DNA of 64,000 nt. Source: Haloplanus sp. HW8-1. Its GTDB lineage: Archaea > Halobacteriota > Halobacteria > Halobacteriales > Haloferacaceae. The notes under the pieces are model-generated. The model searched no databases. It worked only from the letters and a program-made list of their open reading frames with translations, and was not told the origin of the DNA. A program made the position numbers and the translations under genes. Each line of letters begins with the position of its first letter. Within the stretch, counting starts at the first letter, position 1. The stretch lies in assembly GCF_023703795.1 (NCBI RefSeq), contig NZ_CP098518.1, positions 1,240,001 to 1,304,000 on the forward strand, read 5' to 3'. Positions 1-64,000 of this stretch are shown in pieces.

Positions 1-1390
1 CGGCGTTCTCGCCGAACTCCTGGGCGATGTACTCCGCGACGGTACCCTCGGTCGGCTGTCCGGAGTCGTAGTAGATGGAGAGGGTCACCTGCTCGCCCGA
101 CCCATCGACGAGCGTCTCGCCGTCGTAGGCGTACTCGGTGTCCGACAGCGCGGATTCGAGCCGCGACCGCGTGGGTTCCGGGCCGTACCTGTCGCCGACG
201 CCGAACGCCTCGACCCGGCTGTCGTCGTACCAGTCGGACCACCGCGGCTGCATCGTCTGAGCCACGTCGGCGTAACCCCGGAGGACGTTCTCGACGACTG
301 TCTCCTTGTTCACCGCGAAGGCGAGCGCGCGGCGGACCGCCTTCGATCGGAACGGCTTCCACCCGTTCGCCCGCATGTTGTAGACGATCAACCGGAGGTA
401 CGGCTGGGGGGTGACGTTGACCGTGACGTTCGACAGGTTCTCGAACCGCGTGGCTTTGTCGGGCGGGATGCCCGCGGAGTCGACTTCACCGGACTCCAAG
501 GCACCCAGGCGGGTGCTCTCCTCGCTGATGATCCGTGTGGTCTCCCCCTCGAAGTACGGCGCCTCGGCGAAGCGCTCGGGGATCCCCTCGACGTCCTGCA
601 GGTAGTAGTCGTCATTGCGGGTGACGGTGTACCGTGCCGACCGTTCCCACGACTCGTAGGTGTAGGGACCGAGATTGCCCGTGTACGCCAGCGTGTTGAG
701 TTCCTCGTCCTGCTTGAGTCCCTTCGTGTCCTGATTCGGGACGTACTTCTCTAAGATTCCCTTGGGAATACACTGCTGGCGCCAGAGCATCGGCTTGAAC
801 GGCAGCGAGGGATCCACCTCGAACAGCCGGATCTCGAAGGTCAGTTCTCCCGTCCGCTCGACGGGGACCGGTTCGCGTTGTCCCGACTCGGGGTTCACCC
901 GGAACCAGTCGCCGGCGTTCGGATAGCCGCTCCAGTTCGGCTGGGCCTGGAAGACGTTCTTGATCATGTAGACCCAGTCCTCGGCGGTCATCCGGCCGTA
1001 GCCCGCCCCCCACTCCAAGTTGTCCCGGAGTTCGATCTCGTAGACGCGCCCGTCGTCGGTCGAGTAATCCCCCCAGAGCGGGAAGATCTCCCGGTTCGGC
1101 TTGATCGCCCAGATGCCATCGAGCGTGGCGGTGACGAACGAACCGGAGGTGGCATCGGCGATGGTCAGCCAGTTGAGCGACTGGGCGTCGACGCTCGACG
1201 CGGAGACGTACCTCCCCCCGACGCTCCGGTCGGTTCCCTCCGTGTTGGTGGTGTCGCTCCCGTTCCCCGAACAGCCAGCGAACCCGGCGACGCCCGTCGC
1301 CCCGAGAAGTTTCAACACGTCGCGGCGCCCCCGCCGCCCCCGACGCTCCGCCGTGCCCAGAGTACCCCGGCGGTCGTTACCAGACGCCAT
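1..1390 (-). CDS. ABC transporter substrate-binding lipoprotein, peptide/nickel family (partial)
   Basis: Extracellular solute-binding component of a Dpp/Opp-type ABC importer (SBP family 5), C-terminus cut off by the window start. The reading frame is open from the ATG at 1390 to base 1. The N-terminus has twin arginines (RRGRRD), a short hydrophobic stretch and a lipobox (GFAGC), so I infer Tat export and lipid anchoring, usual for haloarchaeal binding proteins. Family-like stretches follow: a conserved core near EIELRDNLEWG, and FRSKAVRRALAFAVNK typical of the second lobe. About 463 codons are visible; full-length members are about 550-620. Permease and ATPase genes, if linked, lie to the left. 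The substrate cannot be read from sequence. Confidence 0.85.
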   Translation of the reverse strand, partial: MASGNDRRGTLGTAERRGRRGRRDVLKLLGATGVAGFAGCSGNGSDTTNTEGTDRSVGGRYVSASSVDAQSLNWLTIADATSGSFVTATLDGIWAIKPNREIFPLWGDYSTDDGRVYEIELRDNLEWGAGYGRMTAEDWVYMIKNVFQAQPNWSGYPNAGDWFRVNPESGQREPVPVERTGELTFEIRLFEVDPSLPFKPMLWRQQCIPKGILEKYVPNQDTKGLKQDEELNTLAYTGNLGPYTYESWERSARYTVTRNDDYYLQDVEGIPERFAEAPYFEGETTRIISEESTRLGALESGEVDSAGIPPDKATRFENLSNVTVNVTPQPYLRLIVYNMRANGWKPFRSKAVRRALAFAVNKETVVENVLRGYADVAQTMQPRWSDWYDDSRVEAFGVGDRYGPEPTRSRLESALSDTEYAYDGETLVDGSGEQVTLSIYYDSGQPTEGTVAEYIAQEFGENA

Positions 1391-1464
1391 ACCTCTTCAA
1401 AACGTCGGTGCGCACTAATACCCATCGGTCAGTAGAATCGGCCGACTCCGGCGAGACAGTTCGG

Positions 1465-2031
1465 TTATCCGTCGCCGTGCGGGTCGACGATGATGACCTC
1501 GCCGTCCTCGACGGTGACGTTGATGAGCGTCTTGACGCTGTAGCCGGCGTCGTCGAGGTCGTTCGGCCCGGCCTTCTTGATCACCGCGACGACGTCGATC
1601 ACCTCGGCGCCGATGTGCTCTAGGGCGTCCAGAATCGCCTTCATCGTCCCGCCAGTCGAGAGCACGTCGTCGAGGACGAGTACCCTGTCGCCCGCCTCGA
1701 CGTCGTTGATGTACATTTCGCTCTCCGAGTAGCCGGTCTGAGCCGACAGCGACACCTCCCCGTCGAGGCCGTACTGGCGTTTCCGGATCACCACGAGCGG
1801 AACGTCCGTCATCAGTGAGACGGCGGTGGAGATGTGGATGCCCATCGCCGCGGGCGTGACGATCTTGTCGACATCTTCGAGGTCGGCCTTCCGGATGATC
1901 TTGATCACGATCTCCCGCAGGAGTTCGGGACGGAGCATCGGAACGCCGTCGCTGACGGGGTGGACGAAGTACTCGTACTCCCCTTTCTCGATGATCGGCG
2001 CGTCGAGAAGCGACTGCCGCAACTGGTCCAT
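1465..2031 (-). CDS. hpt: Hypoxanthine/guanine-type purine phosphoribosyltransferase
   Basis: Type I phosphoribosyltransferase of 188 residues that joins a purine base to PRPP in purine salvage. The PRPP-binding loop is clear ([13 protein letters not shown], about residues 116-128), with an upstream KRQYGL region. It matches the archaeal HGPRT/APRT-like group, in which base specificity (hypoxanthine, guanine or adenine) is hard to assign from sequence. The ATG at 2031 sits about 26 nt after a TTTTTATT element (2054-2061), consistent with leaderless transcription. Purine synthesis genes follow about 1.2 kb to the right, so salvage and de novo genes lie in one neighbourhood, although not in one operon. 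Confidence 0.85.
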
Positions 2032-2052
2032 GACGCCTCTATCGAACGTCGA

Positions 2053-2061
2053 GAATAAAAA
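2053..2061 (-). promoter_or_regulatory. TATA-like box of hpt
   Basis: On the minus strand a T-rich TTTTTATT element is centred about 26 nt before the hpt ATG. This is the archaeal TATA-to-start spacing expected for a leaderless mRNA. Assigned by eye. Confidence 0.45.
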
Positions 2062-2150
2062 CTGGCGATTCCGGGAGCGCCGGTCGCCTCGTCGGACGGG
2101 CCATGCGCTCCCGCGAGGGAGGGATCTTCGCCGCGTGGGGTCTCGCTCGA

Positions 2151-2714
2151 TCAGTCCGTGATGAACTCGTTGTCCCGCCAGTTGACGCCGTTTTTCTCGG
2201 CCTGGGACTGGCTGGGGTTCTCGACGACCTCGACGGAGGCGGGCCGGTCCTCGCCCTCGACGATCCGGGTCGCTTTGAGTTTGTCGTCCTCTTCGACGAT
2301 GGCGGTCAGCGTGCCCTTCTCGGACATCCGTGCGATGTCACGGAGCACGAGGAACATGGGGTACTGCAGGGCGGTGTTCTGAAGTACCGTCTCGCGGTCG
2401 CCCTTGAAGCAGGCGAACTCGACGAGTTCCGAGGGAATCTCCTCCTCTTCCTCCTGCCAGGGACCGCCGGCGCGCGGCGGTTCCTCCTCGTAGACGCGCG
2501 TCTCGGTGACGCTCGCTTTGAGCTGGGCTGTCGGGGTGTATTTGCTCAGACCCTCGTCCTCGGCGACGGCTTTCAGGATGAGCGTGTTGTTTCGTCGTGT
2601 GAGCGTTACGTCGGCGATTTCGGGAGGGAGTTCGGGGTCCCCCTCGAAATAGTCTTGTACGTCTTCGAGTGGCAGTTCGAGCGTCGAATGGAGTCGATAT
2701 ACGCGGCCTGACAT
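2151..2714 (-). CDS. Conserved haloarchaeal protein (DUF7110-like)
   Basis: Soluble acidic protein of 187 residues. It starts [14 protein letters not shown] and has an N-terminal beta-rich half that may bind a ligand or nucleic acid, a very acidic linker (EEEEEIP) and a mixed alpha/beta C-terminal half. I recall this as a haloarchaea-only conserved family (probably DUF7110) with no assigned function. No signal peptide, membrane segment or catalytic motif is visible. A CATATAAG-type element lies on the minus strand near 2775-2783, giving a short leader. It is transcribed separately from the glutaredoxin upstream. Confidence 0.75.
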
Positions 2715-2821
2715 AGTTTGTTCTCGGCGAGGGTAGCGCCACTACGCCCGTCTACCGGGACGTAGGGGACCTGTGCTTATATGACCTACTGTTCCCGTTG
2801 GTCGGCGAACACGTTGGCGTG

Positions 2822-3166
2822 TCACGCTCCGGCGAGTGTCGCCTCGAGTTCGCCCCGTTCGTCGAGTTCGGCGAGGACGTCGCTCCCGCCGACGAACTCC
2901 CCTTCGACGTACGTCTGTGGTGTCGTCTCCCATCCACTGTGGGCTTCGAGGGCGTCACGGAACTCCGGCAGCGCCGGCAACACGTCCACTGTCTCGAAAT
3001 CGTCGACGTACTGGTCGATCAGTTCGAGCGCTCGCTGGGAGTAGCCACACTGGGGCATCAGGCGGTTGCCCTTCATGAACAACACCACGTCGTTCTCTTC
3101 GATGGCGGCGTCGACACGCGCCTGTACGTCCTCGGCGTCGAGGTCGCTGCCGGGTTGGAACGTCAT
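2822..3166 (-). CDS. Monothiol glutaredoxin
   Basis: Grx-related protein of 114 residues with a thioredoxin fold. The active site is Cys40 in the motif PQCGYS, in the KGNRLMPQCGYS context typical of monothiol (Grx4/CGFS-like) glutaredoxins. These carry or deliver Fe-S clusters and interact with low-molecular-weight thiols; haloarchaea use gamma-glutamylcysteine rather than glutathione. The TPQTYVEGEFVGG segment is the cis-proline and thiol-binding loop. I use the internal ATG at 3166 because the family homology starts there and a TTTTACT box lies 25 nt upstream. A perfect 14-bp palindrome sits immediately beyond that box. Confidence 0.85.
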   Translation of the reverse strand: MTFQPGSDLDAEDVQARVDAAIEENDVVLFMKGNRLMPQCGYSQRALELIDQYVDDFETVDVLPALPEFRDALEAHSGWETTPQTYVEGEFVGGSDVLAELDERGELEATLAGA

Positions 3167-3187
3167 GCTCCGACGTAGGATACCGCG

Positions 3188-3209
3188 AGTAAAAGGGGTT
3201 GCGCAACCC
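3188..3209 (-). promoter_or_regulatory. Glutaredoxin promoter with perfect palindrome, possibly purB terminator
   Basis: On the minus strand GGGTTGCGCAACCC (3196-3209) is a perfect 14-bp palindrome followed by CTTTTACT, the presumed TATA box (3188-3194) of the glutaredoxin gene. It begins 8 bases after the purB stop codon. It could be an operator overlapping the BRE/TATA region, or a GC-rich stem followed by T residues ending purB transcripts. Confidence 0.45.
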
Positions 3210-3216
3210 GAAGCCG

Positions 3217-4593
3217 TCACTCTTCGGCCAGCGACGACGCCATGCCGGTGTAGCCAGCCGGCGTCAGTGCCCGGAGTTCCGCCCGCACCGACTCCTCGAC
3301 GTCCAGGTCGTCGAACAGGTCTCGGAAGTCGTCGAGTGTCACCCGCTCGCCCCGCGTGAGGTCTTTCACGCGCTCGTAGGCCTCGGTGTCGCCCTCGCGG
3401 CGGAGGATCGTCTGGACCGCCTCGCCGATCACTTCGGGCGTCGCCGCCAGTTCCTCGCGCATCACCGTCTCGTTGGGGACGACCGTCGTCAGTCCCGTTT
3501 CGGTCTTGCGGTAGCCGATGAGACAGTGACCGAGGGCCGCGCCCACGTTTCGCTTGACCGTCGAGTCCGAGAGGTCGCGCTGGAGGCGTGAGGTGGTGAC
3601 GTAGTCCGCGAGGAAGGTCAGATCCGCGTTGGCCTTCGAGAGGTTCCCCTCGCTGTTCTCGAAGTCGATGGGGTTGACCTTGTGGGGCATCGTCGACGAT
3701 CCCGTCTCACCATCGACGGCCCGCTGACCGAGGTAGCGATCCGAGACGTAGAGCCACGCGTCGCGGTCCAGATCGAGCAGGACGTTGTTGACGCCACGCA
3801 GGGTATCGAACAGCGTTGCGAGGTCATCACAGGGGTTGACCTGTGTCGTCAGCGGCGTGTGATCCAGGCCAAGATCGGTGACGAACGCCCGCGAGAAGGC
3901 CGGCCAGTCCACGTCGGGGTAGGCGGCGACGTGGGCGGCGTAGGTGCCCGAGGCGCCCGCGAGTTTTCCCGAGAGTCCGTCCGCGGCCGACCGGACCCGG
4001 CCCATCGCCCGGCCCAGACGGGCGGCGTACACCGCCATCTCCTTGCCGAACGTCGTCGGCGTCGCCGGCTGGCCGTGGGTCCGGGCGAGCATCGGCGTGT
4101 CCCCGTACTCGTGGGCCATCGCCGTCAGTTCGTCGCGAACGTCCGAAAGCGCCGGCAGGAGGACGTCCTCGACGGCCGGTTTGACGAGCAATCGGTGTGC
4201 GAGGTTGTTCACGTCCTCGCTGGTCAGGCCGAAGTGGATCCAGGGATGGAGCGACTCGTCGGTGCGCGTCCGGAGGAAATACTCGACGGCTTTCACGTCG
4301 TGGTTGGTCGCCGCGTAGCCCGCGGCACCTTCGGTCTCCAGACGCTTGACGAGTCGGGCGTCCTCGGCGTCGAACGAGCGATAGCAGTTCCGGATGGCGG
4401 CCGGATCGTCGACGGCGACTGGCGTCGCGTCGAGGGCGGCGAGCGCCAGCAGATACTCGACTTCGACGCGCACTCGGGCCCGCATGAGCGCCGACTCGCT
4501 CGCGTACGGCACGAGGGGTTCGGTGTAACGTGCGTAGCGTCCGTCGAGCGGCGAGACCGCCGCGAGCGGGTCGCTCCGTGGCAGATCCGTCAT
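3217..4593 (-). CDS. purB: Adenylosuccinate lyase
   Basis: Lyase of 458 residues acting twice in purine synthesis: SAICAR to AICAR plus fumarate, and adenylosuccinate to AMP plus fumarate. The fumarase/aspartase superfamily signature GSSTMPHKVNP is present (about residue 289 on), as are the THGQPATPTTFGKE segment with the catalytic histidine region and the N-terminal LDGRYARYTEPL. Length is normal. The ATG at 4593 is favoured over longer in-frame extensions because homology begins at MTDLPRSDPL and an AT-rich box in a palindrome (4615-4626) lies 27 nt upstream. It is divergent from the purN-purH fusion, 90 bp away, so a shared regulatory region is likely. Confidence 0.95.
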   Translation of the reverse strand: MTDLPRSDPLAAVSPLDGRYARYTEPLVPYASESALMRARVRVEVEYLLALAALDATPVAVDDPAAIRNCYRSFDAEDARLVKRLETEGAAGYAATNHDVKAVEYFLRTRTDESLHPWIHFGLTSEDVNNLAHRLLVKPAVEDVLLPALSDVRDELTAMAHEYGDTPMLARTHGQPATPTTFGKEMAVYAARLGRAMGRVRSAADGLSGKLAGASGTYAAHVAAYPDVDWPAFSRAFVTDLGLDHTPLTTQVNPCDDLATLFDTLRGVNNVLLDLDRDAWLYVSDRYLGQRAVDGETGSSTMPHKVNPIDFENSEGNLSKANADLTFLADYVTTSRLQRDLSDSTVKRNVGAALGHCLIGYRKTETGLTTVVPNETVMREELAATPEVIGEAVQTILRREGDTEAYERVKDLTRGERVTLDDFRDLFDDLDVEESVRAELRALTPAGYTGMASSLAEE

Positions 4594-4614
4594 GCCCGGG
4601 ACTGCCCGTGGACG

Positions 4615-4626
4615 ACGCAAAAGCGT
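4615..4626. promoter_or_regulatory. Palindromic TATA-like element between purB and purNH
   Basis: ACGCAAAAGCGT is a perfect interrupted palindrome centred about 27 nt before the purB ATG. Its CTTTTG core on the minus strand is the likely TATA box. It lies in the 90-bp divergent intergenic region between purB and the purN-purH fusion, so a repressor binding here could affect both genes; that is inference. Confidence 0.4.
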
Positions 4627-4683
4627 ACCGATCCCCCCGACGATGTCGCAACTGTTTTTCCCACGCGCGGACCTCCCTCGACT

Positions 4684-6261
4684 ATGCTCCGAATCGCGGG
4701 TCTCGCCGGCAATCGCGGACGGAACCTGATGCACCTCGCGGATCTGGCGCCCGGCGGCGCCGAACTGGCCGTCGTCTGTACCGACGACGAGTCGGCGCCG
4801 GTCCTCTCTGCGGCCGCAGACCGGGGAATCCCGACCGAGGTGGTCACGCGCGGCGTCGACGAGTCGAAGGCCGACCACGAGTCACGGCTGCTGGATCGGC
4901 TCGGCGACTACGAGTTCGACCTCGTCTGCATGGACGGCTACATGCGCATCCTCTCGGGTGACCTGCTCGACGAACTGCCGACGACGCTGAACGTTCACCC
5001 CTCACTCCTCCCGGCGTTCCGTGGCGACGACGCCCACGAGCAGGCGCTCGGGGCCGGCGTCCGCACGACCGGCTGCACCGTCCACGTCGCCACCGAGGAA
5101 CTCGACGCCGGCCCAATCGTCACCCAGGAGGCGGTCCCGGTCCGCGAGGGCGACGACGCCGCCGACCTCAAGCGTCGCGTCCTCCACGAGGCAGAGTTCA
5201 AGGCCTACCCCCGCGCAGTGAAGTGGTTCGCCGAGGATCGCGTGACCGTCGACGACGACGGCGTCACCGTCGAGGGCGACGAGGCGGGGCAGTTCCCGAC
5301 CCGGCGGATCGTCTCCGACGACCGCTCCCGAACGCTGCGGTACGGCGAGAACCCTCACCAGGACGCCGCGCTGTACGCCGACGCCGCGAGCGGCGAGGCG
5401 AGCGTCGTCCACGCCGAGCAGTTGAACCCGGGGGCGAAGGCCCTGTCGTACAACAACTTCAACGACGCCGACGCCGCCCTCGACCTGATCCGGGAGTTCG
5501 AGGAGCCGGCGGCGGCGGTGATCAAACACACCAACCCGGCGGGGTGTGCGACCGCCGATACGCTCGCTGAGGCCTACGACGACGCCCTCGCTACCGACGC
5601 GATGAGCGCCTTCGGGGGCATCGTCGCGCTCAACCGCCCCTGTGACGCCGCGACGGCCGACTCCATCGTCGAGTCGTTCAAGGAGGTCGTCGTGGCGCCC
5701 GGCTACACGGACGGCGCTCTCGACGTACTCACCGAGACGGAGGACCTCCGCGTCCTCGACGTGGAGTCGATCGGCGAGCGGGAGTCGACGCTGCGGGAGA
5801 AACCTCTGACGGGCGGTCGCCTCGTGCAGGAACGCGACGACTGGGTTCCGACCCGCGAGGATCTGGAGGTCGTCACCGAACGCGACCCGACCGACGGGGA
5901 AATCGAGACGATGCTGTTCGCGTGGCGGACGCTGAAACACGTCAAATCGAACGGCATCGTCTTCGCCTCGGGCACCGAGACGGTCGGCATCGGCATGGGA
6001 CAGGTCAGCCGGGTCGACGCCGTCCGACTGGCGGCGATGAAGGCGGACGAACACGCCGAGGGGAAGTCCGCGGACGGGGCAGTGATGGCCTCAGACGCCT
6101 TCTTCCCGTTCCCAGACGGCGTCGAGGCGGCCGCCGAGGCGGGCGTCGAGGCCGTGATCCAACCCGGCGGCTCCGTCAACGACGAGGACGTCATCGCCGC
6201 CGCGGACGACCACGGGATGGCGATGGCGTTCACCGGAAAGCGGTGTTTCAGACACGACTGA
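4684..6261 (+). CDS. purH: Phosphoribosylglycinamide formyltransferase / AICAR formyltransferase fusion (PurN-PurH)
   Basis: Bifunctional protein of 525 residues. Residues 1 to about 185 are a PurN-type formyltransferase fold (catalytic NVHPSLLPAFRG loop, later TGCTVHV and LDAGPIV). From about 200 the AICAR transformylase domain of PurH follows (RTLRYGENPHQ, IKHTNPAGCA with the catalytic Lys-His pair, AFGGIVALN, QPGGSVNDEDVI). The N-terminal MGS-like IMP cyclohydrolase domain of bacterial PurH is absent. Haloarchaea are known to use a separate PurO for that step, so this protein would do the two formyl transfers only. The ATG at 4684 begins the PurN homology; a longer upstream extension of the frame is antisense to purB and not used. 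Confidence 0.93.
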   Translation: MLRIAGLAGNRGRNLMHLADLAPGGAELAVVCTDDESAPVLSAAADRGIPTEVVTRGVDESKADHESRLLDRLGDYEFDLVCMDGYMRILSGDLLDELPTTLNVHPSLLPAFRGDDAHEQALGAGVRTTGCTVHVATEELDAGPIVTQEAVPVREGDDAADLKRRVLHEAEFKAYPRAVKWFAEDRVTVDDDGVTVEGDEAGQFPTRRIVSDDRSRTLRYGENPHQDAALYADAASGEASVVHAEQLNPGAKALSYNNFNDADAALDLIREFEEPAAAVIKHTNPAGCATADTLAEAYDDALATDAMSAFGGIVALNRPCDAATADSIVESFKEVVVAPGYTDGALDVLTETEDLRVLDVESIGERESTLREKPLTGGRLVQERDDWVPTREDLEVVTERDPTDGEIETMLFAWRTLKHVKSNGIVFASGTETVGIGMGQVSRVDAVRLAAMKADEHAEGKSADGAVMASDAFFPFPDGVEAAAEAGVEAVIQPGGSVNDEDVIAAADDHGMAMAFTGKRCFRHD

Positions 6262-6489
6262 GCGACGATTCCCCCGATCGTGCCCGGACGCGAGGTGGTG
6301 TAGGTTGACGCCCACGGCCGGGACGTCGCGATCGGGGACGGCTTCGAGCGTCCGAGCCGAGATCACCGGCGTCTCGTTCGTGGACCGAGTGACGCGCGAC
6401 CGGCGAACCCGGCTCCGGCGAACGACCCCGTCGGCGCGGCCGTCTCCCGTGTAACAACGTTTAAGCGCGGATCGCCACCACGGTCACCT
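6262..6489. other. Intergenic region upstream of purK
   Basis: There is no credible gene in this 228-bp gap between the PurN-PurH fusion and purK. The right end carries the purK promoter. Confidence 0.6.
6458..6466 (+). promoter_or_regulatory. TATA-like box of purK
   Basis: The CGTTTAAGC element is centred about 27 nt before the purK ATG, the spacing of a leaderless haloarchaeal promoter. Confidence 0.5.
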
Positions 6490-7653
6490 ATGACGATAAC
6501 CGTCCCCGGCCCAACCCTCGGCGTCGTCGGCGGCGGCCAACTCGGCCGCATGCTCGCCGAGGCGGCCGCGCCTCTCGGCGTCGAGACCATCGTCCTCGAT
6601 CCGACGCCGGACTGCCCGGCCGCACCGGTCGCCCGCGATCAGATCGTCGGCGACTTCGACGATCCCGACGCGATCGGTCGGCTTGCGGATCGCACGGACG
6701 CGCTGACCTACGAGATCGAACTCGCGGATCCGGACCACCTCGCGACTGCGAGCGCCGACGCGGGCGTGCCGGTTCAGCCGGCGCCGGAGACCCTGCGGAC
6801 GATTCAGGACAAGTACGCGGAAAAGGAGATGCTCTCGGGGGCCGGCGTGCCGGTTCCCGACTACCGCCGCGTCGACTCGGTGGCCGATCTCGAAGCCGCC
6901 GTCGAGGCGTTCGGCGCGGTGATGCTGAAAGCGCGGACGGGCGGCTACGACGGACGGGGGAACGTCCCGGTTCGGTCCGTCGACGACGCGGCGGCCGCGA
7001 TCCGGGAGATCGGCTCCGAGGCCGACCCCGACGCGGTCGCCGAGACGTTCGTCGACTTCGAGCGCGAAGTCTCCGTCATCGGCGTCCAGGGCGACGGCGA
7101 GGTTCGAACCTTCCCCGTCGGCGAGAACGTCCACGAGGCGGAGATCTTGCGGGAGACGATCGTGCCCGCGCGCACGACCGAGGCCGTCGCGGAGCGGGCA
7201 CAGGCGGTCGCCCGCGACGTCCTCGACACGCTGGAGGGCCGCGGCGTCTTCGGCATCGAACTCTTCGAGACGAGCGACGGGGAGATACTGGTCAACGAGA
7301 TCGCGCCCCGACCGCACAACTCCGGGCACTGGAGCATCGAGGGCGCCGTCACGTCGCAGTTCGAACAGCACGCCCGCGCCGTACTGGGGTGGCCGCTGGG
7401 GTCGACCCACCGGCGGGCGCCGACGGTGAGCGCCAACGTCCTGGGGAGCGGCGAGAAGTCCCGTCCGGCGGAACTCGCCGGCGTCGAGGCGGTCCTCGAA
7501 CGCGAGGCGGCTCACCTCCACTGGTACGGCAAGGACGACGTGCGACCCCTTCGGAAGATGGGACACGTCACCGCGACGGGTGACCCGGACGCCGACCCGA
7601 CCGATCTGCTCGAATCGACACGCGAACTGCGCGAGCGACTGGAGTTCCGATGA
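6490..7653 (+). CDS. purK: 5-(carboxyamino)imidazole ribonucleotide synthase
   Basis: ATP-grasp enzyme of 387 residues making N5-CAIR from AIR, bicarbonate and ATP. The N-terminal LGVVGGGQLGRML motif is diagnostic. The ATP-grasp region includes IQDKYAEKEML, MLKARTGGYDGRGN (nucleotide-binding lysine and glycine loop), FEREVSVIGV, and EIAPRPHNSGHW with metal and substrate residues. Length is normal. Its stop overlaps the purE start by 4 bp (ATGA), so the two enzymes, which act in sequence, are translationally coupled. Confidence 0.95.
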   Translation: MTITVPGPTLGVVGGGQLGRMLAEAAAPLGVETIVLDPTPDCPAAPVARDQIVGDFDDPDAIGRLADRTDALTYEIELADPDHLATASADAGVPVQPAPETLRTIQDKYAEKEMLSGAGVPVPDYRRVDSVADLEAAVEAFGAVMLKARTGGYDGRGNVPVRSVDDAAAAIREIGSEADPDAVAETFVDFEREVSVIGVQGDGEVRTFPVGENVHEAEILRETIVPARTTEAVAERAQAVARDVLDTLEGRGVFGIELFETSDGEILVNEIAPRPHNSGHWSIEGAVTSQFEQHARAVLGWPLGSTHRRAPTVSANVLGSGEKSRPAELAGVEAVLEREAAHLHWYGKDDVRPLRKMGHVTATGDPDADPTDLLESTRELRERLEFR

Positions 7654-8267
7654 CCGACGACATCGACGACATCATCGACGACCTGCACGCACAGGCGGCC
7701 GACGACAGCGACCCCGAGACGACCCCCGAGGTTGGGATCATCATGGGGTCGGACTCCGACCTCGACATCATGGCGGGGGCCTACGAGGCCCTTCGCGAAC
7801 TGGGATTCGCGGAGCAGACCGACTACCACGACCCGTCCGAGGCCCGCTTTACTTTCGAGAGCTACGTCGTCTCCGCCCACCGAACGCCGGACCTGCTGTA
7901 CGCGTACGGCGAGACGGCCGCGGACCGCGGACTGGACGTGATAATCGCGGGGGCAGGCGGGAAGTCGGCCGACCTGCCGAACATGACCGCCTCCATCGCC
8001 TACCCGCTGCCGGTGATCGGGGTGCCGGTCCAGGAGAAGTCGGTCGACTCGGTGATCGGCATGCCGACGGGCGCACCGATCGTCGCCGTCGACGCGGGCA
8101 AGTCGTACAACGCGGCGCTGTCGGCGGTTCAGATCCTCGGGCGCCGACACGACGAACTCGTCGACCGACTCGGCGCCGAACACGACGCTCTCCGGTCGGG
8201 GGTGGCCGACGTCTCTCGGACCCTCCACGACCTCGGCATCGACGGGTTCAGGAACCGTCACGAGTAG
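7650..8267 (+). CDS. purE: N5-carboxyaminoimidazole ribonucleotide mutase
   Basis: Class I PurE of 205 residues, converting N5-CAIR to CAIR after PurK. Conserved motifs are IIMGSDSDLDIM, VVSAHRTPDLLY and a glycine loop GAGGKSADLPNM. In bacterial class I PurE the last loop usually reads GAGGAAHLPGM, so the alanine/histidine positions differ here; I infer a lineage variant rather than loss of function because the rest is intact. There is an acidic N-terminal extension of about 25 residues and a C-terminal helical tail of about 45 beyond the catalytic core. The start overlaps purK by 4 bp. Confidence 0.92.
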   Translation: MTDDIDDIIDDLHAQAADDSDPETTPEVGIIMGSDSDLDIMAGAYEALRELGFAEQTDYHDPSEARFTFESYVVSAHRTPDLLYAYGETAADRGLDVIIAGAGGKSADLPNMTASIAYPLPVIGVPVQEKSVDSVIGMPTGAPIVAVDAGKSYNAALSAVQILGRRHDELVDRLGAEHDALRSGVADVSRTLHDLGIDGFRNRHE

Positions 8268-8337
8268 TCCGAGTGGCAGGCTCAACAGGCCGTAACTCGG
8301 GAGAATTCGGACGTAAATTGGCGTACGGAGTCGAACG

Positions 8338-8358
8338 GCATAAATCAACGCTTATGAG
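8338..8358 (+). promoter_or_regulatory. Promoter of the nuo operon
   Basis: Two AT-rich elements, GCATAAATC (8338-8346) and CTTATGAG (8351-8358), precede nuoA (start 8397). Either could be the TATA box, giving a leader of roughly 15-32 nt. It is the only plausible promoter ahead of the gene cluster that runs to 18823. Confidence 0.4.
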
Positions 8359-8396
8359 GGAGCACTCCTAACCGCCAGGACGACAGGAATCAAGGC

Positions 8397-8810
8397 ATGA
8401 ATCAGTGGATAGCAATCGGTGCGCTCGGCCTCGTGGGCGTCGGCATTCCCATCGGCATGATGGTCGTGTCGGCGCTCCTCCGGCCGAGCGTCTCCGAACA
8501 GGGAAAGACGGTCATCTACGAGAGCGGCGAGGTGCCGACGGGGACGGCGCACGTCCAGTTCAACATCCAGTACTACATGGTCGCGCTGTTGTTCGTCGTC
8601 TTCGACGTCGAAACCGTCCTGATCTTCCCGTGGACGATGATCTATCGGTCCGCGCTGGAGAACGGGGCGACACTCACACAGACCCTCGTGCCGATGCTGG
8701 TGTTCATCGGCGTCCTCGTCGTCGGCCTCGTCTGGGCCTGGCGGAACGGCGCGGTCGAGTGGGTCAAGAGTCCGCGCGCGTCCCGCCGCAAAACCGAGAG
8801 ACAATCATGA
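8397..8810 (+). CDS. nuoA: NADH dehydrogenase-like complex subunit A
   Basis: Membrane subunit of 137 residues at the hinge between the peripheral and membrane arms of the complex I-like quinone reductase. Three membrane helices are predicted by eye, with the family motif FNIQYYMVALLFVVFDVE between the first and second (conserved Asp/Glu). The positively charged C-terminal tail after the third helix is longer than in bacteria. It is the first gene of the nuo operon and overlaps nuoB by 4 bp. Confidence 0.93.
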   Translation: MNQWIAIGALGLVGVGIPIGMMVVSALLRPSVSEQGKTVIYESGEVPTGTAHVQFNIQYYMVALLFVVFDVETVLIFPWTMIYRSALENGATLTQTLVPMLVFIGVLVVGLVWAWRNGAVEWVKSPRASRRKTERQS

Positions 8811-9514
8811 GTAGCGAACAGGAACGATTCGTCACCGACACAAGTCAGGTAGGGAGCGAAACGCGCGACGCCCGCATTGGGACGTCGGGAACCGACAACC
8901 GGTTCAACTCGAAGCTTCGGGAGGCCTTTGGCTCCTCGCCGTTCATCCTCACGAAGTTCGACCGGTTCATGGAGTGGGTTCGGGGCTCCTCGATGTTCAT
9001 GCTACAGTTCGGCATCGCCTGCTGTAGCATCGAGATGATGCACACGTACGCGGTCAAACACGACCTCGACCGGTTCGGTGCCGGCGTTCCGCGTGCGTCG
9101 CCGCGACAGGCAGACGTGATCATCGTCCCGGGGACCATCGTCTCGAAGTTCGCCCCGCGGATGAAGCGTGTCTACGACCAGATGCCCGAACCGAAGTTCG
9201 TCGTCGGCATGGGGTCGTGTACCATCTCCGGGGGCCCGTTCCAGGAGGGGTACAACGTCGTCAAGGGCGCCGAGGAGGTCATCCCGGTCGACATCCACGT
9301 CCCCGGTTGTCCGCCCCGTCCGGAGGCGCTGGTCTATGGCGTCGCCAAACTGCAAGAACGCATCGCCAACGGCGAGAGTTCGCCGGTTACGGTCAAACCC
9401 TACGAACTCGAACAGTTCGGCGATCTCGACCGCGACGAAGTGGTCGACAAACTCGCCGAGGAGATCGACGAGGACGACCTCGTCATGCGGTACAACTGGG
9501 CCGATTCGCCATGA
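8807..9514 (+). CDS. nuoB: NADH dehydrogenase-like complex subunit B
   Basis: Subunit of 235 residues that carries the terminal Fe-S cluster N2, reducing quinone at the arm junction. The four cluster cysteines are visible in FGIACCSIEMM, GMGSCTISGGPF and VPGCPPRPEAL. An N-terminal extension of about 45 polar residues precedes the core, and a C-terminal acidic segment (EEIDEDD) reflects halophily. I start at the ATG at 8807, which overlaps the nuoA stop; the longer open frame upstream is antisense-like and out of family. Confidence 0.95.
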   Translation: MSSEQERFVTDTSQVGSETRDARIGTSGTDNRFNSKLREAFGSSPFILTKFDRFMEWVRGSSMFMLQFGIACCSIEMMHTYAVKHDLDRFGAGVPRASPRQADVIIVPGTIVSKFAPRMKRVYDQMPEPKFVVGMGSCTISGGPFQEGYNVVKGAEEVIPVDIHVPGCPPRPEALVYGVAKLQERIANGESSPVTVKPYELEQFGDLDRDEVVDKLAEEIDEDDLVMRYNWADSP

Positions 9515-11175
9515 GCCTCGAAGAATCAGCTCCGGACACGGTCGAAACGGCAGCGACGACCGCCGAGGAGATCGAGGACCTACTGGGCGATCTGGTCCTC
9601 GACCGCGACGACCACCTCAACGCGCCGGGCTTCGTCGTCCGGCCCGACGAGGTACAGGACACGCTCTTTCGCCTGCGCGACGAGGCCGGCTACGATCACC
9701 TCTCCTGTGTGACGGCACAGGAGTACGAGGACCGCTACGAATCCATCTACCATCTCAAGAAGTACGACGACCCCACCGACGAGGTGAGCGTGGTGGTGCC
9801 GACGCCGACCGACGACCCCGTCAGCGAGTCGGCCGAACCCGTCTACCGCACCGCCGACTGGCACGAACGCGAGGCCTACGACCTGGTCGGCATCGAGTAC
9901 GACGACCACCCCGACCTCCGTCGCATCCTCCTCCCCGAAACCTGGCAGGGTCATCCTCTCGGCCGGGACTACGACCAAGACCGCCCCCAGGTCGTCCCCC
10001 TCCGCGAACACGCCAACCCGCTGCAGGAGGATCACGCGGGCGACGCGGGCGACACGATGTTTCTCAACATCGGGCCACACCACCCGGCGACCCACGGCGT
10101 CCTGCACCTCAAGACGGTGCTCGACGGCGAACAGGTCGTCGACGTGGAGTCCGACATCGGCTATCTCCACCGCTGTGAGGAGCAGATCTGTCAGCAGGGG
10201 ACGTATCGCTACCAGATCATGCCCTACCCGGACCGGTGGGACTACATCTCCGCCGGCCTGCTGAACGAGTGGGCGTACGCCCGGGTCGCGGAGGACCTCG
10301 CGGACATCGCAGTGCCCGAGTACGCACAGGTCATCCGGACCATGGGCGCCGAACTCTGTCGGATCGCGGCACACATGCTCGCGGTCGGCACGTTCGCGCT
10401 CGACGTTTACGGCGACTTCACCGCCATCTTCATGTACGCCGTTCGGGACCGCGAGAAGGTCCAGAACATCCTCGAAGAACTCACGGGCCAGCGGCTCATG
10501 TTCAACTACTTCCGGCTGGGTGGGGTCGTCTGGGACCTGCCCGAACCCCGCGAGGAGTTCTTCGAGATGATCCGGGACTTCCTCGACGACCTGCCCGAGG
10601 CCCTCGAGGAGTACCACGACATGATCTCGGCGAACGAGATCCTGCAGGTCCGGACCGTCGACACGGGCGTCCTACCCCCCGAAGTGGCCAAAAGCTACGG
10701 CGCCACCGGACCGGTCGCCCGCGGGTCGGGCGTCGACTACGACCTGCGCCGGGACGATCCCTACGGCTACTACGACGAACTCGACTGGGACGTGGCCGTC
10801 GAGGACGGCTGTGACAACTACTCGCGTCTGCTCGTCCGTCTCCGGGAGGTCGAGGAGTCCGCGAAGATCATCGAACAGTGCGTCGACCTGCTGGAGGACT
10901 GGCCCGAAGACGAGCGGACGATCCAGTCGAACGTCCCCCGGACGCTCCGGCCGGACGACGACACCGAGATCTACCGCGCCGTCGAAGGCGCGAAAGGCGA
11001 ACTCGGCATCTACGTGCGCGCCGACGGCACCGAGAAACCCGCCCGCTTCAAGATCCGGAGCCCGTGTTTCTCGAACCTCCAGACGCTCCCGGAGATGTCC
11101 AACGGTGAGTACATCCCCGACCTGATCGCGTCGCTCGGCAGCCTCGACATCGTGCTCGGCGAGGTGGACCGCTGA
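9511..11175 (+). CDS. nuoCD: NADH dehydrogenase-like complex subunits C and D, fused
   Basis: Fusion of 554 residues. The NuoC-like 30-kDa domain spans about 1-175 (YDLVGIEYDDHPDLRRILLPE, then GHPLGRDY). NuoD, the 49-kDa quinone-site subunit, spans about 180-554 (LNIGPHHPATHG, YLHRCEEQICQ, RWDYIS, and C-terminal FSNLQTLPEM and LGEVDR). NuoD forms the quinone cavity with NuoB. Fused NuoCD occurs in many bacteria and haloarchaea. Start and stop overlap neighbours (4 bp with nuoB, 1 bp with nuoH), consistent with stoichiometric translation. Confidence 0.95.
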   Translation: MSLEESAPDTVETAATTAEEIEDLLGDLVLDRDDHLNAPGFVVRPDEVQDTLFRLRDEAGYDHLSCVTAQEYEDRYESIYHLKKYDDPTDEVSVVVPTPTDDPVSESAEPVYRTADWHEREAYDLVGIEYDDHPDLRRILLPETWQGHPLGRDYDQDRPQVVPLREHANPLQEDHAGDAGDTMFLNIGPHHPATHGVLHLKTVLDGEQVVDVESDIGYLHRCEEQICQQGTYRYQIMPYPDRWDYISAGLLNEWAYARVAEDLADIAVPEYAQVIRTMGAELCRIAAHMLAVGTFALDVYGDFTAIFMYAVRDREKVQNILEELTGQRLMFNYFRLGGVVWDLPEPREEFFEMIRDFLDDLPEALEEYHDMISANEILQVRTVDTGVLPPEVAKSYGATGPVARGSGVDYDLRRDDPYGYYDELDWDVAVEDGCDNYSRLLVRLREVEESAKIIEQCVDLLEDWPEDERTIQSNVPRTLRPDDDTEIYRAVEGAKGELGIYVRADGTEKPARFKIRSPCFSNLQTLPEMSNGEYIPDLIASLGSLDIVLGEVDR

Positions 11176-12287
11176 TGGACGGGCTACTCCTCCAGTCGGG
11201 GACCACGACCCCGACCGGGACCGCCAACGCCTCGGCCGGGGGGCCGGTGACGACGCTACCCGAGACGATCTCCGGCGCGCTCGGCCTCTCGGGCACGCTC
11301 GGTGACGTGGTCGGGGGGCTGATCGGCGCCTTCCTCATCGCCAACATCATGCTCGGCATGACGGCGCTGGCCGGCCCGTGGGCAAAGCGAAAGATCACGG
11401 CGGCGTTCACCGACCGGATCGCGGTCAACCGGGTCGGACCCTTCGGGCTGCTGATCATCGTCGCCGACGCGGTGCGTCTGCTCTCGAAGGAACTGATCGT
11501 GCCGGACGGGGTCGACCGTCCGGCCTGGGACATCGCGCCGATCATCCTGCCGTTCTCGGCGCTGCTCGGCTTCGCTGTCATCCCGCTCGGGAGCGGCCTG
11601 CAGTTGGCCGACCCCGAAACCGGGATCGTCTTCGCGTTCGCCGCGGCCTCCATCGCGTCGGTTGGGCTGGTCATGGCCGGCTACGCTTCGAACAACAAGT
11701 ACTCGCTGTTGGGATCGCTACGCTCCATCGCCCAGAACCTCGCCTACGAGATTCCGCTGGTCATCACGGCAGCGTCGGTGATCATCATCGCCGGCACCTT
11801 TCAGACCAGCGAGATCGTCGCCGCCCAGACGGAGACGCTGGTGTCGATCGCGGGCGTGTCGATCCCCGCGTGGTACGCCTTCGTCAACCCCTTCGCGTTC
11901 GTCCTGTTCGTGGCGGCGAACCTCGCGGAGATCGGCCGGAACCCCTTCGACATCCCCGAGGCACCGACCGAAATCGTCGCCGGCTACCAGACCGAATACT
12001 CCAGCGTCTACTTCGTGCTGTTCTACCTCGGGGAGTTCATCCACATCTTCCTGGGCGGCGCACTGATCGCCGTCCTCTTCCTCGGTGGACCGGCCGGTCC
12101 GGTCCTGCCCGGATTCGTCTGGATGGTCATCAAGATGTGGGCGTTCTTCCTGTTCACGCAGTGGGCCCGCTCGGCGGTCCCGCGCGTTCGTATCGACCAG
12201 TTGATCGAAATCGGTTGGAAGGGGATGCTCGTGCTCTCCTTCGCGAACCTGGTGCTCACGGCAGTCCTCGTGGGAGTGATCGCGTAA
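11175..12287 (+). CDS. nuoH: NADH dehydrogenase-like complex subunit H
   Basis: Polytopic membrane subunit of 370 residues (about 8-9 helices) linking the quinone site to the proton channels. Family motifs are WAKRKITAAFTDRIAVNRVGPFG, the acidic loop EIGRNPFDIPEAPTE followed by GYQTEYS, and the C-terminal RSAVPRVRIDQL. A Ser/Thr/Gly-rich N-terminal stretch of about 35 residues precedes the first helix. The start shares one base with the nuoCD stop and the end shares one base with the nuoI start. Confidence 0.95.
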   Translation: MDGLLLQSGTTTPTGTANASAGGPVTTLPETISGALGLSGTLGDVVGGLIGAFLIANIMLGMTALAGPWAKRKITAAFTDRIAVNRVGPFGLLIIVADAVRLLSKELIVPDGVDRPAWDIAPIILPFSALLGFAVIPLGSGLQLADPETGIVFAFAAASIASVGLVMAGYASNNKYSLLGSLRSIAQNLAYEIPLVITAASVIIIAGTFQTSEIVAAQTETLVSIAGVSIPAWYAFVNPFAFVLFVAANLAEIGRNPFDIPEAPTEIVAGYQTEYSSVYFVLFYLGEFIHIFLGGALIAVLFLGGPAGPVLPGFVWMVIKMWAFFLFTQWARSAVPRVRIDQLIEIGWKGMLVLSFANLVLTAVLVGVIA

Positions 12288-12748
12288 TGATTGGAATACT
12301 GAAAGGCATGGCGACGACGATGAAGCACGCGCTGGACGGCAAGACGTTCACCGTCGAGTACCCCGACGTGGCGCCTGAGGTGAGCCCGCGGTTCCGCGGG
12401 GTCCACAAGTTCAGCCAAGAACGCTGTATCTGGTGTCGGCAGTGCGAGAACGTCTGTCCGAACGATACGATCCAGATCGTACAGGACGACCAGCGCAACG
12501 GTGAACAGTACAACCTCCACATCGGGCAGTGTATCTACTGCCGCCTCTGCGAGGAGGTGTGTCCGACGGACGCGATCCTGCTGACCCAGAACTTCGAGTT
12601 CACCGCCGACACGAAAGACGACTTCGTTTACAACAAAGAACAGCTGAAAAACGTCCCGTGGTACAAGGGAATCGATCCCCTCGAATCGCGCAATCCGGAC
12701 CGTGGGGCGTGGATCGGCGAGGGCGACGGCGAGATCGACTACCAGTAG
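12287..12748 (+). CDS. nuoI: NADH dehydrogenase-like complex subunit I (2x 4Fe-4S ferredoxin)
   Basis: Electron-transfer subunit of 153 residues with two CxxCxxCxxxCP motifs, CIWCRQCENVCP and CIYCRLCEEVCP, that bind clusters N6a and N6b and feed NuoB. Since no nuoE, nuoF or nuoG is in this operon, the natural electron donor to NuoI is not NADH through a flavin module encoded here; reduced ferredoxin or another donor is inferred. The ATG at 12287 overlaps the nuoH stop. Confidence 0.95.
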   Translation: MIGILKGMATTMKHALDGKTFTVEYPDVAPEVSPRFRGVHKFSQERCIWCRQCENVCPNDTIQIVQDDQRNGEQYNLHIGQCIYCRLCEEVCPTDAILLTQNFEFTADTKDDFVYNKEQLKNVPWYKGIDPLESRNPDRGAWIGEGDGEIDYQ

Positions 12749-12817
12749 CGCCGAGTCGGCGCTGTGTCTGCGCCGTCTCGAAACGTTCAAAGGACTACCT
12801 CAAACACACTCAAAGCA

Positions 12818-13090
12818 ATGGTGTATGAAACGATCGCGTTCGCGCTGTTCTCCATCGTGACGTTGGGGTGCAGCCTGGGCGTCGTCCTCGTCGAGGACGT
12901 GTGGCACTCCGCACTCCTCCTCGGCGGCGCCCTGTTGAGCGTCGCGGTACACTACGTGATGTTACAGGCGGAGTTTCTCGCCGCCATGCAGATCCTCGTC
13001 TACGTGGGCGGGGTCCTGATCCTCATCACGTTCGCCGTGATGCTTACGAAATCGACAGCGGCACAGCCCTCGGAGGTGAACGAGGTATGA
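12818..13090 (+). CDS. nuoJ1: NADH dehydrogenase-like complex subunit J, N-terminal part
   Basis: Membrane protein of 90 residues corresponding to the first three helices of NuoJ, ending with the conserved EFLAAMQILVYVGGVLILITFAVML stretch (pi-bulge helix region, in parts). The remainder of NuoJ is encoded by the next gene. I use the ATG at 12818 because homology begins at MVYETIAF; an in-frame upstream start would add unlike sequence. It overlaps nuoJ2 by 4 bp. A 69-bp gap after nuoI is the largest in the operon. Confidence 0.9.
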   Translation: MVYETIAFALFSIVTLGCSLGVVLVEDVWHSALLLGGALLSVAVHYVMLQAEFLAAMQILVYVGGVLILITFAVMLTKSTAAQPSEVNEV

Positions 13091-13461
13091 CGTCGAAACC
13101 GGAACTGCGCACCGGGTCGCACCTGCTCCCCGGACTCGCAGCGGTTGCACTGTTCGTCGTCATCGCCTCCGTCGTTCTCCGGGCCTCGTTCGGCGCCCCG
13201 CAAGGGTTCGCGTCGGACGCAAGTATCACGGCGAGTATCGGCTACGCGATGTTCAACCTCGATATGGGATCGGTCCCGAGCGAGGGCTTTCTCGTCGCCT
13301 TCGAGATCATCGACGCCGTCCTCGTGGCCGCGCTGGTTGCCGCGGTGATGCTCGCCCGACGAGAGAGCGACGGCGATATCGTCGCCCTGCTGGCCGACGG
13401 CGGCCGGCAGGTCCGTGACCAGTTCGCCGACACCGACGCCGACGACGGAGGTGACCGCTGA
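13087..13461 (+). CDS. nuoJ2: NADH dehydrogenase-like complex subunit J, C-terminal part
   Basis: Membrane protein of 124 residues that supplies the last two helices of a split NuoJ. Helix one is HLLPGLAAVALFVVIASVVL, and the second is in FEIIDAVLVAALVAAVMLARR, followed by an acidic cytoplasmic tail. The loop IGYAMFNLD resembles the usual NuoJ loop before the last helix. Split nuoJ is a known haloarchaeal arrangement, so this is not treated as a frameshift. The start overlaps nuoJ1 by 4 bp and the end touches nuoK by 1 bp. Confidence 0.88.
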   Translation: MTSKPELRTGSHLLPGLAAVALFVVIASVVLRASFGAPQGFASDASITASIGYAMFNLDMGSVPSEGFLVAFEIIDAVLVAALVAAVMLARRESDGDIVALLADGGRQVRDQFADTDADDGGDR

Positions 13462-13763
13462 TGGTTCCGGTCCAGTGGTACCTCCTACTGGCGACGGCGG
13501 TGTTCTGTATCGGCCTGTTCGGCATCCTGACCCGGCGGAACGCGCTCCTGTTCCTGATGTCGGTCGAGTTGATGCTGAACGCGGCCAACGTCAACCTCGT
13601 GGCGTTCTCCGCGTACTGGGGCAACGTCACCGGCCAGACGTTCGGCCTGTTCGTGATGGCGCTCGCCGCCGCCGAGGTGGCGGTCGGCATCGGCATCATC
13701 CTCGTGTTGTATCGCAACTTCGACGACGTGGACGTGACGCTGGCCAAGGGGATGAGGTGGTAA
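13461..13763 (+). CDS. nuoK: NADH dehydrogenase-like complex subunit K
   Basis: Small membrane subunit of 100 residues with three helices, homologous to MrpC. It has the conserved acidic residue in SVELMLNAANVNLVAF (helix 2) and a second in AAAEVAVGIGIILVLY (helix 3), both part of the proton path along the membrane arm. Length matches the family. It sits between nuoJ2 and nuoL, with one base between its stop and the nuoL start. Confidence 0.95.
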   Translation: MVPVQWYLLLATAVFCIGLFGILTRRNALLFLMSVELMLNAANVNLVAFSAYWGNVTGQTFGLFVMALAAAEVAVGIGIILVLYRNFDDVDVTLAKGMRW

Positions 13764-13764
13764 G

Positions 13765-15792
13765 ATGGCCGGAGCATTCGACTACGCGCCAGCCATCGTC
13801 CTTCTCCCCTTCCTCTCGTTCCTCGTCTCGCTCGCGGGCGGGAAGTACCTCCCCAAGGGCGGCGCGTTCGGCGGTATCGCCGCCACTGCCGGATCGCTGG
13901 TCCTCTCGGCGTGGGTCTTCCTGACCGTCAGCGCCGGCAACGTCTACAACGAGACGCTGTACACGTGGGCTGCGGGCGTAGGCGAGGGGACGACGACGCT
14001 CACCTTCGGCCTGCTGCTCGATCCGCTGGCGGCGATGATGTTGCTCATCGTCTCGCTGGTCGCACTGCTGGTTCACGTGTTCAGCCTCGGATACATGAAC
14101 GACGAAGGCGAGACTGGCCTGCCACGGTATTACGCCGGCCTCGGCCTCTTCACCGCCTCCATGCTCGGGTTCGTCGTCGCCGACAACCTGCTCATGGCGT
14201 TCATGTTCTTCGAACTGGTCGGGCTCTGTTCGTACCTCCTGATCGGCTTCTGGTTCCGACAGGACGGCCCGCCGAGCGCAGCGAAGAAGGCGTTCCTGGT
14301 CACCCGCTTCGGTGACTACTTCTTCCTCGTCGGCGTCGTCGCCGTCTTCGCCACCTTCGGCACCGCGAAGTTCGCGGGCGAAGGGGCGTTCCCGGTGCTC
14401 GCCGAGGAGGCACTCGCCGGCTCCGCCGAAGCCGTGACCACCTTCGGCTTCGCGCCACAGACGTGGTTCACGATCCTCGGCCTACTGATCCTCGGTGGCG
14501 TCATCGGCAAGTCCGCGCAGTTCCCGCTTCACACGTGGCTCCCGGACGCCATGGAGGGTCCGACGCCCGTCTCCGCGCTCATCCACGCTGCGACGATGGT
14601 CGCGGCCGGCGTCTATCTGGTCGCGCGGATGTACGGCTTCTACGCGCTCTCGCCCACGGCGCTGGGCATCGTCGCGCTGGTCGGCGGGTTCACCGCCCTC
14701 TTCGCCGCGACGATGGGCGTCGTGAAACGGGAGATCAAGCAGGTGCTCGCCTACTCCACCATCTCGCAGTACGGCTACATGATGCTCGGACTGGGCGCCG
14801 GCGGCTACGTCGCCGCGACCTTCCACCTCATGACCCACGCCTTCTTCAAGGCGCTGCTCTTCCTCGGCGCCGGCGCGGTCATCATCGCCATGCACCACGA
14901 CGAGGATATGTGGAACATGGGCGGACTCAAAAACGAGATGCCCGTCACCTACTACACCTTCCTCTCGGGGTCGCTGGCGCTCGCCGGCATCGTCCCCTTC
15001 GCCGGCTTCTGGTCGAAGGACGAAGTGCTGTACGAAGCCCTGATACACGGACTCGACGGCTCGCCGCTCCTCCTCGCGGGCTACGCGATGGGGCTGGTGG
15101 CCGTCTTCTTCACCGGCTTCTACACTTTCCGGATGGTGTTCCTGACGTTCCACGGCGAACCCCGCACCGAGGTAGCCCGCGATCCCCACGGGGTACGGTG
15201 GAACGTGAAGGGGCCGCTGGTGGTGCTCGGGGTGCTCGCCGCGACGGTCGGCTTCGTCAACATGGTGCCGCTCCACGACCTGACCGGCGGCTTCCCGCCG
15301 GAGTATCTCCACGACTGGCTCGCCCACGGCGAGATCTCGGCGCTGACCAGCGAGCATTACGGTGAACTGCTCCACGACTACGCACACTACACGTCCGCCG
15401 ACGTGGCGTCGTACGTGGCCGGCGCGGTGTCGCTGGCGCTCGCACTCGCGGGCGTGGTCACCGCGCACGTCCTCTACAACGTCGACGAACCGACCGAGCA
15501 CACTGAGAAGCTCGGCGCGGTGAAGACGCTGTGGTACAACAACTACTACCAGGACGAGTATCAGGTCTGGCTCGCCGAGTCGGTCGTCCTGCCGCTGTCC
15601 CAGCTGGCCGACAAGTTCGACCAAGGCGTCGTCGACGGCGTCGTCAACGGCGTCTCTAGCGTGAGCCTGTTCGCCGGGAGCCGCATTCGGCGGATTCAGA
15701 CCGGGCTGGTGACCAACTACGCCGCGCTCCTCACCCTCGGGTTGACGGCGTTGCTCGTCGCCTTCGGCGTTCTCGGAGGGTGGTTCGCATGA
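13765..15792 (+). CDS. nuoL: NADH dehydrogenase-like complex subunit L
   Basis: Antiporter-like proton-pumping subunit of 675 residues, with about 16 membrane helices. Mrp-type motifs are present: FFELVGLCSYLLIGFW, GKSAQFPLHTWLPDAMEGPTP (in parts), KREIKQVLAYSTISQYGYM and FFKALLFLGAGAVI, including the key lysines and the acidic residue on helix 5. The C-terminal lateral helix region common to NuoL is suggested by the extended tail after 540. It overlaps nuoM by 4 bp. Confidence 0.95.
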   Translation: MAGAFDYAPAIVLLPFLSFLVSLAGGKYLPKGGAFGGIAATAGSLVLSAWVFLTVSAGNVYNETLYTWAAGVGEGTTTLTFGLLLDPLAAMMLLIVSLVALLVHVFSLGYMNDEGETGLPRYYAGLGLFTASMLGFVVADNLLMAFMFFELVGLCSYLLIGFWFRQDGPPSAAKKAFLVTRFGDYFFLVGVVAVFATFGTAKFAGEGAFPVLAEEALAGSAEAVTTFGFAPQTWFTILGLLILGGVIGKSAQFPLHTWLPDAMEGPTPVSALIHAATMVAAGVYLVARMYGFYALSPTALGIVALVGGFTALFAATMGVVKREIKQVLAYSTISQYGYMMLGLGAGGYVAATFHLMTHAFFKALLFLGAGAVIIAMHHDEDMWNMGGLKNEMPVTYYTFLSGSLALAGIVPFAGFWSKDEVLYEALIHGLDGSPLLLAGYAMGLVAVFFTGFYTFRMVFLTFHGEPRTEVARDPHGVRWNVKGPLVVLGVLAATVGFVNMVPLHDLTGGFPPEYLHDWLAHGEISALTSEHYGELLHDYAHYTSADVASYVAGAVSLALALAGVVTAHVLYNVDEPTEHTEKLGAVKTLWYNNYYQDEYQVWLAESVVLPLSQLADKFDQGVVDGVVNGVSSVSLFAGSRIRRIQTGLVTNYAALLTLGLTALLVAFGVLGGWFA

Positions 15793-17321
15793 TCATCGAA
15801 GCGCTGATCGCCATCACGTTCGTCGCCTCGATGGGCGTGTTGCTGGCCCCGGACGAGTGGGCCGGCCGCCTCGCGGCGGCGCTGAGTCTGCTCCCCGTCG
15901 TGGGGAGCCTCTATATGTGGAGTCGCTTCGACGCGACCGGGAACGCCCTCACGGGCGGGTCGGTCGCGTTCGAGACGACGGTGCCGTGGCTGGAACTGGG
16001 CGGCTACACGCTCAACTGGCACGTCGGCGTCGACGGCATCTCCCTGCCGCTCGTCGTGCTGACGACGCTGCTCTCGACGCTCGCCATCGTGAGTGCGTGG
16101 GCGTCCGTCGACGACCGTCAGTCCCAGTTCTACGGGCTGATGCTGTTCATGGAGGCGAACCTACTCGGCGTGTTCACCGCGCTCGATTTCTTCGTCTGGT
16201 TCGTCTTCTGGGAGGCAGTCCTCCTGCCGATGTACTTCCTCATCGGCGTCTGGGGCGGTCCGCGACGGAAGTACGCCGCGATCAAGTTCTTCGTCTACAC
16301 CAACATCGCGTCGCTCGCGATGTTCATCGGCTTCATCGCGCTGGTGTTCGGTCTCGGCGACTCGGTGTCGTCGCTCGATATGCCGGCTATCGCGGGGGCA
16401 CTCCGAGCGGGGGAACTCGGTTCGCTGTTCGGGGTCCCCGCCGCCACCCTGCGGAGCGTCGCCTTCGTGGCGATGTTCCTCGGGTTCGCGGTGAAGGTGC
16501 CCATCGTCCCCTTCCACACGTGGCTGCCGGACGCCCACGTGGAGGCGCCGTCGCCGGTGTCCGTGATGCTGGCCGGTGTCCTCCTGAAGATGGGGACGTA
16601 CGCCCTGCTCCGGTTCAACTTCACCATGATGCCGGAGACGGCGACGCAGTTCGCGGTGCCTATCGCACTGATCGCCGTGATCAGCGTCATCTACGGCGCG
16701 ATGCTCGCGTTGGCCCAGCAGGACCTCAAGCGCATCGTCGCCTACTCGTCGGTCTCCTCGATGGGCTATGTCATCCTCGGGCTGATCGCCTACACGACCT
16801 ACGGGGTCGGTGGCGCCACCTTCCAGATGATCGCCCACGGCCTCATCTCGGGCCTGATGTTCATGTCGGTCGGCGTCATGTACAACACCACCCACACCCG
16901 GATGGTCGGCGACATGTCGGGGATGGCCGACCGGATGCCCGTCACCACGGGCATCCTGGTCGCCGGCGCCTTCGGCTACATGGGCCTGCCCCTGATGGCC
17001 GGCTTCGCCGGCGAGTTCTTCATCTTCAAGGGAGCCTTCGCGTCGACGGTCCACGCGGCCATGCCGCTCTTTACCGCCGTCGCGATGTTCGGCATCGTCG
17101 TCGTCGCGGGCTACCTGCTCTTCGCGATGCAGCGGACCCTCTTCGGGTCGTTCCGCCTGGAGACCGACTACGAGGTCGGTCCAGCATCGCTCCACGAGAC
17201 GGTCCCCCTCGCGGTGTTGCTCGTGACGATCATCGTCCTCGGAGTCGCTCCCGACCTCTTCTTCGGGATGATCCAGGACGCGGTCGATCCCCTCCTCGAT
17301 TTCGGAGGTGACCTCTCGTGA
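15789..17321 (+). CDS. nuoM: NADH dehydrogenase-like complex subunit M
   Basis: Antiporter-like subunit of 510 residues with about 14 helices. Visible signatures are WHVGVDGISLPLVVL, FFVWFVFWEAVLLPMYFLI (conserved Glu), VPIVPFHTWLPDAHVEAP, QQDLKRIVAYSSVSSMGY and the loop around GLPLMAGFAGEFFIF. It pumps protons beside NuoL and NuoN. The ATG at 15789 overlaps the nuoL stop; an in-frame start a few codons earlier is less likely. Confidence 0.95.
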   Translation: MIIEALIAITFVASMGVLLAPDEWAGRLAAALSLLPVVGSLYMWSRFDATGNALTGGSVAFETTVPWLELGGYTLNWHVGVDGISLPLVVLTTLLSTLAIVSAWASVDDRQSQFYGLMLFMEANLLGVFTALDFFVWFVFWEAVLLPMYFLIGVWGGPRRKYAAIKFFVYTNIASLAMFIGFIALVFGLGDSVSSLDMPAIAGALRAGELGSLFGVPAATLRSVAFVAMFLGFAVKVPIVPFHTWLPDAHVEAPSPVSVMLAGVLLKMGTYALLRFNFTMMPETATQFAVPIALIAVISVIYGAMLALAQQDLKRIVAYSSVSSMGYVILGLIAYTTYGVGGATFQMIAHGLISGLMFMSVGVMYNTTHTRMVGDMSGMADRMPVTTGILVAGAFGYMGLPLMAGFAGEFFIFKGAFASTVHAAMPLFTAVAMFGIVVVAGYLLFAMQRTLFGSFRLETDYEVGPASLHETVPLAVLLVTIIVLGVAPDLFFGMIQDAVDPLLDFGGDLS

Positions 17322-18823
17322 TCCCCATTCAGACACAACTGCCGACGTGGACGGCCGTCGCGCCGACGCTACTGCTCGGCCTGACGTCGCTCGTCCTGTT
17401 GTTCATCGACAGTATCGACCCCGACTCGACGCGGCCGGCGGTCCTCGCGGGCACCGCTGTCGGTGGCTCGGTCCTGACGCTCGCCGTCGCCGGGTGGTTC
17501 CTGCTCGCGGGGACCGGCCAGGAGGGCGGCGCCATCGAACTCTACGGTGGCTCCATCGTCGTCGACGGTCTGAGCCTCTTTTTCACCGTCATCTTCGCGA
17601 GCGTCGCCGCCATGGTGTCGCTCGCGAGTTACGACTACCTGCAGGATCGAACCTACCAGGCGGAGTTCTACGCGCTGGTGATGCTCGCGGCGACGGGGAT
17701 GAGCCTCATGGCGTCCTCGGGGTCGCTGGCGACGGTCTTCGTCAGCCTCGAACTCGCCTCGCTCCCCTCGTACGCCCTCGTCGCCTTCCTCAAGAAGAAC
17801 CGCGGGAGCGTCGAGGCGGGCCTGAAATACTTCCTCGTCGGCGCGGTCTCCTCGGCGGTGTTCGCGTTCGGCATCTCGCTCGTCTACGCCGTCACGGGAT
17901 CGCTCCTACTCTCGGAGGTGGCGTCGGCCGTCGGCTCGGCCGGTGACCTCGTCGGGGTCGCGGGCGTGGGTATCGTGATGATCGCGGGCGGGTTCGCGTT
18001 CAAGACCGCCTCGGTGCCCTTCCACTTCTGGGCGCCGGAGGCGTACGAGGGCGCTCCGGCCCCCATCAGTGCCTTCCTATCCTCGGCGTCGAAAGCGGCC
18101 GGCTTCGCCGTCGCCTTCCGCGTGTTCGCCGTCGCCTTCCCCATCGACGCCGTCGTCCCGATGGGCATCGACTGGCCGCTCCTGTTCGCGGTACTGGCCG
18201 TCGTCACGATGACGCTCGGCAACTTCGCGGCGGCGACCCAAGAGAACGTCAAGCGGATGCTCGCGTACTCCTCGATCGGACACGCCGGCTACGCGCTGAT
18301 CGGCCTCGCCGCCCTCTCGGGCGGCGGTCCCAACGGCAACGTGATGGGTGCGAGCATGGCCCACCTGCTCGTCTACGGCTTCATGAACACCGGCGCCTTC
18401 CTGTTCATCGCCATGGTCGAACACTGGGAGATCGGTCGGACCTTCGAGGATTACAACGGCCTCGCGACGCGGGCACCGGTCGCCTGCCTGGCGATGACGG
18501 TGTTCATGTTCTCGCTCGCTGGCCTGCCGCCCTTCGGCGGCTTCCTCTCGAAGTACGCTCTCTTCTACGGGGCGATCCAGGGCGGCTTCTGGTGGCTCGC
18601 GGCCGTGGGCGCGATCAACAGCGCGCTGTCGCTGTTCTACTACTCCCGCGTGGTGAAAGCCATGTGGATCGAGGATCCCACCGGATCCTTCGACCTCGGT
18701 GCGACGCCGCTCGGCCTCTACGTCGCGGTGATGGTCGCGGCGGTCGGCACGCTGCTGCTCCTGCCGGCGTTTGGACCCGTCGTCGAGACGGCACAGAGCG
18801 CCGCCACGGCACTGTTCGCGTAG
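17318..18823 (+). CDS. nuoN: NADH dehydrogenase-like complex subunit N
   Basis: Third antiporter-like subunit, 501 residues, about 14 helices. Motifs include VSLELASLPSYALVAFLKK, KTASVPFHFWAPEAYEGAP, ENVKRMLAYSSIGHAGYAL and LAGLPPFGGFLSKYALF. It starts with GTG at 17318, whose last two bases begin the nuoM stop (GTGA overlap), so it depends on translation of nuoM. It is the last operon gene; the convergent gene on the other strand ends 2 bp after its stop. Confidence 0.95.
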   Translation: MIPIQTQLPTWTAVAPTLLLGLTSLVLLFIDSIDPDSTRPAVLAGTAVGGSVLTLAVAGWFLLAGTGQEGGAIELYGGSIVVDGLSLFFTVIFASVAAMVSLASYDYLQDRTYQAEFYALVMLAATGMSLMASSGSLATVFVSLELASLPSYALVAFLKKNRGSVEAGLKYFLVGAVSSAVFAFGISLVYAVTGSLLLSEVASAVGSAGDLVGVAGVGIVMIAGGFAFKTASVPFHFWAPEAYEGAPAPISAFLSSASKAAGFAVAFRVFAVAFPIDAVVPMGIDWPLLFAVLAVVTMTLGNFAAATQENVKRMLAYSSIGHAGYALIGLAALSGGGPNGNVMGASMAHLLVYGFMNTGAFLFIAMVEHWEIGRTFEDYNGLATRAPVACLAMTVFMFSLAGLPPFGGFLSKYALFYGAIQGGFWWLAAVGAINSALSLFYYSRVVKAMWIEDPTGSFDLGATPLGLYVAVMVAAVGTLLLLPAFGPVVETAQSAATALFA

Positions 18824-18824
18824 G

Positions 18825-19199
18825 TTAGAGCACCGATCCGATCGCCCGCGTTACTTCCTTCGAGCGCATCACGGTGATGCCGTCGGTGGTGATGAACACG
18901 CCATGATCCCCCTCGACGACACGCGTCACGAACCCGTTGTCGAAGACGCGGAGCGTATACTGGTACTCCCCGAGTTCGCTTCCCTCGTAGGCCATCTGTG
19001 CGCGAAATCCTGCCGCCTCGTGTTCGACCCAGCCTGAGAGGTCCGCGTCGGCCTCCAGATCCGCCCGGAGGTACACCTGCTCGTACTCGTCGGGAGTAAA
19101 GTAGACGACGCTTCGCAGACTGTCGCCGATGGCGGTTCGACAGGCGCTCACCAGTTGCTCTTCGAGCGCCGGATCGACGAGGTCACGGTGCTCGCTCAT
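18825..19199 (-). CDS. Conserved haloarchaeal protein (DUF7522-like)
   Basis: Soluble protein of 124 residues with the conserved core TAIGDSLRSVVYFTPDEYEQVYLR followed by a strand-rich half (YQYTLRVFDNGFVTRV). I recall this as a haloarchaea-specific family (probably DUF7522) often annotated as hypothetical; its alternating strands resemble a small sensor or regulator fold, but that is inference. I start at the ATG at 19199, since the longer start only adds five residues. It converges with nuoN, with stop codons almost touching. Confidence 0.72.
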   Translation of the reverse strand: MSEHRDLVDPALEEQLVSACRTAIGDSLRSVVYFTPDEYEQVYLRADLEADADLSGWVEHEAAGFRAQMAYEGSELGEYQYTLRVFDNGFVTRVVEGDHGVFITTDGITVMRSKEVTRAIGSVL

Positions 19200-19286
19200 G
19201 ATGTGTGGTACCACGTCACAGAGCGGGTTAACTCCATCGGCGACGCGTGACGGTAGGATTTTGGGGACCCAGCGTCACCCACCGCC

Positions 19287-20744
19287 ATGGTTAGGCGGCT
19301 GGTGCTAGGGTGTGGCCGCGACGGGGGACGGGTCGTCGGCGTCGTCTCGACGTGGGGAGGCGAACTCAGGATCGTCACACCGGAGGGACCCCAAACCGAC
19401 GGCCTCGACTCGACCACGGAGGTGGTCCACGGCGACCCGGCCGATCCGGAGACCTATCCCGAGACGGCCGACGTGGTGCTCGTTCTCGGCGACGCCGACC
19501 GCGGCGTCGCTGCCGCCGAGCAGGCCCGAACGGCGTTCCCCGACGCCCTGCTCGTGGCGGTCACGGACGGCGACGGCCCCGCGGACGCGCTGGCCTCGGT
19601 CGCGGACCGGGTGGTCGACGCCCGCGCGATCGTGACGGAGCACCTCCTCGATGCGGTGACCGGCGACGGGGCCGAGCGGGTGTGGCGACTGCTGAACGTC
19701 CTCCGGGGGATCGACGGGCGACTGGCGATCGTGATGCACAACAACCCGGATCCCGACGCGATCGCCTCGGCGCTCGCGTTGGCCGACATCGCCCAGTCGG
19801 TCGGTGTCGAAGCCGACGCCTGCTACTACGGCGACATCTCCCATCAGGAGAACCGCGCGCTGGTGAATCTGCTCGAACTCGACCTCTGTAACCTCAGCCC
19901 GGACGAGGGGATCGAGGAGTATGCGGGCGTGGCACTGGTCGATCACTCTCGCCCAGGCGTGAACGACGGGCTCGATCCCGACACCGCCGTGGACGTGGTC
20001 GTAGACCACCACCCCCCACGGGCGCCAGTCGAGGCGCGCTACGTCGACCTGCGGAGCGATGTGGGGGCAACGAGCACGCTCCTCGCGGAGTACCTGAACC
20101 GACTCGGCATCGATCCGGGTCGCGAGGTGGCAACCGCGCTCCTGTACGGCATCCGAATCGACACTCGGGAGTTCACCCGCGAGGCCGTCGAGGCGGATTT
20201 CGAGGCCGCCGCGTTCCTCCAGTCCTACGTCGACGAGTCGGTGCTCGAACGGGTCGAATCCCCGAACGTGACTCCCGAAGTTCTGTCGACGCTGGCCGCG
20301 GCGATTCGGAACCGAGACGTCCGGAGAAACGTTCTCACAACGGGCGTCGGCCGCATCCACGACCGCGACGCCCTCGCACAGGCCGCCGACAAACTGCTCG
20401 ATATGGACGGAATCCGTATCGTCGTCGTCTACGGCTTCATGGACGAGACGGTGTTCGTCTCCGGTCGCGCCCGAGCGACGGACGTCGACCTCGGCGAAGT
20501 CCTGCGTGCCGCCCTCGGAGCCATCGGGAGTGCGGGGGGCCACGCCGATATGGCCGGTGCACAGATCCCGCTCGGCATTCTGGGTTCCGTCGAGGAGGAG
20601 TCGACCGACTCGCTGACACAGGTCGTCGACGAGGTGATCGCCGAGCGCATCTTCGAAGTGCTCGAGAGCCCCCCGAGCGCCCCGTCCCGCGATCCCGACG
20701 ACGACGACATCGTCTTTCAGTTCCCGCTCGCCGACGACGGGTGA
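19287..20744 (+). CDS. RCK-like/DHH-DHHA1 phosphoesterase
   Basis: Protein of 485 residues with an N-terminal Rossmann-like RCK/TrkA-N segment (MVRRLVLGCGRDG, residues 1-115) and a DHH phosphoesterase core: HNNPDPDAIASA (motif I), VALVDHSRPG (II), VDVVVDHHPP (DHH, III), then a DHHA1 domain ending GSAGGHADMAGAQIP. DHH-DHHA1 proteins hydrolyse nanoRNAs, pAp or cyclic dinucleotide products with Mn2+. The RCK-like part suggests binding of a nucleotide such as NAD or a cyclic dinucleotide. The first glycine motif is GCGRDG. The exact substrate cannot be read from sequence. Confidence 0.85.
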   Translation: MVRRLVLGCGRDGGRVVGVVSTWGGELRIVTPEGPQTDGLDSTTEVVHGDPADPETYPETADVVLVLGDADRGVAAAEQARTAFPDALLVAVTDGDGPADALASVADRVVDARAIVTEHLLDAVTGDGAERVWRLLNVLRGIDGRLAIVMHNNPDPDAIASALALADIAQSVGVEADACYYGDISHQENRALVNLLELDLCNLSPDEGIEEYAGVALVDHSRPGVNDGLDPDTAVDVVVDHHPPRAPVEARYVDLRSDVGATSTLLAEYLNRLGIDPGREVATALLYGIRIDTREFTREAVEADFEAAAFLQSYVDESVLERVESPNVTPEVLSTLAAAIRNRDVRRNVLTTGVGRIHDRDALAQAADKLLDMDGIRIVVVYGFMDETVFVSGRARATDVDLGEVLRAALGAIGSAGGHADMAGAQIPLGILGSVEEESTDSLTQVVDEVIAERIFEVLESPPSAPSRDPDDDDIVFQFPLADDG

Positions 20745-20818
20745 GGGGTCGACCCCCGCGCCGACGTCTCGCACCGCGACGACCACCCTTTTGAGAGTCG
20801 GCTACGTATCACGCGCCG

Positions 20819-21619
20819 ATGGCCGACAACGCGACCGTCGAGGAGTACATGACCCGTGAGGTGGCGACCGTCTCGCCCGACGACTCCGTCGCCGAAGTGT
20901 CGCGGCGCATCGTCGAGAGCGAGAGCCACACCGGCTTCCCGGTGACCGATGGCCGCCGAGTGGAGGGGTTCATCAGCGCACGTGATCTACTGTTGTCCGA
21001 CGACGAGGCCCTCGTGTTCACCGTGATGTCCGACGACCTCGTGGTCGCACACCCGGAGATGAAAGTCGACGACGCCGCGCGGGTGATCCTCCGGTCGGGC
21101 ATCCAGAAGCTCCCGGTCGTCGACGACGCCGACAACCTCGTCGGGATCATCTCCAACACCGATGTGATCCGGAGTCAGATCGAGCGGGCGACGCCCAAGA
21201 AAGTCGACAAACTCCTCCACACCTTAGAGGAGATCCACGACATCGACGCCGTTGAGGAACGCCGTCGGATCCGGCTCTCCGATCTCACCCCGACGCAGGC
21301 GCGGGTGTACGCCGACGAGTTGCAGGGCCGGAGTTACGAACTCGAACACGGGCTGGCGGAACCGCTGGTCGTCATCGACAACGAGGGTACGCTCCTCCTC
21401 GCGGACGGCCACCACCGGGTCATGGCCGCCAACCGCCTCGACATCGAGGAGATGGACGCCTACGTCATCGTCATCGACGAGGGGGCCGACCTCGAACTCG
21501 GGATGGAACGCACCGCAAAAAAGGAGGGTCTCGCCTCCATCGACGACATCTCGGTCGTCGACTACGCGCGTCACCCGCTGATCGAGACGACCGAGCGGCT
21601 TCAGGAAGAGGACGGATAG
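20819..21619 (+). CDS. CBS-pair protein with C-terminal ParB/Srx-like domain
   Basis: Protein of 266 residues. Two CBS domains occupy about 1-125 (MTREVATVSPDDSVAEV and MSDDLVVAHPEMKVDDAA, with IQKLPVVDDADNLVGIIS), a module that usually senses adenine nucleotides. The second half (about 145-266) has a ParB/sulfiredoxin-fold signature, LLLADGHHRVMAAN. The DGHHR motif also occurs in archaeal ADP-dependent free serine kinase (SerK), a member of this superfamily, so an enzymatic rather than DNA-binding role is plausible. No helix-turn-helix of plasmid ParB is seen. There is a 74-bp gap from the preceding gene. Confidence 0.8.
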   Translation: MADNATVEEYMTREVATVSPDDSVAEVSRRIVESESHTGFPVTDGRRVEGFISARDLLLSDDEALVFTVMSDDLVVAHPEMKVDDAARVILRSGIQKLPVVDDADNLVGIISNTDVIRSQIERATPKKVDKLLHTLEEIHDIDAVEERRRIRLSDLTPTQARVYADELQGRSYELEHGLAEPLVVIDNEGTLLLADGHHRVMAANRLDIEEMDAYVIVIDEGADLELGMERTAKKEGLASIDDISVVDYARHPLIETTERLQEEDG

Positions 21620-22755
21620 GCGGCCGGGACGCCGGTCCCGCGAACCGCCGTCGTCGGGCCACTGCCGTCAGTCCCGTCGCCGTCTTCGGGTCCGTCGTCA
21701 CCGTCAGTCCCGTCGCCGTCTTCGGGTCCGTCGTCACCGTCAGTCCCGTCGCCGTCTTCGGGTCCGTCGTCACCGTCCGGCCGTTCGACGCCGACCAAAT
21801 CGAGTTCGGGGACCAACATGCCGAGGACGGACAGCGAGTAGTAGCGAACGAACGTGAGTGCGGGCACCTGCACGAGCAGTCCGAGCACGATCATCGCGAG
21901 GACGAACAGCGCCGCCAGCGGCACGAGCACGAACCAGGCGGCGTGGCCCGCCCCCGCCGCGTTCAGACCCAGGAACAGCAGTCCGCCGACGACCGCGAAC
22001 GGGATCGCGACGGCGACGGCCACGAGGAGGACGACGATGCTCACGGCGAGACTCACAACGATCCCGAGGACGAACTTCGCGACCACGTAGAGGGCGACCT
22101 GCTTCCATTTCGTCCGCAGCGTCGGCCAGAGCCGCCGCCACGCGTCGAGAACACCCCGGTCTTCGGTCAGCATCGTCGGCACCACGAAGTCGGTCGTCAG
22201 ACCGAGGACGACGCTCGTGGCGATCCCGACGGCGACGAAGAGCACGAGCAACGGCACCAGCAACACCAGCAGGATCGGTGAGAGACCGACCCCGCCAACG
22301 ATCACGAGGAGGACGGGCAGGGCGATGGTCAGGAGCGTGAGGACGGAGACGACGATCCGGAACCCGAACAGCCGTAGGCCGGGCCGGAACTCCTCGCGGA
22401 AGGGCTCCCGGATCGACACCTCGCGGTCGCGCAGTCCCCGCACGAGGACGAACTCCATCACGGCGCCGACGAGACCCCACAGGAGCGCGATCGCGACGAT
22501 CACGGCGAGGATGGCGACGACGACGGCCACAACCGATCCCACGTCCGGGGGCTGGAACGAGGGCGTCTCGGAGGGCATTCCGTTCCCGGAGGGGAGGCTG
22601 GCGTTCCCGCCGCCGGACGGGAGGCCGCCGCCGACGCCGACGAAAAGGGCGATCAGCGCGAGGCGCAGCCAGCGGCCACGATCCACGGGACGGAGGAGGG
22701 ATTCGGTCGCGTCACGGGCGTCCGACAGGGCGGCGATGGCGTACCAGGAGGGCAT
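21601..22755 (-). CDS. Haloarchaeal polytopic membrane protein (DUF7544-like)
   Basis: Membrane protein of 384 residues. The start SWYAIAALSDARDATESLLRP and RWLRLALIALFVGVGG match a haloarchaeal family I recall as DUF7544. About six hydrophobic segments follow, with a cytosolic amphipathic region (VRGLRDREVSIREPFREEF) after the second. The C-terminal tail is a low-complexity acidic stretch with three exact copies of a 12-residue repeat (DGDDGPEDGDGT-like). The ATG at 22755 fits homology; the frame extends further upstream without support. It overlaps the CBS-ParB gene tail by 19 bp, convergently. Function unknown; possibly a glycerophosphoryl-diester-type or transport-related membrane protein. 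Confidence 0.8.
   Translation of the reverse strand: MPSWYAIAALSDARDATESLLRPVDRGRWLRLALIALFVGVGGGLPSGGGNASLPSGNGMPSETPSFQPPDVGSVVAVVVAILAVIVAIALLWGLVGAVMEFVLVRGLRDREVSIREPFREEFRPGLRLFGFRIVVSVLTLLTIALPVLLVIVGGVGLSPILLVLLVPLLVLFVAVGIATSVVLGLTTDFVVPTMLTEDRGVLDAWRRLWPTLRTKWKQVALYVVAKFVLGIVVSLAVSIVVLLVAVAVAIPFAVVGGLLFLGLNAAGAGHAAWFVLVPLAALFVLAMIVLGLLVQVPALTFVRYYSLSVLGMLVPELDLVGVERPDGDDGPEDGDGTDGDDGPEDGDGTDGDDGPEDGDGTDGSGPTTAVRGTGVPAAYPSSS
21665..21772. repeat. 36-bp tandem repeat, three exact copies, inside the coding region
   Basis: Three identical 36-bp units at 21665-21700, 21701-21736 and 21737-21772, followed by a short partial copy (CCGTC). They encode three copies of a 12-residue Asp/Gly-rich unit at the C-terminus of the membrane protein on the minus strand. 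Exact identity at DNA level means recent expansion by slippage or unequal exchange; the length in frame preserves the protein. Confidence 0.95.
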
Positions 22756-22859
22756 ACCTACAACCCCGCAGTCTGATGACAAAAATACAGGGGGTCGGCT
22801 TCCCGTTAGGAGACGACCGCGGCGACGCGACTTTATTCGCGCGGCGGGAACGGGCGGCC

Positions 22860-23966
22860 ATGACGCCGTTCGAACGCCGGACTCGGCGGGTCCAGTCGCG
22901 ACTGGCCGCTCCCGGTACCGACGCCGACACACTCGCCCTCTCCCCCGGGCAGGACCTCTACTACCTGAGTGGGGTCGACCGCGACCCCAGCGACCGCCTT
23001 CTCCTCTTCGTGGTGCCCGAACGGGGCGATCCGACGTTCGTGGTGCCGGCCCTCGAGGCCCCGTCGGTCCGCGAGGCCACGTGGATCGACGACGTGCGCA
23101 CGTGGGCCGACGAGACGGGTCCCGATCCGGTCCTCGATCCGGTCCTCGACGACCTGTCGCCGTCTCGCGTCCTCCTCGCGGACCGGATGTGGGCCGCCGT
23201 CTCGCTCGACCTCAGGGAGCGCCTCCCGGCGGCGTCGTTCGGCCTCGCGAGCGAGGTACTCGGCCCGCTCCGGCGACGGAAGGACGACCGGGAACTCGAC
23301 CACCTGCGTGCGGCCGCCGAGGCGGCGGACGCGGCGATGGCGGACGTCCGCGCCCTGGGCGCCGACGCCGTGGGCCGGACGGAGGCGGAACTCGCGGCGT
23401 TCGTCGAGGAGCGACTGGACGCCCACGGCGGGACGGGCGTCGCCTTCGACACCATCGTCGCCGCGGGGCCGAACGGCGCCGATCCGCACCACGCGACCGG
23501 CGACCGCGAGATCCGCCCCGGCGATCCGGTCGTTCTCGACTTCGGGACGCGGGTGGCGGGCTACCCGAGCGATCAGACCCGGACGGTCGTCTTCGCCGGC
23601 GATCCACCGCCGGCATTCGAGACCGTCCACGACGTCGTTCGAGAGGCGACGGCGGCCGGGGTTGCGGCGGTCGATCCCGGCGTCCGCACGGGAGCGGTCG
23701 ATCGTGCGGCGCGGTCGGTGATCGAGGCGGCGGGGTACGGCGATCGGTTCGTCCACCGGACGGGTCACGGCGTCGGCCTCGACGTTCACGAGGCGCCCGA
23801 CATCGTCGCCGGCGGCGAGGTGGAACTCGAACCGGGGATGGTCTTCAGCGTCGAACCCGGGATCTACCTCCCGGATCGCTTCGGCGTCCGGATCGAGGAT
23901 CTCGTGGTGGTCACCGACGACGGCGTCGACCGCCTGAATCGGACGGATCGCGGCTGGCGGTGCTGA
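22860..23966 (+). CDS. M24 family metallopeptidase (Xaa-Pro aminopeptidase-like)
   Basis: Pita-bread fold peptidase of 368 residues with an N-terminal creatinase-like domain (about 1-140) and the M24 catalytic domain. The metal ligands are all visible: aspartates in VVLDFG and SDQTRT, histidine in HRTGHGVGLDVHE, and glutamates in SVEPGIY and RIEDLV. It should release N-terminal residues next to proline or act as a dipeptidase. I start at the ATG at 22860; a longer frame start upstream overlaps the divergent neighbour's promoter. It ends 2 bp before the convergent BioD/DRTGG gene. Confidence 0.92.
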   Translation: MTPFERRTRRVQSRLAAPGTDADTLALSPGQDLYYLSGVDRDPSDRLLLFVVPERGDPTFVVPALEAPSVREATWIDDVRTWADETGPDPVLDPVLDDLSPSRVLLADRMWAAVSLDLRERLPAASFGLASEVLGPLRRRKDDRELDHLRAAAEAADAAMADVRALGADAVGRTEAELAAFVEERLDAHGGTGVAFDTIVAAGPNGADPHHATGDREIRPGDPVVLDFGTRVAGYPSDQTRTVVFAGDPPPAFETVHDVVREATAAGVAAVDPGVRTGAVDRAARSVIEAAGYGDRFVHRTGHGVGLDVHEAPDIVAGGEVELEPGMVFSVEPGIYLPDRFGVRIEDLVVVTDDGVDRLNRTDRGWRC

Positions 23967-23967
23967 C

Positions 23968-25035
23968 CTACTCCGTCGTCGATCCGAGCAGCGCGCCGAC
24001 GTCGGCGTGATCGGTCAACAGATTCCCCATCACCTCGACCGTGCGCTCGTCGCGGGTGCGGCCGCTGTGGACGACTTCCTCGGCGCGGTCGAGCGTCGTG
24101 AGGGTGTCGGTCGAGCAAAGCAGGATGGGAACGCCCTTCTCCGCGGCGGTGCCGAGGACGGTCGACGGGGGGCGTCGACCACCGGTGAGCACCAGACACT
24201 TGATGCCCGGCGCTTCGAGCGCGGCGGTGTGGATGTCGGTACGGTCGCCGCCCGTGACGACCGCGGCGTCTTTCGTCCGGCGGAAGAAGCGAAGCGCCTC
24301 CTCGCCGCTCATCGCCCCGACGAGGAACCGCTCGACGACGCCGTCGGTGGGGACGTCTGTGAGCACCTCGGCGCCGAGTTCGTCCGCCAGGTCGCCGACG
24401 CTCACCCCCGCGAGTTCCGCTTCGCGGGGCAGCACCCCCAGGACGGGGATACCCTTCTCCTCCAGAAACGGCGCGACGAGGTTCTCTACCTCGTCGTAGA
24501 CGGCGTCGGAGACGCGGTTGAACAGGACGCCCGCGAGCCGATCACCGAGTCGGCGGGTGGCCGCCAGCGTCTCGTCGATGTCTGGCGGCGTCGCGTAGTC
24601 GGCGACCAGCACGACCTCGGCGTCGAGCAACTCGGCCACGTCGACGTCGGTGAGGTCGACGACGCCGCCGGTGGTCAACCGACCGCCGCCCTCGACCAGC
24701 ATCAGGTCCCGCCCCTCGGCGACTGTGTCGAACCCTTCACGGACGCGCTCGCGGAGTTCCTCGGGGCGCTCTCGCCCCTCCATCGCGCTCCGGACGAACG
24801 TCGGTGAGTAGACGATCGGTTCCATCTCGTGCATCTCGTCGTCGGTGCCGAGTAGTTCGCGCGCCAGCATCGGATCGCGGTCGAGCGTTTTGCCGACCTG
24901 GCTCTGGAGGCGCGTCCCCTTCGGTTTCATGTAACCGACGCTCAGGCCCCGATCCTGTGCGTGGCGGCCGAGCGCGATGGCGACGGCCGTCTTGCCTGTG
25001 CTCTCTCCGGTCGCGGTGACGAGTACGGTGTTCAT
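23968..25035 (-). CDS. BioD-like/DRTGG phosphotransacetylase-family protein
   Basis: Protein of 355 residues. The N-terminal half is a P-loop BioD-like domain (TATGESTGKTAVAIAL, then LMLVEGGGR), and residues about 210-320 form a DRTGG domain (AAVVTGGDRTDIHTAAL, KCLVLTGG). The same domain pair is found at the N-terminus of some phosphotransacetylases, but the Pta catalytic domain is absent. Its ATG overlaps the stop of the ADP-forming acetyl-CoA ligase gene by 4 bp. From this coupling I infer a regulatory or accessory role in acetyl-CoA/acetate metabolism; enzymatic activity is not established. Confidence 0.85.
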   Translation of the reverse strand: MNTVLVTATGESTGKTAVAIALGRHAQDRGLSVGYMKPKGTRLQSQVGKTLDRDPMLARELLGTDDEMHEMEPIVYSPTFVRSAMEGRERPEELRERVREGFDTVAEGRDLMLVEGGGRLTTGGVVDLTDVDVAELLDAEVVLVADYATPPDIDETLAATRRLGDRLAGVLFNRVSDAVYDEVENLVAPFLEEKGIPVLGVLPREAELAGVSVGDLADELGAEVLTDVPTDGVVERFLVGAMSGEEALRFFRRTKDAAVVTGGDRTDIHTAALEAPGIKCLVLTGGRRPPSTVLGTAAEKGVPILLCSTDTLTTLDRAEEVVHSGRTRDERTVEVMGNLLTDHADVGALLGSTTE

Positions 25036-27122
25036 AGCGAGTCTGGATCGACGGTCAGTCTGAGGTCGACGGCCTGTACGCCATCGGGATTGGCCACCAG
25101 CGGGTTCACGTCGAGTTCGAGGATGGCCGGGAAGTCGGTGACGAGTTGTGAGAGGCGGCCGAGCGTCTCGGCGACGGCCGCCTTGTCCACCGGATCGCGC
25201 CCCCGTGCGCCGGACAGCAACGGGGCGGCGTCGATCTCGTCGAGCATCTCGCGGGCCGTCGACTCGGCGAGCGGCGCGAGTCGGAGCGCGGTGTCCTCCA
25301 TCACCTCGACGAAGACGCCCCCGAGGCCGAAAAGCACCAGCGGTCCGAACTGCGGATCGCGGTTCGTGCCCGCGATGGTCTCGACGCCCGCGTCCATCTC
25401 GACCATCTCTTGGACCTGTACGCCGAGGATCGTCGCATCGGGCTGGTAGTTGCGCGCCCGGGTGACCAGATCCTCGAAGGCGTCGTACACTGCCTCCTGA
25501 GAGACGCCGACCTTGACGCCGCCGATATCGGATTTGTGGAGGATGTCCGGGCTGACGATCTTCATAACGACCGGGCCGTCGATCCTCTCGGCGACGTCGA
25601 GCGCCTCGACCGGGGAGTCGACGACCTCGCCAGCGGGCGTCGGGATGCCGTAGGCGTCGAGCAGCGGCATGGCCTCGACGCCGAGGCGGGTCGTCCCGCG
25701 GTCACGTGCCCGTTCGAGTACCGCGCGGGCGGCCTCTCGATCCACGTCGTAGGTCGTCGGGGTTGCCGGTTCCCGCTCGCGGATCTCGCGGTATCGCGAC
25801 AGCGTCCCGAGACTCCCGACCGCCCGCGCGGGGTCGAAGTAGTTCGGGATGCCCGCCCCTTCGAGGACGTCCTCGGCCCGTCGCGCGCGCTCGCCCCCCA
25901 TCAGACACGTCGTCACGGGCAGGCCGTGGCTGGCCTGGAGGTCGGCCACGTCGGCGGCCAGATCGTCGTAATCGAGGGTCGCGGTGGGGGCGGCGATGAC
26001 CACCGCCGCACCCACGGCGTCGTCCGCGAGGACGGCATCGAGAGCCGTACACATCCGATCGCTGTCGGCGTCGCCGATGACGTCAACCGGGTTGTAGACG
26101 TTCGCCCCCTCGGGCAGGCAGTCGCGGAGGCGGTCCAGCGTCACGTTTTCGAACTCCGCGAGCGACAGGGGCACCTCGCCGACGGCATCGGTCGCCATCA
26201 CGCCCGGGCCACCTGCGTTCGTGACGACGGCGACACCATCGGTCTCGGGGACTGGTTGGCCCGCGAGGACGCGCGCGGCGTCGAAGAGGTCCTGAACGGT
26301 GTCGGTACGGACGACGCCCGCCTCCCGGAGGCCGGCCTCGTAGGCGCGATCGCGGCCGGCCATCGCCCCGGTGTGTGAGGAGGCGGCCTGTGCCCCCGCC
26401 TCCGTCCGCCCGGACTTCACGACAACGACGGGTGTCTCGCGGGTCACCTCCCGGGCCACGTCGACGAACCGACGCCCGTCCTCGATGGCTTCGAGATAGC
26501 CGACGATCACGTCCGTCTCCTCGTCGTCGCCCCACGTGTCGACGAAATCCGATTCGTCGAGGATGGCCTTGTTACCGAGCGACACCACGTCCTTGAAGCC
26601 GACGCCGTGGTCCGCCGCCCAGTCGAGGACGGCCGTGACGAACGCCCCCGACTGACTCAGAAAGGACACCGCCCCCGTGGGAGCCATCCGTGGCGCGAAC
26701 GTGGCGTTCAGCCCCACCGGCGTGCTGATGACCCCGAGGCAGTTCGGCCCGACGACGTTCAGGTCGTACTCGTCGGCGAGGGTAGTCAGGTCGCGTTCGC
26801 GGGCGACGCCCTCGCCCCCGGCCTCGCCGAACCCCGCCGAGATGACGACCACGTTTCGGATGCCCGCCTCCGCGGCCTCGCGGACGACGTCGAGTACTGC
26901 CGACGCCGGCACCGCCACCACGGCCAGATCGGCACCCGCCTCGCCGACGCCGTCGACCGTCGACAGGCCGCAAACCGTCTCGCAGTTCGGGTTGACGGGA
27001 ACCACCTCGCCGTCGAACTCGGCGAGGTTCTCGACGAGTGCACGACCGACGGACCCCTGCCGTTCCGTCGCTCCGACGACGGCGACGCGGTCCGGCGCGA
27101 ACAGCGCGGATAGCTCTCCCAT
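25032..27122 (-). CDS. acd: Acetate-CoA ligase (ADP-forming), fused alpha-beta
   Basis: Acyl-CoA synthetase of 696 residues that converts acyl-CoA, ADP and phosphate to acid, CoA and ATP. The alpha part (about 1-455) has the CoA-binding Rossmann domain (VAVVGATERQGSVGRA) and the phosphohistidine site His250 in SSHTGAMAG. The beta ATP-grasp part (about 470-696) shows VVMKIVSPDILHKSDIGGV and ELDVNPL. The fused order is the haloarchaeal ACD form. A TATA-like ATTTATAC lies 27 nt upstream of the ATG. Acyl specificity (acetyl, propionyl, branched) is not readable. Confidence 0.93.
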   Translation of the reverse strand: MGELSALFAPDRVAVVGATERQGSVGRALVENLAEFDGEVVPVNPNCETVCGLSTVDGVGEAGADLAVVAVPASAVLDVVREAAEAGIRNVVVISAGFGEAGGEGVARERDLTTLADEYDLNVVGPNCLGVISTPVGLNATFAPRMAPTGAVSFLSQSGAFVTAVLDWAADHGVGFKDVVSLGNKAILDESDFVDTWGDDEETDVIVGYLEAIEDGRRFVDVAREVTRETPVVVVKSGRTEAGAQAASSHTGAMAGRDRAYEAGLREAGVVRTDTVQDLFDAARVLAGQPVPETDGVAVVTNAGGPGVMATDAVGEVPLSLAEFENVTLDRLRDCLPEGANVYNPVDVIGDADSDRMCTALDAVLADDAVGAAVVIAAPTATLDYDDLAADVADLQASHGLPVTTCLMGGERARRAEDVLEGAGIPNYFDPARAVGSLGTLSRYREIREREPATPTTYDVDREAARAVLERARDRGTTRLGVEAMPLLDAYGIPTPAGEVVDSPVEALDVAERIDGPVVMKIVSPDILHKSDIGGVKVGVSQEAVYDAFEDLVTRARNYQPDATILGVQVQEMVEMDAGVETIAGTNRDPQFGPLVLFGLGGVFVEVMEDTALRLAPLAESTAREMLDEIDAAPLLSGARGRDPVDKAAVAETLGRLSQLVTDFPAILELDVNPLVANPDGVQAVDLRLTVDPDSL

Positions 27123-27146
27123 CGAATCGGGGTTTCATCGGCCTCG

Positions 27147-27154
27147 GTATAAAT
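27147..27154 (-). promoter_or_regulatory. TATA-like box of acd
   Basis: ATTTATAC on the minus strand is centred about 28 nt before the acd ATG. It presumably drives acd and the overlapping BioD/DRTGG gene as a leaderless transcript. Confidence 0.5.
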
Positions 27155-27206
27155 GCGTGGGCCGGTTCCCGTCGTCCCGTGGGACCGCCCGCGGTTTAGG
27201 CCGACC

Positions 27207-27236
27207 AAATATATCGAGAATATGATAATATTTAAC
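27207..27236 (+). promoter_or_regulatory. Promoter of ZIP transporter with inverted repeat
   Basis: An ATATTTAAC element centred about 27 nt before the ZIP ATG is the likely TATA box. An inverted repeat with AAATAT (27207-27212) and ATATTT (27228-27233) spans it. Overlap of a palindromic AT-rich site with the TATA box is compatible with metal-responsive repression (DtxR/SirR-type), which is inference. Confidence 0.4.
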
Positions 27237-27261
27237 CGGGTCGCGGTTCTCGAATCGACCG

Positions 27262-28074
27262 ATGGCGCTGCTCGGGAACCTGATCTTCGTCTTCCTCGCG
27301 GGGTTGGTGACGGCACTAGCGACGGGGCTGGGAGCGATCCCGTTTTTCCTCGTCGACGACGTGAGCGATCGCTGGAACGTAGTACTGTGGGGGCTGGCCT
27401 CGGGGATCATGGTCTCGGCGTCGGTGTTCGGCCTGGTGTTCGAGGGCCTGTCGGCCGCCGACTCGCCGCTGGAAATCGTTCCCGGGTTGATCGCGGGCGT
27501 GGTACTCGTCGTCGTCGCCCACGAAGTGATCGAGGGGTACGAAGTGAGTCCGAAGACGTACGAGGAGGCCGACTTCCGGAAACTGCTGCTCATCCTCGGA
27601 GTGCTGACCGTCCATAGCTTCCCGGAGGGTGTCGCCGTCGGCGTCTCCTTCGCCGATCTGGGGCTGGAGCAAGCCGCCGGAACGACGCTTGGCCTGTTCG
27701 GCTTCGCCGTCCCGTTGCTCGCCGTGTTCATGACCGTCGCCATCTCGATCCACAACGTACCGGAGGGCGTGGCGATATCGATCCCCCTCCGGACACTCGG
27801 CGTCTCCGAGTGGAAGATGGTCTGGTGGGCGGTCTTCTCCAGTCTCCCTCAGCCGATCGGTGCGGTGATCGCCTTCCTGTTCGTCCGCGTCGCCCGGGAG
27901 TTCCTCCCGGTCGGGTTCGGCTTCGCGGCCGGGGCGATGGTCTACCTCGTCGTCACCGAGTTCGTCCCGGAGGCCCTCGATATCGGTGAGGGTCTGCCCG
28001 GCGGTGGGCGCCGCGAACTCCTGTTTGGCGTCGTGACCGGCGTCCTCGCGATGCTGCCGCTCCTGTTCGTTTAG
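27262..28074 (+). CDS. ZIP family divalent metal transporter
   Basis: Metal permease of 270 residues with about eight membrane helices. The two metal-binding helices are clear: HSFPEGVAVGVSF (TM4) and HNVPEGVAISIPL (TM5). Zinc or iron/manganese import is typical for the family. A short loop (YEVSPKTYEEADFRK) between TM3 and TM4 is the cytosolic loop region and lacks the usual His-rich run. It stands alone with its own promoter; the stop overlaps the convergent small gene by 3 bp. Confidence 0.9.
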   Translation: MALLGNLIFVFLAGLVTALATGLGAIPFFLVDDVSDRWNVVLWGLASGIMVSASVFGLVFEGLSAADSPLEIVPGLIAGVVLVVVAHEVIEGYEVSPKTYEEADFRKLLLILGVLTVHSFPEGVAVGVSFADLGLEQAAGTTLGLFGFAVPLLAVFMTVAISIHNVPEGVAISIPLRTLGVSEWKMVWWAVFSSLPQPIGAVIAFLFVRVAREFLPVGFGFAAGAMVYLVVTEFVPEALDIGEGLPGGGRRELLFGVVTGVLAMLPLLFV

Positions 28075-28355
28075 TGGCTGTGGCCCGTCGCTTCCTCGAA
28101 GGTCATTCCGAAGCGCTCCTCGAACAGTTCCTCGGCCTTCTCGTTGATGGCCTCGAGGTCCGCCGGCACCTCACCGTCGGCGTGGTGGACGATGGCGTGG
28201 GAGCGCTGGACAAAGGAGAGCAGCGCGATCTCGGCGACCACGGTCGTCGAGTCCTCGCCTTGCTCGGCCAGCGTATCGACCAGCCCCGCGGGGAGTTCCA
28301 GTTCGTCGACGTCGCCGTCCGGCCCCTCGATGGTGTAGGTCTCGGTGTCGACCAT
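28071..28355 (-). CDS. Small conserved haloarchaeal protein (DUF7545-like)
   Basis: Acidic soluble protein of 94 residues. The N-terminus (TYTIEGPDGDVDELELPAGLVD) predicts a strand-turn-helix, then a long helix (STTVVAEIALLSFVQRSHAIVHH) and a C-terminal helix ending in GHSH. I recall a haloarchaea-only family (DUF7545) with this pattern; the function is not known. Stop codons overlap those of the ZIP gene on the other strand. The spread of His residues could bind metal, but no defined motif is present. Confidence 0.7.
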   Translation of the reverse strand: MVDTETYTIEGPDGDVDELELPAGLVDTLAEQGEDSTTVVAEIALLSFVQRSHAIVHHADGEVPADLEAINEKAEELFEERFGMTFEEATGHSH

Positions 28356-28476
28356 GGCGCTACTGCGGCCCCACGGTATAAGGACGTGTGGGAATCCGTG
28401 CGCCCCTCGGGCGTCGAACGCCCGTTGGGTTCACACGGGAGTACCGGTGACCGTTCCACCGAACACGGCGGAGCCG

Positions 28477-28908
28477 TCAGTCCTCCCGGACGACGGTGAC
28501 CGAGACGGGCGACTGGCGGATCACCCCCTCGGCGACGCTGCCGAGCAGTATCCGGGAGACACCCGACCGCCCGTGGCTCCCCATGACGATCCGGGTTACC
28601 CCGTGTTCCTCGGCGTACTCGACGATTTTCCGCGCGGGCTTGCCGACCAGCATCGCGGTGGTCAGTTCGACGCCGTGCTCCGCGGCGACGTCCTGCGCGT
28701 CGTCGAACAGTTCCGCCGTCAAGTTCTCCCAGCGGTCACGTGCGCCCTCCCCGAGGGATGGCTCCTCCCACGGCGGGAACGTCGGATCCGGCGGGTCGAC
28801 CACGTAGATCACGTGGATCTCCGCGTCGCTGTGGTTGGTCAGCGCATCCCGAAGCGCCTTCATCGACAGCGGCGACGAGTCGATGGGAACCAGAATCCTA
28901 TCTGACAT
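28477..28908 (-). CDS. Universal stress protein, UspA family
   Basis: Usp fold protein of 143 residues. The start MSDRILVPIDSSPLSMKAL is typical, and the ATP-binding motif G2xG9xG(S/T) is conserved as MGSHGRSGVSRILLGS, so nucleotide binding is expected. It acts as a stress-related nucleotide-binding dimer in the cytoplasm. I use the ATG at 28908 since homology begins there and a CTTATATG box (28931-28938) lies 26 nt upstream; a longer start would add six residues. Confidence 0.9.
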   Translation of the reverse strand: MSDRILVPIDSSPLSMKALRDALTNHSDAEIHVIYVVDPPDPTFPPWEEPSLGEGARDRWENLTAELFDDAQDVAAEHGVELTTAMLVGKPARKIVEYAEEHGVTRIVMGSHGRSGVSRILLGSVAEGVIRQSPVSVTVVRED

Positions 28909-28930
28909 GTGTGGTCGTACACTCATGGAT

Positions 28931-28938
28931 CATATAAG
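28931..28938 (-). promoter_or_regulatory. TATA-like box of the UspA gene
   Basis: CTTATATG on the minus strand lies about 26 nt before the UspA-family ATG, at leaderless spacing. Confidence 0.5.
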
Positions 28939-29023
28939 CGCTTTGACCGGTCGCATCTCGTGGGAACCGTCGAGGAGTGAGGCGGGGCGTACGGAGTTCC
29001 GGCGACGCGAAACGGGGGCGGAG

Positions 29024-30169
29024 CTACTCGGACAGGAGGTGGCGCTTCTCTGCCGGGACGCCGTGTTCGCGGTAGAAGTCGGGATACCGTCGCTCGAGTT
29101 CGGTGTACTCGACGTCGTAGCCGAAGTATCCCGGCCCCCAGACGTCCAGTGCGTCGGACGTCCGCATGATCTCCGGCGTCGGGATGCCGAACACTCTGAC
29201 TCGGTATCCGTAGCGAAGGGCTTCGGTCGTCACCGGCCGCCCGGTTTCGCGTTCGAGGACGACGATCAGGTCGGGAACGGTCGCGATGACGTCGCCGTCG
29301 AGACGAGCGATCAGGTTTTCGTTTTGGATCTCGATCCGGAGTCGGCTTCCGTCGTCCTCGTTCAGGCCGTCCATGTCGACGTGACCGACCGCGAACCCGC
29401 CCTCGGTCCGGCGCTGTACGTCGACGATCTTTCCCTCGAACAGTTCGATGGCCCGTCCGTAGTTCGAGTCGGCGGTCACCCGCTGGAGTGCCCGGATCGG
29501 ATCTCCCTCCGGTGGATCACGGATCGCGGCGCCGATCTCCATGCCGAGGCTGATCGTGTTCGGAATGCTCGTCTCCTTGACTTGTGTCCCCGACATGGGG
29601 TAGTCACAGAGGAACGAGGCCCCGCCCATCTCGATCGTCACCGCCCGGGCGAAACTCTCCAGGACACGATTACTCCCGGTTTCGAACAGGGACACGTCGC
29701 CCTGTTCGTCGGAGATGACGGCCGGCGTACCGTCGACACCGTAGACGTTCCAGGTCTCGTGGTGGAGTTCCGGGAACGCACGGCCCATCCCGTCGGCGTC
29801 GACGAGGGGGAGATCGGTCCGGGCGGCGACGGTGAACGGGATCGTGGAGTTCATGCCGCCACACTCGATCGGCATCGTCGCGAACACCTCGCGGTCGAAC
29901 TCCTCGGCGAGTCGTTCGAGCGACCGGATCGCCTCCCTGCCCTCGGGGAGTTTTTCGAGGATGACCGTCGGCGCACCCATCATCGCCGACGGGATCACGA
30001 GGGCGTCGTCGGGTACCTCCTCGGGATCGAGCATCGTCACCGGGCCGTACTCCTCGATGGCCTGTTGGGCCATCAGTTTGCCCACGTGTGGATCCCCACC
30101 GCCGCCGGTTCCGAGGACGGCCGCCCCGACCGACAGGTTCTCCATATCCTCGGTCGTCACTTCGCGCAT
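29024..30169 (-). CDS. DUF917 protein, copy 1 (S-methyl-thiohydantoin desulfurase-like)
   Basis: Protein of 381 residues of the DUF917 family (PF06032), starting with a strongly conserved GAAVLGTGGGGDPHVGK loop, then LDPEEVPDDALVIPSAMMGAP and VDADGMGRAFPE. A characterised relative acts as thiohydantoin desulfurase in bacterial ergothioneine breakdown; most members are genomically linked to hydantoinase/oxoprolinase genes and have no assigned reaction. The glycine-rich loop may bind phosphate or nucleotide. It abuts the hydantoinase gene without a gap and is the last gene of a three-gene minus-strand operon. It is similar to copy 2 throughout, so the pair arose by duplication. Confidence 0.88.
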   Translation of the reverse strand: MREVTTEDMENLSVGAAVLGTGGGGDPHVGKLMAQQAIEEYGPVTMLDPEEVPDDALVIPSAMMGAPTVILEKLPEGREAIRSLERLAEEFDREVFATMPIECGGMNSTIPFTVAARTDLPLVDADGMGRAFPELHHETWNVYGVDGTPAVISDEQGDVSLFETGSNRVLESFARAVTIEMGGASFLCDYPMSGTQVKETSIPNTISLGMEIGAAIRDPPEGDPIRALQRVTADSNYGRAIELFEGKIVDVQRRTEGGFAVGHVDMDGLNEDDGSRLRIEIQNENLIARLDGDVIATVPDLIVVLERETGRPVTTEALRYGYRVRVFGIPTPEIMRTSDALDVWGPGYFGYDVEYTELERRYPDFYREHGVPAEKRHLLSE

Positions 30170-31729
30170 CTACGTTTCCTCCCCTTCGACGCGGAGGTCG
30201 CCGGCGGCCTGCACCCGCAGTCGAACGGCGTTGCCGGGAAGATAGGAGAGGGGAACCTCTTCGAGATCGACGATCTCGACGGTGTCCGGATCGGCCCCCG
30301 CCTCGACGGCGTCCTGCCGAGCGAGGCGCTTTGCCTCCGCCAGCGCCTCCTCGCGGGGTTGATCGTCCAGCGAGAAGACCCGGTCTACGTGCCCGGAGAC
30401 CTGAGCGATCGCCGCACCGATGGCGTTGGCCACGTCGTAGTGATCGGGTTTGTCGACCTCCGAGGCCCCTGTCAGCTCGGTCGGAAGCAGGATGCTTCCG
30501 CCGCCGACCACGGCGACGGGGACGTCGCCGGCACTGGTTTTCATCTCGTCGATCGTTCGCTCCACGCGTTCGACGATGTCGTCGCTCACGGCCGCGACGA
30601 GTTCGTCACGCAGTTCGGGGTCGGTGGTTCCGAACGAGGCCCGACCCAACTCGATCGCGACGTCGGTAGCCGTCGTCACCGAACCGCCGAAACAGCGCGC
30701 CTCCGATTCGAGTTCGTAGCCGACGCTGTCCGGACCGACGCTGACGTCGCCGTCCTCCTCGCGAACGATGCTTCCGCCACCCAGTCCGATCGAGATCAGG
30801 TCGGGCATGCGGAAGTTGGTCTTGACCCCGCCGATCTCGACCGCGACGGCACTCTCACGGGGGAAGCCGTCGGAGAGCGCGCCGACGTCGGTGGTCGTGC
30901 CGCCCACGTCGATGATGATTCCGTCCCGGAGTCCCGAGAGGTACGCGGCCCCCCGGATGCTGTTTGCCGGTCCACAGGCGACGGTGAAGATCGGATACCG
31001 TTCGGCGTAGTCGACGCCCATCAGCGTCCCGTCGTTCTGGCCGAAGTAGAACTGGGCGTCGAGGTCGTGCCGGTCCATGGCGGTCCGGAACGCCGTACTG
31101 GCTTCCCGAATGACCCCCGTCAGTGCGGCGTTGAGGACGGTCGCGTTCTCGCGTTCGAGGAGTCCGACGCTCCCGATCTCGCTCGACAGCGACACCGGGA
31201 TCTCTTCTCCGAGTTCCTCCCGAACGAGTTCGGCGACACGCCGTTCGTGATCGTCCCGAACCGGAGAAAAGACCGAGGTGACGGCCACGCTGTCCACGAC
31301 GTCGGCCTTCTCACGACAGAACTCACGCACCGCGGTCTCGTCGAGGTCGGTGATCGGTTCGCCGTCGAACTCGTGGCCACCCTCGACGATGGTGGTGTGT
31401 CCGCCGATCGCGCCCACGAGGTCGTCGGGCCACTCCAATAGCGGCCGGATCGCTAGCGTCGCAGGGGCCCCGACTCGAATGACCCCGACCTGATTCAGGT
31501 TCCGTCGTTCCGTGACGGCGTTCGTACAGTGGGTCGTACCCAACATCACGGACTCGACGGCGGTCCTGTCGAACTCGTCGCCGAGTACCTCCTCCAACGC
31601 GGTGACGATGCCCCCGGTGACGTCCTCCGTGGTCGGCGTTTTCGTTTTCGCGATGAGACGATCCGATTCGTCGAGGACGACGGCGTCGGTGTTCGTGCCG
31701 CCGACGTCGATACCGATTCTGTAGCTCAT
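30170..31729 (-). CDS. Hydantoinase/oxoprolinase family ATPase (short type)
   Basis: Protein of 519 residues in the HyuA/oxoprolinase group. Actin-like ATPase motifs are visible: IGIDVGGTNTDAVVLD at the N-terminus (phosphate 1), MLGTTHCTNAVTER, and IIDVGGTTTDVGAL (phosphate 2). Such enzymes open lactam or hydantoin rings with ATP. This short type (about 520 residues) pairs with DUF917 rather than with a HyuB subunit. It lies between two DUF917 genes, with 4-bp overlap to copy 2 and direct abutment to copy 1. The ATG at 31729 is used; an open frame continues upstream inside DUF917 copy 2. Confidence 0.9.
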   Translation of the reverse strand: MSYRIGIDVGGTNTDAVVLDESDRLIAKTKTPTTEDVTGGIVTALEEVLGDEFDRTAVESVMLGTTHCTNAVTERRNLNQVGVIRVGAPATLAIRPLLEWPDDLVGAIGGHTTIVEGGHEFDGEPITDLDETAVREFCREKADVVDSVAVTSVFSPVRDDHERRVAELVREELGEEIPVSLSSEIGSVGLLERENATVLNAALTGVIREASTAFRTAMDRHDLDAQFYFGQNDGTLMGVDYAERYPIFTVACGPANSIRGAAYLSGLRDGIIIDVGGTTTDVGALSDGFPRESAVAVEIGGVKTNFRMPDLISIGLGGGSIVREEDGDVSVGPDSVGYELESEARCFGGSVTTATDVAIELGRASFGTTDPELRDELVAAVSDDIVERVERTIDEMKTSAGDVPVAVVGGGSILLPTELTGASEVDKPDHYDVANAIGAAIAQVSGHVDRVFSLDDQPREEALAEAKRLARQDAVEAGADPDTVEIVDLEEVPLSYLPGNAVRLRVQAAGDLRVEGEET

Positions 31730-32832
31730 GATGGGGTGTGGATGATGTCGCTGGTTGCCGCCCGCTGCTCGATGGGAACGTACTCGGTCTCGTATCCGAA
31801 AAAGGCGGGGCCACCGAGTTCGATGCCCGCTGCCGTTCGCCACGGGTCGGCACATTCGAGACCGAGAACGTCGACCCGGTATCCGTATTTCAGTTCCTCC
31901 GTCGTCACGGGCTGACCGGTCTCCTTCTCGATGATGGAGATGAGGTCCGGTGCAGTCGCCAGTATTTCGTCTTCGGTTTCGGCGATCAGAAATTCGTTCT
32001 GGAACTCGAGGGTGAGTTCGTGGCCGTCGAACGCGTCGAGTCCCTCGATCGTCGCCGTCCCCTGCGCGAAGCCTTCGGTCGTTCGTCGCTTGACGTCGGT
32101 CACCTTGCCGGAGAACAGGTGATGACCGTCGAACTCCCGGGCCAACACCTCGATCGGGGCGGCCGCGCGTTCGTCGACGGTTCGGATCGTCCGACCGATC
32201 TCCTCGGCGAGCGAGAGGCTTCCGTGGATCGCGTGCGCTTTGGTCTCCGCGCCGGTGTGACTGTAGATGGCGATCATCGCGGAGCCACCCATGTCGACGC
32301 TGATCGACCGGGAGAACGTCTCCGTCCAGGCGTTGTCGACGGTCTCTAAGAACAGCGAGTTTCCCTTTTCGTCCGCCATCGACATCGGCGTCGCGTCGAT
32401 CCCGCCGAGGGTGAGCGTCGTCTGGGGAATCTCCGGAAACGCGCGGCCCATTCCGTCGGCGTCGACGATCGGTACGTCGAGTGTCGCGGCGACGCCGAGG
32501 GGGATCGTCGAGTTCAGCCCGCCGGCTTCGATACTCATCGTCGCGTACGCCTCCTGTCCGACGTATCGCTCGAGCGCTTCGAAGGCCTCGACCGGTTCCG
32601 TCCCGCGCGGTAGTTTCTCGAGCATCACCGTCGGTGCGCCCATCATCGCCGAGGGAACGACGAGCGCATCGTCGGGGACCTCTTCGGGATCGAGCAGCGT
32701 TACTGGCCCGTTCTTCTCGATCGCCTGCTTGGCCATCAGTTTACCCACGTGTGGATCCCCACCGCCACCGGTGCCGAGAACGGCCGCGCCCGTGGCGATG
32801 GATTCGATATGCTCGCTGGTCAGTTCGCGCAT
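31726..32832 (-). CDS. DUF917 protein, copy 2 (S-methyl-thiohydantoin desulfurase-like)
   Basis: First gene of the three-gene operon, 368 residues, DUF917 family. The same signature loops as in copy 1 occur (AAVLGTGGGGDPHVGKLMA, LDPEEVPDDAL, AMMGAPTV, VDADGMGRAFPE), with clear divergence in the C-terminal third. It could form a heterodimer with copy 1 or act on a different intermediate; sequence does not decide. The gene is divergent from the NCS1 permease, 228 bp away, suggesting shared control. A minus-strand CTTTATAT box (32929-32936) implies a leader of about 70 nt. Confidence 0.88.
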   Translation of the reverse strand: MRELTSEHIESIATGAAVLGTGGGGDPHVGKLMAKQAIEKNGPVTLLDPEEVPDDALVVPSAMMGAPTVMLEKLPRGTEPVEAFEALERYVGQEAYATMSIEAGGLNSTIPLGVAATLDVPIVDADGMGRAFPEIPQTTLTLGGIDATPMSMADEKGNSLFLETVDNAWTETFSRSISVDMGGSAMIAIYSHTGAETKAHAIHGSLSLAEEIGRTIRTVDERAAAPIEVLAREFDGHHLFSGKVTDVKRRTTEGFAQGTATIEGLDAFDGHELTLEFQNEFLIAETEDEILATAPDLISIIEKETGQPVTTEELKYGYRVDVLGLECADPWRTAAGIELGGPAFFGYETEYVPIEQRAATSDIIHTPS

Positions 32833-33060
32833 CGGTCGACTACTGACTCCCCCCGGGTACTAATCGGCTTGGTCCGGATCTCATCGTCGATCCACCGTTC
32901 ACGAAGAACACGTTCGTTCTCTAAAATCATATAAAGTTTGGTTTGACAACCTATCCTACACGTATTATTCTATGATTTATTCATCTATCGAGCTTCCAAT
33001 ACAACAAACGACTATGCGATCAAAAGATATTTTTCATAGGGCGCCAATGCAAGCGTGTCA
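32833..33060. promoter_or_regulatory. AT-rich divergent promoter region, DUF917 operon and NCS1 permease
   Basis: The spacer is notably AT-rich for this genome. On the minus strand CTTTATAT (32929-32936) is a TATA candidate for the DUF917/hydantoinase operon. On the plus strand GATATTTTTCATA (33026-33038) precedes the permease. A 5-bp inverted repeat, AGAAC and GTTCT around ACGTTC, lies at 32906-32921. The layout fits one regulator controlling uptake and catabolism genes together (inference). Confidence 0.5.
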
Positions 33061-34479
33061 ATGTCTGACACTAGCTCATGGCGCGACGATATCGGGGATC
33101 ACGCCCTCGTACCAGTACCGGACGACGAAAAGAGAAGTATGCTAAACGTGTTCTTGGTGTATTCGGGGGTGCTCGCCGTGTTCGCGTTCATCGCGGTCGG
33201 GACGAGCATCGGAACGCAGTTCGCCCTTCGCGAGCAGATCATCATCGCCGTCCTGGCGAGTATCGTGCTCGCAGTGGTGGGCTCGGGGCTCGCCTACATC
33301 GGGGGGCTCACGTCCCTCTCGACGTACATCACGATGCGGTATCCGTTCGGGTACATCGGGGCGTGGATCTGGGGCGTCGTGATCAGCGGCATCCCCAGCG
33401 GGATCGGCTGGTTCGCCTTCGAGACGTGGCTGTTCGGCGTCACGATCAACGCGCTGGCGCCGAACACGTTCCTAGGTGACGTCGGAATCGCGGCCATCTG
33501 GGGCGGCATCCTGATGATGGCGACCGCCTACTACGGCTACGGCGGACTCTCGATCCTGAGTTACCTGGCAGTCCCGATGTTCTTCCTGCTCGCCATCGCG
33601 GGCATCATGGTGGGACTGGACGCCACGTCGACGATCGGAGAGCTGTTCGCGATGTCCCCCCAGGATCCCGGGGCCACGATCGGGACGGGCGTGACGATCG
33701 TCGTGGGCTCGTACATCGTCGGAGCCTCGATCACGATGGACATCGCCCGCTACGCGAAGCGATCCTGGTTCGCCCCGACCGCCTGGGCGGTCCAGATCTT
33801 CCTCTTCATGCCGATCGTCGTCGTCGGCGCGGGGATCATGACCCTGACGACCGGACAGGGCGACTTCGCACAGGTGATGCTCGGCGCCGGACTCGGGCTC
33901 GGCGTGTTCCTGATGGCGCTGTTCGGCTTCTGGAGCACGAACGACAACAACCTGTACGTCGGTGCCCTGTCGTGGTCGCTGTTCGTGCCGCTGAAAAAGA
34001 AGTTCATCGTGGTTCTGGAGGGGATCATCGGCACCGGGATCGCGGCCTACGTCGGCTTCTCGGCCGGCGCCTCCATGGACCCGTTCGTCGCGTTCCTGGG
34101 ACTGCTCGGCAACGTCATTCCGGCCGCGGCGGGCGTCATCCTCGCCGACTTCTACATCTATCGCTGGCTCAAGGGGACGAGCCTCGGCGACAGATACGAG
34201 TACGCCCCGGGTCAGGAGTTCGGACTCGTCGTGTGGCCCGGCTGGGTCGCCGGGGTCCTCGGCGCCTATCTCGGTGGCTTCTACATGAGCGGCGGGATCG
34301 GCAGCGTCAACGTCCTCCTGATCGCGGCGACGCTCCACGTCGTGCTCATGTACGGCGCCGACATTGTCGACATCCCGACGGAACTCGGATCGACCTCGAT
34401 CGATCAGAGCGGACAGAGCCCCGAAATCCACAAAAACGTCGCTGGCGGCGACGGTCGCGATTCGGTGGGGGGTGACTGA
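33061..34479 (+). CDS. NCS1-type permease (cytosine/allantoin/hydantoin transporter-like)
   Basis: Secondary transporter of 472 residues with about 12 helices, NCS1 family and nearest in feel to CodB-type cytosine permeases. Typical segments are YPFGYIGAWIWGVVISG, the loop ASITMDIARYAKR after helix 6 and FGFWSTNDNNLYVGALSW. NCS1 members import nucleobases, allantoin or hydantoins with H+ or Na+. The location next to DUF917/hydantoinase genes suggests a cyclic ureide or lactam as substrate. The start is ATG 33061; GTG 33055 is an alternative. A small membrane gene follows after only 2 bp. Confidence 0.88.
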   Translation: MSDTSSWRDDIGDHALVPVPDDEKRSMLNVFLVYSGVLAVFAFIAVGTSIGTQFALREQIIIAVLASIVLAVVGSGLAYIGGLTSLSTYITMRYPFGYIGAWIWGVVISGIPSGIGWFAFETWLFGVTINALAPNTFLGDVGIAAIWGGILMMATAYYGYGGLSILSYLAVPMFFLLAIAGIMVGLDATSTIGELFAMSPQDPGATIGTGVTIVVGSYIVGASITMDIARYAKRSWFAPTAWAVQIFLFMPIVVVGAGIMTLTTGQGDFAQVMLGAGLGLGVFLMALFGFWSTNDNNLYVGALSWSLFVPLKKKFIVVLEGIIGTGIAAYVGFSAGASMDPFVAFLGLLGNVIPAAAGVILADFYIYRWLKGTSLGDRYEYAPGQEFGLVVWPGWVAGVLGAYLGGFYMSGGIGSVNVLLIAATLHVVLMYGADIVDIPTELGSTSIDQSGQSPEIHKNVAGGDGRDSVGGD

Positions 34480-34481
34480 CG

Positions 34482-34922
34482 ATGGGGATCACGCTCTCAC
34501 AGGGACAGGCGGACGATCTGAGTCGAGACGAGTTCCTCTCGGTGTCGGTCCGTCTCGCGTACCTCTCGGCGGGACTCGCCGTGGTTCTGGCCGTCGTCGC
34601 CGCACTGATGTGGAGTAGCAACATGTGGACGGCGCTCATCTCGGTGTTGGTCGCTGCCGCACAACTCGTCATCGCCGGGACCCTCCCCACGCGGATGCGA
34701 AAGCGAGCCGACCTCCGTGACGCCGGGAACGTGGTCGTCCAGCACAGTTGGTTGCTCCTCTCGATCGCCATCGCGGCACTGGCGATCTATCCGTCGCCCT
34801 TCTTCGAGGTCACGACCGTGTGGTTCTCGCTGGCGATGCTCGTGGGGCTCGCGTGGGCCATCATCGGCGTGTACAACCTCCATCGGAGCATCACTCGTGC
34901 GGGTGCCCGGCTGACCATCTGA
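34482..34922 (+). CDS. Small four-helix membrane protein coupled to NCS1 permease
   Basis: Unrecognised membrane protein of 146 residues. Four hydrophobic helices are visible (about 25-45, 50-70, 90-108, 113-133) between a charged N-terminus (SQGQADDLSRDEFLS) and a short basic C-terminus. The start codon lies 2 bp after the permease stop, so co-translation is likely. It may assist the permease as a small subunit, or handle a product; no family motif is seen. Codon use matches the neighbours. Confidence 0.7.
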   Translation: MGITLSQGQADDLSRDEFLSVSVRLAYLSAGLAVVLAVVAALMWSSNMWTALISVLVAAAQLVIAGTLPTRMRKRADLRDAGNVVVQHSWLLLSIAIAALAIYPSPFFEVTTVWFSLAMLVGLAWAIIGVYNLHRSITRAGARLTI

Positions 34923-35048
34923 GAGACCGCCTCGACCCGCCATTCGACTCCCGACTTCTCGCCGTTCTAAACGAGGGATTCACGACCGGAGTCCGTCGAT
35001 TCGAAGGCGTTTCCGAGGGTGCGAGCCGGTCACGACGCCTGCGGATCG

Positions 35049-36821
35049 CTACTCGCCCCGCAGCGCTCTCGTCGCCTCCCAGTCTATGCTCCCGTCCTCG
35101 GTAACGACGACGCCGTAGTCGTCCCGTGCGGACTCCCGCGAGACGTAGCCGTTTCGTACGTCGTCACGGACCGCCTCCGGATCGCGATCGAGCGGATCGC
35201 CGTATCCGCCGCCGCCGCCGGACCGGTTCGACAGCACCTCGCCGGCCTCGAACCACCCCTGCATCATCCCCGTGTACTGTTCGTCGGGGTCCGGATCGTA
35301 GTCGGCGTCGTTGTCGACGAGGAAGTCGAACCGGTCGCGCCACCCTTCCTCGCCGTTGCTTTCGACGACGACGACGTTTCGCTCCCCCGGTTCGCCGCCG
35401 TCGAGTCCCCAGCCCTCGGTTCGGGTCTTTTTGATGAGCGTGATTCCTTTCACGTCGTCGAGGAAGCGGTAGTCCCGACGGACGCCGAGACCGCCGCGGA
35501 ACTCGCCGATTCCCCCCGAATCCTGTCGAAGGGTGAGTTCGTCGAATCGGATCGGGACCTTGTTTTCGAACACCTCGATCGGGATGTTCTGCACGCGGGT
35601 CTCGCTGATGTGCATCAGCGCGTTCGCCCCGTCCATCCCGTCGGTCGCGCCCCAGCCGACGCCCTCGTTCGAAGACTCGATGAACATCTCTCCGGTCTCG
35701 GGGTCCTCCGCGACGAGAACGATCCCACAGAGGTCACCGCCGGAACTGGCCGGAACGCGGTCCGGCATCCCCTTCGCGACCGCTTTGTACACCACTTCGA
35801 CGCCGAGGATGCCCGTCCAGATCGTGAACGTCGGCGCCGGATAGGTCGCGTGAAAGAGGTTCCCCTCCGGGGCGACGACCGAGAGGGGTTCGTACTGCCC
35901 GGCGTTCGACGGTTCGTCCGGGGTCGTGAGGGTCTTCAAGACGAGTTTACAGACCGTCTCGGTCATTCCGTAGGGGAGGTTGACCGGGCCGGCGACCTCG
36001 TCGGACGATCCGGAGAAATCGACCGTGAACTCCTCGCCGTCCACGGTCACCTCGACGTCCATACGGACGAGATCGTCGGTGATGCCGTCGTTGTCGAGGA
36101 AGTCCACGGCCGACCACGTCCCGTCCGGGAGGTCGGCGACACCCTCTTTGGCGGTCCGGCGTCCGTGCTGGAGGATCCGGTCGATTGCCGCGTCGACCGT
36201 CGAGGACCCGTATTTCTCGTGCAGTTCCTGAACCCGCCGTTTGCCAGTGTTGAGGGCGGCGATCTGGGCGTTGACGTCGCCGATCACCTTCTTCGGCGTC
36301 CGGGAGTTGTACCGGAGGAGTTCGAAGATCTCCTCGTCGGGTTCGCCGCCCTTGTAGATCTTCGTCCCGGGGAACACGAGGCCCTCCTGGTGCATGTCCG
36401 TGGAGTCGATCACGTAGCCGGACTCCTTGGCCCCCAGATCGAGCCAGTGTGCGCGGATCACGGCGTAGCCGACGTGTTCGTCCCCGGAGTAGATCGGCGA
36501 GAACAGACAGACGTCGAGCGTGTGGGCCGAACTCCAGTACGGGTAGTTCATGATGACGATATCGCCCGGGTCGAGGTTCTCCTCGCCGACGTACTCGACG
36601 CCCTTTTTCAGGCCGTAGTCGTTCGCGCCGAGGAACATCGTCAGCCCCGGCGAGTCCGCCACGAGGTTCATGTCGGCGTCGTACAGCGAGATGCCGAAAT
36701 CCAGGATCTCGTAGATGATCGTGTTGTAGGACGTCCGGATGAGGGTCCGTTGCATCTCGTTTGCCGCCGACGACAGGTAGTTCCGGATGACCTCGACCGT
36801 GGCGGCATCGACGTCGCTCAT
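35049..36821 (-). CDS. hyuB: Hydantoinase B/oxoprolinase family subunit
   Basis: HyuB-type subunit of 590 residues, partner of HyuA in ATP-dependent ring opening of hydantoins or 5-oxoproline. It starts VDAATVEVIRNYLSSAANEMQ (in parts), followed by DPGDIVIMNYPYW, GHVxRAHW-like HVGYAVIRAHW, and late GGGGYGDPLDRDPEAV, a near-universal HyuB C-terminal motif. Cytoplasmic. The ATG at 36821 overlaps the hyuA stop by 4 bp. The frame remains open upstream through hyuA antisense, which I disregard. The genes converge on the NCS1 operon. Confidence 0.93.
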   Translation of the reverse strand: MSDVDAATVEVIRNYLSSAANEMQRTLIRTSYNTIIYEILDFGISLYDADMNLVADSPGLTMFLGANDYGLKKGVEYVGEENLDPGDIVIMNYPYWSSAHTLDVCLFSPIYSGDEHVGYAVIRAHWLDLGAKESGYVIDSTDMHQEGLVFPGTKIYKGGEPDEEIFELLRYNSRTPKKVIGDVNAQIAALNTGKRRVQELHEKYGSSTVDAAIDRILQHGRRTAKEGVADLPDGTWSAVDFLDNDGITDDLVRMDVEVTVDGEEFTVDFSGSSDEVAGPVNLPYGMTETVCKLVLKTLTTPDEPSNAGQYEPLSVVAPEGNLFHATYPAPTFTIWTGILGVEVVYKAVAKGMPDRVPASSGGDLCGIVLVAEDPETGEMFIESSNEGVGWGATDGMDGANALMHISETRVQNIPIEVFENKVPIRFDELTLRQDSGGIGEFRGGLGVRRDYRFLDDVKGITLIKKTRTEGWGLDGGEPGERNVVVVESNGEEGWRDRFDFLVDNDADYDPDPDEQYTGMMQGWFEAGEVLSNRSGGGGGYGDPLDRDPEAVRDDVRNGYVSRESARDDYGVVVTEDGSIDWEATRALRGE

Positions 36822-38845
36822 CGGTCCACCTCCGTGATGATGAGGTGACCGTAGTCGTCGACCCTCGCCTCCTGATCCGAGTGGAAGACGATCGTCGTCG
36901 TGGGTTCGCGCACGATAGCCGGTCCCGGAATCACTTGCCCCGCCGCGAGTCGGTCGCGACGATACACGTCGAACGCCACCACCTCGTCGCTGGCGAAACA
37001 GTGCGCTTCCTGTGTGCCGACCACCTCGTCGCCCGACTCCCCCCCCTCGCGGCGGGAGATATCCGGGGTCTCGGTTTCCCCGATACCGCGGACGCGGAGG
37101 TGGACTGCCTCCGCCGGATCGTCCATCGTATGGCCGTAGCGCCGTCGGTGTTGCTCGGCGAACCGATCCGCGAGTTCGTCGACGCTTTCGAGGCCGTCGG
37201 CCGGCACCTTGACCGTGTGTTCCTGTCCGAGGTAGCGCATTTCGACCGACCGCTCGGTCCGGCGATCCGTGGGGTCGAACCCCTCGTCGGCGAGCGTGGT
37301 GTGGGCCTCCTCTTCCAATCCCTCGAACCACGATTCGAGGGCCGAGCGCTCGACGTCCCGGAGCGGTACGAGTTCCGTCTGGGAGAAGTCGTACACCACG
37401 TTCGTCATCTGCATGCCGTACGCCGAGAACACCGACGGTGCCTGTGGGATGATCACCTCCTTGGCGCCGAGTTCGCGAGCCAACAGCGGGACGAACATCG
37501 GCCCGGCGCCGCCGTAGCCGACCATCGAGAAGTCCCGGGGATCGAGTCCCTTCTCGACGGTGATCTCACGGATCGTGCCGACGGTGTTGGCGAGCGTGAC
37601 TTCGAAGACACCCTGACTGACCTCCGAAACCGTCGAATCCAGCGGGTCCGCGAGGTTCGTCTCGATCCCGTCTCTGGTCCGTTTCTCCGCGAGTTCCATC
37701 TCACCGCCGAGGAACCACTGGGGGTCGATGTATCCGAGCGCGACCGCCGCGTCGGTCAGGGTCGGGTCCTCGCCGCCCTGACCGTAGCAGATCGGCCCGG
37801 GATCGGCCCCGGCGCTCTTCGGGCCGACGCGGAGGATCTCGCCGTCGAGCCACGCGATGGACCCCCCACCCGCCCCGATGGTACGGATGTCGTACACCGG
37901 AATCATCATCCGGAGGTTTCCGAGCGACGCCTCGTACTCCACGGACGGCGACCCGTCCTCGATCACGCAGGCGTCCAGACTCGTGCCACCCATGTCCACC
38001 GCGATTAGATCCTCCCTGTCGATGATCTCCCCGACCCGCGCCGAACCGATGATTCCGCCGGCCGGCCCGGAGAGGATCGTGTGGACGGGGGCAGTCTTCG
38101 CGTTCTCCGCCGCCAGCGCGCCACCACCGGAACGGGTGATGAAGAAGCTACCATCGAACCCGCGGTCCGTGAGTCCCGTCGCTAACCGATCCACGTACGA
38201 CTCGAAGATCGGCTTGATGTACGCGTCGAGGACCGTCGTCGAGGTCCGTTCGAACTCCCGGTATTCGCCCGTGATGTCCTGTGAGGTCGAGACGCTCACG
38301 TCGGGTGCCCGTTCGCGAATGATCTCCGCGGCCCGTTGCTCGTGGGCGTCGTTCTGATAAGCGTGGAGAAAACAGACGGCGGCGGAGTCGACCGCCGTGG
38401 CCAACTCGTCGGCGACCCGTTCGACCCCGCCCTCGTCAAGCGGTTCGACCACCTCGCCGTCCGCGTCCAGGCGGCCGGGGACGCCGTAGCGGTGCCGACG
38501 CTCCACTAGCGGGTCCGGGGCGTCGTAGGGAACGGTGTACATGTCCTCCACGGGACGGTCGTACCGTCCGATCTCGAAGACGTCGGTGAACCCCTCGTTG
38601 GTTACGATTCCGGTCGTCGCCCCCTCGCGCTCCAGAAACGCGTTGATCCCCAGGGTCGTGCCGTGAACGAACGTCCGGATCTCGTCGAGGTCGACGTCCA
38701 GTTTCTCGATGGCCGCGAAGACGCCCCGCGTCGGGTCCTCTTCGGTCGTCGGCGCCTTCTCCAACCGCATCTCGCCGCTGTCCCGATCGAAGGCGATCGC
38801 ATCGACGAACGTTCCACCGATATCGACCGCGAGTTGCTGGTTCAT
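36818..38845 (-). CDS. hyuA: Hydantoinase A/oxoprolinase family subunit
   Basis: HyuA-type ATPase subunit of 675 residues. The N-terminus QLAVDIGGTFVDAIAFD is the phosphate-1 loop of the actin-like fold; HGTTLGINAFLEREG, GPAGGIIGSA and LIAVDMGGTSLDACVI follow, then GGGSIAWLDG. It belongs to the long type (about 680) that works with HyuB, unlike the short type 5 kb away. A minus-strand AGATATTTG box near 38879-38886 precedes the ATG. Together with hyuB it should open a cyclic imide or lactam at the expense of ATP; substrate unknown. Confidence 0.93.
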   Translation of the reverse strand: MNQQLAVDIGGTFVDAIAFDRDSGEMRLEKAPTTEEDPTRGVFAAIEKLDVDLDEIRTFVHGTTLGINAFLEREGATTGIVTNEGFTDVFEIGRYDRPVEDMYTVPYDAPDPLVERRHRYGVPGRLDADGEVVEPLDEGGVERVADELATAVDSAAVCFLHAYQNDAHEQRAAEIIRERAPDVSVSTSQDITGEYREFERTSTTVLDAYIKPIFESYVDRLATGLTDRGFDGSFFITRSGGGALAAENAKTAPVHTILSGPAGGIIGSARVGEIIDREDLIAVDMGGTSLDACVIEDGSPSVEYEASLGNLRMMIPVYDIRTIGAGGGSIAWLDGEILRVGPKSAGADPGPICYGQGGEDPTLTDAAVALGYIDPQWFLGGEMELAEKRTRDGIETNLADPLDSTVSEVSQGVFEVTLANTVGTIREITVEKGLDPRDFSMVGYGGAGPMFVPLLARELGAKEVIIPQAPSVFSAYGMQMTNVVYDFSQTELVPLRDVERSALESWFEGLEEEAHTTLADEGFDPTDRRTERSVEMRYLGQEHTVKVPADGLESVDELADRFAEQHRRRYGHTMDDPAEAVHLRVRGIGETETPDISRREGGESGDEVVGTQEAHCFASDEVVAFDVYRRDRLAAGQVIPGPAIVREPTTTIVFHSDQEARVDDYGHLIITEVDR

Positions 38846-39020
38846 ACAGAATCGATCGCATATGTTGGTACCGGTTAACAAATATCTTGTCCACACTCAC
38901 GATTGGTATTATTGCTTTTTTCACAGAATATTAATAATCGTTCGTGTTGCTCCGCCACGGTGTCGGGACGTCGCAGTTCCGACCGTGGGGAAGGTAGTGA
39001 GGTGTCGGGGGGCGAGTCGC
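38846..39020. promoter_or_regulatory. AT-rich spacer with hyuA promoter
   Basis: A 175-bp gap between hyuA and trxB, both minus. The half next to hyuA is AT-rich. CAAGATATTTGTTAACC on the minus strand (about 38872-38888) holds the likely TATA box and a GTTAAC palindrome. The rest, after trxB, may include its terminator; no clear stem is seen. Confidence 0.4.
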
Positions 39021-40097
39021 TCAGTCGTCGCTCTCGGCCGCCGCTGGTTCGTCGGCCTCCGCGGCCGCGCGCTCCCGATCCAGATCCTCCAGGTAGCCGT
39101 CGGCGTCGATGGCGGCCTTACACCCCATGCCGCCCGCGGTGATGGCCTGCTGGTAGTGATAGTCGACCACGTCGCCGGCGCCGAACAGGCCGGGAACGCC
39201 GGTCGCCGTCTGGCCGCCGCCCTCGCCGCCGGCCGTCTCCAGATACCCCTCGTCGTCCATCTCCACGTCGAGACCGGTGAGATACTCGGTGTTCGGCGTG
39301 TGTCCGATGGCGTAGAAGACCGCGCCGGCATCGAACTCGAACTCCTCGGTGTCGGGGTCGTCGAGGTTGTCCGTGGGGTGACCGTCGGGGTTGTGGACCA
39401 TGGTCACGTGGTCGACGCCCTCTGCCTGGGTGCCGTGAAGTTCGGTCACCTCGGTGTTTAACTTGAGTTCGATGTCGCCGTCCTCGACGTGTTCCATCAC
39501 GCGGTCGATCCAGTAGTCCTCGGCACGGAACTCGTCACGGCGGTGGACCAGATAGACCGTCGAGGCGAACTTCGTGAGGAAGACGGCCTCCTCGCAGGCG
39601 GCGTCGCCGCCGCCCACGACGACGATCTCCTCGTCGCGGAAGAAGGCCCCGTCACAGGTTGCACACGTCGACAGCCCGTATCCCATGAGTTCGTCTTCCC
39701 CGGGGATGCCGAGAGTGCGGGCGCTCGCCCCCGAGGCGGCGATGACCGCGTCGGCCGTGTACGCGTCGCCGTTCGATAGCGTGACGCGGAAGGTGTGGCC
39801 AGGTCCCGGGTCGTCGAGTACGTCGACCGACTCGACGACGCCGTTTGCTATCTCGGCGCCGAACTTGCGGGCCTGGGCTTTCATGTCGTTGACCAGTTCC
39901 GGGCCGCTGATCCCCTCCGGGAAACCCGGGTAGTTGTCGACCTCGGTCGTCAGCGTCAACTGCCCACCGGGTTCGTCCCCCTCGAACACCAGGGGTTCGT
40001 TGTTCGACCGCCCGGCGTAGACGGCGGCCGTGAGTCCCGCGATTCCACTCCCGGCGATGATGAGTCGTCGGTGCTCGACGACGTCGCTCTGGCTCAT
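39021..40097 (-). CDS. trxB: Thioredoxin reductase-like flavoprotein
   Basis: FAD-dependent pyridine nucleotide-disulfide oxidoreductase of 358 residues. FAD site: LIIAGSGIAGLTAA. Redox pair: Cys145 and Cys148 in STCATCDGAFF. NAD(P) site: VVVGGGDAACEEA with HRRDEFRA, favouring NADPH. FAD end motif: GLFGAGDVVDYHYQQA. An acidic Ala/Glu-rich tail of about 25 residues is extra. It reduces thioredoxin in the cytoplasm. The ATG at 40097 is selected because an AACTAAATGG box lies about 27 nt upstream. Confidence 0.93.
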   Translation of the reverse strand: MSQSDVVEHRRLIIAGSGIAGLTAAVYAGRSNNEPLVFEGDEPGGQLTLTTEVDNYPGFPEGISGPELVNDMKAQARKFGAEIANGVVESVDVLDDPGPGHTFRVTLSNGDAYTADAVIAASGASARTLGIPGEDELMGYGLSTCATCDGAFFRDEEIVVVGGGDAACEEAVFLTKFASTVYLVHRRDEFRAEDYWIDRVMEHVEDGDIELKLNTEVTELHGTQAEGVDHVTMVHNPDGHPTDNLDDPDTEEFEFDAGAVFYAIGHTPNTEYLTGLDVEMDDEGYLETAGGEGGGQTATGVPGLFGAGDVVDYHYQQAITAGGMGCKAAIDADGYLEDLDRERAAAEADEPAAAESDD

Positions 40098-40202
40098 ACG
40101 ATGCGTTGGGGGGTTGGACCCATTTAGTTTGCGCTGTCGGGCGACCGGACGGGAGAGCGACCGCCCGGCGGTTTCTTGTCGCCGTCGACCCCACCAGTAG
40201 CC

Positions 40203-40487
40203 ATGCCCGCCGACCTCGAAGAGAAGACCGACCGCTACGAACGGATGCTCGCGGACGCCCTCGACGAGGCCGAGATCGGAGCGCCCGCGGGGACGCCACT
40301 CGGGGAGACGGCCGCCGAGTGCCGGGAGATGGCGGTATCGTATCTCGACGACGGCCGCCACTTCCGCGAGACCGGCGACCCGGTGAACGCCCTCGCGGCC
40401 TACTCGTACGGCTACGGGTGGCTCGACGCAGGCGTGCGGATGGGGCTCTTCGTGGTCCCCGAGGAGACGACGCTGTTCACCGTCTGA
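40203..40487 (+). CDS. DUF357 domain protein
   Basis: Small protein of 94 residues of the archaeal DUF357 family: helical N-terminus (LEEKTDRYERMLADALDEA), then the conserved AxxYLxDGRHFRETGDPVNALAAYSYGYGWLDAGVRMG region. This resembles a single TPR-like helical hairpin. It is widespread in archaea without an assigned function; adaptor or RNA-processing roles are speculation. The ATG at 40203 is used because homology begins there. It stands alone, divergent from trxB. Confidence 0.85.
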   Translation: MPADLEEKTDRYERMLADALDEAEIGAPAGTPLGETAAECREMAVSYLDDGRHFRETGDPVNALAAYSYGYGWLDAGVRMGLFVVPEETTLFTV

Positions 40488-40587
40488 TCGATCGACGACG
40501 ACGAGGTTCTATGTACCCCCGGGGCCAACGGGACGCTACCCCCACGGCATGTCGTCGTTCCCGGCGTGGGGAGACGCAACCGAACCC

Positions 40588-41694
40588 ATGTCAGATTCGT
40601 ACGCTTCACTCACTGATGGCGGTATCGAGGTCGATCCGGAACGCTACGCCCGGTTCGATACGCGGGCGGGCAACCCAGCGATGACGCCCGATGGACGACT
40701 GATCGTCAGCAACCACCCGTTCCCGTACGGCGAGAACCCCGAGTACCGGGTCGTCGAGTACGTCGACGACGACACCGTCCGGCCGTTTCCGAACGAGGCG
40801 TGGAGTACGCCGCCCGGTGACGACGGCGTCGGCATCCACTCGCTCATCGGCCTGCGGGCGGATCCGGACGGCATCGTCCGCATCCTCGACATCGGCGACA
40901 TCGAGAACGGCCACCTCCCGAAACTCGTCTCGTGGGATACGAACGTCGACCGACTCCGGGCCGTCCACCACGTCCCCGCCCACGCGACGACCGACCTCTC
41001 GTTCATGCAGGACTTCGCGTACGACGCGGTGCGCAACGCCGTCTACATCGCCGATCTGGGGCCGGGCGACGAACCGGGCGAGGCCGGCAAGCCGGCGCTC
41101 GTGGCCCTCGACCTCGATACCGGTCGGACCCGGCGCGTGATCGAGGACCACCCGAGCGTCTTGCCCGAGGAGGGCGTGCGCTCGGTCATCGAGGGCGACC
41201 CCGTCGTCGAGGAGACCGACGACGGCGAGTTCGTCCCCGTCAAGCGTGGCCTCGACGGCATCACAATCGACCCCGCCTTCGAGTGGGTCTACTTCTGTGG
41301 CATCACGACGGAGAGCGTCTACCGCGTCCGCGCGGCGAATCTGCTCGACGAGTCGCTCACCGACGCCGAACTCGACGCCCGCATCGAACGCTACGGCGAC
41401 AAGGAGGTCTGTGACGGCATCACCGTCGACACGGCGGGGAACGTCTACATCACGGATATGACCAACAACGCCATCGGCGTGACGCGGCCCTCGGGCGAGT
41501 ACGAGATCATCGCCCGGGACGACGAGAAGTTCCTCTGGCCGGACGGCTTTTGTTGTGGGCCGGACGGCCACATCTACTTCACCGTCACACAACTTCACCG
41601 AGCGCCCCCCTACAATCGGGGGATCGAGGATTCGTATCACCCGTTCGAACTGTTCCGGTTCGAGAGCCTCGCGCCCGTCACCGTCGGACGATAG
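40588..41694 (+). CDS. MRJP/Yellow family beta-propeller protein
   Basis: Protein of 368 residues with the sequence pattern of major royal jelly/Yellow (PF03022) proteins: LSFMQDFAYDAVRNAVYIADLG, LVALDLDTGRTRRVIEDHPS, GLDGITIDPAFEWVYFC, VCDGITVDTAGNVYITDM and WPDGFCCGPDGHIYFT. Six-bladed propellers of this type include dopachrome tautomerase-like and gluconolactonase-like enzymes. No signal peptide is evident, so it is probably cytoplasmic. The start is uncertain: an in-frame ATG at 40549 would add 13 residues. It is not obviously in an operon. Confidence 0.78.
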   Translation: MSDSYASLTDGGIEVDPERYARFDTRAGNPAMTPDGRLIVSNHPFPYGENPEYRVVEYVDDDTVRPFPNEAWSTPPGDDGVGIHSLIGLRADPDGIVRILDIGDIENGHLPKLVSWDTNVDRLRAVHHVPAHATTDLSFMQDFAYDAVRNAVYIADLGPGDEPGEAGKPALVALDLDTGRTRRVIEDHPSVLPEEGVRSVIEGDPVVEETDDGEFVPVKRGLDGITIDPAFEWVYFCGITTESVYRVRAANLLDESLTDAELDARIERYGDKEVCDGITVDTAGNVYITDMTNNAIGVTRPSGEYEIIARDDEKFLWPDGFCCGPDGHIYFTVTQLHRAPPYNRGIEDSYHPFELFRFESLAPVTVGR

Positions 41695-41811
41695 ACGCCC
41701 AGGGACCGCTCGAATCGGCCGGCCACTCCCTTCGACCGCGGCGTCTCGTTCCGCCGTCTCGACGGCCAGCCGGGGTCAAGCACGGCAGCGTCAATCGACT
41801 CCCGCGGGCGA

Positions 41812-44223
41812 CTACCCCGTCGGCGCCCCGGCCGGCGGCGCGACGGCGGCCTGCCGGTCGGCGTTGGACTCGCTCGACCAGGACAGATCGCCGGCGTAGT
41901 GGAAGGCCGTGTGGTCCTGCGTGGGGTCGACGACGGTCAGTGCGAACCAGCCGTTGTCGAGCAACGCCGCGACGTCCTCGTGGGCGGCGAGGGCGTCGGT
42001 CACCCGGTCGACCGGCGCGTGGATCACGGCCGAAAGCCGGAGCGGCTGGTGGTGGGGGTCGTCGTCGGTCGCCATCACCGACTGGAGGGGGAGCCCGGTC
42101 ATCAGGTCGCCCCCGTTGCCCTGGTACACGCCGACGTTGCCCACGGGGTTGTGGGTGATCTTCGATCCGCTCCCGTAGACGGCGTTGTCGACGGTCGCGA
42201 AGTAGTACTGTGCGTTGATCCACTGGGTAACGACCAATGGCCCGGAGAGGATGGCGGCCAGTGCCTCGCCGTCCGGATCGGTGCGCCAGTCGTAGGAGTG
42301 GAGGAAGGCGCGACCGTCGAGATCTAGCCCGGCAGTGAGTTCGCGCGGACCGACGACGAAGCCGGCATTGCCGGCCAGTCCCCACTCCGGCCGGGTCTCC
42401 GCCCAGTCGACCGCCCGGCGTTCCACCTCGTGGACGGCCGACGTACCGTCCACACCCAGTGCCTCGGTCCGCTCCGCGACTGCGCCGGCGCGGGCGGTCT
42501 CCAGGTCCGCACGGAGCCGTTCGACGTCGTCCGCGTGGCTCTCGGGGACCGGATCGGTGTACAGGCTGATCTCGTCCGTCGTCGTGTCGTGTTCGGCCGC
42601 GAGGAAGACGGTGTCCGTGGGCACGTCGAACCCGCGGTCACGGAGCGCCGCCTTGACTCGCTCGTCGTTACAGATCGTCGCGAGGACCCGCGCGTTCGGG
42701 CCGCCGGGGTTACCGGCACAGGCGCCACAGTCGAGGCTCGCGTCGAACGGGTTGTTGGTGGTCCGACTCGCGTGCCCCGTGAACACGACGAGGCGAGCGA
42801 ACGTCTCCCAGCCCATCGTCTCGAAGGCGCTCGCGGCGTAGTCGACGCGCTCTTCGAGCGTCATCCCCCGTGGGAGGTCCCCCTCGGCGTCCGGTTCGTG
42901 TTCGACCGTCGGCGCACAAAACGCGGCGGGGTCCGGGAGCCGCGCCTCGACGGCGTCGGCGAGATCGGAGACGCGGGCGGGGAGCAGCGTCCGGGCGGCC
43001 ACGGCGGCGCCGTACCCACTCCCGGCCGCCTCGACGAAGTTGAACGCCGTCGCCGCGTTCGAGGTGAGCGCCTCGACGACCGACCGACCGGCCTCGACGG
43101 CGTCACGCCAGCGGTCGTGGTCGGCCCGCCGTTCCTCGCAATCGTCCGCGGGCCGGTCGGCGATCCGGTGCCGTGCGTCGAGGATCGGCGGGCAGGCGTC
43201 GACGCTCACCTCGTCGTCGTACCCCTCGTAGCGCATCGGGACACCGAAGAATCCGGCGTAGCCGTGGGTCTCGTACGCGCCCGCGGCCTCGACGTGACGG
43301 CGGATGACCTCCGAGCGCGTATCGATACAGAAGACCAACTGGGCGTCGGGACGTTCGTCGTCCGCGCGATCCGACAGCGACGCGCTCGCGTCAGCGACGA
43401 CCCCCACGAGTTCGTCGCGATACGTCGCCTCCCACGCGGTCAGCCAGGCCTCGCGGAGGGGGACCGTCCCGTCGTCGTCGACGCCGCATTCCCGCGACTC
43501 CGACGGATCGAGCGGCGCGTCGAGTGCGTCGGCGAGCGCAAGCCGTACCGCGAGATAGCCGACGAGCGTGACGGGATATGCCGACTGCCAGTCGCCGTCG
43601 TCCGCGGCGCGCCGCTTGATGAGCCCCGTCCAGCCGGGCAGCGCGGTCAGGTGCGCCTCGAAGATGGACTCCCACCGATCGCTGGGGTGGTCCGCGAGGA
43701 GTTGCTCGACGGCCGCCACGGGCCGATCGGGGAGGTCGGCGAACGCCGTCCGATCGGGGAGTTCGGCGTCGTGACGGGCCAGGCTCCGGACGGCGCGGTA
43801 GAACCCCTGCTCGCGGTTCGGCATCGGCCACTTCGCCTGCCCCTCGTCGAGGAACGCCGCCAGCCACTTGACCACGAGACGGTCGACGCGATCCGTCGCC
43901 GTCTCGTCGGTCCCCGTCCCCGTCGCCGCCTCCATACGCGCCAGGAGCGCCTCGGGCGACGCGTCGTAGCCGCGGTCGGTCAGTTCGGTCCGCAGGCGTT
44001 CGGGGTCGATCCGTCCCGACTCCCAGGCCCGACGGAACACGTCGGCAGTCGGGTAGCCGTCGCCCCCGACGAGCCGCGTCCCCTCCCGGACGGCCTCCTC
44101 GAACGGCCGATCCTCGAAGCCGGCGAGCGGATTGGCCGTCACGAACGAGTGAAGCGGCCAGACCGACCCGACCGCCGTCGCCGCCCGCTCGACGCACTCG
44201 CGGATCTCGGTCTCAGTAGGCAT
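41812..44223 (-). CDS. dabA: DabA, inorganic carbon transporter subunit (DUF2309)
   Basis: Large peripheral subunit of 803 residues of the DAB (DabAB) dissolved inorganic carbon accumulation complex. The zinc-site residues known for bacterial DabA are in register: Cys299 and Asp301 in VFCIDTRSE, and His484 and Cys499 in FTGHASRTTNNPFDASLDCGA (in parts), with the 15-residue His-Cys spacing of the family. It has a beta-carbonic-anhydrase-like active site that hydrates CO2 vectorially, driven by ion flow through DabB. The start overlaps the dabB end by 11 bp. An acidic Asp/Glu-rich surface marks a halophile. Confidence 0.93.
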   Translation of the reverse strand: MPTETEIRECVERAATAVGSVWPLHSFVTANPLAGFEDRPFEEAVREGTRLVGGDGYPTADVFRRAWESGRIDPERLRTELTDRGYDASPEALLARMEAATGTGTDETATDRVDRLVVKWLAAFLDEGQAKWPMPNREQGFYRAVRSLARHDAELPDRTAFADLPDRPVAAVEQLLADHPSDRWESIFEAHLTALPGWTGLIKRRAADDGDWQSAYPVTLVGYLAVRLALADALDAPLDPSESRECGVDDDGTVPLREAWLTAWEATYRDELVGVVADASASLSDRADDERPDAQLVFCIDTRSEVIRRHVEAAGAYETHGYAGFFGVPMRYEGYDDEVSVDACPPILDARHRIADRPADDCEERRADHDRWRDAVEAGRSVVEALTSNAATAFNFVEAAGSGYGAAVAARTLLPARVSDLADAVEARLPDPAAFCAPTVEHEPDAEGDLPRGMTLEERVDYAASAFETMGWETFARLVVFTGHASRTTNNPFDASLDCGACAGNPGGPNARVLATICNDERVKAALRDRGFDVPTDTVFLAAEHDTTTDEISLYTDPVPESHADDVERLRADLETARAGAVAERTEALGVDGTSAVHEVERRAVDWAETRPEWGLAGNAGFVVGPRELTAGLDLDGRAFLHSYDWRTDPDGEALAAILSGPLVVTQWINAQYYFATVDNAVYGSGSKITHNPVGNVGVYQGNGGDLMTGLPLQSVMATDDDPHHQPLRLSAVIHAPVDRVTDALAAHEDVAALLDNGWFALTVVDPTQDHTAFHYAGDLSWSSESNADRQAAVAPPAGAPTG

Positions 44224-45700
44224 CGTACTCCTCCCGGTCGGTCAGCAGGGTCGTCGACGGTGGCCGGGTCGCGTTCAGCAGCGCCACGTAGAGGCGCGTG
44301 CTGTGGCGGTACAGCCCCGTCTCGATGGCGAGATACGCCCCGAGGAAGGCGACGGCGACCAGTCCGTGAACGACCGTCAGTTCGGCCGGCGCCGTGACGA
44401 CGGGCACCCCGGTCAGAACACGTCCGACGACGCGGTAGACCGCCGCGTACAGCGCGATGGCCGGCAGGAAGACCAGCGGGATGGCGACGAAGCGAACCGC
44501 CGCCGACGGCGTGGTCCGCGCGGCCGTCGTCCGCGCCGCGTGCATCGTGGTCAGGACGACGAGCCCCGTCAGCAACAGTCCGGCGTCCGCTTTGGCGCCC
44601 TTCCCGGTGAGCAGGGTGAAGATCCAGCCGCCGACGAGCGCGGTCGTCAACGTCACTGCGACGCCGGCGACGCCGAGCGCGTTCGTCTCCGATCCGGATT
44701 TCGGGGCCGTCTGCTCGACCTGACTTCCGGACGAGAGGAACCGGTGGGCCTTGTAGAAGCCGTGCAGGACGAGGTGAGCGAGCGCGGCGCCGAAGAACCC
44801 GAGGCCCGCCTGCATGATCATAAAGCCCATCTGTCCGACCGTCGAGCAGCCGAGCGTCCGCTTGACGTCGGACTGGACCGACTTCAGGAGCTTTCCCAGC
44901 AGCGCGCTGACCGCACCGACGACCACGATCAGGAGCATGAACTCCCCGTGGACGGTGACCACTGGGGCGACGCGGAGCAACAGCACGCCGCCCGCGTTGA
45001 CGAACCCGGCGTGCATCAGGGCCGACGCCGGGGTTGGCGCGGTCATCGAGGCGAGCAGCCAGGTGTGGAAGGGGACCAGCGCGGACTGGATCATCGCCGC
45101 CAGGAGTAGCGCGCCCGCCCCGACGAGCCACACTCCCGTAGGTACGGCGTCGGCGGCGGCGACGACCCCCGAGACGGTCGTCGCACCCGTCGACCACGAG
45201 AGCACTCCGAGTCCGAGGGCCAGAACCGCCCCGCTCGCGAGGAAGTACCGGCGAGCGAGGGCCGCCGCCGCCCGCGCCTGCGGCCATCCCTCGACGTGGC
45301 CGATCAGCGCCGCCATCACGAGTCCCATCGCCAGCCACGCGATCACGAACAACGCCACGTGATCGGCCGCGACGAGCGTCATCACGACGAGCGTGAAGGC
45401 GAACACGCCGGCGAAGAACCGTTCGACGCGCCGGTGACCGGCCATGTAGCGACGCGAGTAGCTGTGGACGATGCCGCCGAAGAAGGTGACCACGACCCAC
45501 ATCGAGACGGTGAGTCCGTCGACGACGAGAAGGCCCGACAGCTCCCACGAACCGCCGGTCTGAACGTGCGTGAGCAGCACGCCCAGACTCGCGAGCCACA
45601 GCACCCAGACGAGTCGCGTGAGAACGACCGGGGTGAGCGGCGTCGCGTTCGTCTCGTCCGGCAGTGCGCCGACGGTCGTCGAGGGATCTTCTGCGGTCAT
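44213..45700 (-). CDS. dabB: DabB, NuoL-like proton-conducting membrane subunit
   Basis: Membrane subunit of 495 residues with about 13 helices, of the proton-conducting transporter family (NuoL/MrpA-like), partner of DabA. Motifs are QSALVPFHTWLLASMTAPTPASALMHAGFVNAGG (in parts), KLLKSVQSDVKRTLGCSTVGQMGFM and LVLHGFYKAHRFLSSGS. It supplies the cation gradient energy for DabA. ATG 45700 is preferred to GTG 45721. The upstream spacer has a TTTAATAG box and repeated GAACGTT sites. Confidence 0.92.
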   Translation of the reverse strand: MTAEDPSTTVGALPDETNATPLTPVVLTRLVWVLWLASLGVLLTHVQTGGSWELSGLLVVDGLTVSMWVVVTFFGGIVHSYSRRYMAGHRRVERFFAGVFAFTLVVMTLVAADHVALFVIAWLAMGLVMAALIGHVEGWPQARAAAALARRYFLASGAVLALGLGVLSWSTGATTVSGVVAAADAVPTGVWLVGAGALLLAAMIQSALVPFHTWLLASMTAPTPASALMHAGFVNAGGVLLLRVAPVVTVHGEFMLLIVVVGAVSALLGKLLKSVQSDVKRTLGCSTVGQMGFMIMQAGLGFFGAALAHLVLHGFYKAHRFLSSGSQVEQTAPKSGSETNALGVAGVAVTLTTALVGGWIFTLLTGKGAKADAGLLLTGLVVLTTMHAARTTAARTTPSAAVRFVAIPLVFLPAIALYAAVYRVVGRVLTGVPVVTAPAELTVVHGLVAVAFLGAYLAIETGLYRHSTRLYVALLNATRPPSTTLLTDREEYDAY

Positions 45701-46001
45701 CGTCGATGTCGTCGTCCTCACCAGTACAACGAACGAAATGGCTATTAAATTCTTCTATTTTACCAGAACGTTCGTATATCTCGATTAAAAGAACGTTATA
45801 GTTTCTCACTGACGGGCGGTGACGTGCGCCGGTCGGGTGGGTGAGGCGGGGTCGCGGCGTGAACGGACGCGTCGGGAGTCGGCGCCGTCGGTCGTCGTGG
45901 ACGACGACACCGTTCCGAGACGACGAAGCGTTCGAAATCGAGGGAGACGTGGACGGTCCGTTCGCGTCGACGTGGTGGCGTCCGGGGGCGGGCCACCGGC
46001 G
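45701..46001. other. Intergenic region between dabB and Lrp gene
   Basis: About 300 bp without a credible gene. The left third is AT-rich and carries the dabB promoter; the remainder is GC-rich with only a low-quality Arg/Pro-rich frame (45796-45996, minus) that looks non-coding. Confidence 0.6.
45741..45797 (-). promoter_or_regulatory. dabB promoter with repeated GAACGTT sites
   Basis: Reading the minus strand toward dabB, a TATA-like ATTTAATAG (45742-45750) would give a leader of about 20 nt. Upstream lie GAACGTTC (palindrome, 45766-45773) and a second GAACGTT (45791-45797), 25 bp apart start to start. Spacing near two and a half helical turns suggests a dimeric or multimeric regulator. 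The Lrp/AsnC gene just upstream is an obvious candidate. Confidence 0.45.
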
Positions 46002-46466
46002 TCAGTCGCGGTCGAACTCGCCGAACGGCGTCGTCTCGTGACTCCGGACGAGCACCTCGTCGGCGACGGTCAGCCCCATATCGAGGAGCTCCTGGGCGAC
46101 GGGGGTGATGTCGCTGTCGGACTCCCCGACGGCGGTGACGAGCAGGTTCCGCTCGCCCGTGACCCGTTCCTGGACGGAGACGACGCCGTCGATGTCCAGA
46201 ATCTCCGAGACGAGTTCCCCGCGTTCGGGAATCGAAGCGGTACAGAACAGGAGCATCCGGAGCGGATACCCCGACCGCTGGTAGTCGACGTCGGCGCTGT
46301 ACCCTTTGATGATCCCGGCCGATTCGAGGCGGTGAATGCGCTTGCGGACCGTACTGTCCGAGGTGCCGGTTCGCTCCGCGATATCCCCCGACGACGTGTT
46401 CCGCGCGTCCGCCTGTAGCGCGTGGAGGATCGCTCGGTCCACGTCGTCGATGTCGTCGTCGGCCAT
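46002..46466 (-). CDS. Lrp/AsnC family transcriptional regulator
   Basis: DNA-binding regulator of 154 residues: N-terminal helix-turn-helix (LDxxILxxLQ-like AILHALQADARNTSSGDIAERTGTS, then STVRKRIHRLESAGIIKGY), followed by a ligand-binding RAM/ACT-like domain (IDGVVSVQERVTGERNLLVTAV). These form dimers and octamers that bind amino acids or related effectors. It is upstream of dabB on the same strand, about 300 bp away, so a regulatory link to carbon uptake is plausible but unproven. A CCTTTGTC element about 25 nt before the ATG may be its TATA box. Confidence 0.9.
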   Translation of the reverse strand: MADDDIDDVDRAILHALQADARNTSSGDIAERTGTSDSTVRKRIHRLESAGIIKGYSADVDYQRSGYPLRMLLFCTASIPERGELVSEILDIDGVVSVQERVTGERNLLVTAVGESDSDITPVAQELLDMGLTVADEVLVRSHETTPFGEFDRD

Positions 46467-46550
46467 GACCGTACGTTTCGCGGCCGCGACAAAGGAACTT
46501 CGGCTCCGGGGGGTCGGTGGCCGCCCTCGCTCGTCCGCCGTCGCGGGCTG

Positions 46551-48032
46551 TCAGTACCGGTAGGTCGGCCCGTCGTCGCCGTCCTCGACGGTGATGCCGA
46601 GGGCTTCGAGGTCGTCACGCAACCGGTCGGCGCGAGCGTAGTTGCCGGCCTCGCGTTCGGCCTCGCGCACGTCGAGGACGAGTTCGATCAGGTCGTCGGC
46701 GAGGTGGACCTCGCCCGTCGCCGTACCGCCGAAATCGAGCCCCAGTACGTCGCCAGCGAGGGCCTCGAACGTCTCGACGGCCCGGCGCAGACCGACGTAG
46801 TCGTACGGTGCCCCGTCGTCGACGTGGCGGTTGACCGCCGAGGCGAGTTCCAACAGCGCGGCCATCGCTTCGCGCACCCCGAAGTCGTCGTTCATCGCCG
46901 CGGCGAACTCCGCCCGGGTGCGGTCGACGGCCGCCCGGAGCGCCTCGTCGTCGGCCTTCGTCCGTGCGTCGACGCCGTCACAGGCGTCGACGGCCGCCTC
47001 GTAGGCGCGTTCGAGGCGCTCCCACCGCTCCCTTGCCTCCCTCATCGCCGCCTCGCTGTAGGTCTGTTTCGACCCGTAGTTGGTCGAGCAGTAGAACGTC
47101 CGGACGACGTTCGGCCCGAACTCCGCCAGCGCGTCGGTCACGTAGAAGTAGTTGCCGAGGCTGGAACTCATCTTCTCGCCCGCCGTCTCCAGCAGACCGG
47201 TGTGGAGCCAGTAGCGGGTGAACTGCTCGCCGGTCGCCGCCTCGCTCTGGGCGATCTCGTTCTCGTGGTGGGGGAAGACGAGATCGTGGCCGCCGACGTG
47301 GATGTCGATGGTGTCGTCGAGGTGGGTCATGCTCATCGCCGAGCATTCGACGTGCCACCCGGGCCGCCCCTCGCCCCAGGGAGAATCCCAGGTCTCGCCG
47401 CTCGGTGGGGTTCCGTCGAGCGGCCGGTCGTCCGGGCGGTGGTCGGCCACGTCGCTCGGCGCGACGCCGCCGGCCTTCCAGAGCGCGAAGTCCGCGGGGT
47501 GGCGCTTCTCGGACCGCTCCGATGGGTTGCCCTGGGCCTCCATCTCGTCGACCCGCTGGTTCGAGAGCGTTCCGTAGTCCTCGAACTCGGTCACGTCGAA
47601 GTAGACCGAGCCGTTCACCTCGTATGCGTAGCCCCGGTCGATCAGCGTCTCCACGAGGTCGACGATTTCGGGGACGTGTTCGGAGACGCGGGGATAGACG
47701 GTCGCCCGCTTCAGGTTCAGCCCGCGCATGTCCGCGATGACCGACGAGATGAACCCCTCCGCCACGTCGAGTTCCGACTCGCCGAGGTCGTCCTCGCCGA
47801 CCCGTGCGACGATCTTCTCGTTCACGTCGGTGAAGTTCTCGACGTGGCGCACGTCGTACCCGAGGTGGGAAAGCCACCGATGCATCACGTCGGCGTGGGT
47901 CCACACCCGGGCGTGCCCGAGGTGGGCGTCGTCCGAGACCGTCAGCCCACAGACGTACAACAGGACTTCCTCGCCCGCTGGCTCGAACTCCTCGCGGTCG
48001 CCGGTCAGCGTGTTGGTCACGGACAGCGTCAT
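46551..48032 (-). CDS. cysS: Cysteinyl-tRNA synthetase
   Basis: Class I synthetase of 493 residues that charges tRNA-Cys. The HIGH-type motif is HLGHARV after LYVCGLTVSDD (zinc cysteine included), the other zinc ligands fall in WHVECSAMS and HVGGHDLVFPHHENE, and the second class I motif is KMSSS rather than KMSKS. The DALR-like anticodon region and C-terminal helices are present. ATG 48032 is chosen because the family homology begins at MTLSVTNTLTG; the frame stays open far upstream in antisense of the next gene. Haloarchaea can carry this rather than the SepRS pathway. Confidence 0.95.
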   Translation of the reverse strand: MTLSVTNTLTGDREEFEPAGEEVLLYVCGLTVSDDAHLGHARVWTHADVMHRWLSHLGYDVRHVENFTDVNEKIVARVGEDDLGESELDVAEGFISSVIADMRGLNLKRATVYPRVSEHVPEIVDLVETLIDRGYAYEVNGSVYFDVTEFEDYGTLSNQRVDEMEAQGNPSERSEKRHPADFALWKAGGVAPSDVADHRPDDRPLDGTPPSGETWDSPWGEGRPGWHVECSAMSMTHLDDTIDIHVGGHDLVFPHHENEIAQSEAATGEQFTRYWLHTGLLETAGEKMSSSLGNYFYVTDALAEFGPNVVRTFYCSTNYGSKQTYSEAAMREARERWERLERAYEAAVDACDGVDARTKADDEALRAAVDRTRAEFAAAMNDDFGVREAMAALLELASAVNRHVDDGAPYDYVGLRRAVETFEALAGDVLGLDFGGTATGEVHLADDLIELVLDVREAEREAGNYARADRLRDDLEALGITVEDGDDGPTYRY

Positions 48033-48076
48033 CGGACGTGGATTCCGCGCCGAGGCATTAATATTTGAAGAAACGC

Positions 48077-48565
48077 TCACGCCGGGGTGGCGTCGAGCGC
48101 CGCTTCGACGACTCGGAGCGCCCGTCCGCCGTCCCGGCCGCCCACGGCGACGAGCAGGCGACCGTCCGCGACGCCGGCGGCCGCCACCTCGATTCCAGCG
48201 GCGTCGAGCCGTCCCAGAACGGTCCACAACGCCCGCGCGTCCACGTCGCCGATCGCGACGAGGGCCGTCGCCGAACCCGCGTCCGGGACGACCGCACGGT
48301 CCCCGACGGTCAGCGACGGCTCGCCGTTCGCGTCGTCGACGACGCCCACGCCCCGTTCGACGGTTACCCGTACGTCGCGAGCGGTCCGTTCGCGCTCTTC
48401 GAGATCCGCGGCGAACCGGCGCAGCGCGGCCGCGACGGCTTCCTCGCTGGCGTCGAGGCCGAGCGTCGCCGCCGCGGCGCGGTAGTTGACGACGTCGGCC
48501 CGGAGCGCCGCCAGCAGATACGGCCGCTCCCTGACGGCCTCGCGTGTGGCCTCGGCGATGGACAT
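48077..48565 (-). CDS. Conserved haloarchaeal ACT-like protein (DUF7523-like)
   Basis: Protein of 162 residues. The N-terminal helical part SIAEATREAVRERPYLLAALRADVVNYRAAA is conserved in haloarchaea (I recall DUF7523) and is followed by a helical region and two beta-rich segments (TALVAIGDVDARALWTVLGRLDAAGIEV, GRLLVAVGGRDGGRALRVVEAAL) resembling an ACT-like fold. That would suggest small-ligand sensing, but no ligand motif is seen. It lies 44 bp upstream of cysS on the same strand, possibly co-transcribed. Confidence 0.78.
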   Translation of the reverse strand: MSIAEATREAVRERPYLLAALRADVVNYRAAAATLGLDASEEAVAAALRRFAADLEERERTARDVRVTVERGVGVVDDANGEPSLTVGDRAVVPDAGSATALVAIGDVDARALWTVLGRLDAAGIEVAAAGVADGRLLVAVGGRDGGRALRVVEAALDATPA

Positions 48566-48892
48566 ACCCCCCGATGCGTTCCGGACGAGAAAAATCCGAC
48601 GACCCCACACGGATCCTATCCGATATGTTACAGAATCGCCCTTCGGATTAGGGTTATTGACGTGGGAAACGTCACCACGCATGTCGGTCGTCCCCGCCGA
48701 CGCTTCGGCGTTCGTCCCCCGCAGCGCCGACGCCGACTGTCCTCCCGGCAGCGCCACGGCCGCCCTCCGCACGCCGCGGACGACGTCGGAATTTTCGCTC
48801 GGCTCGGCGACGTGCCCCGCGACGACCGCTTTGCCGCTCCGGCGTGAATCAAAGTCTGTATATCGGGGTCGCCGCCTAGAGGTGGATACGAC
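48566..48892. other. Divergent intergenic region before proC
   Basis: A 327-bp gap between the ACT-like gene (minus) and proC (plus). It contains an inverted repeat TGACGT-5 nt-ACGTCA (48658-48674) overlapping a GGGTTATTG box, 27 nt before an ATG at 48681, and a TGTATATC box (48857-48864) for proC. The frame from 48681 runs 71 codons to 48896 but its product looks unlike a folded protein. Confidence 0.5.
48857..48864 (+). promoter_or_regulatory. TATA-like box of proC operon
   Basis: TGTATATC is centred about 32 nt before the proC ATG, giving a leader of about 5 nt. It is the only obvious promoter for proC-proB-proA. Confidence 0.45.
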
Positions 48893-49672
48893 ATGACTAC
48901 CGTGAGCGTCATCGGGTGTGGCCACATGGGGAGTGCCCTGATACAGGGGCTCTCCGCGGCCGGCACCCACAGGGTGACCGCATGCGACTTGGACACGGAC
49001 GCCCTCGAAGCCATCGAGCCGTACTGTGCGGAGACGACCACGGACGTCGCGTCGGCGACGGCCGGGGCGGAGGTGGTGTTCGTCGCCGTGACACCCGACG
49101 TGGTCGGGGCCGTCCTCGACGAACTCGACCTCTCGCCGGACCAGACGCTGGTCACCATCGCCGCCGGCGTCCCGCGGGACTTCGTGGCGGGCCACACCGA
49201 CGCGACGGTGGTGCGACTCATGCCAAACCTCGCCGCCGAGACGCGGACCATGGCCGCGGCGGTCGCCTGGGACGCCCCCGACGAGACAGTGGGCGAACTC
49301 CTCGACGACCTCGGCGAATACGTCGTGATCGACGAGGCGCTGATGGACGTGGCGACGGCCCTCAACGGTAGCGGGCCGGCCTTCGTCTACTATCTCATCA
49401 AGGCGATGCAGGAGAGCGGGGTCGCCGAGGGCATGGACCCGGCCGACGCCCGCACGCTCGCGGCCCAGACGTTCAAGGGTGCCGCCGAGACGGTCCTCCG
49501 CTCCGAGGAGTCACTCGAGGACCTGATCGACGCCGTCGCCACCGAGGGCGGCACGACCATCGAGGGGATGCGGGTCCTCTGGGAGAGCGACGCCGACGCC
49601 GCGGTGGCGGATGCCGTCCACGCGGCGGCCGACCGCTCGCGCGAACTCGCCGACGGGTTGGACGATGAATGA
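48893..49672 (+). CDS. proC: Pyrroline-5-carboxylate reductase
   Basis: Reductase of 259 residues for the last step of proline synthesis, P5C to proline with NAD(P)H. Rossmann motif: [17 protein letters not shown]. The C-terminal P5CR signature is [21 protein letters not shown] followed by [14 protein letters not shown] (end motif). Length is normal. It overlaps proB by 8 bp, with proB and proA following in pathway-reverse order; the three genes form one operon. Confidence 0.95.
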
Positions 49673-50498
49673 GGTCGTCGAACCCGAGGAGATCCAGCGG
49701 ACACGCGAGCTAGCTGCGGGTGCCGACCGCGTCGTCGTCAAGGCCGGGACGAACTCGCTGACCGACGAGGAGTCGAACCTCGACGACACGAAACTCGACA
49801 AACTCGTCGACGACATCGAGGATTTACTCTCGCGTGGCAAGGAGGTCCTGTTGGTCTCGTCCGGTGCCATCGGCGCCGGGCAGGGCCGGATCGACTACCC
49901 CACCGAGACCGTCGAGGAGTCACAGGCGCTCTCGACGGTCGGCCAGAGCCACCTGATGCGCCGCTACACCGAGAGTTTCGAGCGCTACGGCCGGACGGTC
50001 GCCCAGATCCTCCTGACGGATCACGACCTCGAGAACCCCGAACGGTTCACGAACTTCCGGAACACGGTCGAGACGCTACTGGACTGGGGTGTCGTCCCGA
50101 TCCTCAACGAGAACGACGCCGTCGCCACCGAGGAGATCCGCATCGGCGACAACGACATGCTCTCGTCGTCGGTCGCCGTCGGCATCGACGTCGACCTGCT
50201 GGTGACGCTCACCGACGTAGACGGGGTGTACACCGGCAACCCGAAGGCGGACGCGTCGGCCGAGCGCATCGAGGCGGTCGGCCGCAACTACGCCGAGGTA
50301 CAGGAACTCATCGACGCGAGTTCCGAAGACCAGTTCGGCGGCATCCGGACGAAAGTTCAGGGCGCGCGGGACGCGAGCGAACACGGCATCCCCGCCGTCA
50401 TCGCCGGGTCGGCCAAACCGGACGTGCTGGAGCGAATCGCTACTGGGAAACCCGTGGGGACCATATTCGTCCCCGTGAACGGAGTCATCGATGACTGA
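49665..50498 (+). CDS. proB: Glutamate 5-kinase
   Basis: Amino acid kinase of 277 residues that phosphorylates glutamate in the first step of proline synthesis. Motifs: [37 protein letters not shown] and [23 protein letters not shown] (in parts). The C-terminal PUA domain of bacterial ProB is missing, giving the short form. The ATG at 49665 overlaps the proC end by 8 bp; an in-frame earlier start lies within proC and is unlikely. The proA start overlaps its end by 8 bp. Confidence 0.93.
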
Positions 50499-51828
50499 TC
50501 GAGCCACCGAACGGAAGGTCGCGGAGGCAGGGACCGCCGCGCTGGAGTTGGCGAAACTGGACGACAAGGAGCGGAGCGCCGCCCTCCACGCCATCGCCGA
50601 CGCCATCGAGGCGAACCACGAGCGGATCCTCGACGCCAACGCGGACGACGTGGCGGAAGGTGAGGAACTCCTCGATGCCGGGGAGTACAGCCGTGCACTC
50701 GTCGATCGGCTCGACCTCTCGGCGTCGAAACTCGACGACATCGCCGAGATGGTCCGCAGCGTCGCCGAACAGGAGGACCCGCTCGGCAAGACGCTTTCGG
50801 CCCGCCGACTCGACGAGGATCTCGAACTCTACAAGGTCGGCGTCCCCATCGGCGTCATCGGTACGGTGTTCGAGTCCCGCCCGGACGCACTGGTACAGAT
50901 CGCCGCCCTCAGCCTCAAATCTGGCAACGCAGTGATCCTGAAAGGCGGCAGCGAGGCCAGCCACTCGAATCGCGTGCTGTACGACCTCATCGTCGAGGCG
51001 ACGGCCGACGTCCCCGACGGCTGGGCGCAGTTGATCGAGGCCCGCGAGGACGTCAACACCATGCTCGGGATGGACGACGAAATCGACCTCCTCATGCCCC
51101 GCGGGAGTTCCGAGTTCGTCAGCTACATTCAGGACAACACCAAGATTCCCGTCCTCGGCCACACCGAAGGGGTGTGTCACGTCTTCGTCGACCGCGACGC
51201 CGACCTCTCGATGGCCGAGGACGTCGCCTTCGACGCGAAGGTGCAGTACCCCGCGGTCTGTAACGCCGTCGAGACGCTTCTGGTCCACGAGTCCGTGGCC
51301 GCCGACTTCCTGCCGGCGATGCTCGACCGCTACCGCGAGGCGGGCGTCACGCTCCGCGGCGACGCGGCGACCCGCGAGGTCGTCGACATCGACCCCGCGA
51401 CCGACGAGGACTGGGAGACGGAGTACGGCGACCTCGAACTCTCGATCAAGGTCGTCGACTCCCTCACGGCGGCCGTCGATCACGTCAACGCTCACGGCTC
51501 GAAGCACACCGAATCCATCGTGACCGAGGACGCCGACCGCGCCGGACGGTTCATGCGGAGTATCGACGCTGCGAGCGTGTTCCACAACGCCTCGACCCGC
51601 TTTGCGGACGGCTATCGCTTCGGACTCGGCGCCGAAGTCGGCATCAGCACCGGGAAGATCCACGCCCGCGGCCCCGTCGGTCTCGAAGGTCTCACGACCT
51701 ACAAGTACCACCTCGAAGGCGACGGCCACCTCGTCGCCACCTACTCCGGGGAGAACGCGAAACCCTACCTCCACGAGGCGTTCGATGGCGAGTGGATCCC
51801 CGGACACCGGTCCGGCGGCGGGGAGTGA
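50491..51828 (+). CDS. proA: Gamma-glutamyl phosphate reductase
   Basis: NADPH-dependent reductase of 445 residues that forms glutamate semialdehyde. It is an aldehyde dehydrogenase-fold enzyme with catalytic cysteine in [18 protein letters not shown] (in parts), an N-terminal [16 protein letters not shown] signature, and [17 protein letters not shown]. The C-terminal [20 protein letters not shown] is the ProA end motif. Slightly longer acidic inserts reflect salt adaptation. It is the last gene of the proCBA operon. Confidence 0.95.
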
Positions 51829-51855
51829 GGACGACCGCCCGCCACAGTCCCCCGA

Positions 51856-52110
51856 TCACGACGTGCAGTACTCGATGGCGTCGCGGACCACCTCCCGGCG
51901 GCCGATGAGTGTCGGCCGGTCGCCGCGGGTACAGTACAGCACGACCGCCGGGCGGACGACGACGACGAGGACGATCACGGCCGTCGCGAGAAACGAGAGC
52001 GTTACGCCGACGGTGACGAGGCGGAGCGTCTCCCGGTGGGCGGTGCGGATCCGCTCGACCCGCAGGTGGAACGCACCCTCGAACGTTCTCGTCTCGGTCG
52101 CGCGGGTCAT
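51856..52110 (-). CDS. Small membrane protein coupled to the VTT protein
   Basis: Protein of 84 residues, basic N-terminal helix (FHLRVERIRTAHRETLR), one or two hydrophobic segments (LVTVGVTLSFLATAVIVLVVVV, in parts, and AVVLYC) and a polar C-terminus ending YCTS. The start ATG overlaps the stop of the VTT gene by 4 bp, a strong sign of translational coupling. No family is recognised; two C-terminal cysteines are notable. It is probably an accessory membrane protein. Confidence 0.6.
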   Translation of the reverse strand: MTRATETRTFEGAFHLRVERIRTAHRETLRLVTVGVTLSFLATAVIVLVVVVRPAVVLYCTRGDRPTLIGRREVVRDAIEYCTS

Positions 52111-52793
52111 CGCGTCCCGTCGAGAAGTGCAACGAGTCGCCGTCGGTAGAGGTAGCCGGCCAGCGAGAGTACCGTGACGACCACGAACAGCGCGCCGGCC
52201 GCGGGAAGGTCGCCGTCCGCCACGAGGCCGCCGAAGACGTTGACCAGAAAGAAGGCGGGTGCCCGTCCGACCACGGCAACCAACACGAGTCGACGCAGTG
52301 GAATCGGCGTCAGCCCGCCGACGAAACAGAGCGCGTCGTCCGGGAGCCCCGGGACGAGAAAGAGGACGAACAGGGCGGAGAGGCCGCCGCGGTCGACGAT
52401 GGCGTCGAATCGGTCGAGTACCTCGGCGTGGATCGTTCGTTCGACGTAGGTCCGACCGAACCGCCGCGACAGCCAGAAGGCGAGTGCGCTCCCGAGACCG
52501 ATCCCGATCATGTTGAACAGCGTCCCCCACCACGGCCCGAAGAGATACCCAGCGACGACGCCGAGGACCTGTCCGGGGATCGGTGCCAGCACCACCTGAA
52601 GCGTCTGGAGACCGATCAGGACCACGGGCGCCCAGATTCCGAACCCACGGACGTACGCCCGAACCGCCGCGGCGTCGGTCAGGAGCGACAGTCGGTCACC
52701 CAAGACGACCGTCACGCCCGCGACGACGAGGGCGGCCAGGAGCGCGTGGACGACGAACTGCCGGCGTGCCTCGGCGGAAGCGAACACCCTCAC
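52107..52793 (-). CDS. TVP38/TMEM64 family (VTT-domain) membrane protein
   Basis: Polytopic membrane protein of 228 residues in the DedA-like VTT superfamily, with about six helices. The VTT core shows APIPGQVLGVVAGYLFGPWWGTLFN, a reentrant-type loop followed by LAFWLSRRFGR, and later LFLVPGLPDDALCFVGGLTPIPLRR. Family members scramble or export lipids or lipid-linked carriers; the precise role here is unknown. It overlaps a small membrane gene by 4 bp. Confidence 0.88.
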   Translation of the reverse strand: MRVFASAEARRQFVVHALLAALVVAGVTVVLGDRLSLLTDAAAVRAYVRGFGIWAPVVLIGLQTLQVVLAPIPGQVLGVVAGYLFGPWWGTLFNMIGIGLGSALAFWLSRRFGRTYVERTIHAEVLDRFDAIVDRGGLSALFVLFLVPGLPDDALCFVGGLTPIPLRRLVLVAVVGRAPAFFLVNVFGGLVADGDLPAAGALFVVVTVLSLAGYLYRRRLVALLDGTR

Positions 52794-52861
52794 GGGTGGC
52801 TATCGCGTCGCGCGGGCGGCCAACCAGCATGTCGTCGCCACCCGCCGTTGAGGTGTCCGGA

Positions 52862-53296
52862 TCACGCACGTCCCAGGGTCACGTCGATATCCGTCCCCGT
52901 ATCGAGGTTGTCGGCGACGGGGCAGCGCTCCTCGACGTCGGCCAGCCACGCCGCCAGCGTCTCGTCGTCGGCGTCCGAATCGACGGTCACGTCGACACGG
53001 ATCGTCTCGAAGCCGGCACGGGGCTCCGTCGCGTCGCCCCTGTACTTCGCCGTGTCGATATCGCCGGCAACGTGGACGGCGACGTCGCGAACGACGATGC
53101 CGTACTCCTTTGCCACCATGTGCCCGATGACGTTGAGACACGCCGCCAGCGACCCGAGGAGATGCTCAAGCGGACTGGCCTCGGTGCCGATGACGAACTC
53201 GGCGTTCCCAGTTTCGACGTGCGTGCGCTTCGGTCCCCGTCCATGTCCCGTGATTTCGATGGTCGTCGATCCCGGCCCCGTGGAGTCTCGAGCCAT
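52862..53296 (-). CDS. OsmC family peroxiredoxin-like protein
   Basis: OsmC/Ohr-type protein of 144 residues with the two redox cysteines expected for thiol-dependent peroxide reduction: Cys in LGSLAACLNVIGHMV and Cys in VEERCPVADNL. The N-terminal strands and the EFVIGTEASPLEHLLGSL segment are also typical. It reduces organic hydroperoxides in the cytoplasm; the electron donor is not encoded nearby. A single-gene unit. Confidence 0.9.
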   Translation of the reverse strand: MARDSTGPGSTTIEITGHGRGPKRTHVETGNAEFVIGTEASPLEHLLGSLAACLNVIGHMVAKEYGIVVRDVAVHVAGDIDTAKYRGDATEPRAGFETIRVDVTVDSDADDETLAAWLADVEERCPVADNLDTGTDIDVTLGRA

Positions 53297-53410
53297 ACCG
53301 ACACGTGACGTCCGGGCTACATAATTGGGCTGGCCGATCCCCGACCGTCGAGAACCGGAACGCCGGAACCGCGGGACCCACCGACGGGGGGACGGAAGGC
53401 ACCTGGTGGG

Positions 53411-54379
53411 TTACTCCCCACCGTCGGGATCGTTCACCGGATTTCGGGCGGGCTCCCCACGGAGGATGCCGAGGACGTCCTCGGCGACGGTCCGTCGCAT
53501 CGTCTCCATCGACGTTTCCGAGTACCAGGCCACGTGGGGTGTATAGACGATGGCCTCGTGGTCGCTCGGCGGCGTGGGATCCGGCGGCTCCTCCGGGAGG
53601 ACGTCTAGGCCGGCGCCGGCAATCTCCTCGGACTCGACGGCGTCGACGAGGGCGTCCACGTCGACGAGTGCCCCTCTGGCGGTGTTGACCAAGATGGCGT
53701 CCTCGCGCATTCGCTCGAACGCCGCCGCATCGAGGAGGTGGTGGGTCTCCTCGGTGAGGGGCGCATGTACCGACACGTACTTCGCACGAGCGAGCAGGTC
53801 GTCGAGGTCGACCTTCTCGGCGCCCACGGCCTCGATTTCGCCCGCATCGACGTACGGATCGTAGACGAGCACGTCCAGATCGAAACCGGCCACGAGTTCC
53901 AGCAGGCGACGCGGGAGTTTCCCGAACCCGACCACCCCGAGCGTCGCGCCGGTGAGCCGATGGATCGGCTTGCCGTCCGTCCAATCCCACGTCCCGTCCC
54001 TAATCGTCCGGTCGTACGCCGGGACCTTCCGGATACAGGCAAGCAGGAGCGCGAGCGCGTGGGTCGGCACCTCCTCGATGCAGTAGTCGGGGACGTTCAC
54101 CACCTGGACGCCGTGTGCGGTCGCGGCGTCGAGGTCGACTGAGTCGACGCCGATGCCGTACCGACCGACGGCTTGCAGGTCCGGGAGGGCCTCGAACACG
54201 GCCGGCGTGATCTCCGCGTACTGGACCAACAGCCCGTCCGCACCCTCGGCGGCCTCGATCACAGCCTCTGGCGTTCTGGCGGACTCCCCTCGGAGATCGA
54301 CGTCGGCGCCGTCGAGAGCAGCAGTCTCGACGGACAGATCGGGGAAGTCGTGGTCGGTGACGACGATGTGGTGAGTCAT
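53411..54379 (-). CDS. D-2-hydroxyacid dehydrogenase, C-terminal-binding-protein type
   Basis: NAD-dependent 2-hydroxyacid dehydrogenase-fold protein of 322 residues, CtBP-like branch. Segments: GADGLLVQYAEITPAVF, RYGIGVDSVD, TARGALVDVDAL (catalytic Arg), DVLPEEPPDP (Glu) and TPHVAWYSETSME (His). The Rossmann glycine motif reads GVVGFGKLPRRL, so the third glycine of GxGxxG is proline. The rest of the active site is intact. It may still bind NAD in an altered way. Substrate unknown. ATG 54379 is chosen at the start of homology; an antisense extension is ignored. Confidence 0.9.
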   Translation of the reverse strand: MTHHIVVTDHDFPDLSVETAALDGADVDLRGESARTPEAVIEAAEGADGLLVQYAEITPAVFEALPDLQAVGRYGIGVDSVDLDAATAHGVQVVNVPDYCIEEVPTHALALLLACIRKVPAYDRTIRDGTWDWTDGKPIHRLTGATLGVVGFGKLPRRLLELVAGFDLDVLVYDPYVDAGEIEAVGAEKVDLDDLLARAKYVSVHAPLTEETHHLLDAAAFERMREDAILVNTARGALVDVDALVDAVESEEIAGAGLDVLPEEPPDPTPPSDHEAIVYTPHVAWYSETSMETMRRTVAEDVLGILRGEPARNPVNDPDGGE

Positions 54380-54450
54380 CGTTCGGCGTGGCTCGCCGCG
54401 GACCCATAAACGTCCCGACGACGTTCGGCCGGCGTCGCGACCCGCCCGTC

Positions 54451-55233
54451 TCAGTCCTCGACGAACTCGTCGACGAGGCGGACTCGCTCCTCGGTCGCGA
54501 ACTGCTCCCACCAGGCGTCGGCCTCGTACTCGCGAGCCGTCTCGAGGTCGGGCGCGTTCGCGCCGTAGTTGATCGCGCGCTTCGAGTTCTTGACCGCCCG
54601 TCGGCCGGTGTCCTGGATCGCGTCGACGATCCCGTCGACGCGATCGTCGAGCGCCGATCGCGGGACGACGTGGTTGAGAAAGCCGATGTCGCGGGCCTCG
54701 TCGGCGTCGACCATGCCGGCCGTGTAGACGAGTTCCTTCACCTTCGCCTCGCCGATCAACTGCGTGACGCGATACGTCGATCCGCCGCTCGGGATCTGTC
54801 CGATGTCCGTCGTCGGGACGCCGAACGCGGCGTCGTCGACGGCGATCCGGAGGTCACAGAAGGCCGCAAGGATGAGCCCACCGCCGACACAGTAGCCGTT
54901 GATCTTGGCGATGGTCGGGCAGTGCAGGTCGTACAGCCGACGGTAGACGTCCTCGTAGAGGATCCGCTGGCGGTCCTTCTGTCGGGGGTCGTGGTCCTCG
55001 GCGTCCCCGGCGTACTGTTCGATGTCCGCCCCGGCACAGAAGGCCTCCGTCCCTTCGCCGGTGATGACCGTCACGTCGATCTCGCGGTCGAGACCGATCT
55101 CCGCGAACGCACGGGCCAGATCGAGATACACGGCGGTGCTCAGTGCGTTGTACTTCTCGGGACGGTGGAGGGTGACGGTCGCGACGCCGTCGTCGACGTC
55201 GACCGAGATGCTCTCGTACGCTTCGTACGCCAT
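54451..55233 (-). CDS. Enoyl-CoA hydratase/isomerase family protein
   Basis: Crotonase-fold protein of 260 residues. Oxyanion-hole motifs are TEAFCAGADI and INGYCVGGGLILA. The acid-base glutamate equivalent to rat crotonase Glu164 is present in VKELVYTAG, but the position of Glu144 (normally PEI) is PTT here. One missing glutamate favours isomerase, dehalogenase or other crotonase chemistry over hydration; this is inference. It lies with acyl-CoA-like metabolism but not in a visible fatty acid operon. Confidence 0.88.
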   Translation of the reverse strand: MAYEAYESISVDVDDGVATVTLHRPEKYNALSTAVYLDLARAFAEIGLDREIDVTVITGEGTEAFCAGADIEQYAGDAEDHDPRQKDRQRILYEDVYRRLYDLHCPTIAKINGYCVGGGLILAAFCDLRIAVDDAAFGVPTTDIGQIPSGGSTYRVTQLIGEAKVKELVYTAGMVDADEARDIGFLNHVVPRSALDDRVDGIVDAIQDTGRRAVKNSKRAINYGANAPDLETAREYEADAWWEQFATEERVRLVDEFVED

Positions 55234-55296
55234 AGGGGAGGACGCACACGACGCCCCGTAAAATCACGGTCGGTCGTGGCGACGGCGCGTCCCGGT

Positions 55297-55506
55297 TCAG
55301 TCCTCGGTCGTGTCGACACCGAGCGCCTCGTTCACCCCACAGAAACAGGTCACGGCGTTGAATCCGAAGCCGAGGGCGCCGGCCGCGGCGAGCAGGCCGG
55401 TCGCTCGTTTCCCCCGTTCGAGCGCGCGAATCGCGACGACCGTGAGGAAGGCGGCGAGCAGCGTCCGCACGAGGCGGTCACGGCCACCGACGTTCGTCCC
55501 GACCAT
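55297..55506 (-). CDS. DUF2892/YgaP-type small membrane protein
   Basis: Protein of 69 residues: NVGGRDRLVRTLLAAFLTVVAI, a basic loop, then GLLAAAGALGFGFNAVTCFCGVNEALGVDT. Two hydrophobic helices and the N-terminal NVGxxDRxxR pattern match the DUF2892 family of inner membrane proteins (the membrane part of YgaP). Two cysteines near CFCGVN are conserved in many members. Cellular role unclear, possibly sulfur-related. Confidence 0.8.
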   Translation of the reverse strand: MVGTNVGGRDRLVRTLLAAFLTVVAIRALERGKRATGLLAAAGALGFGFNAVTCFCGVNEALGVDTTED

Positions 55507-55660
55507 ACACGATGGACGGGATGGACGAGCAAGTACCTTTGGCCTCGATGGAGTGGTTGGCGTAGCCGAGTCCCCGAGTAGGCGAGCGCGCGAAGTCGGC
55601 TTTCATCGCCACTCTGGGCGACGCGGCTGAATGTTTGTGAAACTGGTTTGTTCGCCGTTT

Positions 55661-55689
55661 TACTCAACGAAGGATACGTTCGACGTGGA
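55661..55689 (+). repeat. Imperfect repeat, copy A
   Basis: TACTCAACGAAGGATACGTT followed by CGACGTGG matches copy B at 55924-55951 in 24 of 28 positions, including an exact 15-bp ATACGTTCGACGTGG. Similarity continues weakly for about 30 bp more. Confidence 0.6.
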
Positions 55690-55898
55690 GTCCGATTCCC
55701 ACTAATACTGTGCCGGAATCCGATTCCGGAACGGTAACCGGCCGTCCACGACCCAGCGTACCGTCCGGGAGGAGAGTCGTATCGCCGACCGCGCCGTGGT
55801 TCGAGGTCGCACCGATGGCGTTCGAAACGCCGATCCCTCGTGAACGCGAACGCTCGCAACCGGGTCATCGGCGGTGTTCGCTCGTCCTGGCTATTTTA

Positions 55899-55924
55899 AA
55901 GATATCTAGTAGGTTCGATATCTT
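55899..55924. repeat. 8-bp inverted repeat
   Basis: AAGATATC (55899-55906) and GATATCTT (55917-55924) are separated by 10 nt. The right arm ends where repeat copy B begins. It could be an operator, a terminator stem or an end of a lost element. Confidence 0.5.
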
Positions 55925-55951
55925 ACTCGACAAAATATACGTTCGACGTGG
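55924..55951 (+). repeat. Imperfect repeat, copy B
   Basis: TACTCGACAAAATATACGTT followed by CGACGTGG; the partner of copy A 263 bp to the left. Both copies are followed by sequence of the type G/TCC..TTCCC. Confidence 0.6.
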
Positions 55952-56583
55952 TCCCGGTTCCCGCGTGTACCGTGTCGAAATCGGCGTCCCCAGTGGCGCC
56001 AGACCGTTCGCTACCACGGTGTCTCGCCGACCCGGCGTTTCTCGCAGCGTCCGGGGAGTACCGTCAAAGCGATTGCGGTGGTGTTCGTGGGTAGTCGCCG
56101 CACGTTAGGGACCGTTGCTATCGGGAACGGCGGCCGCATACCACCGATATCGTCCGTCAAGATATGAATCACCGTTCCGTCGCCCGTAACGTGATATCGA
56201 CTCGCACCCGTCCGTCGGCCGTCGACCCGTCTTTCACGTCCGATTACGAACGGTGAACCGACGCGATATACCTAACAGTTCGAGACTGCGTACACAGACG
56301 ATAATTCCGGCCGACCGTCGCGTTTCGTCGCCGGTTCGGGCATCGCCGCTCGCCGCACAGAACCTCCTGTGCAGCGGTCGTCACCGTCGACGAAGCGTGT
56401 GATTTCGAACCCCGACACTCGAAGACCGTACCGCCTCGGTTCGATCCGAATCGTACACCGGCTACAAACTCCGCGTCGGCCTTCCATCCCCGTCGGTGTA
56501 CAGTCGTCCGGTTGCGATCGACACCTATTCATAAATATTCCATTATATATTGGGATTTTATACGTTTGCGGTCTCGACGACAG

Positions 56584-56721
56584 GAATTCGCCGCCGACCC
56601 GGACATCGCCGCTCGCCCCGGAGTTCCTACCATCGCCTCGGAGGCGGTCGAAACTGCACGCGAATCGCTCGATCCGTCGACCGTCGCCGACGCCAAAACC
56701 GCGGTCGGCGAGGCGGCCTAG
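56584..56721 (+). pseudogene. Possible C-terminal fragment of an unidentified gene
   Basis: A 46-codon frame from an EcoRI-like GAATTC to a TAG stop has strong GC3 and a plausible helical product (EAVETARESLDPSTVADAKT), unlike the surrounding frames. It has no start codon or upstream continuation that looks coding. It may be the tail of a gene whose 5' part was lost at the AT-rich junction near 56570. The family is not recognised. Confidence 0.25.
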
Positions 56722-57002
56722 GACGAGTCCCCCCTCGGTGGACCGGTACCCTCTCGTGAATCGATCTCGCGGCACCGGTGCATTCGGCGTCACGGGACGG
56801 GCGGGCACCGACCGTCGCACTGTCGTCCACGACGCGTTCGTCGCCTCCGCCGCGTCGTTCGGTATCGGGGTTCCGCACGGTCCCGTGAGGCGGCGCCCGC
56901 CCGGAATACGAACTCGGGATCACGGTCGTTCGGGGTGATGCCGGCCATGTCGGCACCCTCGCTCACGCGGAGCGAACGGCCATCGACGGCGTCCGATCCG
57001 CC

Positions 57003-57077
57003 TCAGAGGGCGCTGCGGGTGAACCCGCCGTCGACGAACATCACCTCACCGGTCGTGAAACTCGCGGCGTCGCTGCC
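57003..57077 (-). pseudogene. Short-chain dehydrogenase/reductase C-terminal remnant
   Basis: On the minus strand the last 24 codons before a TGA read as an SDR C-terminus: SDAASFTTG, GEVMFVDGGFT and RSAL. The TGEVxxVDGGFT pattern is diagnostic of SDR ends. Beyond 57077 the frame no longer resembles the family and the plus-strand PH-like gene begins about 60 bp on, so the rest of the gene is gone. Confidence 0.75.
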
Positions 57078-57134
57078 GCATATCTGGGTAGCGTCAGCAT
57101 TGTGGGCGAGTCCGATGCGGGGACAACCGTCTCG

Positions 57135-57521
57135 ATGTGGATCGAACTCGTTCTCCCCGTCGCGTTCGGGCCATTCGTCCTGTTGTACCGTGCGAACCTA
57201 CGAATCGAAGCCCGCGACAACGACCTGATGTTGCGTCTATGGCCGTTCCACCTCAGAGCGCGAACGATCCCCTACAATGACATGGACCCGATCACCATCA
57301 GGGAGATATCTCCGACGGCCGATTTCGGTGGTGTCGGCGTGCGATTCCAGCCCTCGTTCTATCGCTGGGGCATTCGATTCGACGGCCCTGTCGGCTACAT
57401 CGTTGACGGGCGACAGGCGGTCCGGATCGAGCGAGTTGGTGAGAAGTCACTCGTCGTAACCTCGATGGAACCCCACACGGTCGTCCGAACCGTCGAACGG
57501 GTCGGCAGAGTCGGTGGCTGA
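57135..57521 (+). CDS. Small membrane-anchored PH-like protein, possibly N-truncated
   Basis: Protein of 128 residues: one hydrophobic helix (IELVLPVAFGPFVLLY) then a strand-rich domain with LMLRLWPFHLRARTIPYNDMD, GVRFQPSFYRWGIRF and VDGRQAVRIERVGEKSLVVTSMEP. This pattern matches small bacterial/archaeal PH-like proteins (DUF6141-type), which normally have two N-terminal helices; only one is seen, so the 5' end may have been lost at the SDR-remnant junction. A GTG at 57102 could extend it by 11 residues. Function unknown. Confidence 0.55.
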   Translation: MWIELVLPVAFGPFVLLYRANLRIEARDNDLMLRLWPFHLRARTIPYNDMDPITIREISPTADFGGVGVRFQPSFYRWGIRFDGPVGYIVDGRQAVRIERVGEKSLVVTSMEPHTVVRTVERVGRVGG

Positions 57522-57645
57522 ACATCGCGGGGAGTCCACTTCGGACCGCTACTGTCCACCAAGATGCGTTTCACCTTCTGTCATGGGGTCGTATATTCGG
57601 ATATCCTTGAACCGAAGAACTATCCTCAAGTCTGAACCGGCGGTT

Positions 57646-58128
57646 TCAGGTCGGTAACGCGAAAAACAGCGCGGCAATAAAGAGGACGATCGCTGCTCCC
57701 ATGAGCGTTACAATGTACATCCCAGCAGCGACTCCGAGGCCGGCGATAGTCCGAAGCGTCAACCACTGTTCCATCGATCGTTGCCAACAATACAGACGAA
57801 CACCTACTGTTCCAAGTCCCAACACCGCTATCGGGTAGGCTACGAGTACTGCGATAAGTCGAAATTCCCGAAACTGCGGATCGCTCTGCGTGGACCCGAT
57901 ATGAAGCACCTGCCAGCCAGCAACGATTGCGACCGCCTGACCGAGTGCGAGAACACCGACCAGTAGCAAATAGTTCACCGGGAATCGATCAGTCGGCCAG
58001 CTATCGAGTCGGGCACGAAAGTCCGACACCACAAGTGATGGGAGACACCCGAGGGCAACAACGCCGATTACTGCCAGATACTGCAATAGCGTCGTCGCGA
58101 TCTCTCCGATGGACGAATACGGAATCAC
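57646..58128 (-). CDS. Hypothetical four-helix membrane protein
   Basis: Protein of 160 residues with four hydrophobic helices (about 13-35, 52-72, 87-110, 126-157) and short polar loops; the N-terminus is MIPYSSIGEIATTLLQ. No motif is recognised. The gene has lower GC than the core genes, like others in this accessory section. It could be a species-level orphan; codon-level quality and the hydrophobic pattern support it being real. Confidence 0.55.
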   Translation of the reverse strand: MIPYSSIGEIATTLLQYLAVIGVVALGCLPSLVVSDFRARLDSWPTDRFPVNYLLLVGVLALGQAVAIVAGWQVLHIGSTQSDPQFREFRLIAVLVAYPIAVLGLGTVGVRLYCWQRSMEQWLTLRTIAGLGVAAGMYIVTLMGAAIVLFIAALFFALPT

Positions 58129-58435
58129 AGTGCTTGTGAGCGTCGGCTAGTATATATTCTTGTTTTTGACTTAATGAGTGATTGAATCCATACTGTGGAT
58201 GACCACCATACGTGGTCGCTACAGGCTAGCGGTTTGCTGGTTCGAACGTTTTCAGGCGAGCGCTGCGTGATGTTTGTATTCGTCACGCACTGGCGGACTC
58301 CTTCGCGGATGGCTCTTCGTCACGAAGTCATAGAGCGGTTGGTGGATCCTGATCGGTTCCATCTTGGTCTTTGAAGCTGTCCGCGAGTGCTTCACGGGAC
58401 GCTCCGTGTCACAGTTCTATGGAGTTCATGACTCT
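58129..58435. other. Gene-free stretch
   Basis: About 300 bp with no credible coding frame. An inverted repeat, GCGTGA (58265-58270) and TCACGC (58283-58288), could form a hairpin. The surrounding GC content is lower than in the core. Confidence 0.5.
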
Positions 58436-58579
58436 TCATCTCCTGTAGTTTAATAAAGCCCAGACTATGAAGGTGGTCAAGAAACAGAGGACTGCTCCGT
58501 CTTGTGGTGACAGCGCTACCGCACCGACGGCGAACGAGCCAATCATCCAGAGGGTGACGAGCAGCCCGTTAGATTCCAT
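58436..58579 (-). CDS. 47-residue two-helix membrane protein
   Basis: A short frame with ATG at 58579 and TGA at 58436. The product starts MESNGLLVTLWMIGSFAVGA, then has a short polar turn (LSPQDG) and a second helix (VLCFLTTFIVWALL) ending NYRR. Two clean membrane helices with a basic C-terminus argue that it is genuine. No homologue is recognised. It lies between two other small membrane genes on the same strand. Confidence 0.5.
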   Translation of the reverse strand: MESNGLLVTLWMIGSFAVGAVALSPQDGAVLCFLTTFIVWALLNYRR

Positions 58580-58654
58580 ATGAGGTCTCTGTTCGCCGAC
58601 CCGTATGTATCCCCCCGAACGGTTTCAGTAGTCGCAACGGACGGCGGAGATAAA

Positions 58655-58927
58655 TCAACGGTACTGCAGCACAAGTATCAACAAAACGGCCACCGCGCCG
58701 ACAACGAGCATCGCTACAAGGATACGACTCGCGAGAGGACTCATTTTTTCGTCGGAGATCGCTTCCGGTTCGAAGTGCCCCGAGAGTATTCCACCGCCGA
58801 AGAATGCTAACGTGACTGCCGTAATACCCATAGCCAGCGATACAGTCCTTGATTCGGTAAGAGCAGTCTGCCCCATCCAGATACTCATAAGCAGCATCGA
58901 TAGCCCAAAGCCTGAGCGGCGCTGCAT
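58655..58927 (-). CDS. Hypothetical small membrane protein
   Basis: Protein of 90 residues with three hydrophobic stretches (about 8-24, 29-48, 68-87) and an acidic loop FEPEAISDEK before the last. The N-terminus QRRSGFGLSML is basic, suggesting it is inside. No family is recognised. It belongs to a run of small membrane genes of similar size on the minus strand. Confidence 0.5.
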   Translation of the reverse strand: MQRRSGFGLSMLLMSIWMGQTALTESRTVSLAMGITAVTLAFFGGGILSGHFEPEAISDEKMSPLASRILVAMLVVGAVAVLLILVLQYR

Positions 58928-59102
58928 ACCCCCGGTCGTTCAGCGGCGTTTATAATTGTAGTTGAAATTGAAATTTCCGTTCACGATGATACGACGTCTC
59001 GACAAATGACAGTTCAGTCGTCAGCCGCTAATACGTGCGTTTCCGAGCTATTCCGATATTGTCGATGCGATCATCAATTACTCTGGCATAACAGTCGGAT
59101 AA

Positions 59103-60731
59103 TCAATCTTGCGTGGGATGAGGGTTAGATCGAGCGTCACGTTTGCCGTCACCACGTGGGAGTTGAACAGTTACCACTGTTCCGGAGCTGTCGGCGTCGA
59201 ACGAAAGCGTACCGCCGAGTCGGGTGACGATCCACTGGACCATCCAGATGCCCAGTCCCCGTCCATGACGGAGCTGTGACTGTTCGACGGATCCAAGCAC
59301 TGCGTACTCCTGTTCGGGGATGCCTGGTCCTTCGTCTTCAATCGTAATCACAGCATGTTGGGCGGATGCGCGAACTGAGACGCGAACGGGTGGCTCGTCC
59401 ATCTCGGCGTGTTTCATGCCGTTGCTGACGAGTTCAGCCACGACGGTCCGGACGGCCTCACGACTGGTATGCAGCGTTACCGGCTCCGTGTCGACGGTCA
59501 CGGTCCCTCCGAAATCGTCGGCGACCCGATTTCCCACCTCTTGGGTGAGTTCTCCGATTTCGATCCGTTCCCGGCCGATGTGCTCCTGCGAGAGGAGTTG
59601 GTCCATCTCGGTGACGGTCTCGCTCGTCGTTGCGAGCTCTCTGGCGGAATTCGCGATCTGTTTACCACGTTCCGGCTGGTCAGAAAGGAGTTCCGCGTGT
59701 GCACGGATCACGTCTACTTTGTTACGGAGGTTGTGACGCAAGAGCCTCACGAGGACGTTTCTCCGCTGCTGGTTGCTCCGCCGTGCTGTAACGTCACGGA
59801 AGATGTAGATGTCCCCGGTCGAGTCACCGTTCGCTTCCGTCATCGGGCTGTGGGTCACCTCGAACCATCGGCGCCCGATTTCGGTAGTCAGCTCACGGTC
59901 GACGAGAGTATCGTGGAGTTCATCGGGTTCAACCCCGATGAGCGACTCGAAATCACGTCCGAAGGCGTTTCGAGACTGTGCCCCGAGAAACACCTGCCTC
60001 GCGGTTTCGTTCATATGAATGATATTTCCACGCGTGTCCGTTACGACCACGGCTTCCGAAACTTCTCCGAGAACCACGCCGCGGGCCAACCGTGCCTGTT
60101 TCGTGGTGTTTTCGGCTGCTTCGGTGAACACGCTCGCCGCCAATGGCACTCCAGAGCCGAGGGCGGTGGCCAAGATGAGGTTCTGGACGACACCGTCTTG
60201 CAGGGGAGTGAGTGACGCGACGAACCCGACCATAACGAGACTGCTACCGCTGATTGGAAGGAGAACGCCTTGCCACAGCGGGACCAATTTGCGCTTGAGT
60301 GTCGCCTGTGAGAGCAGAAAGGTTCCCGCGACGCTCCCGTACGTTGCCGAGATATTGATGATGGCCACCGAGACGTCTTGGATCACTGACACCGGTAGTT
60401 GCGTCGCGAACACGAGGGCGACAGCCGTTCCGGTGCCACCGAAAAGTCGCCTGCGCGTGAGTTCTGGACCGCGACCGGTGTGTTCGACTGCGAACCACAA
60501 CCAGGCTATCGACGCCCCAAACAGGGCGACTCTCACACCGCTGAACAGCGTCTCGATATCAGCCACGCTCAGACGGACGGCCACGTCAAGGACGGCGACC
60601 ACGGCGAGACACCCGGCAGTGATACCGAGACCGGTCGTCCCGAGTTCCGGTCGACTGGCGATGGCCGTGATTCCGGCCGTGACCAGGGTCACGACGAGGA
60701 GGACATCGGCGATGACGAGCAGGTCGATCAT
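59103..60731 (-). CDS. 7TM-PAS sensor histidine kinase
   Basis: Haloarchaeal histidine kinase of 542 residues. N-terminal 7TM sensor region (about 1-205), a PAS domain (about 222-318, VVVTDTRGNIIHMN, ending in IFRDVTAR), H box with phospho-His333 in VRLLRHNLRNKVDV, and HATPase with Asn437 in AELVSNGMKHA, DEGPGIP (466-472) and GRGLGIWMV (G2). All catalytic elements are intact. The start overlaps the stop of the degenerate partner by 4 bp. No response regulator is adjacent, so the output partner is unknown. Confidence 0.9.
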   Translation of the reverse strand: MIDLLVIADVLLVVTLVTAGITAIASRPELGTTGLGITAGCLAVVAVLDVAVRLSVADIETLFSGVRVALFGASIAWLWFAVEHTGRGPELTRRRLFGGTGTAVALVFATQLPVSVIQDVSVAIINISATYGSVAGTFLLSQATLKRKLVPLWQGVLLPISGSSLVMVGFVASLTPLQDGVVQNLILATALGSGVPLAASVFTEAAENTTKQARLARGVVLGEVSEAVVVTDTRGNIIHMNETARQVFLGAQSRNAFGRDFESLIGVEPDELHDTLVDRELTTEIGRRWFEVTHSPMTEANGDSTGDIYIFRDVTARRSNQQRRNVLVRLLRHNLRNKVDVIRAHAELLSDQPERGKQIANSARELATTSETVTEMDQLLSQEHIGRERIEIGELTQEVGNRVADDFGGTVTVDTEPVTLHTSREAVRTVVAELVSNGMKHAEMDEPPVRVSVRASAQHAVITIEDEGPGIPEQEYAVLGSVEQSQLRHGRGLGIWMVQWIVTRLGGTLSFDADSSGTVVTVQLPRGDGKRDARSNPHPTQD

Positions 60732-62494
60732 CGCTCACCCCCAGACCGGGTCTTGCGTGCGGGAAGCGCCAAGCGGAGATGTTCCCAAGGTGTCCCGTCG
60801 ACACCCACGCTCCCACCAGCATCGATGGCAATCAACGAGAGCAGCTTCGCTGCGGGATGCTCCGCGGTGGGCTCTGCCACCGGATCGGCGTCATCGTCGC
60901 GGGAGTCCGTTCGTATATCGACGTGTACGACTCCGTCGTATCCGTGACCGTCGGCTGCCATAACGGCCAGTTGCGGACCCGGCTGGCGGTTCGATGCGCC
61001 CGCATCGGATCCGGTTCCCGACTCGGAGCCAGCGACCGATCCGTCGTTTGCGCCCCGCCCTCCGGTGTCGGCCTCGAACGAGATGGTCACCGAACGGTTC
61101 CGGATCGTGACAGTGTCGAAAACGGCCGCGAACCCCGCAATCAAGAGCGGGTGTGGGACTGCGACGGTGTACGACTCTCCGGTCGCTTGGATGGTGTGCT
61201 CGTCTGCCTGTATCGAACTGCGCGCCGCGGCGGTCCGAATCCCTGTCAGCAGGTCGCTTGATTCTTCCAAGGAAGTCCCGGCGAGCGCTTGTTCCATCTC
61301 TCTTGCACGCTTCCCGACTGTGAGCAGGAGGTCGCTACGTGTCCGGATTCGTTCGCCCACACCCTCGGGGTCGGCCCGCGCGTCGCTCGGCGCGACTCCG
61401 GGCGTGTTACAACTATCCCGTTCTTCAACCGACGATGCGAGCCTTGCGATTTCGTCGAGCTGGACGCCGATCACTTCGGAGAGGAGGTCGGTCAGCATGC
61501 GCGTTTGCCGCTCGCGGAGCCGTTGGTCGGTCGCGTCTCCGAACAGCAGTACCGTGCCGAGGGGAACGCCGTCGGTGTCGTCAACGGCCTCCGGAACGAC
61601 GGTCAAGACTCCATCGCTCACTCGAATCAGTTGTCGCTCCTCGTGTGCCAGCACCGCATCGTCGAAGATACGTTGGACGGGGCGTCCGACCACGGCCGCC
61701 TGCTCGCAGCCGAACGTGTCTTCGGCGGCAGTGTTGAGATCGACCACCCTGTCCTTGCGGTCGATAGCCACGACCGGTTCCGACAACTCATCGACGATAC
61801 GACTCTGGACTACCGGCCGGGCAACCGGAAGTTGTTCTAACGGCCGGTGCCAGTGCAGCGTGGCCAAGAGCCCCCCGCCTGCAAGGAGCAGGACGACAGG
61901 AAAGATCCGTTCCGAGTGGGCAAATACCGACGACAGGATCGGGGCCAGAGCCAACACGAGAAGTGACCCCGCCGGTAAGAGCCCCTGTCCATACGGCACG
62001 GCGTCTCGAGAGATTGCCGCCCAGAGAAGGATGGCTGCGGCGATAGCGTACAGCGGAGTAAGCACTCCGGAGACGAGCCCGATTACGCGCTGAGTGAGGA
62101 TACCCGCCTGCGATGTCGTCTCGACACCCAGTTCGAACGGGAGGAAACTTACTATCAGAAGTATGACTGGTAGCGATATCAAGAGAGTTCGAACCGACCA
62201 AGTGAGCCACTGGCCGCGCCCGGTAAACCTGATAGCGAACAGGAACGCGAAAACGGCGACGAACCCGGAGGTGTTGTACAACGTTACGATCCAAAGTCCC
62301 TGATACCGTGCCGGGTAGACGAACATGACTATGAAAGCGATACTACCGAGCGTGAGCAAACCCCCGACAGTAGCTAGCGCTCTGGCTCCGGGCCTGCTTC
62401 GTCGATTCCACGCCGATCGGGTGAGCGCAACTGCGATCAGTAAAGCGGCGGCGCCAAGCAGCGAGTGGGAGAGAGAAATCCCGTAGGGTGACAT
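60728..62494 (-). CDS. Degenerate 7TM-PAS histidine kinase-like protein
   Basis: Protein of 588 residues with the same plan as its downstream neighbour: 7TM region (about 8-212), PAS (about 230-325, VVAIDRKDRVVDLNTAAEDTFGCEQ in parts), then a kinase-like region. The H box position (about 337-345) reads DLLSEVIGV, without a histidine, and the ATPase part lacks the N box and glycine motifs (HPLLIAGFAAVFDTVTIRN). A low-complexity Ser/Gly/Asp insert lies near 500. It therefore looks like a pseudokinase that could sense a signal and regulate the real kinase. ATATAATT near 62524-62531 is its likely TATA box. Confidence 0.75.
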   Translation of the reverse strand: MSPYGISLSHSLLGAAALLIAVALTRSAWNRRSRPGARALATVGGLLTLGSIAFIVMFVYPARYQGLWIVTLYNTSGFVAVFAFLFAIRFTGRGQWLTWSVRTLLISLPVILLIVSFLPFELGVETTSQAGILTQRVIGLVSGVLTPLYAIAAAILLWAAISRDAVPYGQGLLPAGSLLVLALAPILSSVFAHSERIFPVVLLLAGGGLLATLHWHRPLEQLPVARPVVQSRIVDELSEPVVAIDRKDRVVDLNTAAEDTFGCEQAAVVGRPVQRIFDDAVLAHEERQLIRVSDGVLTVVPEAVDDTDGVPLGTVLLFGDATDQRLRERQTRMLTDLLSEVIGVQLDEIARLASSVEERDSCNTPGVAPSDARADPEGVGERIRTRSDLLLTVGKRAREMEQALAGTSLEESSDLLTGIRTAAARSSIQADEHTIQATGESYTVAVPHPLLIAGFAAVFDTVTIRNRSVTISFEADTGGRGANDGSVAGSESGTGSDAGASNRQPGPQLAVMAADGHGYDGVVHVDIRTDSRDDDADPVAEPTAEHPAAKLLSLIAIDAGGSVGVDGTPWEHLRLALPARKTRSGGER

Positions 62495-62870
62495 ACAGCT
62501 ACCGATTGGTTGTGATAGGCCGCGGATATAATTTCGGACGCATCATCGATGATCGGGCGTCGGACGCAAATGAGGTGGGATTTTCGGGTGGTTGTATCCG
62601 ACCCCGTCCCTCTCAGCGGCGTGGCATGAGCGTGCAGTCTTGCAGGCTTCATTTCTCCCGACCGGTGAGACGGTCACAGTCGCTCGGTCGCGGGGGACGC
62701 GTTCGGAGACGCGTTGTCCAAGACCGACGAACGGTGTAAGCCGCGCCTGAACTGACGTTCGTGTCATTTGTTGACGACCCTTCCTGTCACAACCTACACC
62801 TACCAACCCGCCACTCCGGCTCAAGCCGTTTTTAACCACTCAGAACGCGACAGCAGAGAGCAATAGTGAG
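62495..62870. other. Intergenic region upstream of kinase pair
   Basis: About 376 bp without a credible gene. The left end has the TATA candidate for the kinase operon (GGATATAATT, 62523-62532, read on the minus strand). A TGTCATTTGT at 62762-62771 is the inverse of ACAAATGACA at 58999-59008 on the other flank of the kinase pair. Confidence 0.5.
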
Positions 62871-63494
62871 TCAGGACTGAAGCGGATTCGACAGATCGAA
62901 ACGCCGTAGGAGGAGTTCACCACCAGTCGTGACGACCAGAACACCGAGACACGGTGGCAGCAGTCCGACGACCCACACAAGAAGGGCGAACAGCCCGCCA
63001 GACTCACCGCCCACCAAGAGGACAAACTCGCCGAGAGCCCACGTCACGCCGAACAACCAGACGAGCGGCGTCCACGTTTCGTGGCTGACCAACAGGTACA
63101 CCGGAAGAACGAATTGACCCGCGATTACGATTGCAAACCCGACCAGTACGGGGGCGACGAGGGGTGCATCTTCGACCGGATCGAACGCGAACCGCCAGAA
63201 CACCAGCCGAACCCCGGCCCACAGACCGAGCATGGTTGTTGCGTACGCCGCTCCACCACCGACGAGCAATGGGCGCCTCGTCGAGAACCGCCGACCGACA
63301 ACCGCTAAAGCGACAGCCCCAACCGCAACCACCACTGCGACGCCCGTCGTCAGCGTCGGATCGAACGCGTGACGTGGCGTGAGCTGTCCCAGAACTGACC
63401 CGTTCCATGCGGGAATCTCCGGCCACAGTGTCGCGTCCGTTCCCATCATCTGGAGTTGCCACAGGAGTAGTGAACCACTCGTCTCTGTGTCCAA
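62871..63494 (-). CDS. Hypothetical polytopic membrane protein
   Basis: Protein of 207 residues with about five hydrophobic helices, the strongest at 50-67, 75-93, 109-133, 141-160 and 166-188. The N-terminal 45 residues are polar, with WPEIPAWNGSVLG, and could lie outside. The C-terminus RRFDLSNPLQS is basic and inside. No family is recognised. It lies in the low-GC accessory segment with unknown relation to the kinases. Confidence 0.55.
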   Translation of the reverse strand: MDTETSGSLLLWQLQMMGTDATLWPEIPAWNGSVLGQLTPRHAFDPTLTTGVAVVVAVGAVALAVVGRRFSTRRPLLVGGGAAYATTMLGLWAGVRLVFWRFAFDPVEDAPLVAPVLVGFAIVIAGQFVLPVYLLVSHETWTPLVWLFGVTWALGEFVLLVGGESGGLFALLVWVVGLLPPCLGVLVVTTGGELLLRRFDLSNPLQS

Positions 63495-63595
63495 CGAGTG
63501 AGTTCGATTGATAAATTCAACGGCTGGTGACTCAGCAGGTCAGATTACAGTCCGAACGTCTCGTGCAAGATGGAACGCGCATATTCACCGGATCA

Positions 63596-64000
63596 CTATT
63601 CCACCGTTGCCACTATCTCGAGGACGACGGGTGTCAGAATAAGTATTGCAAAAGCGCCGAGAATTACCCCGAATAGCAACAGAAACCCTCCTCGACCGGC
63701 TTTCCTCAACGCGGTGTTTCCTGAATCGTCGTTCATCACCGTCAGGTGAGCTTCCTCGGACATCATAACTGCATCCGCATCCGTGACTGCTTCCGCTGGT
63801 ACTGGGGTAGCTTTCCCAACAACCGTGATTTTCTCGCCAACGCCGATCGTTCCTTCACTCACCTCGATGGGTTTCGTGGTGTCGCCCAAGACCGATGTGT
63901 ATACTGATGGTTCCACCTCCAGCCTGTCATCAGCAAGTTCTTGTTCGATTGATTTTTTTGTACTTGGTGTTTTCGTCGTAGTATTCAGCGACAGGCCCTC
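63596..64000 (-). CDS. Membrane-anchored protein, C-terminal part (GIDE-like domain possible)
   Basis: Partial: 134 codons are visible and the frame is open through the right window edge. The segment GTIGVGEKITVVGKATP followed by MMSEEAHLTVMNDDSGN and a C-terminal helix (GGFLLLFGVILGAFAILIL) resembles the GIDE/MULAN-type domain of small membrane E3-like proteins found in haloarchaea, where the glycine-rich signature precedes a membrane helix. The N-terminal sequence lies outside the window, so the family is tentative. Confidence 0.4.
   Translation of the reverse strand, partial: EGLSLNTTTKTPSTKKSIEQELADDRLEVEPSVYTSVLGDTTKPIEVSEGTIGVGEKITVVGKATPVPAEAVTDADAVMMSEEAHLTVMNDDSGNTALRKAGRGGFLLLFGVILGAFAILILTPVVLEIVATVE

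Follow-up and report, generated by a model that had tools for sequence, protein, structure and literature searches.

A probably acquired cyclic amide catabolic island in Haloplanus sp. HW8-1 and the widespread coupling of a short HyuA-type ATPase gene with DUF917 genes

The window analyzed here is a stretch of 64,000 nucleotides of the Haloplanus sp. HW8-1 genome (contig NZ_CP098518.1, positions 1,240,001 to 1,304,000), and all coordinates below refer to it. The seven genes placed at 29,024-38,845 by the original prediction were all confirmed as open frames (7/7) at those coordinates, and Pfam and NCBIfam bore out the enzyme identities. Three of them lie on the minus strand in the order DUF917a (31,726-32,832; 368 aa), which leads the trio, HyuAs, a short HyuA-type ATPase (30,170-31,729; 519 aa), and DUF917b (29,024-30,169; 381 aa). 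Both DUF917 proteins are S-Me-THD-like; the DUF917a and HyuAs genes overlap by 4 bases, and those of HyuAs and DUF917b abut exactly. An AT-rich, divergent intergenic region (32,833-33,054) that likely holds the promoters of both units separates the trio from two plus-strand genes spaced by 2 bases, which encode an NCS1-type permease (33,055-34,479) and TM4, its partner here, a 146-aa protein with four predicted transmembrane segments (34,482-34,922). The last two genes, again on the minus strand and overlapping by 4 bases, encode HyuA (36,818-38,845) and HyuB (35,049-36,821), the alpha (ATPase) and beta subunits of a canonical ATP-dependent cyclic amidohydrolase. The overlaps and abutments within the minus-strand units are those seen in operons. 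A promoter scan returned matches to the sigma-70 consensus only, a bacterial consensus that constitutes no evidence for an archaeal host.

The entire system is located within a 10.6-kb segment (~28,397-39,015) that is missing from four congeneric genomes (L140-L143). In these genomes, the sequences corresponding to ~28.39 kb and ~39.02 kb of the window are joined, with 0 to ~380 bp between them, and the L140 and L143 junction sequences make the empty site visible to within ~15 bp, the junction being nearly scarless. TrxB served as the anchor of this congener alignment, the universal stress protein being unusable as an orthologous anchor. No HyuAs orthologue was found in the eight other congeneric genomes sampled (0/8). 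The empty sites, together with the lack of HyuAs in these congeners, indicate that the block is most simply a lineage-specific insertion. Its extent was thereby revised: the seven genes do fall within 29,024-38,845, but the unit reaches from ~28,397 to ~39,015 and includes a universal stress protein gene (28,477-28,926, minus strand; PF00582, E 5e-34). The best congeneric matches of this protein are only ~50% identical. The GC content of the insertion is 64.4%, compared to 67.4% in the remainder of the first 56,000 positions; no recombinase was seen among the genes of the insertion, and no tRNA gene was found within the window. The catabolic island initially proposed is upheld, and it is probably a laterally acquired block for the catabolism of a small cyclic amide.

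HyuB (PF02538, E 6e-159) keeps all four Asp-His-Asp-His metal ligands of CapB (D41, H99, D102, and H124; ligands according to PMC8453981), and HyuA carries the Hydant_A_N, Hydantoinase_A, and Hydant_A_C domains, its DIGGTFVD, DMGGTSLD, and GADPGP motifs all being conserved in alignments with 6yra_A and 7hk5. The HyuAB of the window therefore has every ATP motif and metal ligand tested of the HyuAB, CapAB, and N-methylhydantoinase enzymes. Since HyuA and HyuB scored 517 and 245 bits, respectively, against the 1000 bits of the NCBIfam caprolactamase equivalog, we assign them, by sequence, to the wider HyuAB class only and not to the caprolactamases. The permease is a distant relative of CodB and is homologous to the NCS1 nucleobase/hydantoin permeases over most of its length (E 7e-27 with the solved CodB structure 7qoa), but it falls below the family cut-offs (18.8 bits compared to 23.5 for Pfam; E 6e-54 with the NCBIfam cytosine permease model, under the cut-off of that model) and is accompanied by the unnamed four-segment TM4. 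No Pfam or NCBIfam match was obtained for TM4. Homologues of this small protein were nevertheless found directly after NCS1 in five loci (L033, L048, L094, L106, and L161); their sources were the haloarchaeon G209, Methanomethylicales (L048), Desulfurococcales (L094 and L106, the latter with a BLAST E of 1e-7), and one contig (L161) from the phylum sample described below. Among 391 Halobacteria genomes, only two encode TM4, and both carry the island.

HyuAs matched Hydant_A_N over the full domain (E 4e-41) and Hydantoinase_A (E 6e-34) at positions 1-174 of 291 only. It shares with the HyuAB, CapAB, and N-methylhydantoinase enzymes (PDB 6yra, 7hk5, and 9h03) the ATPase fold and the two phosphate motifs, which read DVGGTNTD and DVGGTTTD and whose P1 and P2 residues (G10, G11, T12, T14, and D15; D274, G276, G277, and T278) are kept in at least 95% of 83 HyuAs sequences. 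In contrast to these enzymes, HyuAs is short, has no Pfam match to Hydant_A_C (PF19278), lacks in alignment the GxxPGP adenosine motif of HyuA, and adjoins DUF917 instead of HyuB. HyuAs and HyuAB are indeed of distinct types, as the original prediction held, but what was called a short hydantoinase belongs to the HyuA-type ATPase subunits, has no HyuB of its own, and is not a classical metal-dependent hydantoinase.

Both DUF917 proteins carry the S-Me-THD_N and S-Me-THD_C domains (PF06032 and PF20906; Pfam E 5e-57 to 1e-66). To our knowledge, the sole named reaction of DUF917 replaces an S-methyl group on a hydantoin ring, at its C=N carbon. We considered whether DUF917 could be a distant HyuB, and this was ruled out, as the only significant PDB fold match of the DUF917a model (AF2, pLDDT 80) found by Foldseek was 2o3i, itself a DUF917 protein; the modeled DUF917 fold is its own and differs from that of HyuB. 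No conserved His or Cys was found in the DUF917 alignment; the conserved positions include, in DUF917a numbering, E102, D124, D126, R130, E134, and E280. In the DUF917 tree, which came from a short search and contains long branches, DUF917a and DUF917b fall in different old groups, suggesting that these paralogues did not arise from a recent duplication. A b-type paralogue is also present in L033, L042, L049, L052, L083, L144, and L145.

The association of HyuAs with DUF917 was then analyzed in 80 loci that were kept after genome contigs had been scanned with the DUF917 alignment; as these loci were chosen by their similarity to DUF917a, the count is biased to the DUF917a clade. With adjacency defined as less than 250 bp on the same strand, HyuAs adjoins DUF917 in 76 of the 80 loci, from Chloroflexi, Bacillota, Proteobacteria, Actinobacteria, and archaea. 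The four others comprise three short contigs or contig edges (L056, L114, and L115) and one locus where HyuAs lies ~6.5 kb away (L057). A sample picked regardless of HyuAs, consisted of 296 genomes from the phylum to which the Streptomyces locus G394 belongs: DUF917 occurs in 17 genomes, and HyuAs is adjacent in 17 of the 19 loci read, the two exceptions being a 6.8-kb contig and a member of the desulfurase-like clade. In Halobacteria, where only matches above 400 bits were taken as true HyuAs and the remaining genomes match only the long HyuA, HyuAs is present in 14 of 391 genomes; the eight genomes with DUF917 among a subset of 194 all belong to these 14. Every haloarchaeal locus uncut by a contig end has HyuAs flanked by DUF917a and DUF917b, the b gene of L045 being in two frames. 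No natural HyuAs-DUF917 fusion was found, the frames longer than 850 aa in the phylum sample being separate genes. HyuAs and DUF917 thus form a widespread coupled pair in bacteria and archaea. The two proteins may act as a complex, gene adjacency being no proof of a physical or catalytic partnership. The original prediction had overlooked this pair, which is widespread and occurs without HyuB in several genomes.

Two layouts were observed in haloarchaea. The window and G209, a haloarchaeon of another family whose HyuAs is 82% identical to that of the window, have NCS1-TM4 and HyuBA, whereas the other loci have a third DUF917. In the six loci of this second layout that were examined (L034, L037, L042, L045, L049, and L050), oligopeptide ABC transporter genes lie upstream, and an AsnC-type regulator follows in all of these but L034. 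L049 and L050 are Haloferax loci. The set of the window (NCS1, DUF917a, HyuAs, DUF917b, HyuA, and HyuB) is repeated in the bacterial loci L144 and L145, and also occurs in Alicyclobacillus (L083). A search for co-occurrence, proposed as a check of the original prediction, therefore found the gene set co-conserved in G209, L083, L144, and L145, with HyuAB as an optional member. Among the 80 loci, NCS1 is found near the pair in 30 and an oligopeptide ABC system in 33; most NCS1 loci have a single DUF917, whereas loci with the ABC system have at least two. Along the HyuAs tree, the type of transporter changes 5 times, compared to 22.6 times in shuffles. In this tree, the window and G209 clade stands beside a Haloferax ABC clade, and both are next to Desulfurococcales with NCS1-TM4 and to Binatia-type loci, with moderate support (85-88) for these placements. 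The HyuB of the Binatia-type loci is 51-52% identical to that of the window.

For the HyuA-type family, it was proposed that the carbonyl is activated as a phosphoenol or phosphoimidate and that hydrolysis occurs at the metal site of the beta subunit (PMC5214803; PMC8453981). By analogy, HyuAs and DUF917 may constitute an ATP-dependent cyclic amidohydrolase of two components that works without HyuB. NCS1, probably with TM4, would import the ring, and HyuAs would phosphorylate a ring carbonyl to a phosphoimidate, as its conserved ATP motifs, its fold, and the chemistry proposed for the family suggest. DUF917 would then add water at the activated C=N carbon, opening the ring. On the simplest view, this second half-reaction would fall to DUF917; its named reaction takes place at the C=N carbon of a hydantoin, and a phosphoimidate resembles that site chemically. 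Given the old divergence of DUF917a and DUF917b, the two probably serve as distinct subunits or as handles for two substrates. The neighboring HyuAB is canonical and of the same general type, and it would act on a related ring or catalyze a second step. In favor of this model stand the recurrent pairing, the genomes with HyuAs but no HyuB, and the separate fold of DUF917; counting against it are the missing GxxPGP motif of HyuAs, the lack of a conserved His or Cys in DUF917, the absence of a carbamoylase and a racemase from the island, and the peptidases near other clusters. We found no measured activity for any HyuAs-DUF917 pair in the literature. Taken as a whole, a model in which an acquired island imports a hydantoin- or dihydropyrimidine-like substrate through NCS1-TM4 and opens its ring with HyuAs-DUF917 without HyuB, all of these functions being deduced, is put forward here as a tentative one.

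The likeliest substrate of the island appears to be a hydantoin-like or dihydropyrimidine-like ring. The NCS1 transporter was counted toward this type of ring, and on the same side are a CN-hydrolase encoded close to the pair in L053, Mo-hydroxylase genes in L107, L111, L112, and L119, and, outside the island but in its own genome, three carbamoylase-family (TIGR01879) genes. No carbamoylase or racemase was found in the island itself, no PF01177 (racemase family) protein in its genome, and no constant downstream enzyme in the Pfam census of operon neighbors. Alternatively, HyuAs-DUF917 could act on diketopiperazines (cyclic dipeptides) or on other rings derived from peptides, yielding linear dipeptides for cleavage by peptidases. 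The oligopeptide ABC transporter genes beside the pair, in the 33 loci and in Haloferax-type operons, point in this direction, as do cyclodipeptide oxidase-like (CDO-A-like) genes in the vicinity of the pair in seven loci (L051, L056, L057, L059, L064, L072, and L077), M19 dipeptidases in L066 and L085, a PepQ-like M24 peptidase accompanied by a proline racemase in L131, an L-Ala-D/L-Glu epimerase-like protein in L072, and M29-like peptidases next to HyuAs in five loci (L146, L148, L150, L152, and L154). Moreover, DUF917 was reported to be enriched in cyclodipeptide oxidase clusters, which have DUF917 neighbors, a hydantoin racemase, and peptide transporters in common with several related loci (PMC11055893). 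However, the island of the window has NCS1 in place of a peptide transporter, no peptidase, and no oxidase, neither CDO-A (PF00881) nor CDO-B (PF19585) being encoded, and no single peptidase family is constant among the loci. In the literature, we found only a passing remark on the hydrolysis of cyclic dipeptides by proteins of this family. This alternative is less probable than the model above. For the island, we favor a hydantoin-like ring; overall, the family would have several substrates, with NCS1-type clusters acting on hydantoin-like rings and ABC-type clusters on cyclic dipeptides.

It is improbable that HyuAs, instead of being a substrate kinase, uses ATP to activate or chaperone DUF917 in the manner of ASKHA-type reactivases. 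The HyuAs model (AF2, pLDDT 85) does have an ASKHA fold, and its weaker structural matches included activases, component A and EutJ among them, but by far the best Foldseek matches (E 1e-29 to 1e-22) were substrate-phosphorylating subunits, namely the ATPase subunits of N-methylhydantoinase, caprolactamase, and the acetone and acetophenone carboxylases, and both phosphate motifs are retained. Nor do we consider it at all probable that HyuAs uses a HyuB encoded nearby or elsewhere, DUF917 catalyzing an independent step. HyuAB does neighbor the pair or trio, both in the window and in eight other loci (L033, L083, L107, L119, L144, L145, L158, and L160), but there it is already supplied with its own full-length HyuA, whose C-terminal domain is missing from HyuAs. 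Furthermore, HyuB is absent from eight of the 29 HyuAs-DUF917 genomes checked, some of these assemblies being incomplete; in Haloferax G245, HyuB is in pieces and the HyuAs and DUF917 frames are open.

The thiohydantoin role first suggested for DUF917, in which it would desulfurate a thiohydantoin as in ergothioneine-type catabolism and the hydantoinases would open the product, is very improbable for the island: although its Pfam domains are named after S-methyl thiohydantoin desulfurase, the fold (2o3i) is shared, and both NCBIfam desulfurase models were matched (E 1e-28 to 1e-32), the two proteins reached only 99-113 bits compared to cut-offs of 440 and 450 and belong to a separate, HyuAs-linked part of the tree, while the closer desulfurase relatives (234-304 bits) form a different clade near AroM, DUF1177, and OPT genes without an adjoining HyuAs, and no other thiohydantoin-pathway gene was recognized in the island. 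In the ergothioneine and DUF917 literature, no open paper on thiohydantoin desulfurase was found.

What deserves attention in these results is that HyuAs is coupled to DUF917; the remainder is an ordinary, well-bounded acquired catabolic island. Many proteins are annotated merely as DUF917 or as "hydantoinase/oxoprolinase family". If the pairing proposed here is true, it would assign a reaction to both families, account for the ring catabolism clusters of bacteria and archaea, and mean that the ATP-driven opening of lactams evolved with second subunits of two unrelated kinds. HyuAs-DUF917 thus points to a putative second design for ATP-driven ring opening, for which the genetically tractable Haloferax would offer a compact test system.

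Besides the 10.6-kb island, another stretch of the window (40487-46551) was absent from L140, L142, and L143, where 40.48 kb was joined to 46.55 kb in window coordinates; in L141, the fourth congeneric genome of the comparison, the match to the window continued up to 41,697. An 803-aa frame within this stretch, which we take to resemble DabA/DUF2309, adjoins another large frame. At the window end (56001-64000), GC content was 55-63% versus about 67% elsewhere in the window, and this lower value suggests mobile or foreign DNA.

The gene of TM4, the unnamed small membrane protein of the island (34482-34922), was also located immediately 3' of certain NCS1 permease genes in other archaea (Methanomethylicales contig L048 and Desulfurococcales L094 and L106), as well as in L161, a single contig from the genomes sampled in a bacterial phylum. 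Close to NCS1-TM4-DUF917-HyuAs in L048 lie a corrinoid protein gene and two MtmB-family methyltransferase genes (5416-8826), without an in-frame amber codon as read.

In one Haloferax genome, the HyuB gene is split into three pieces (G245:C2:156094-157678), unlike the HyuAs and DUF917 genes, which are open. Haloferax contains both DUF917 clades, the second of which (L129:4448-9340, L134:5171-12471, L135, L136, and L138) lacks HyuAs and lies beside genes for AroM, DUF1177, an M29 peptidase, and either OPT or peptide transporters.

Finally, HyuAs, two DUF917, a racemase, a PepQ-like M24 peptidase, and a proline racemase were grouped together at L131:7883-15171, in the same Desulfosporosinus genome as locus L053, and their co-occurrence suggests cyclo(X-Pro) breakdown.
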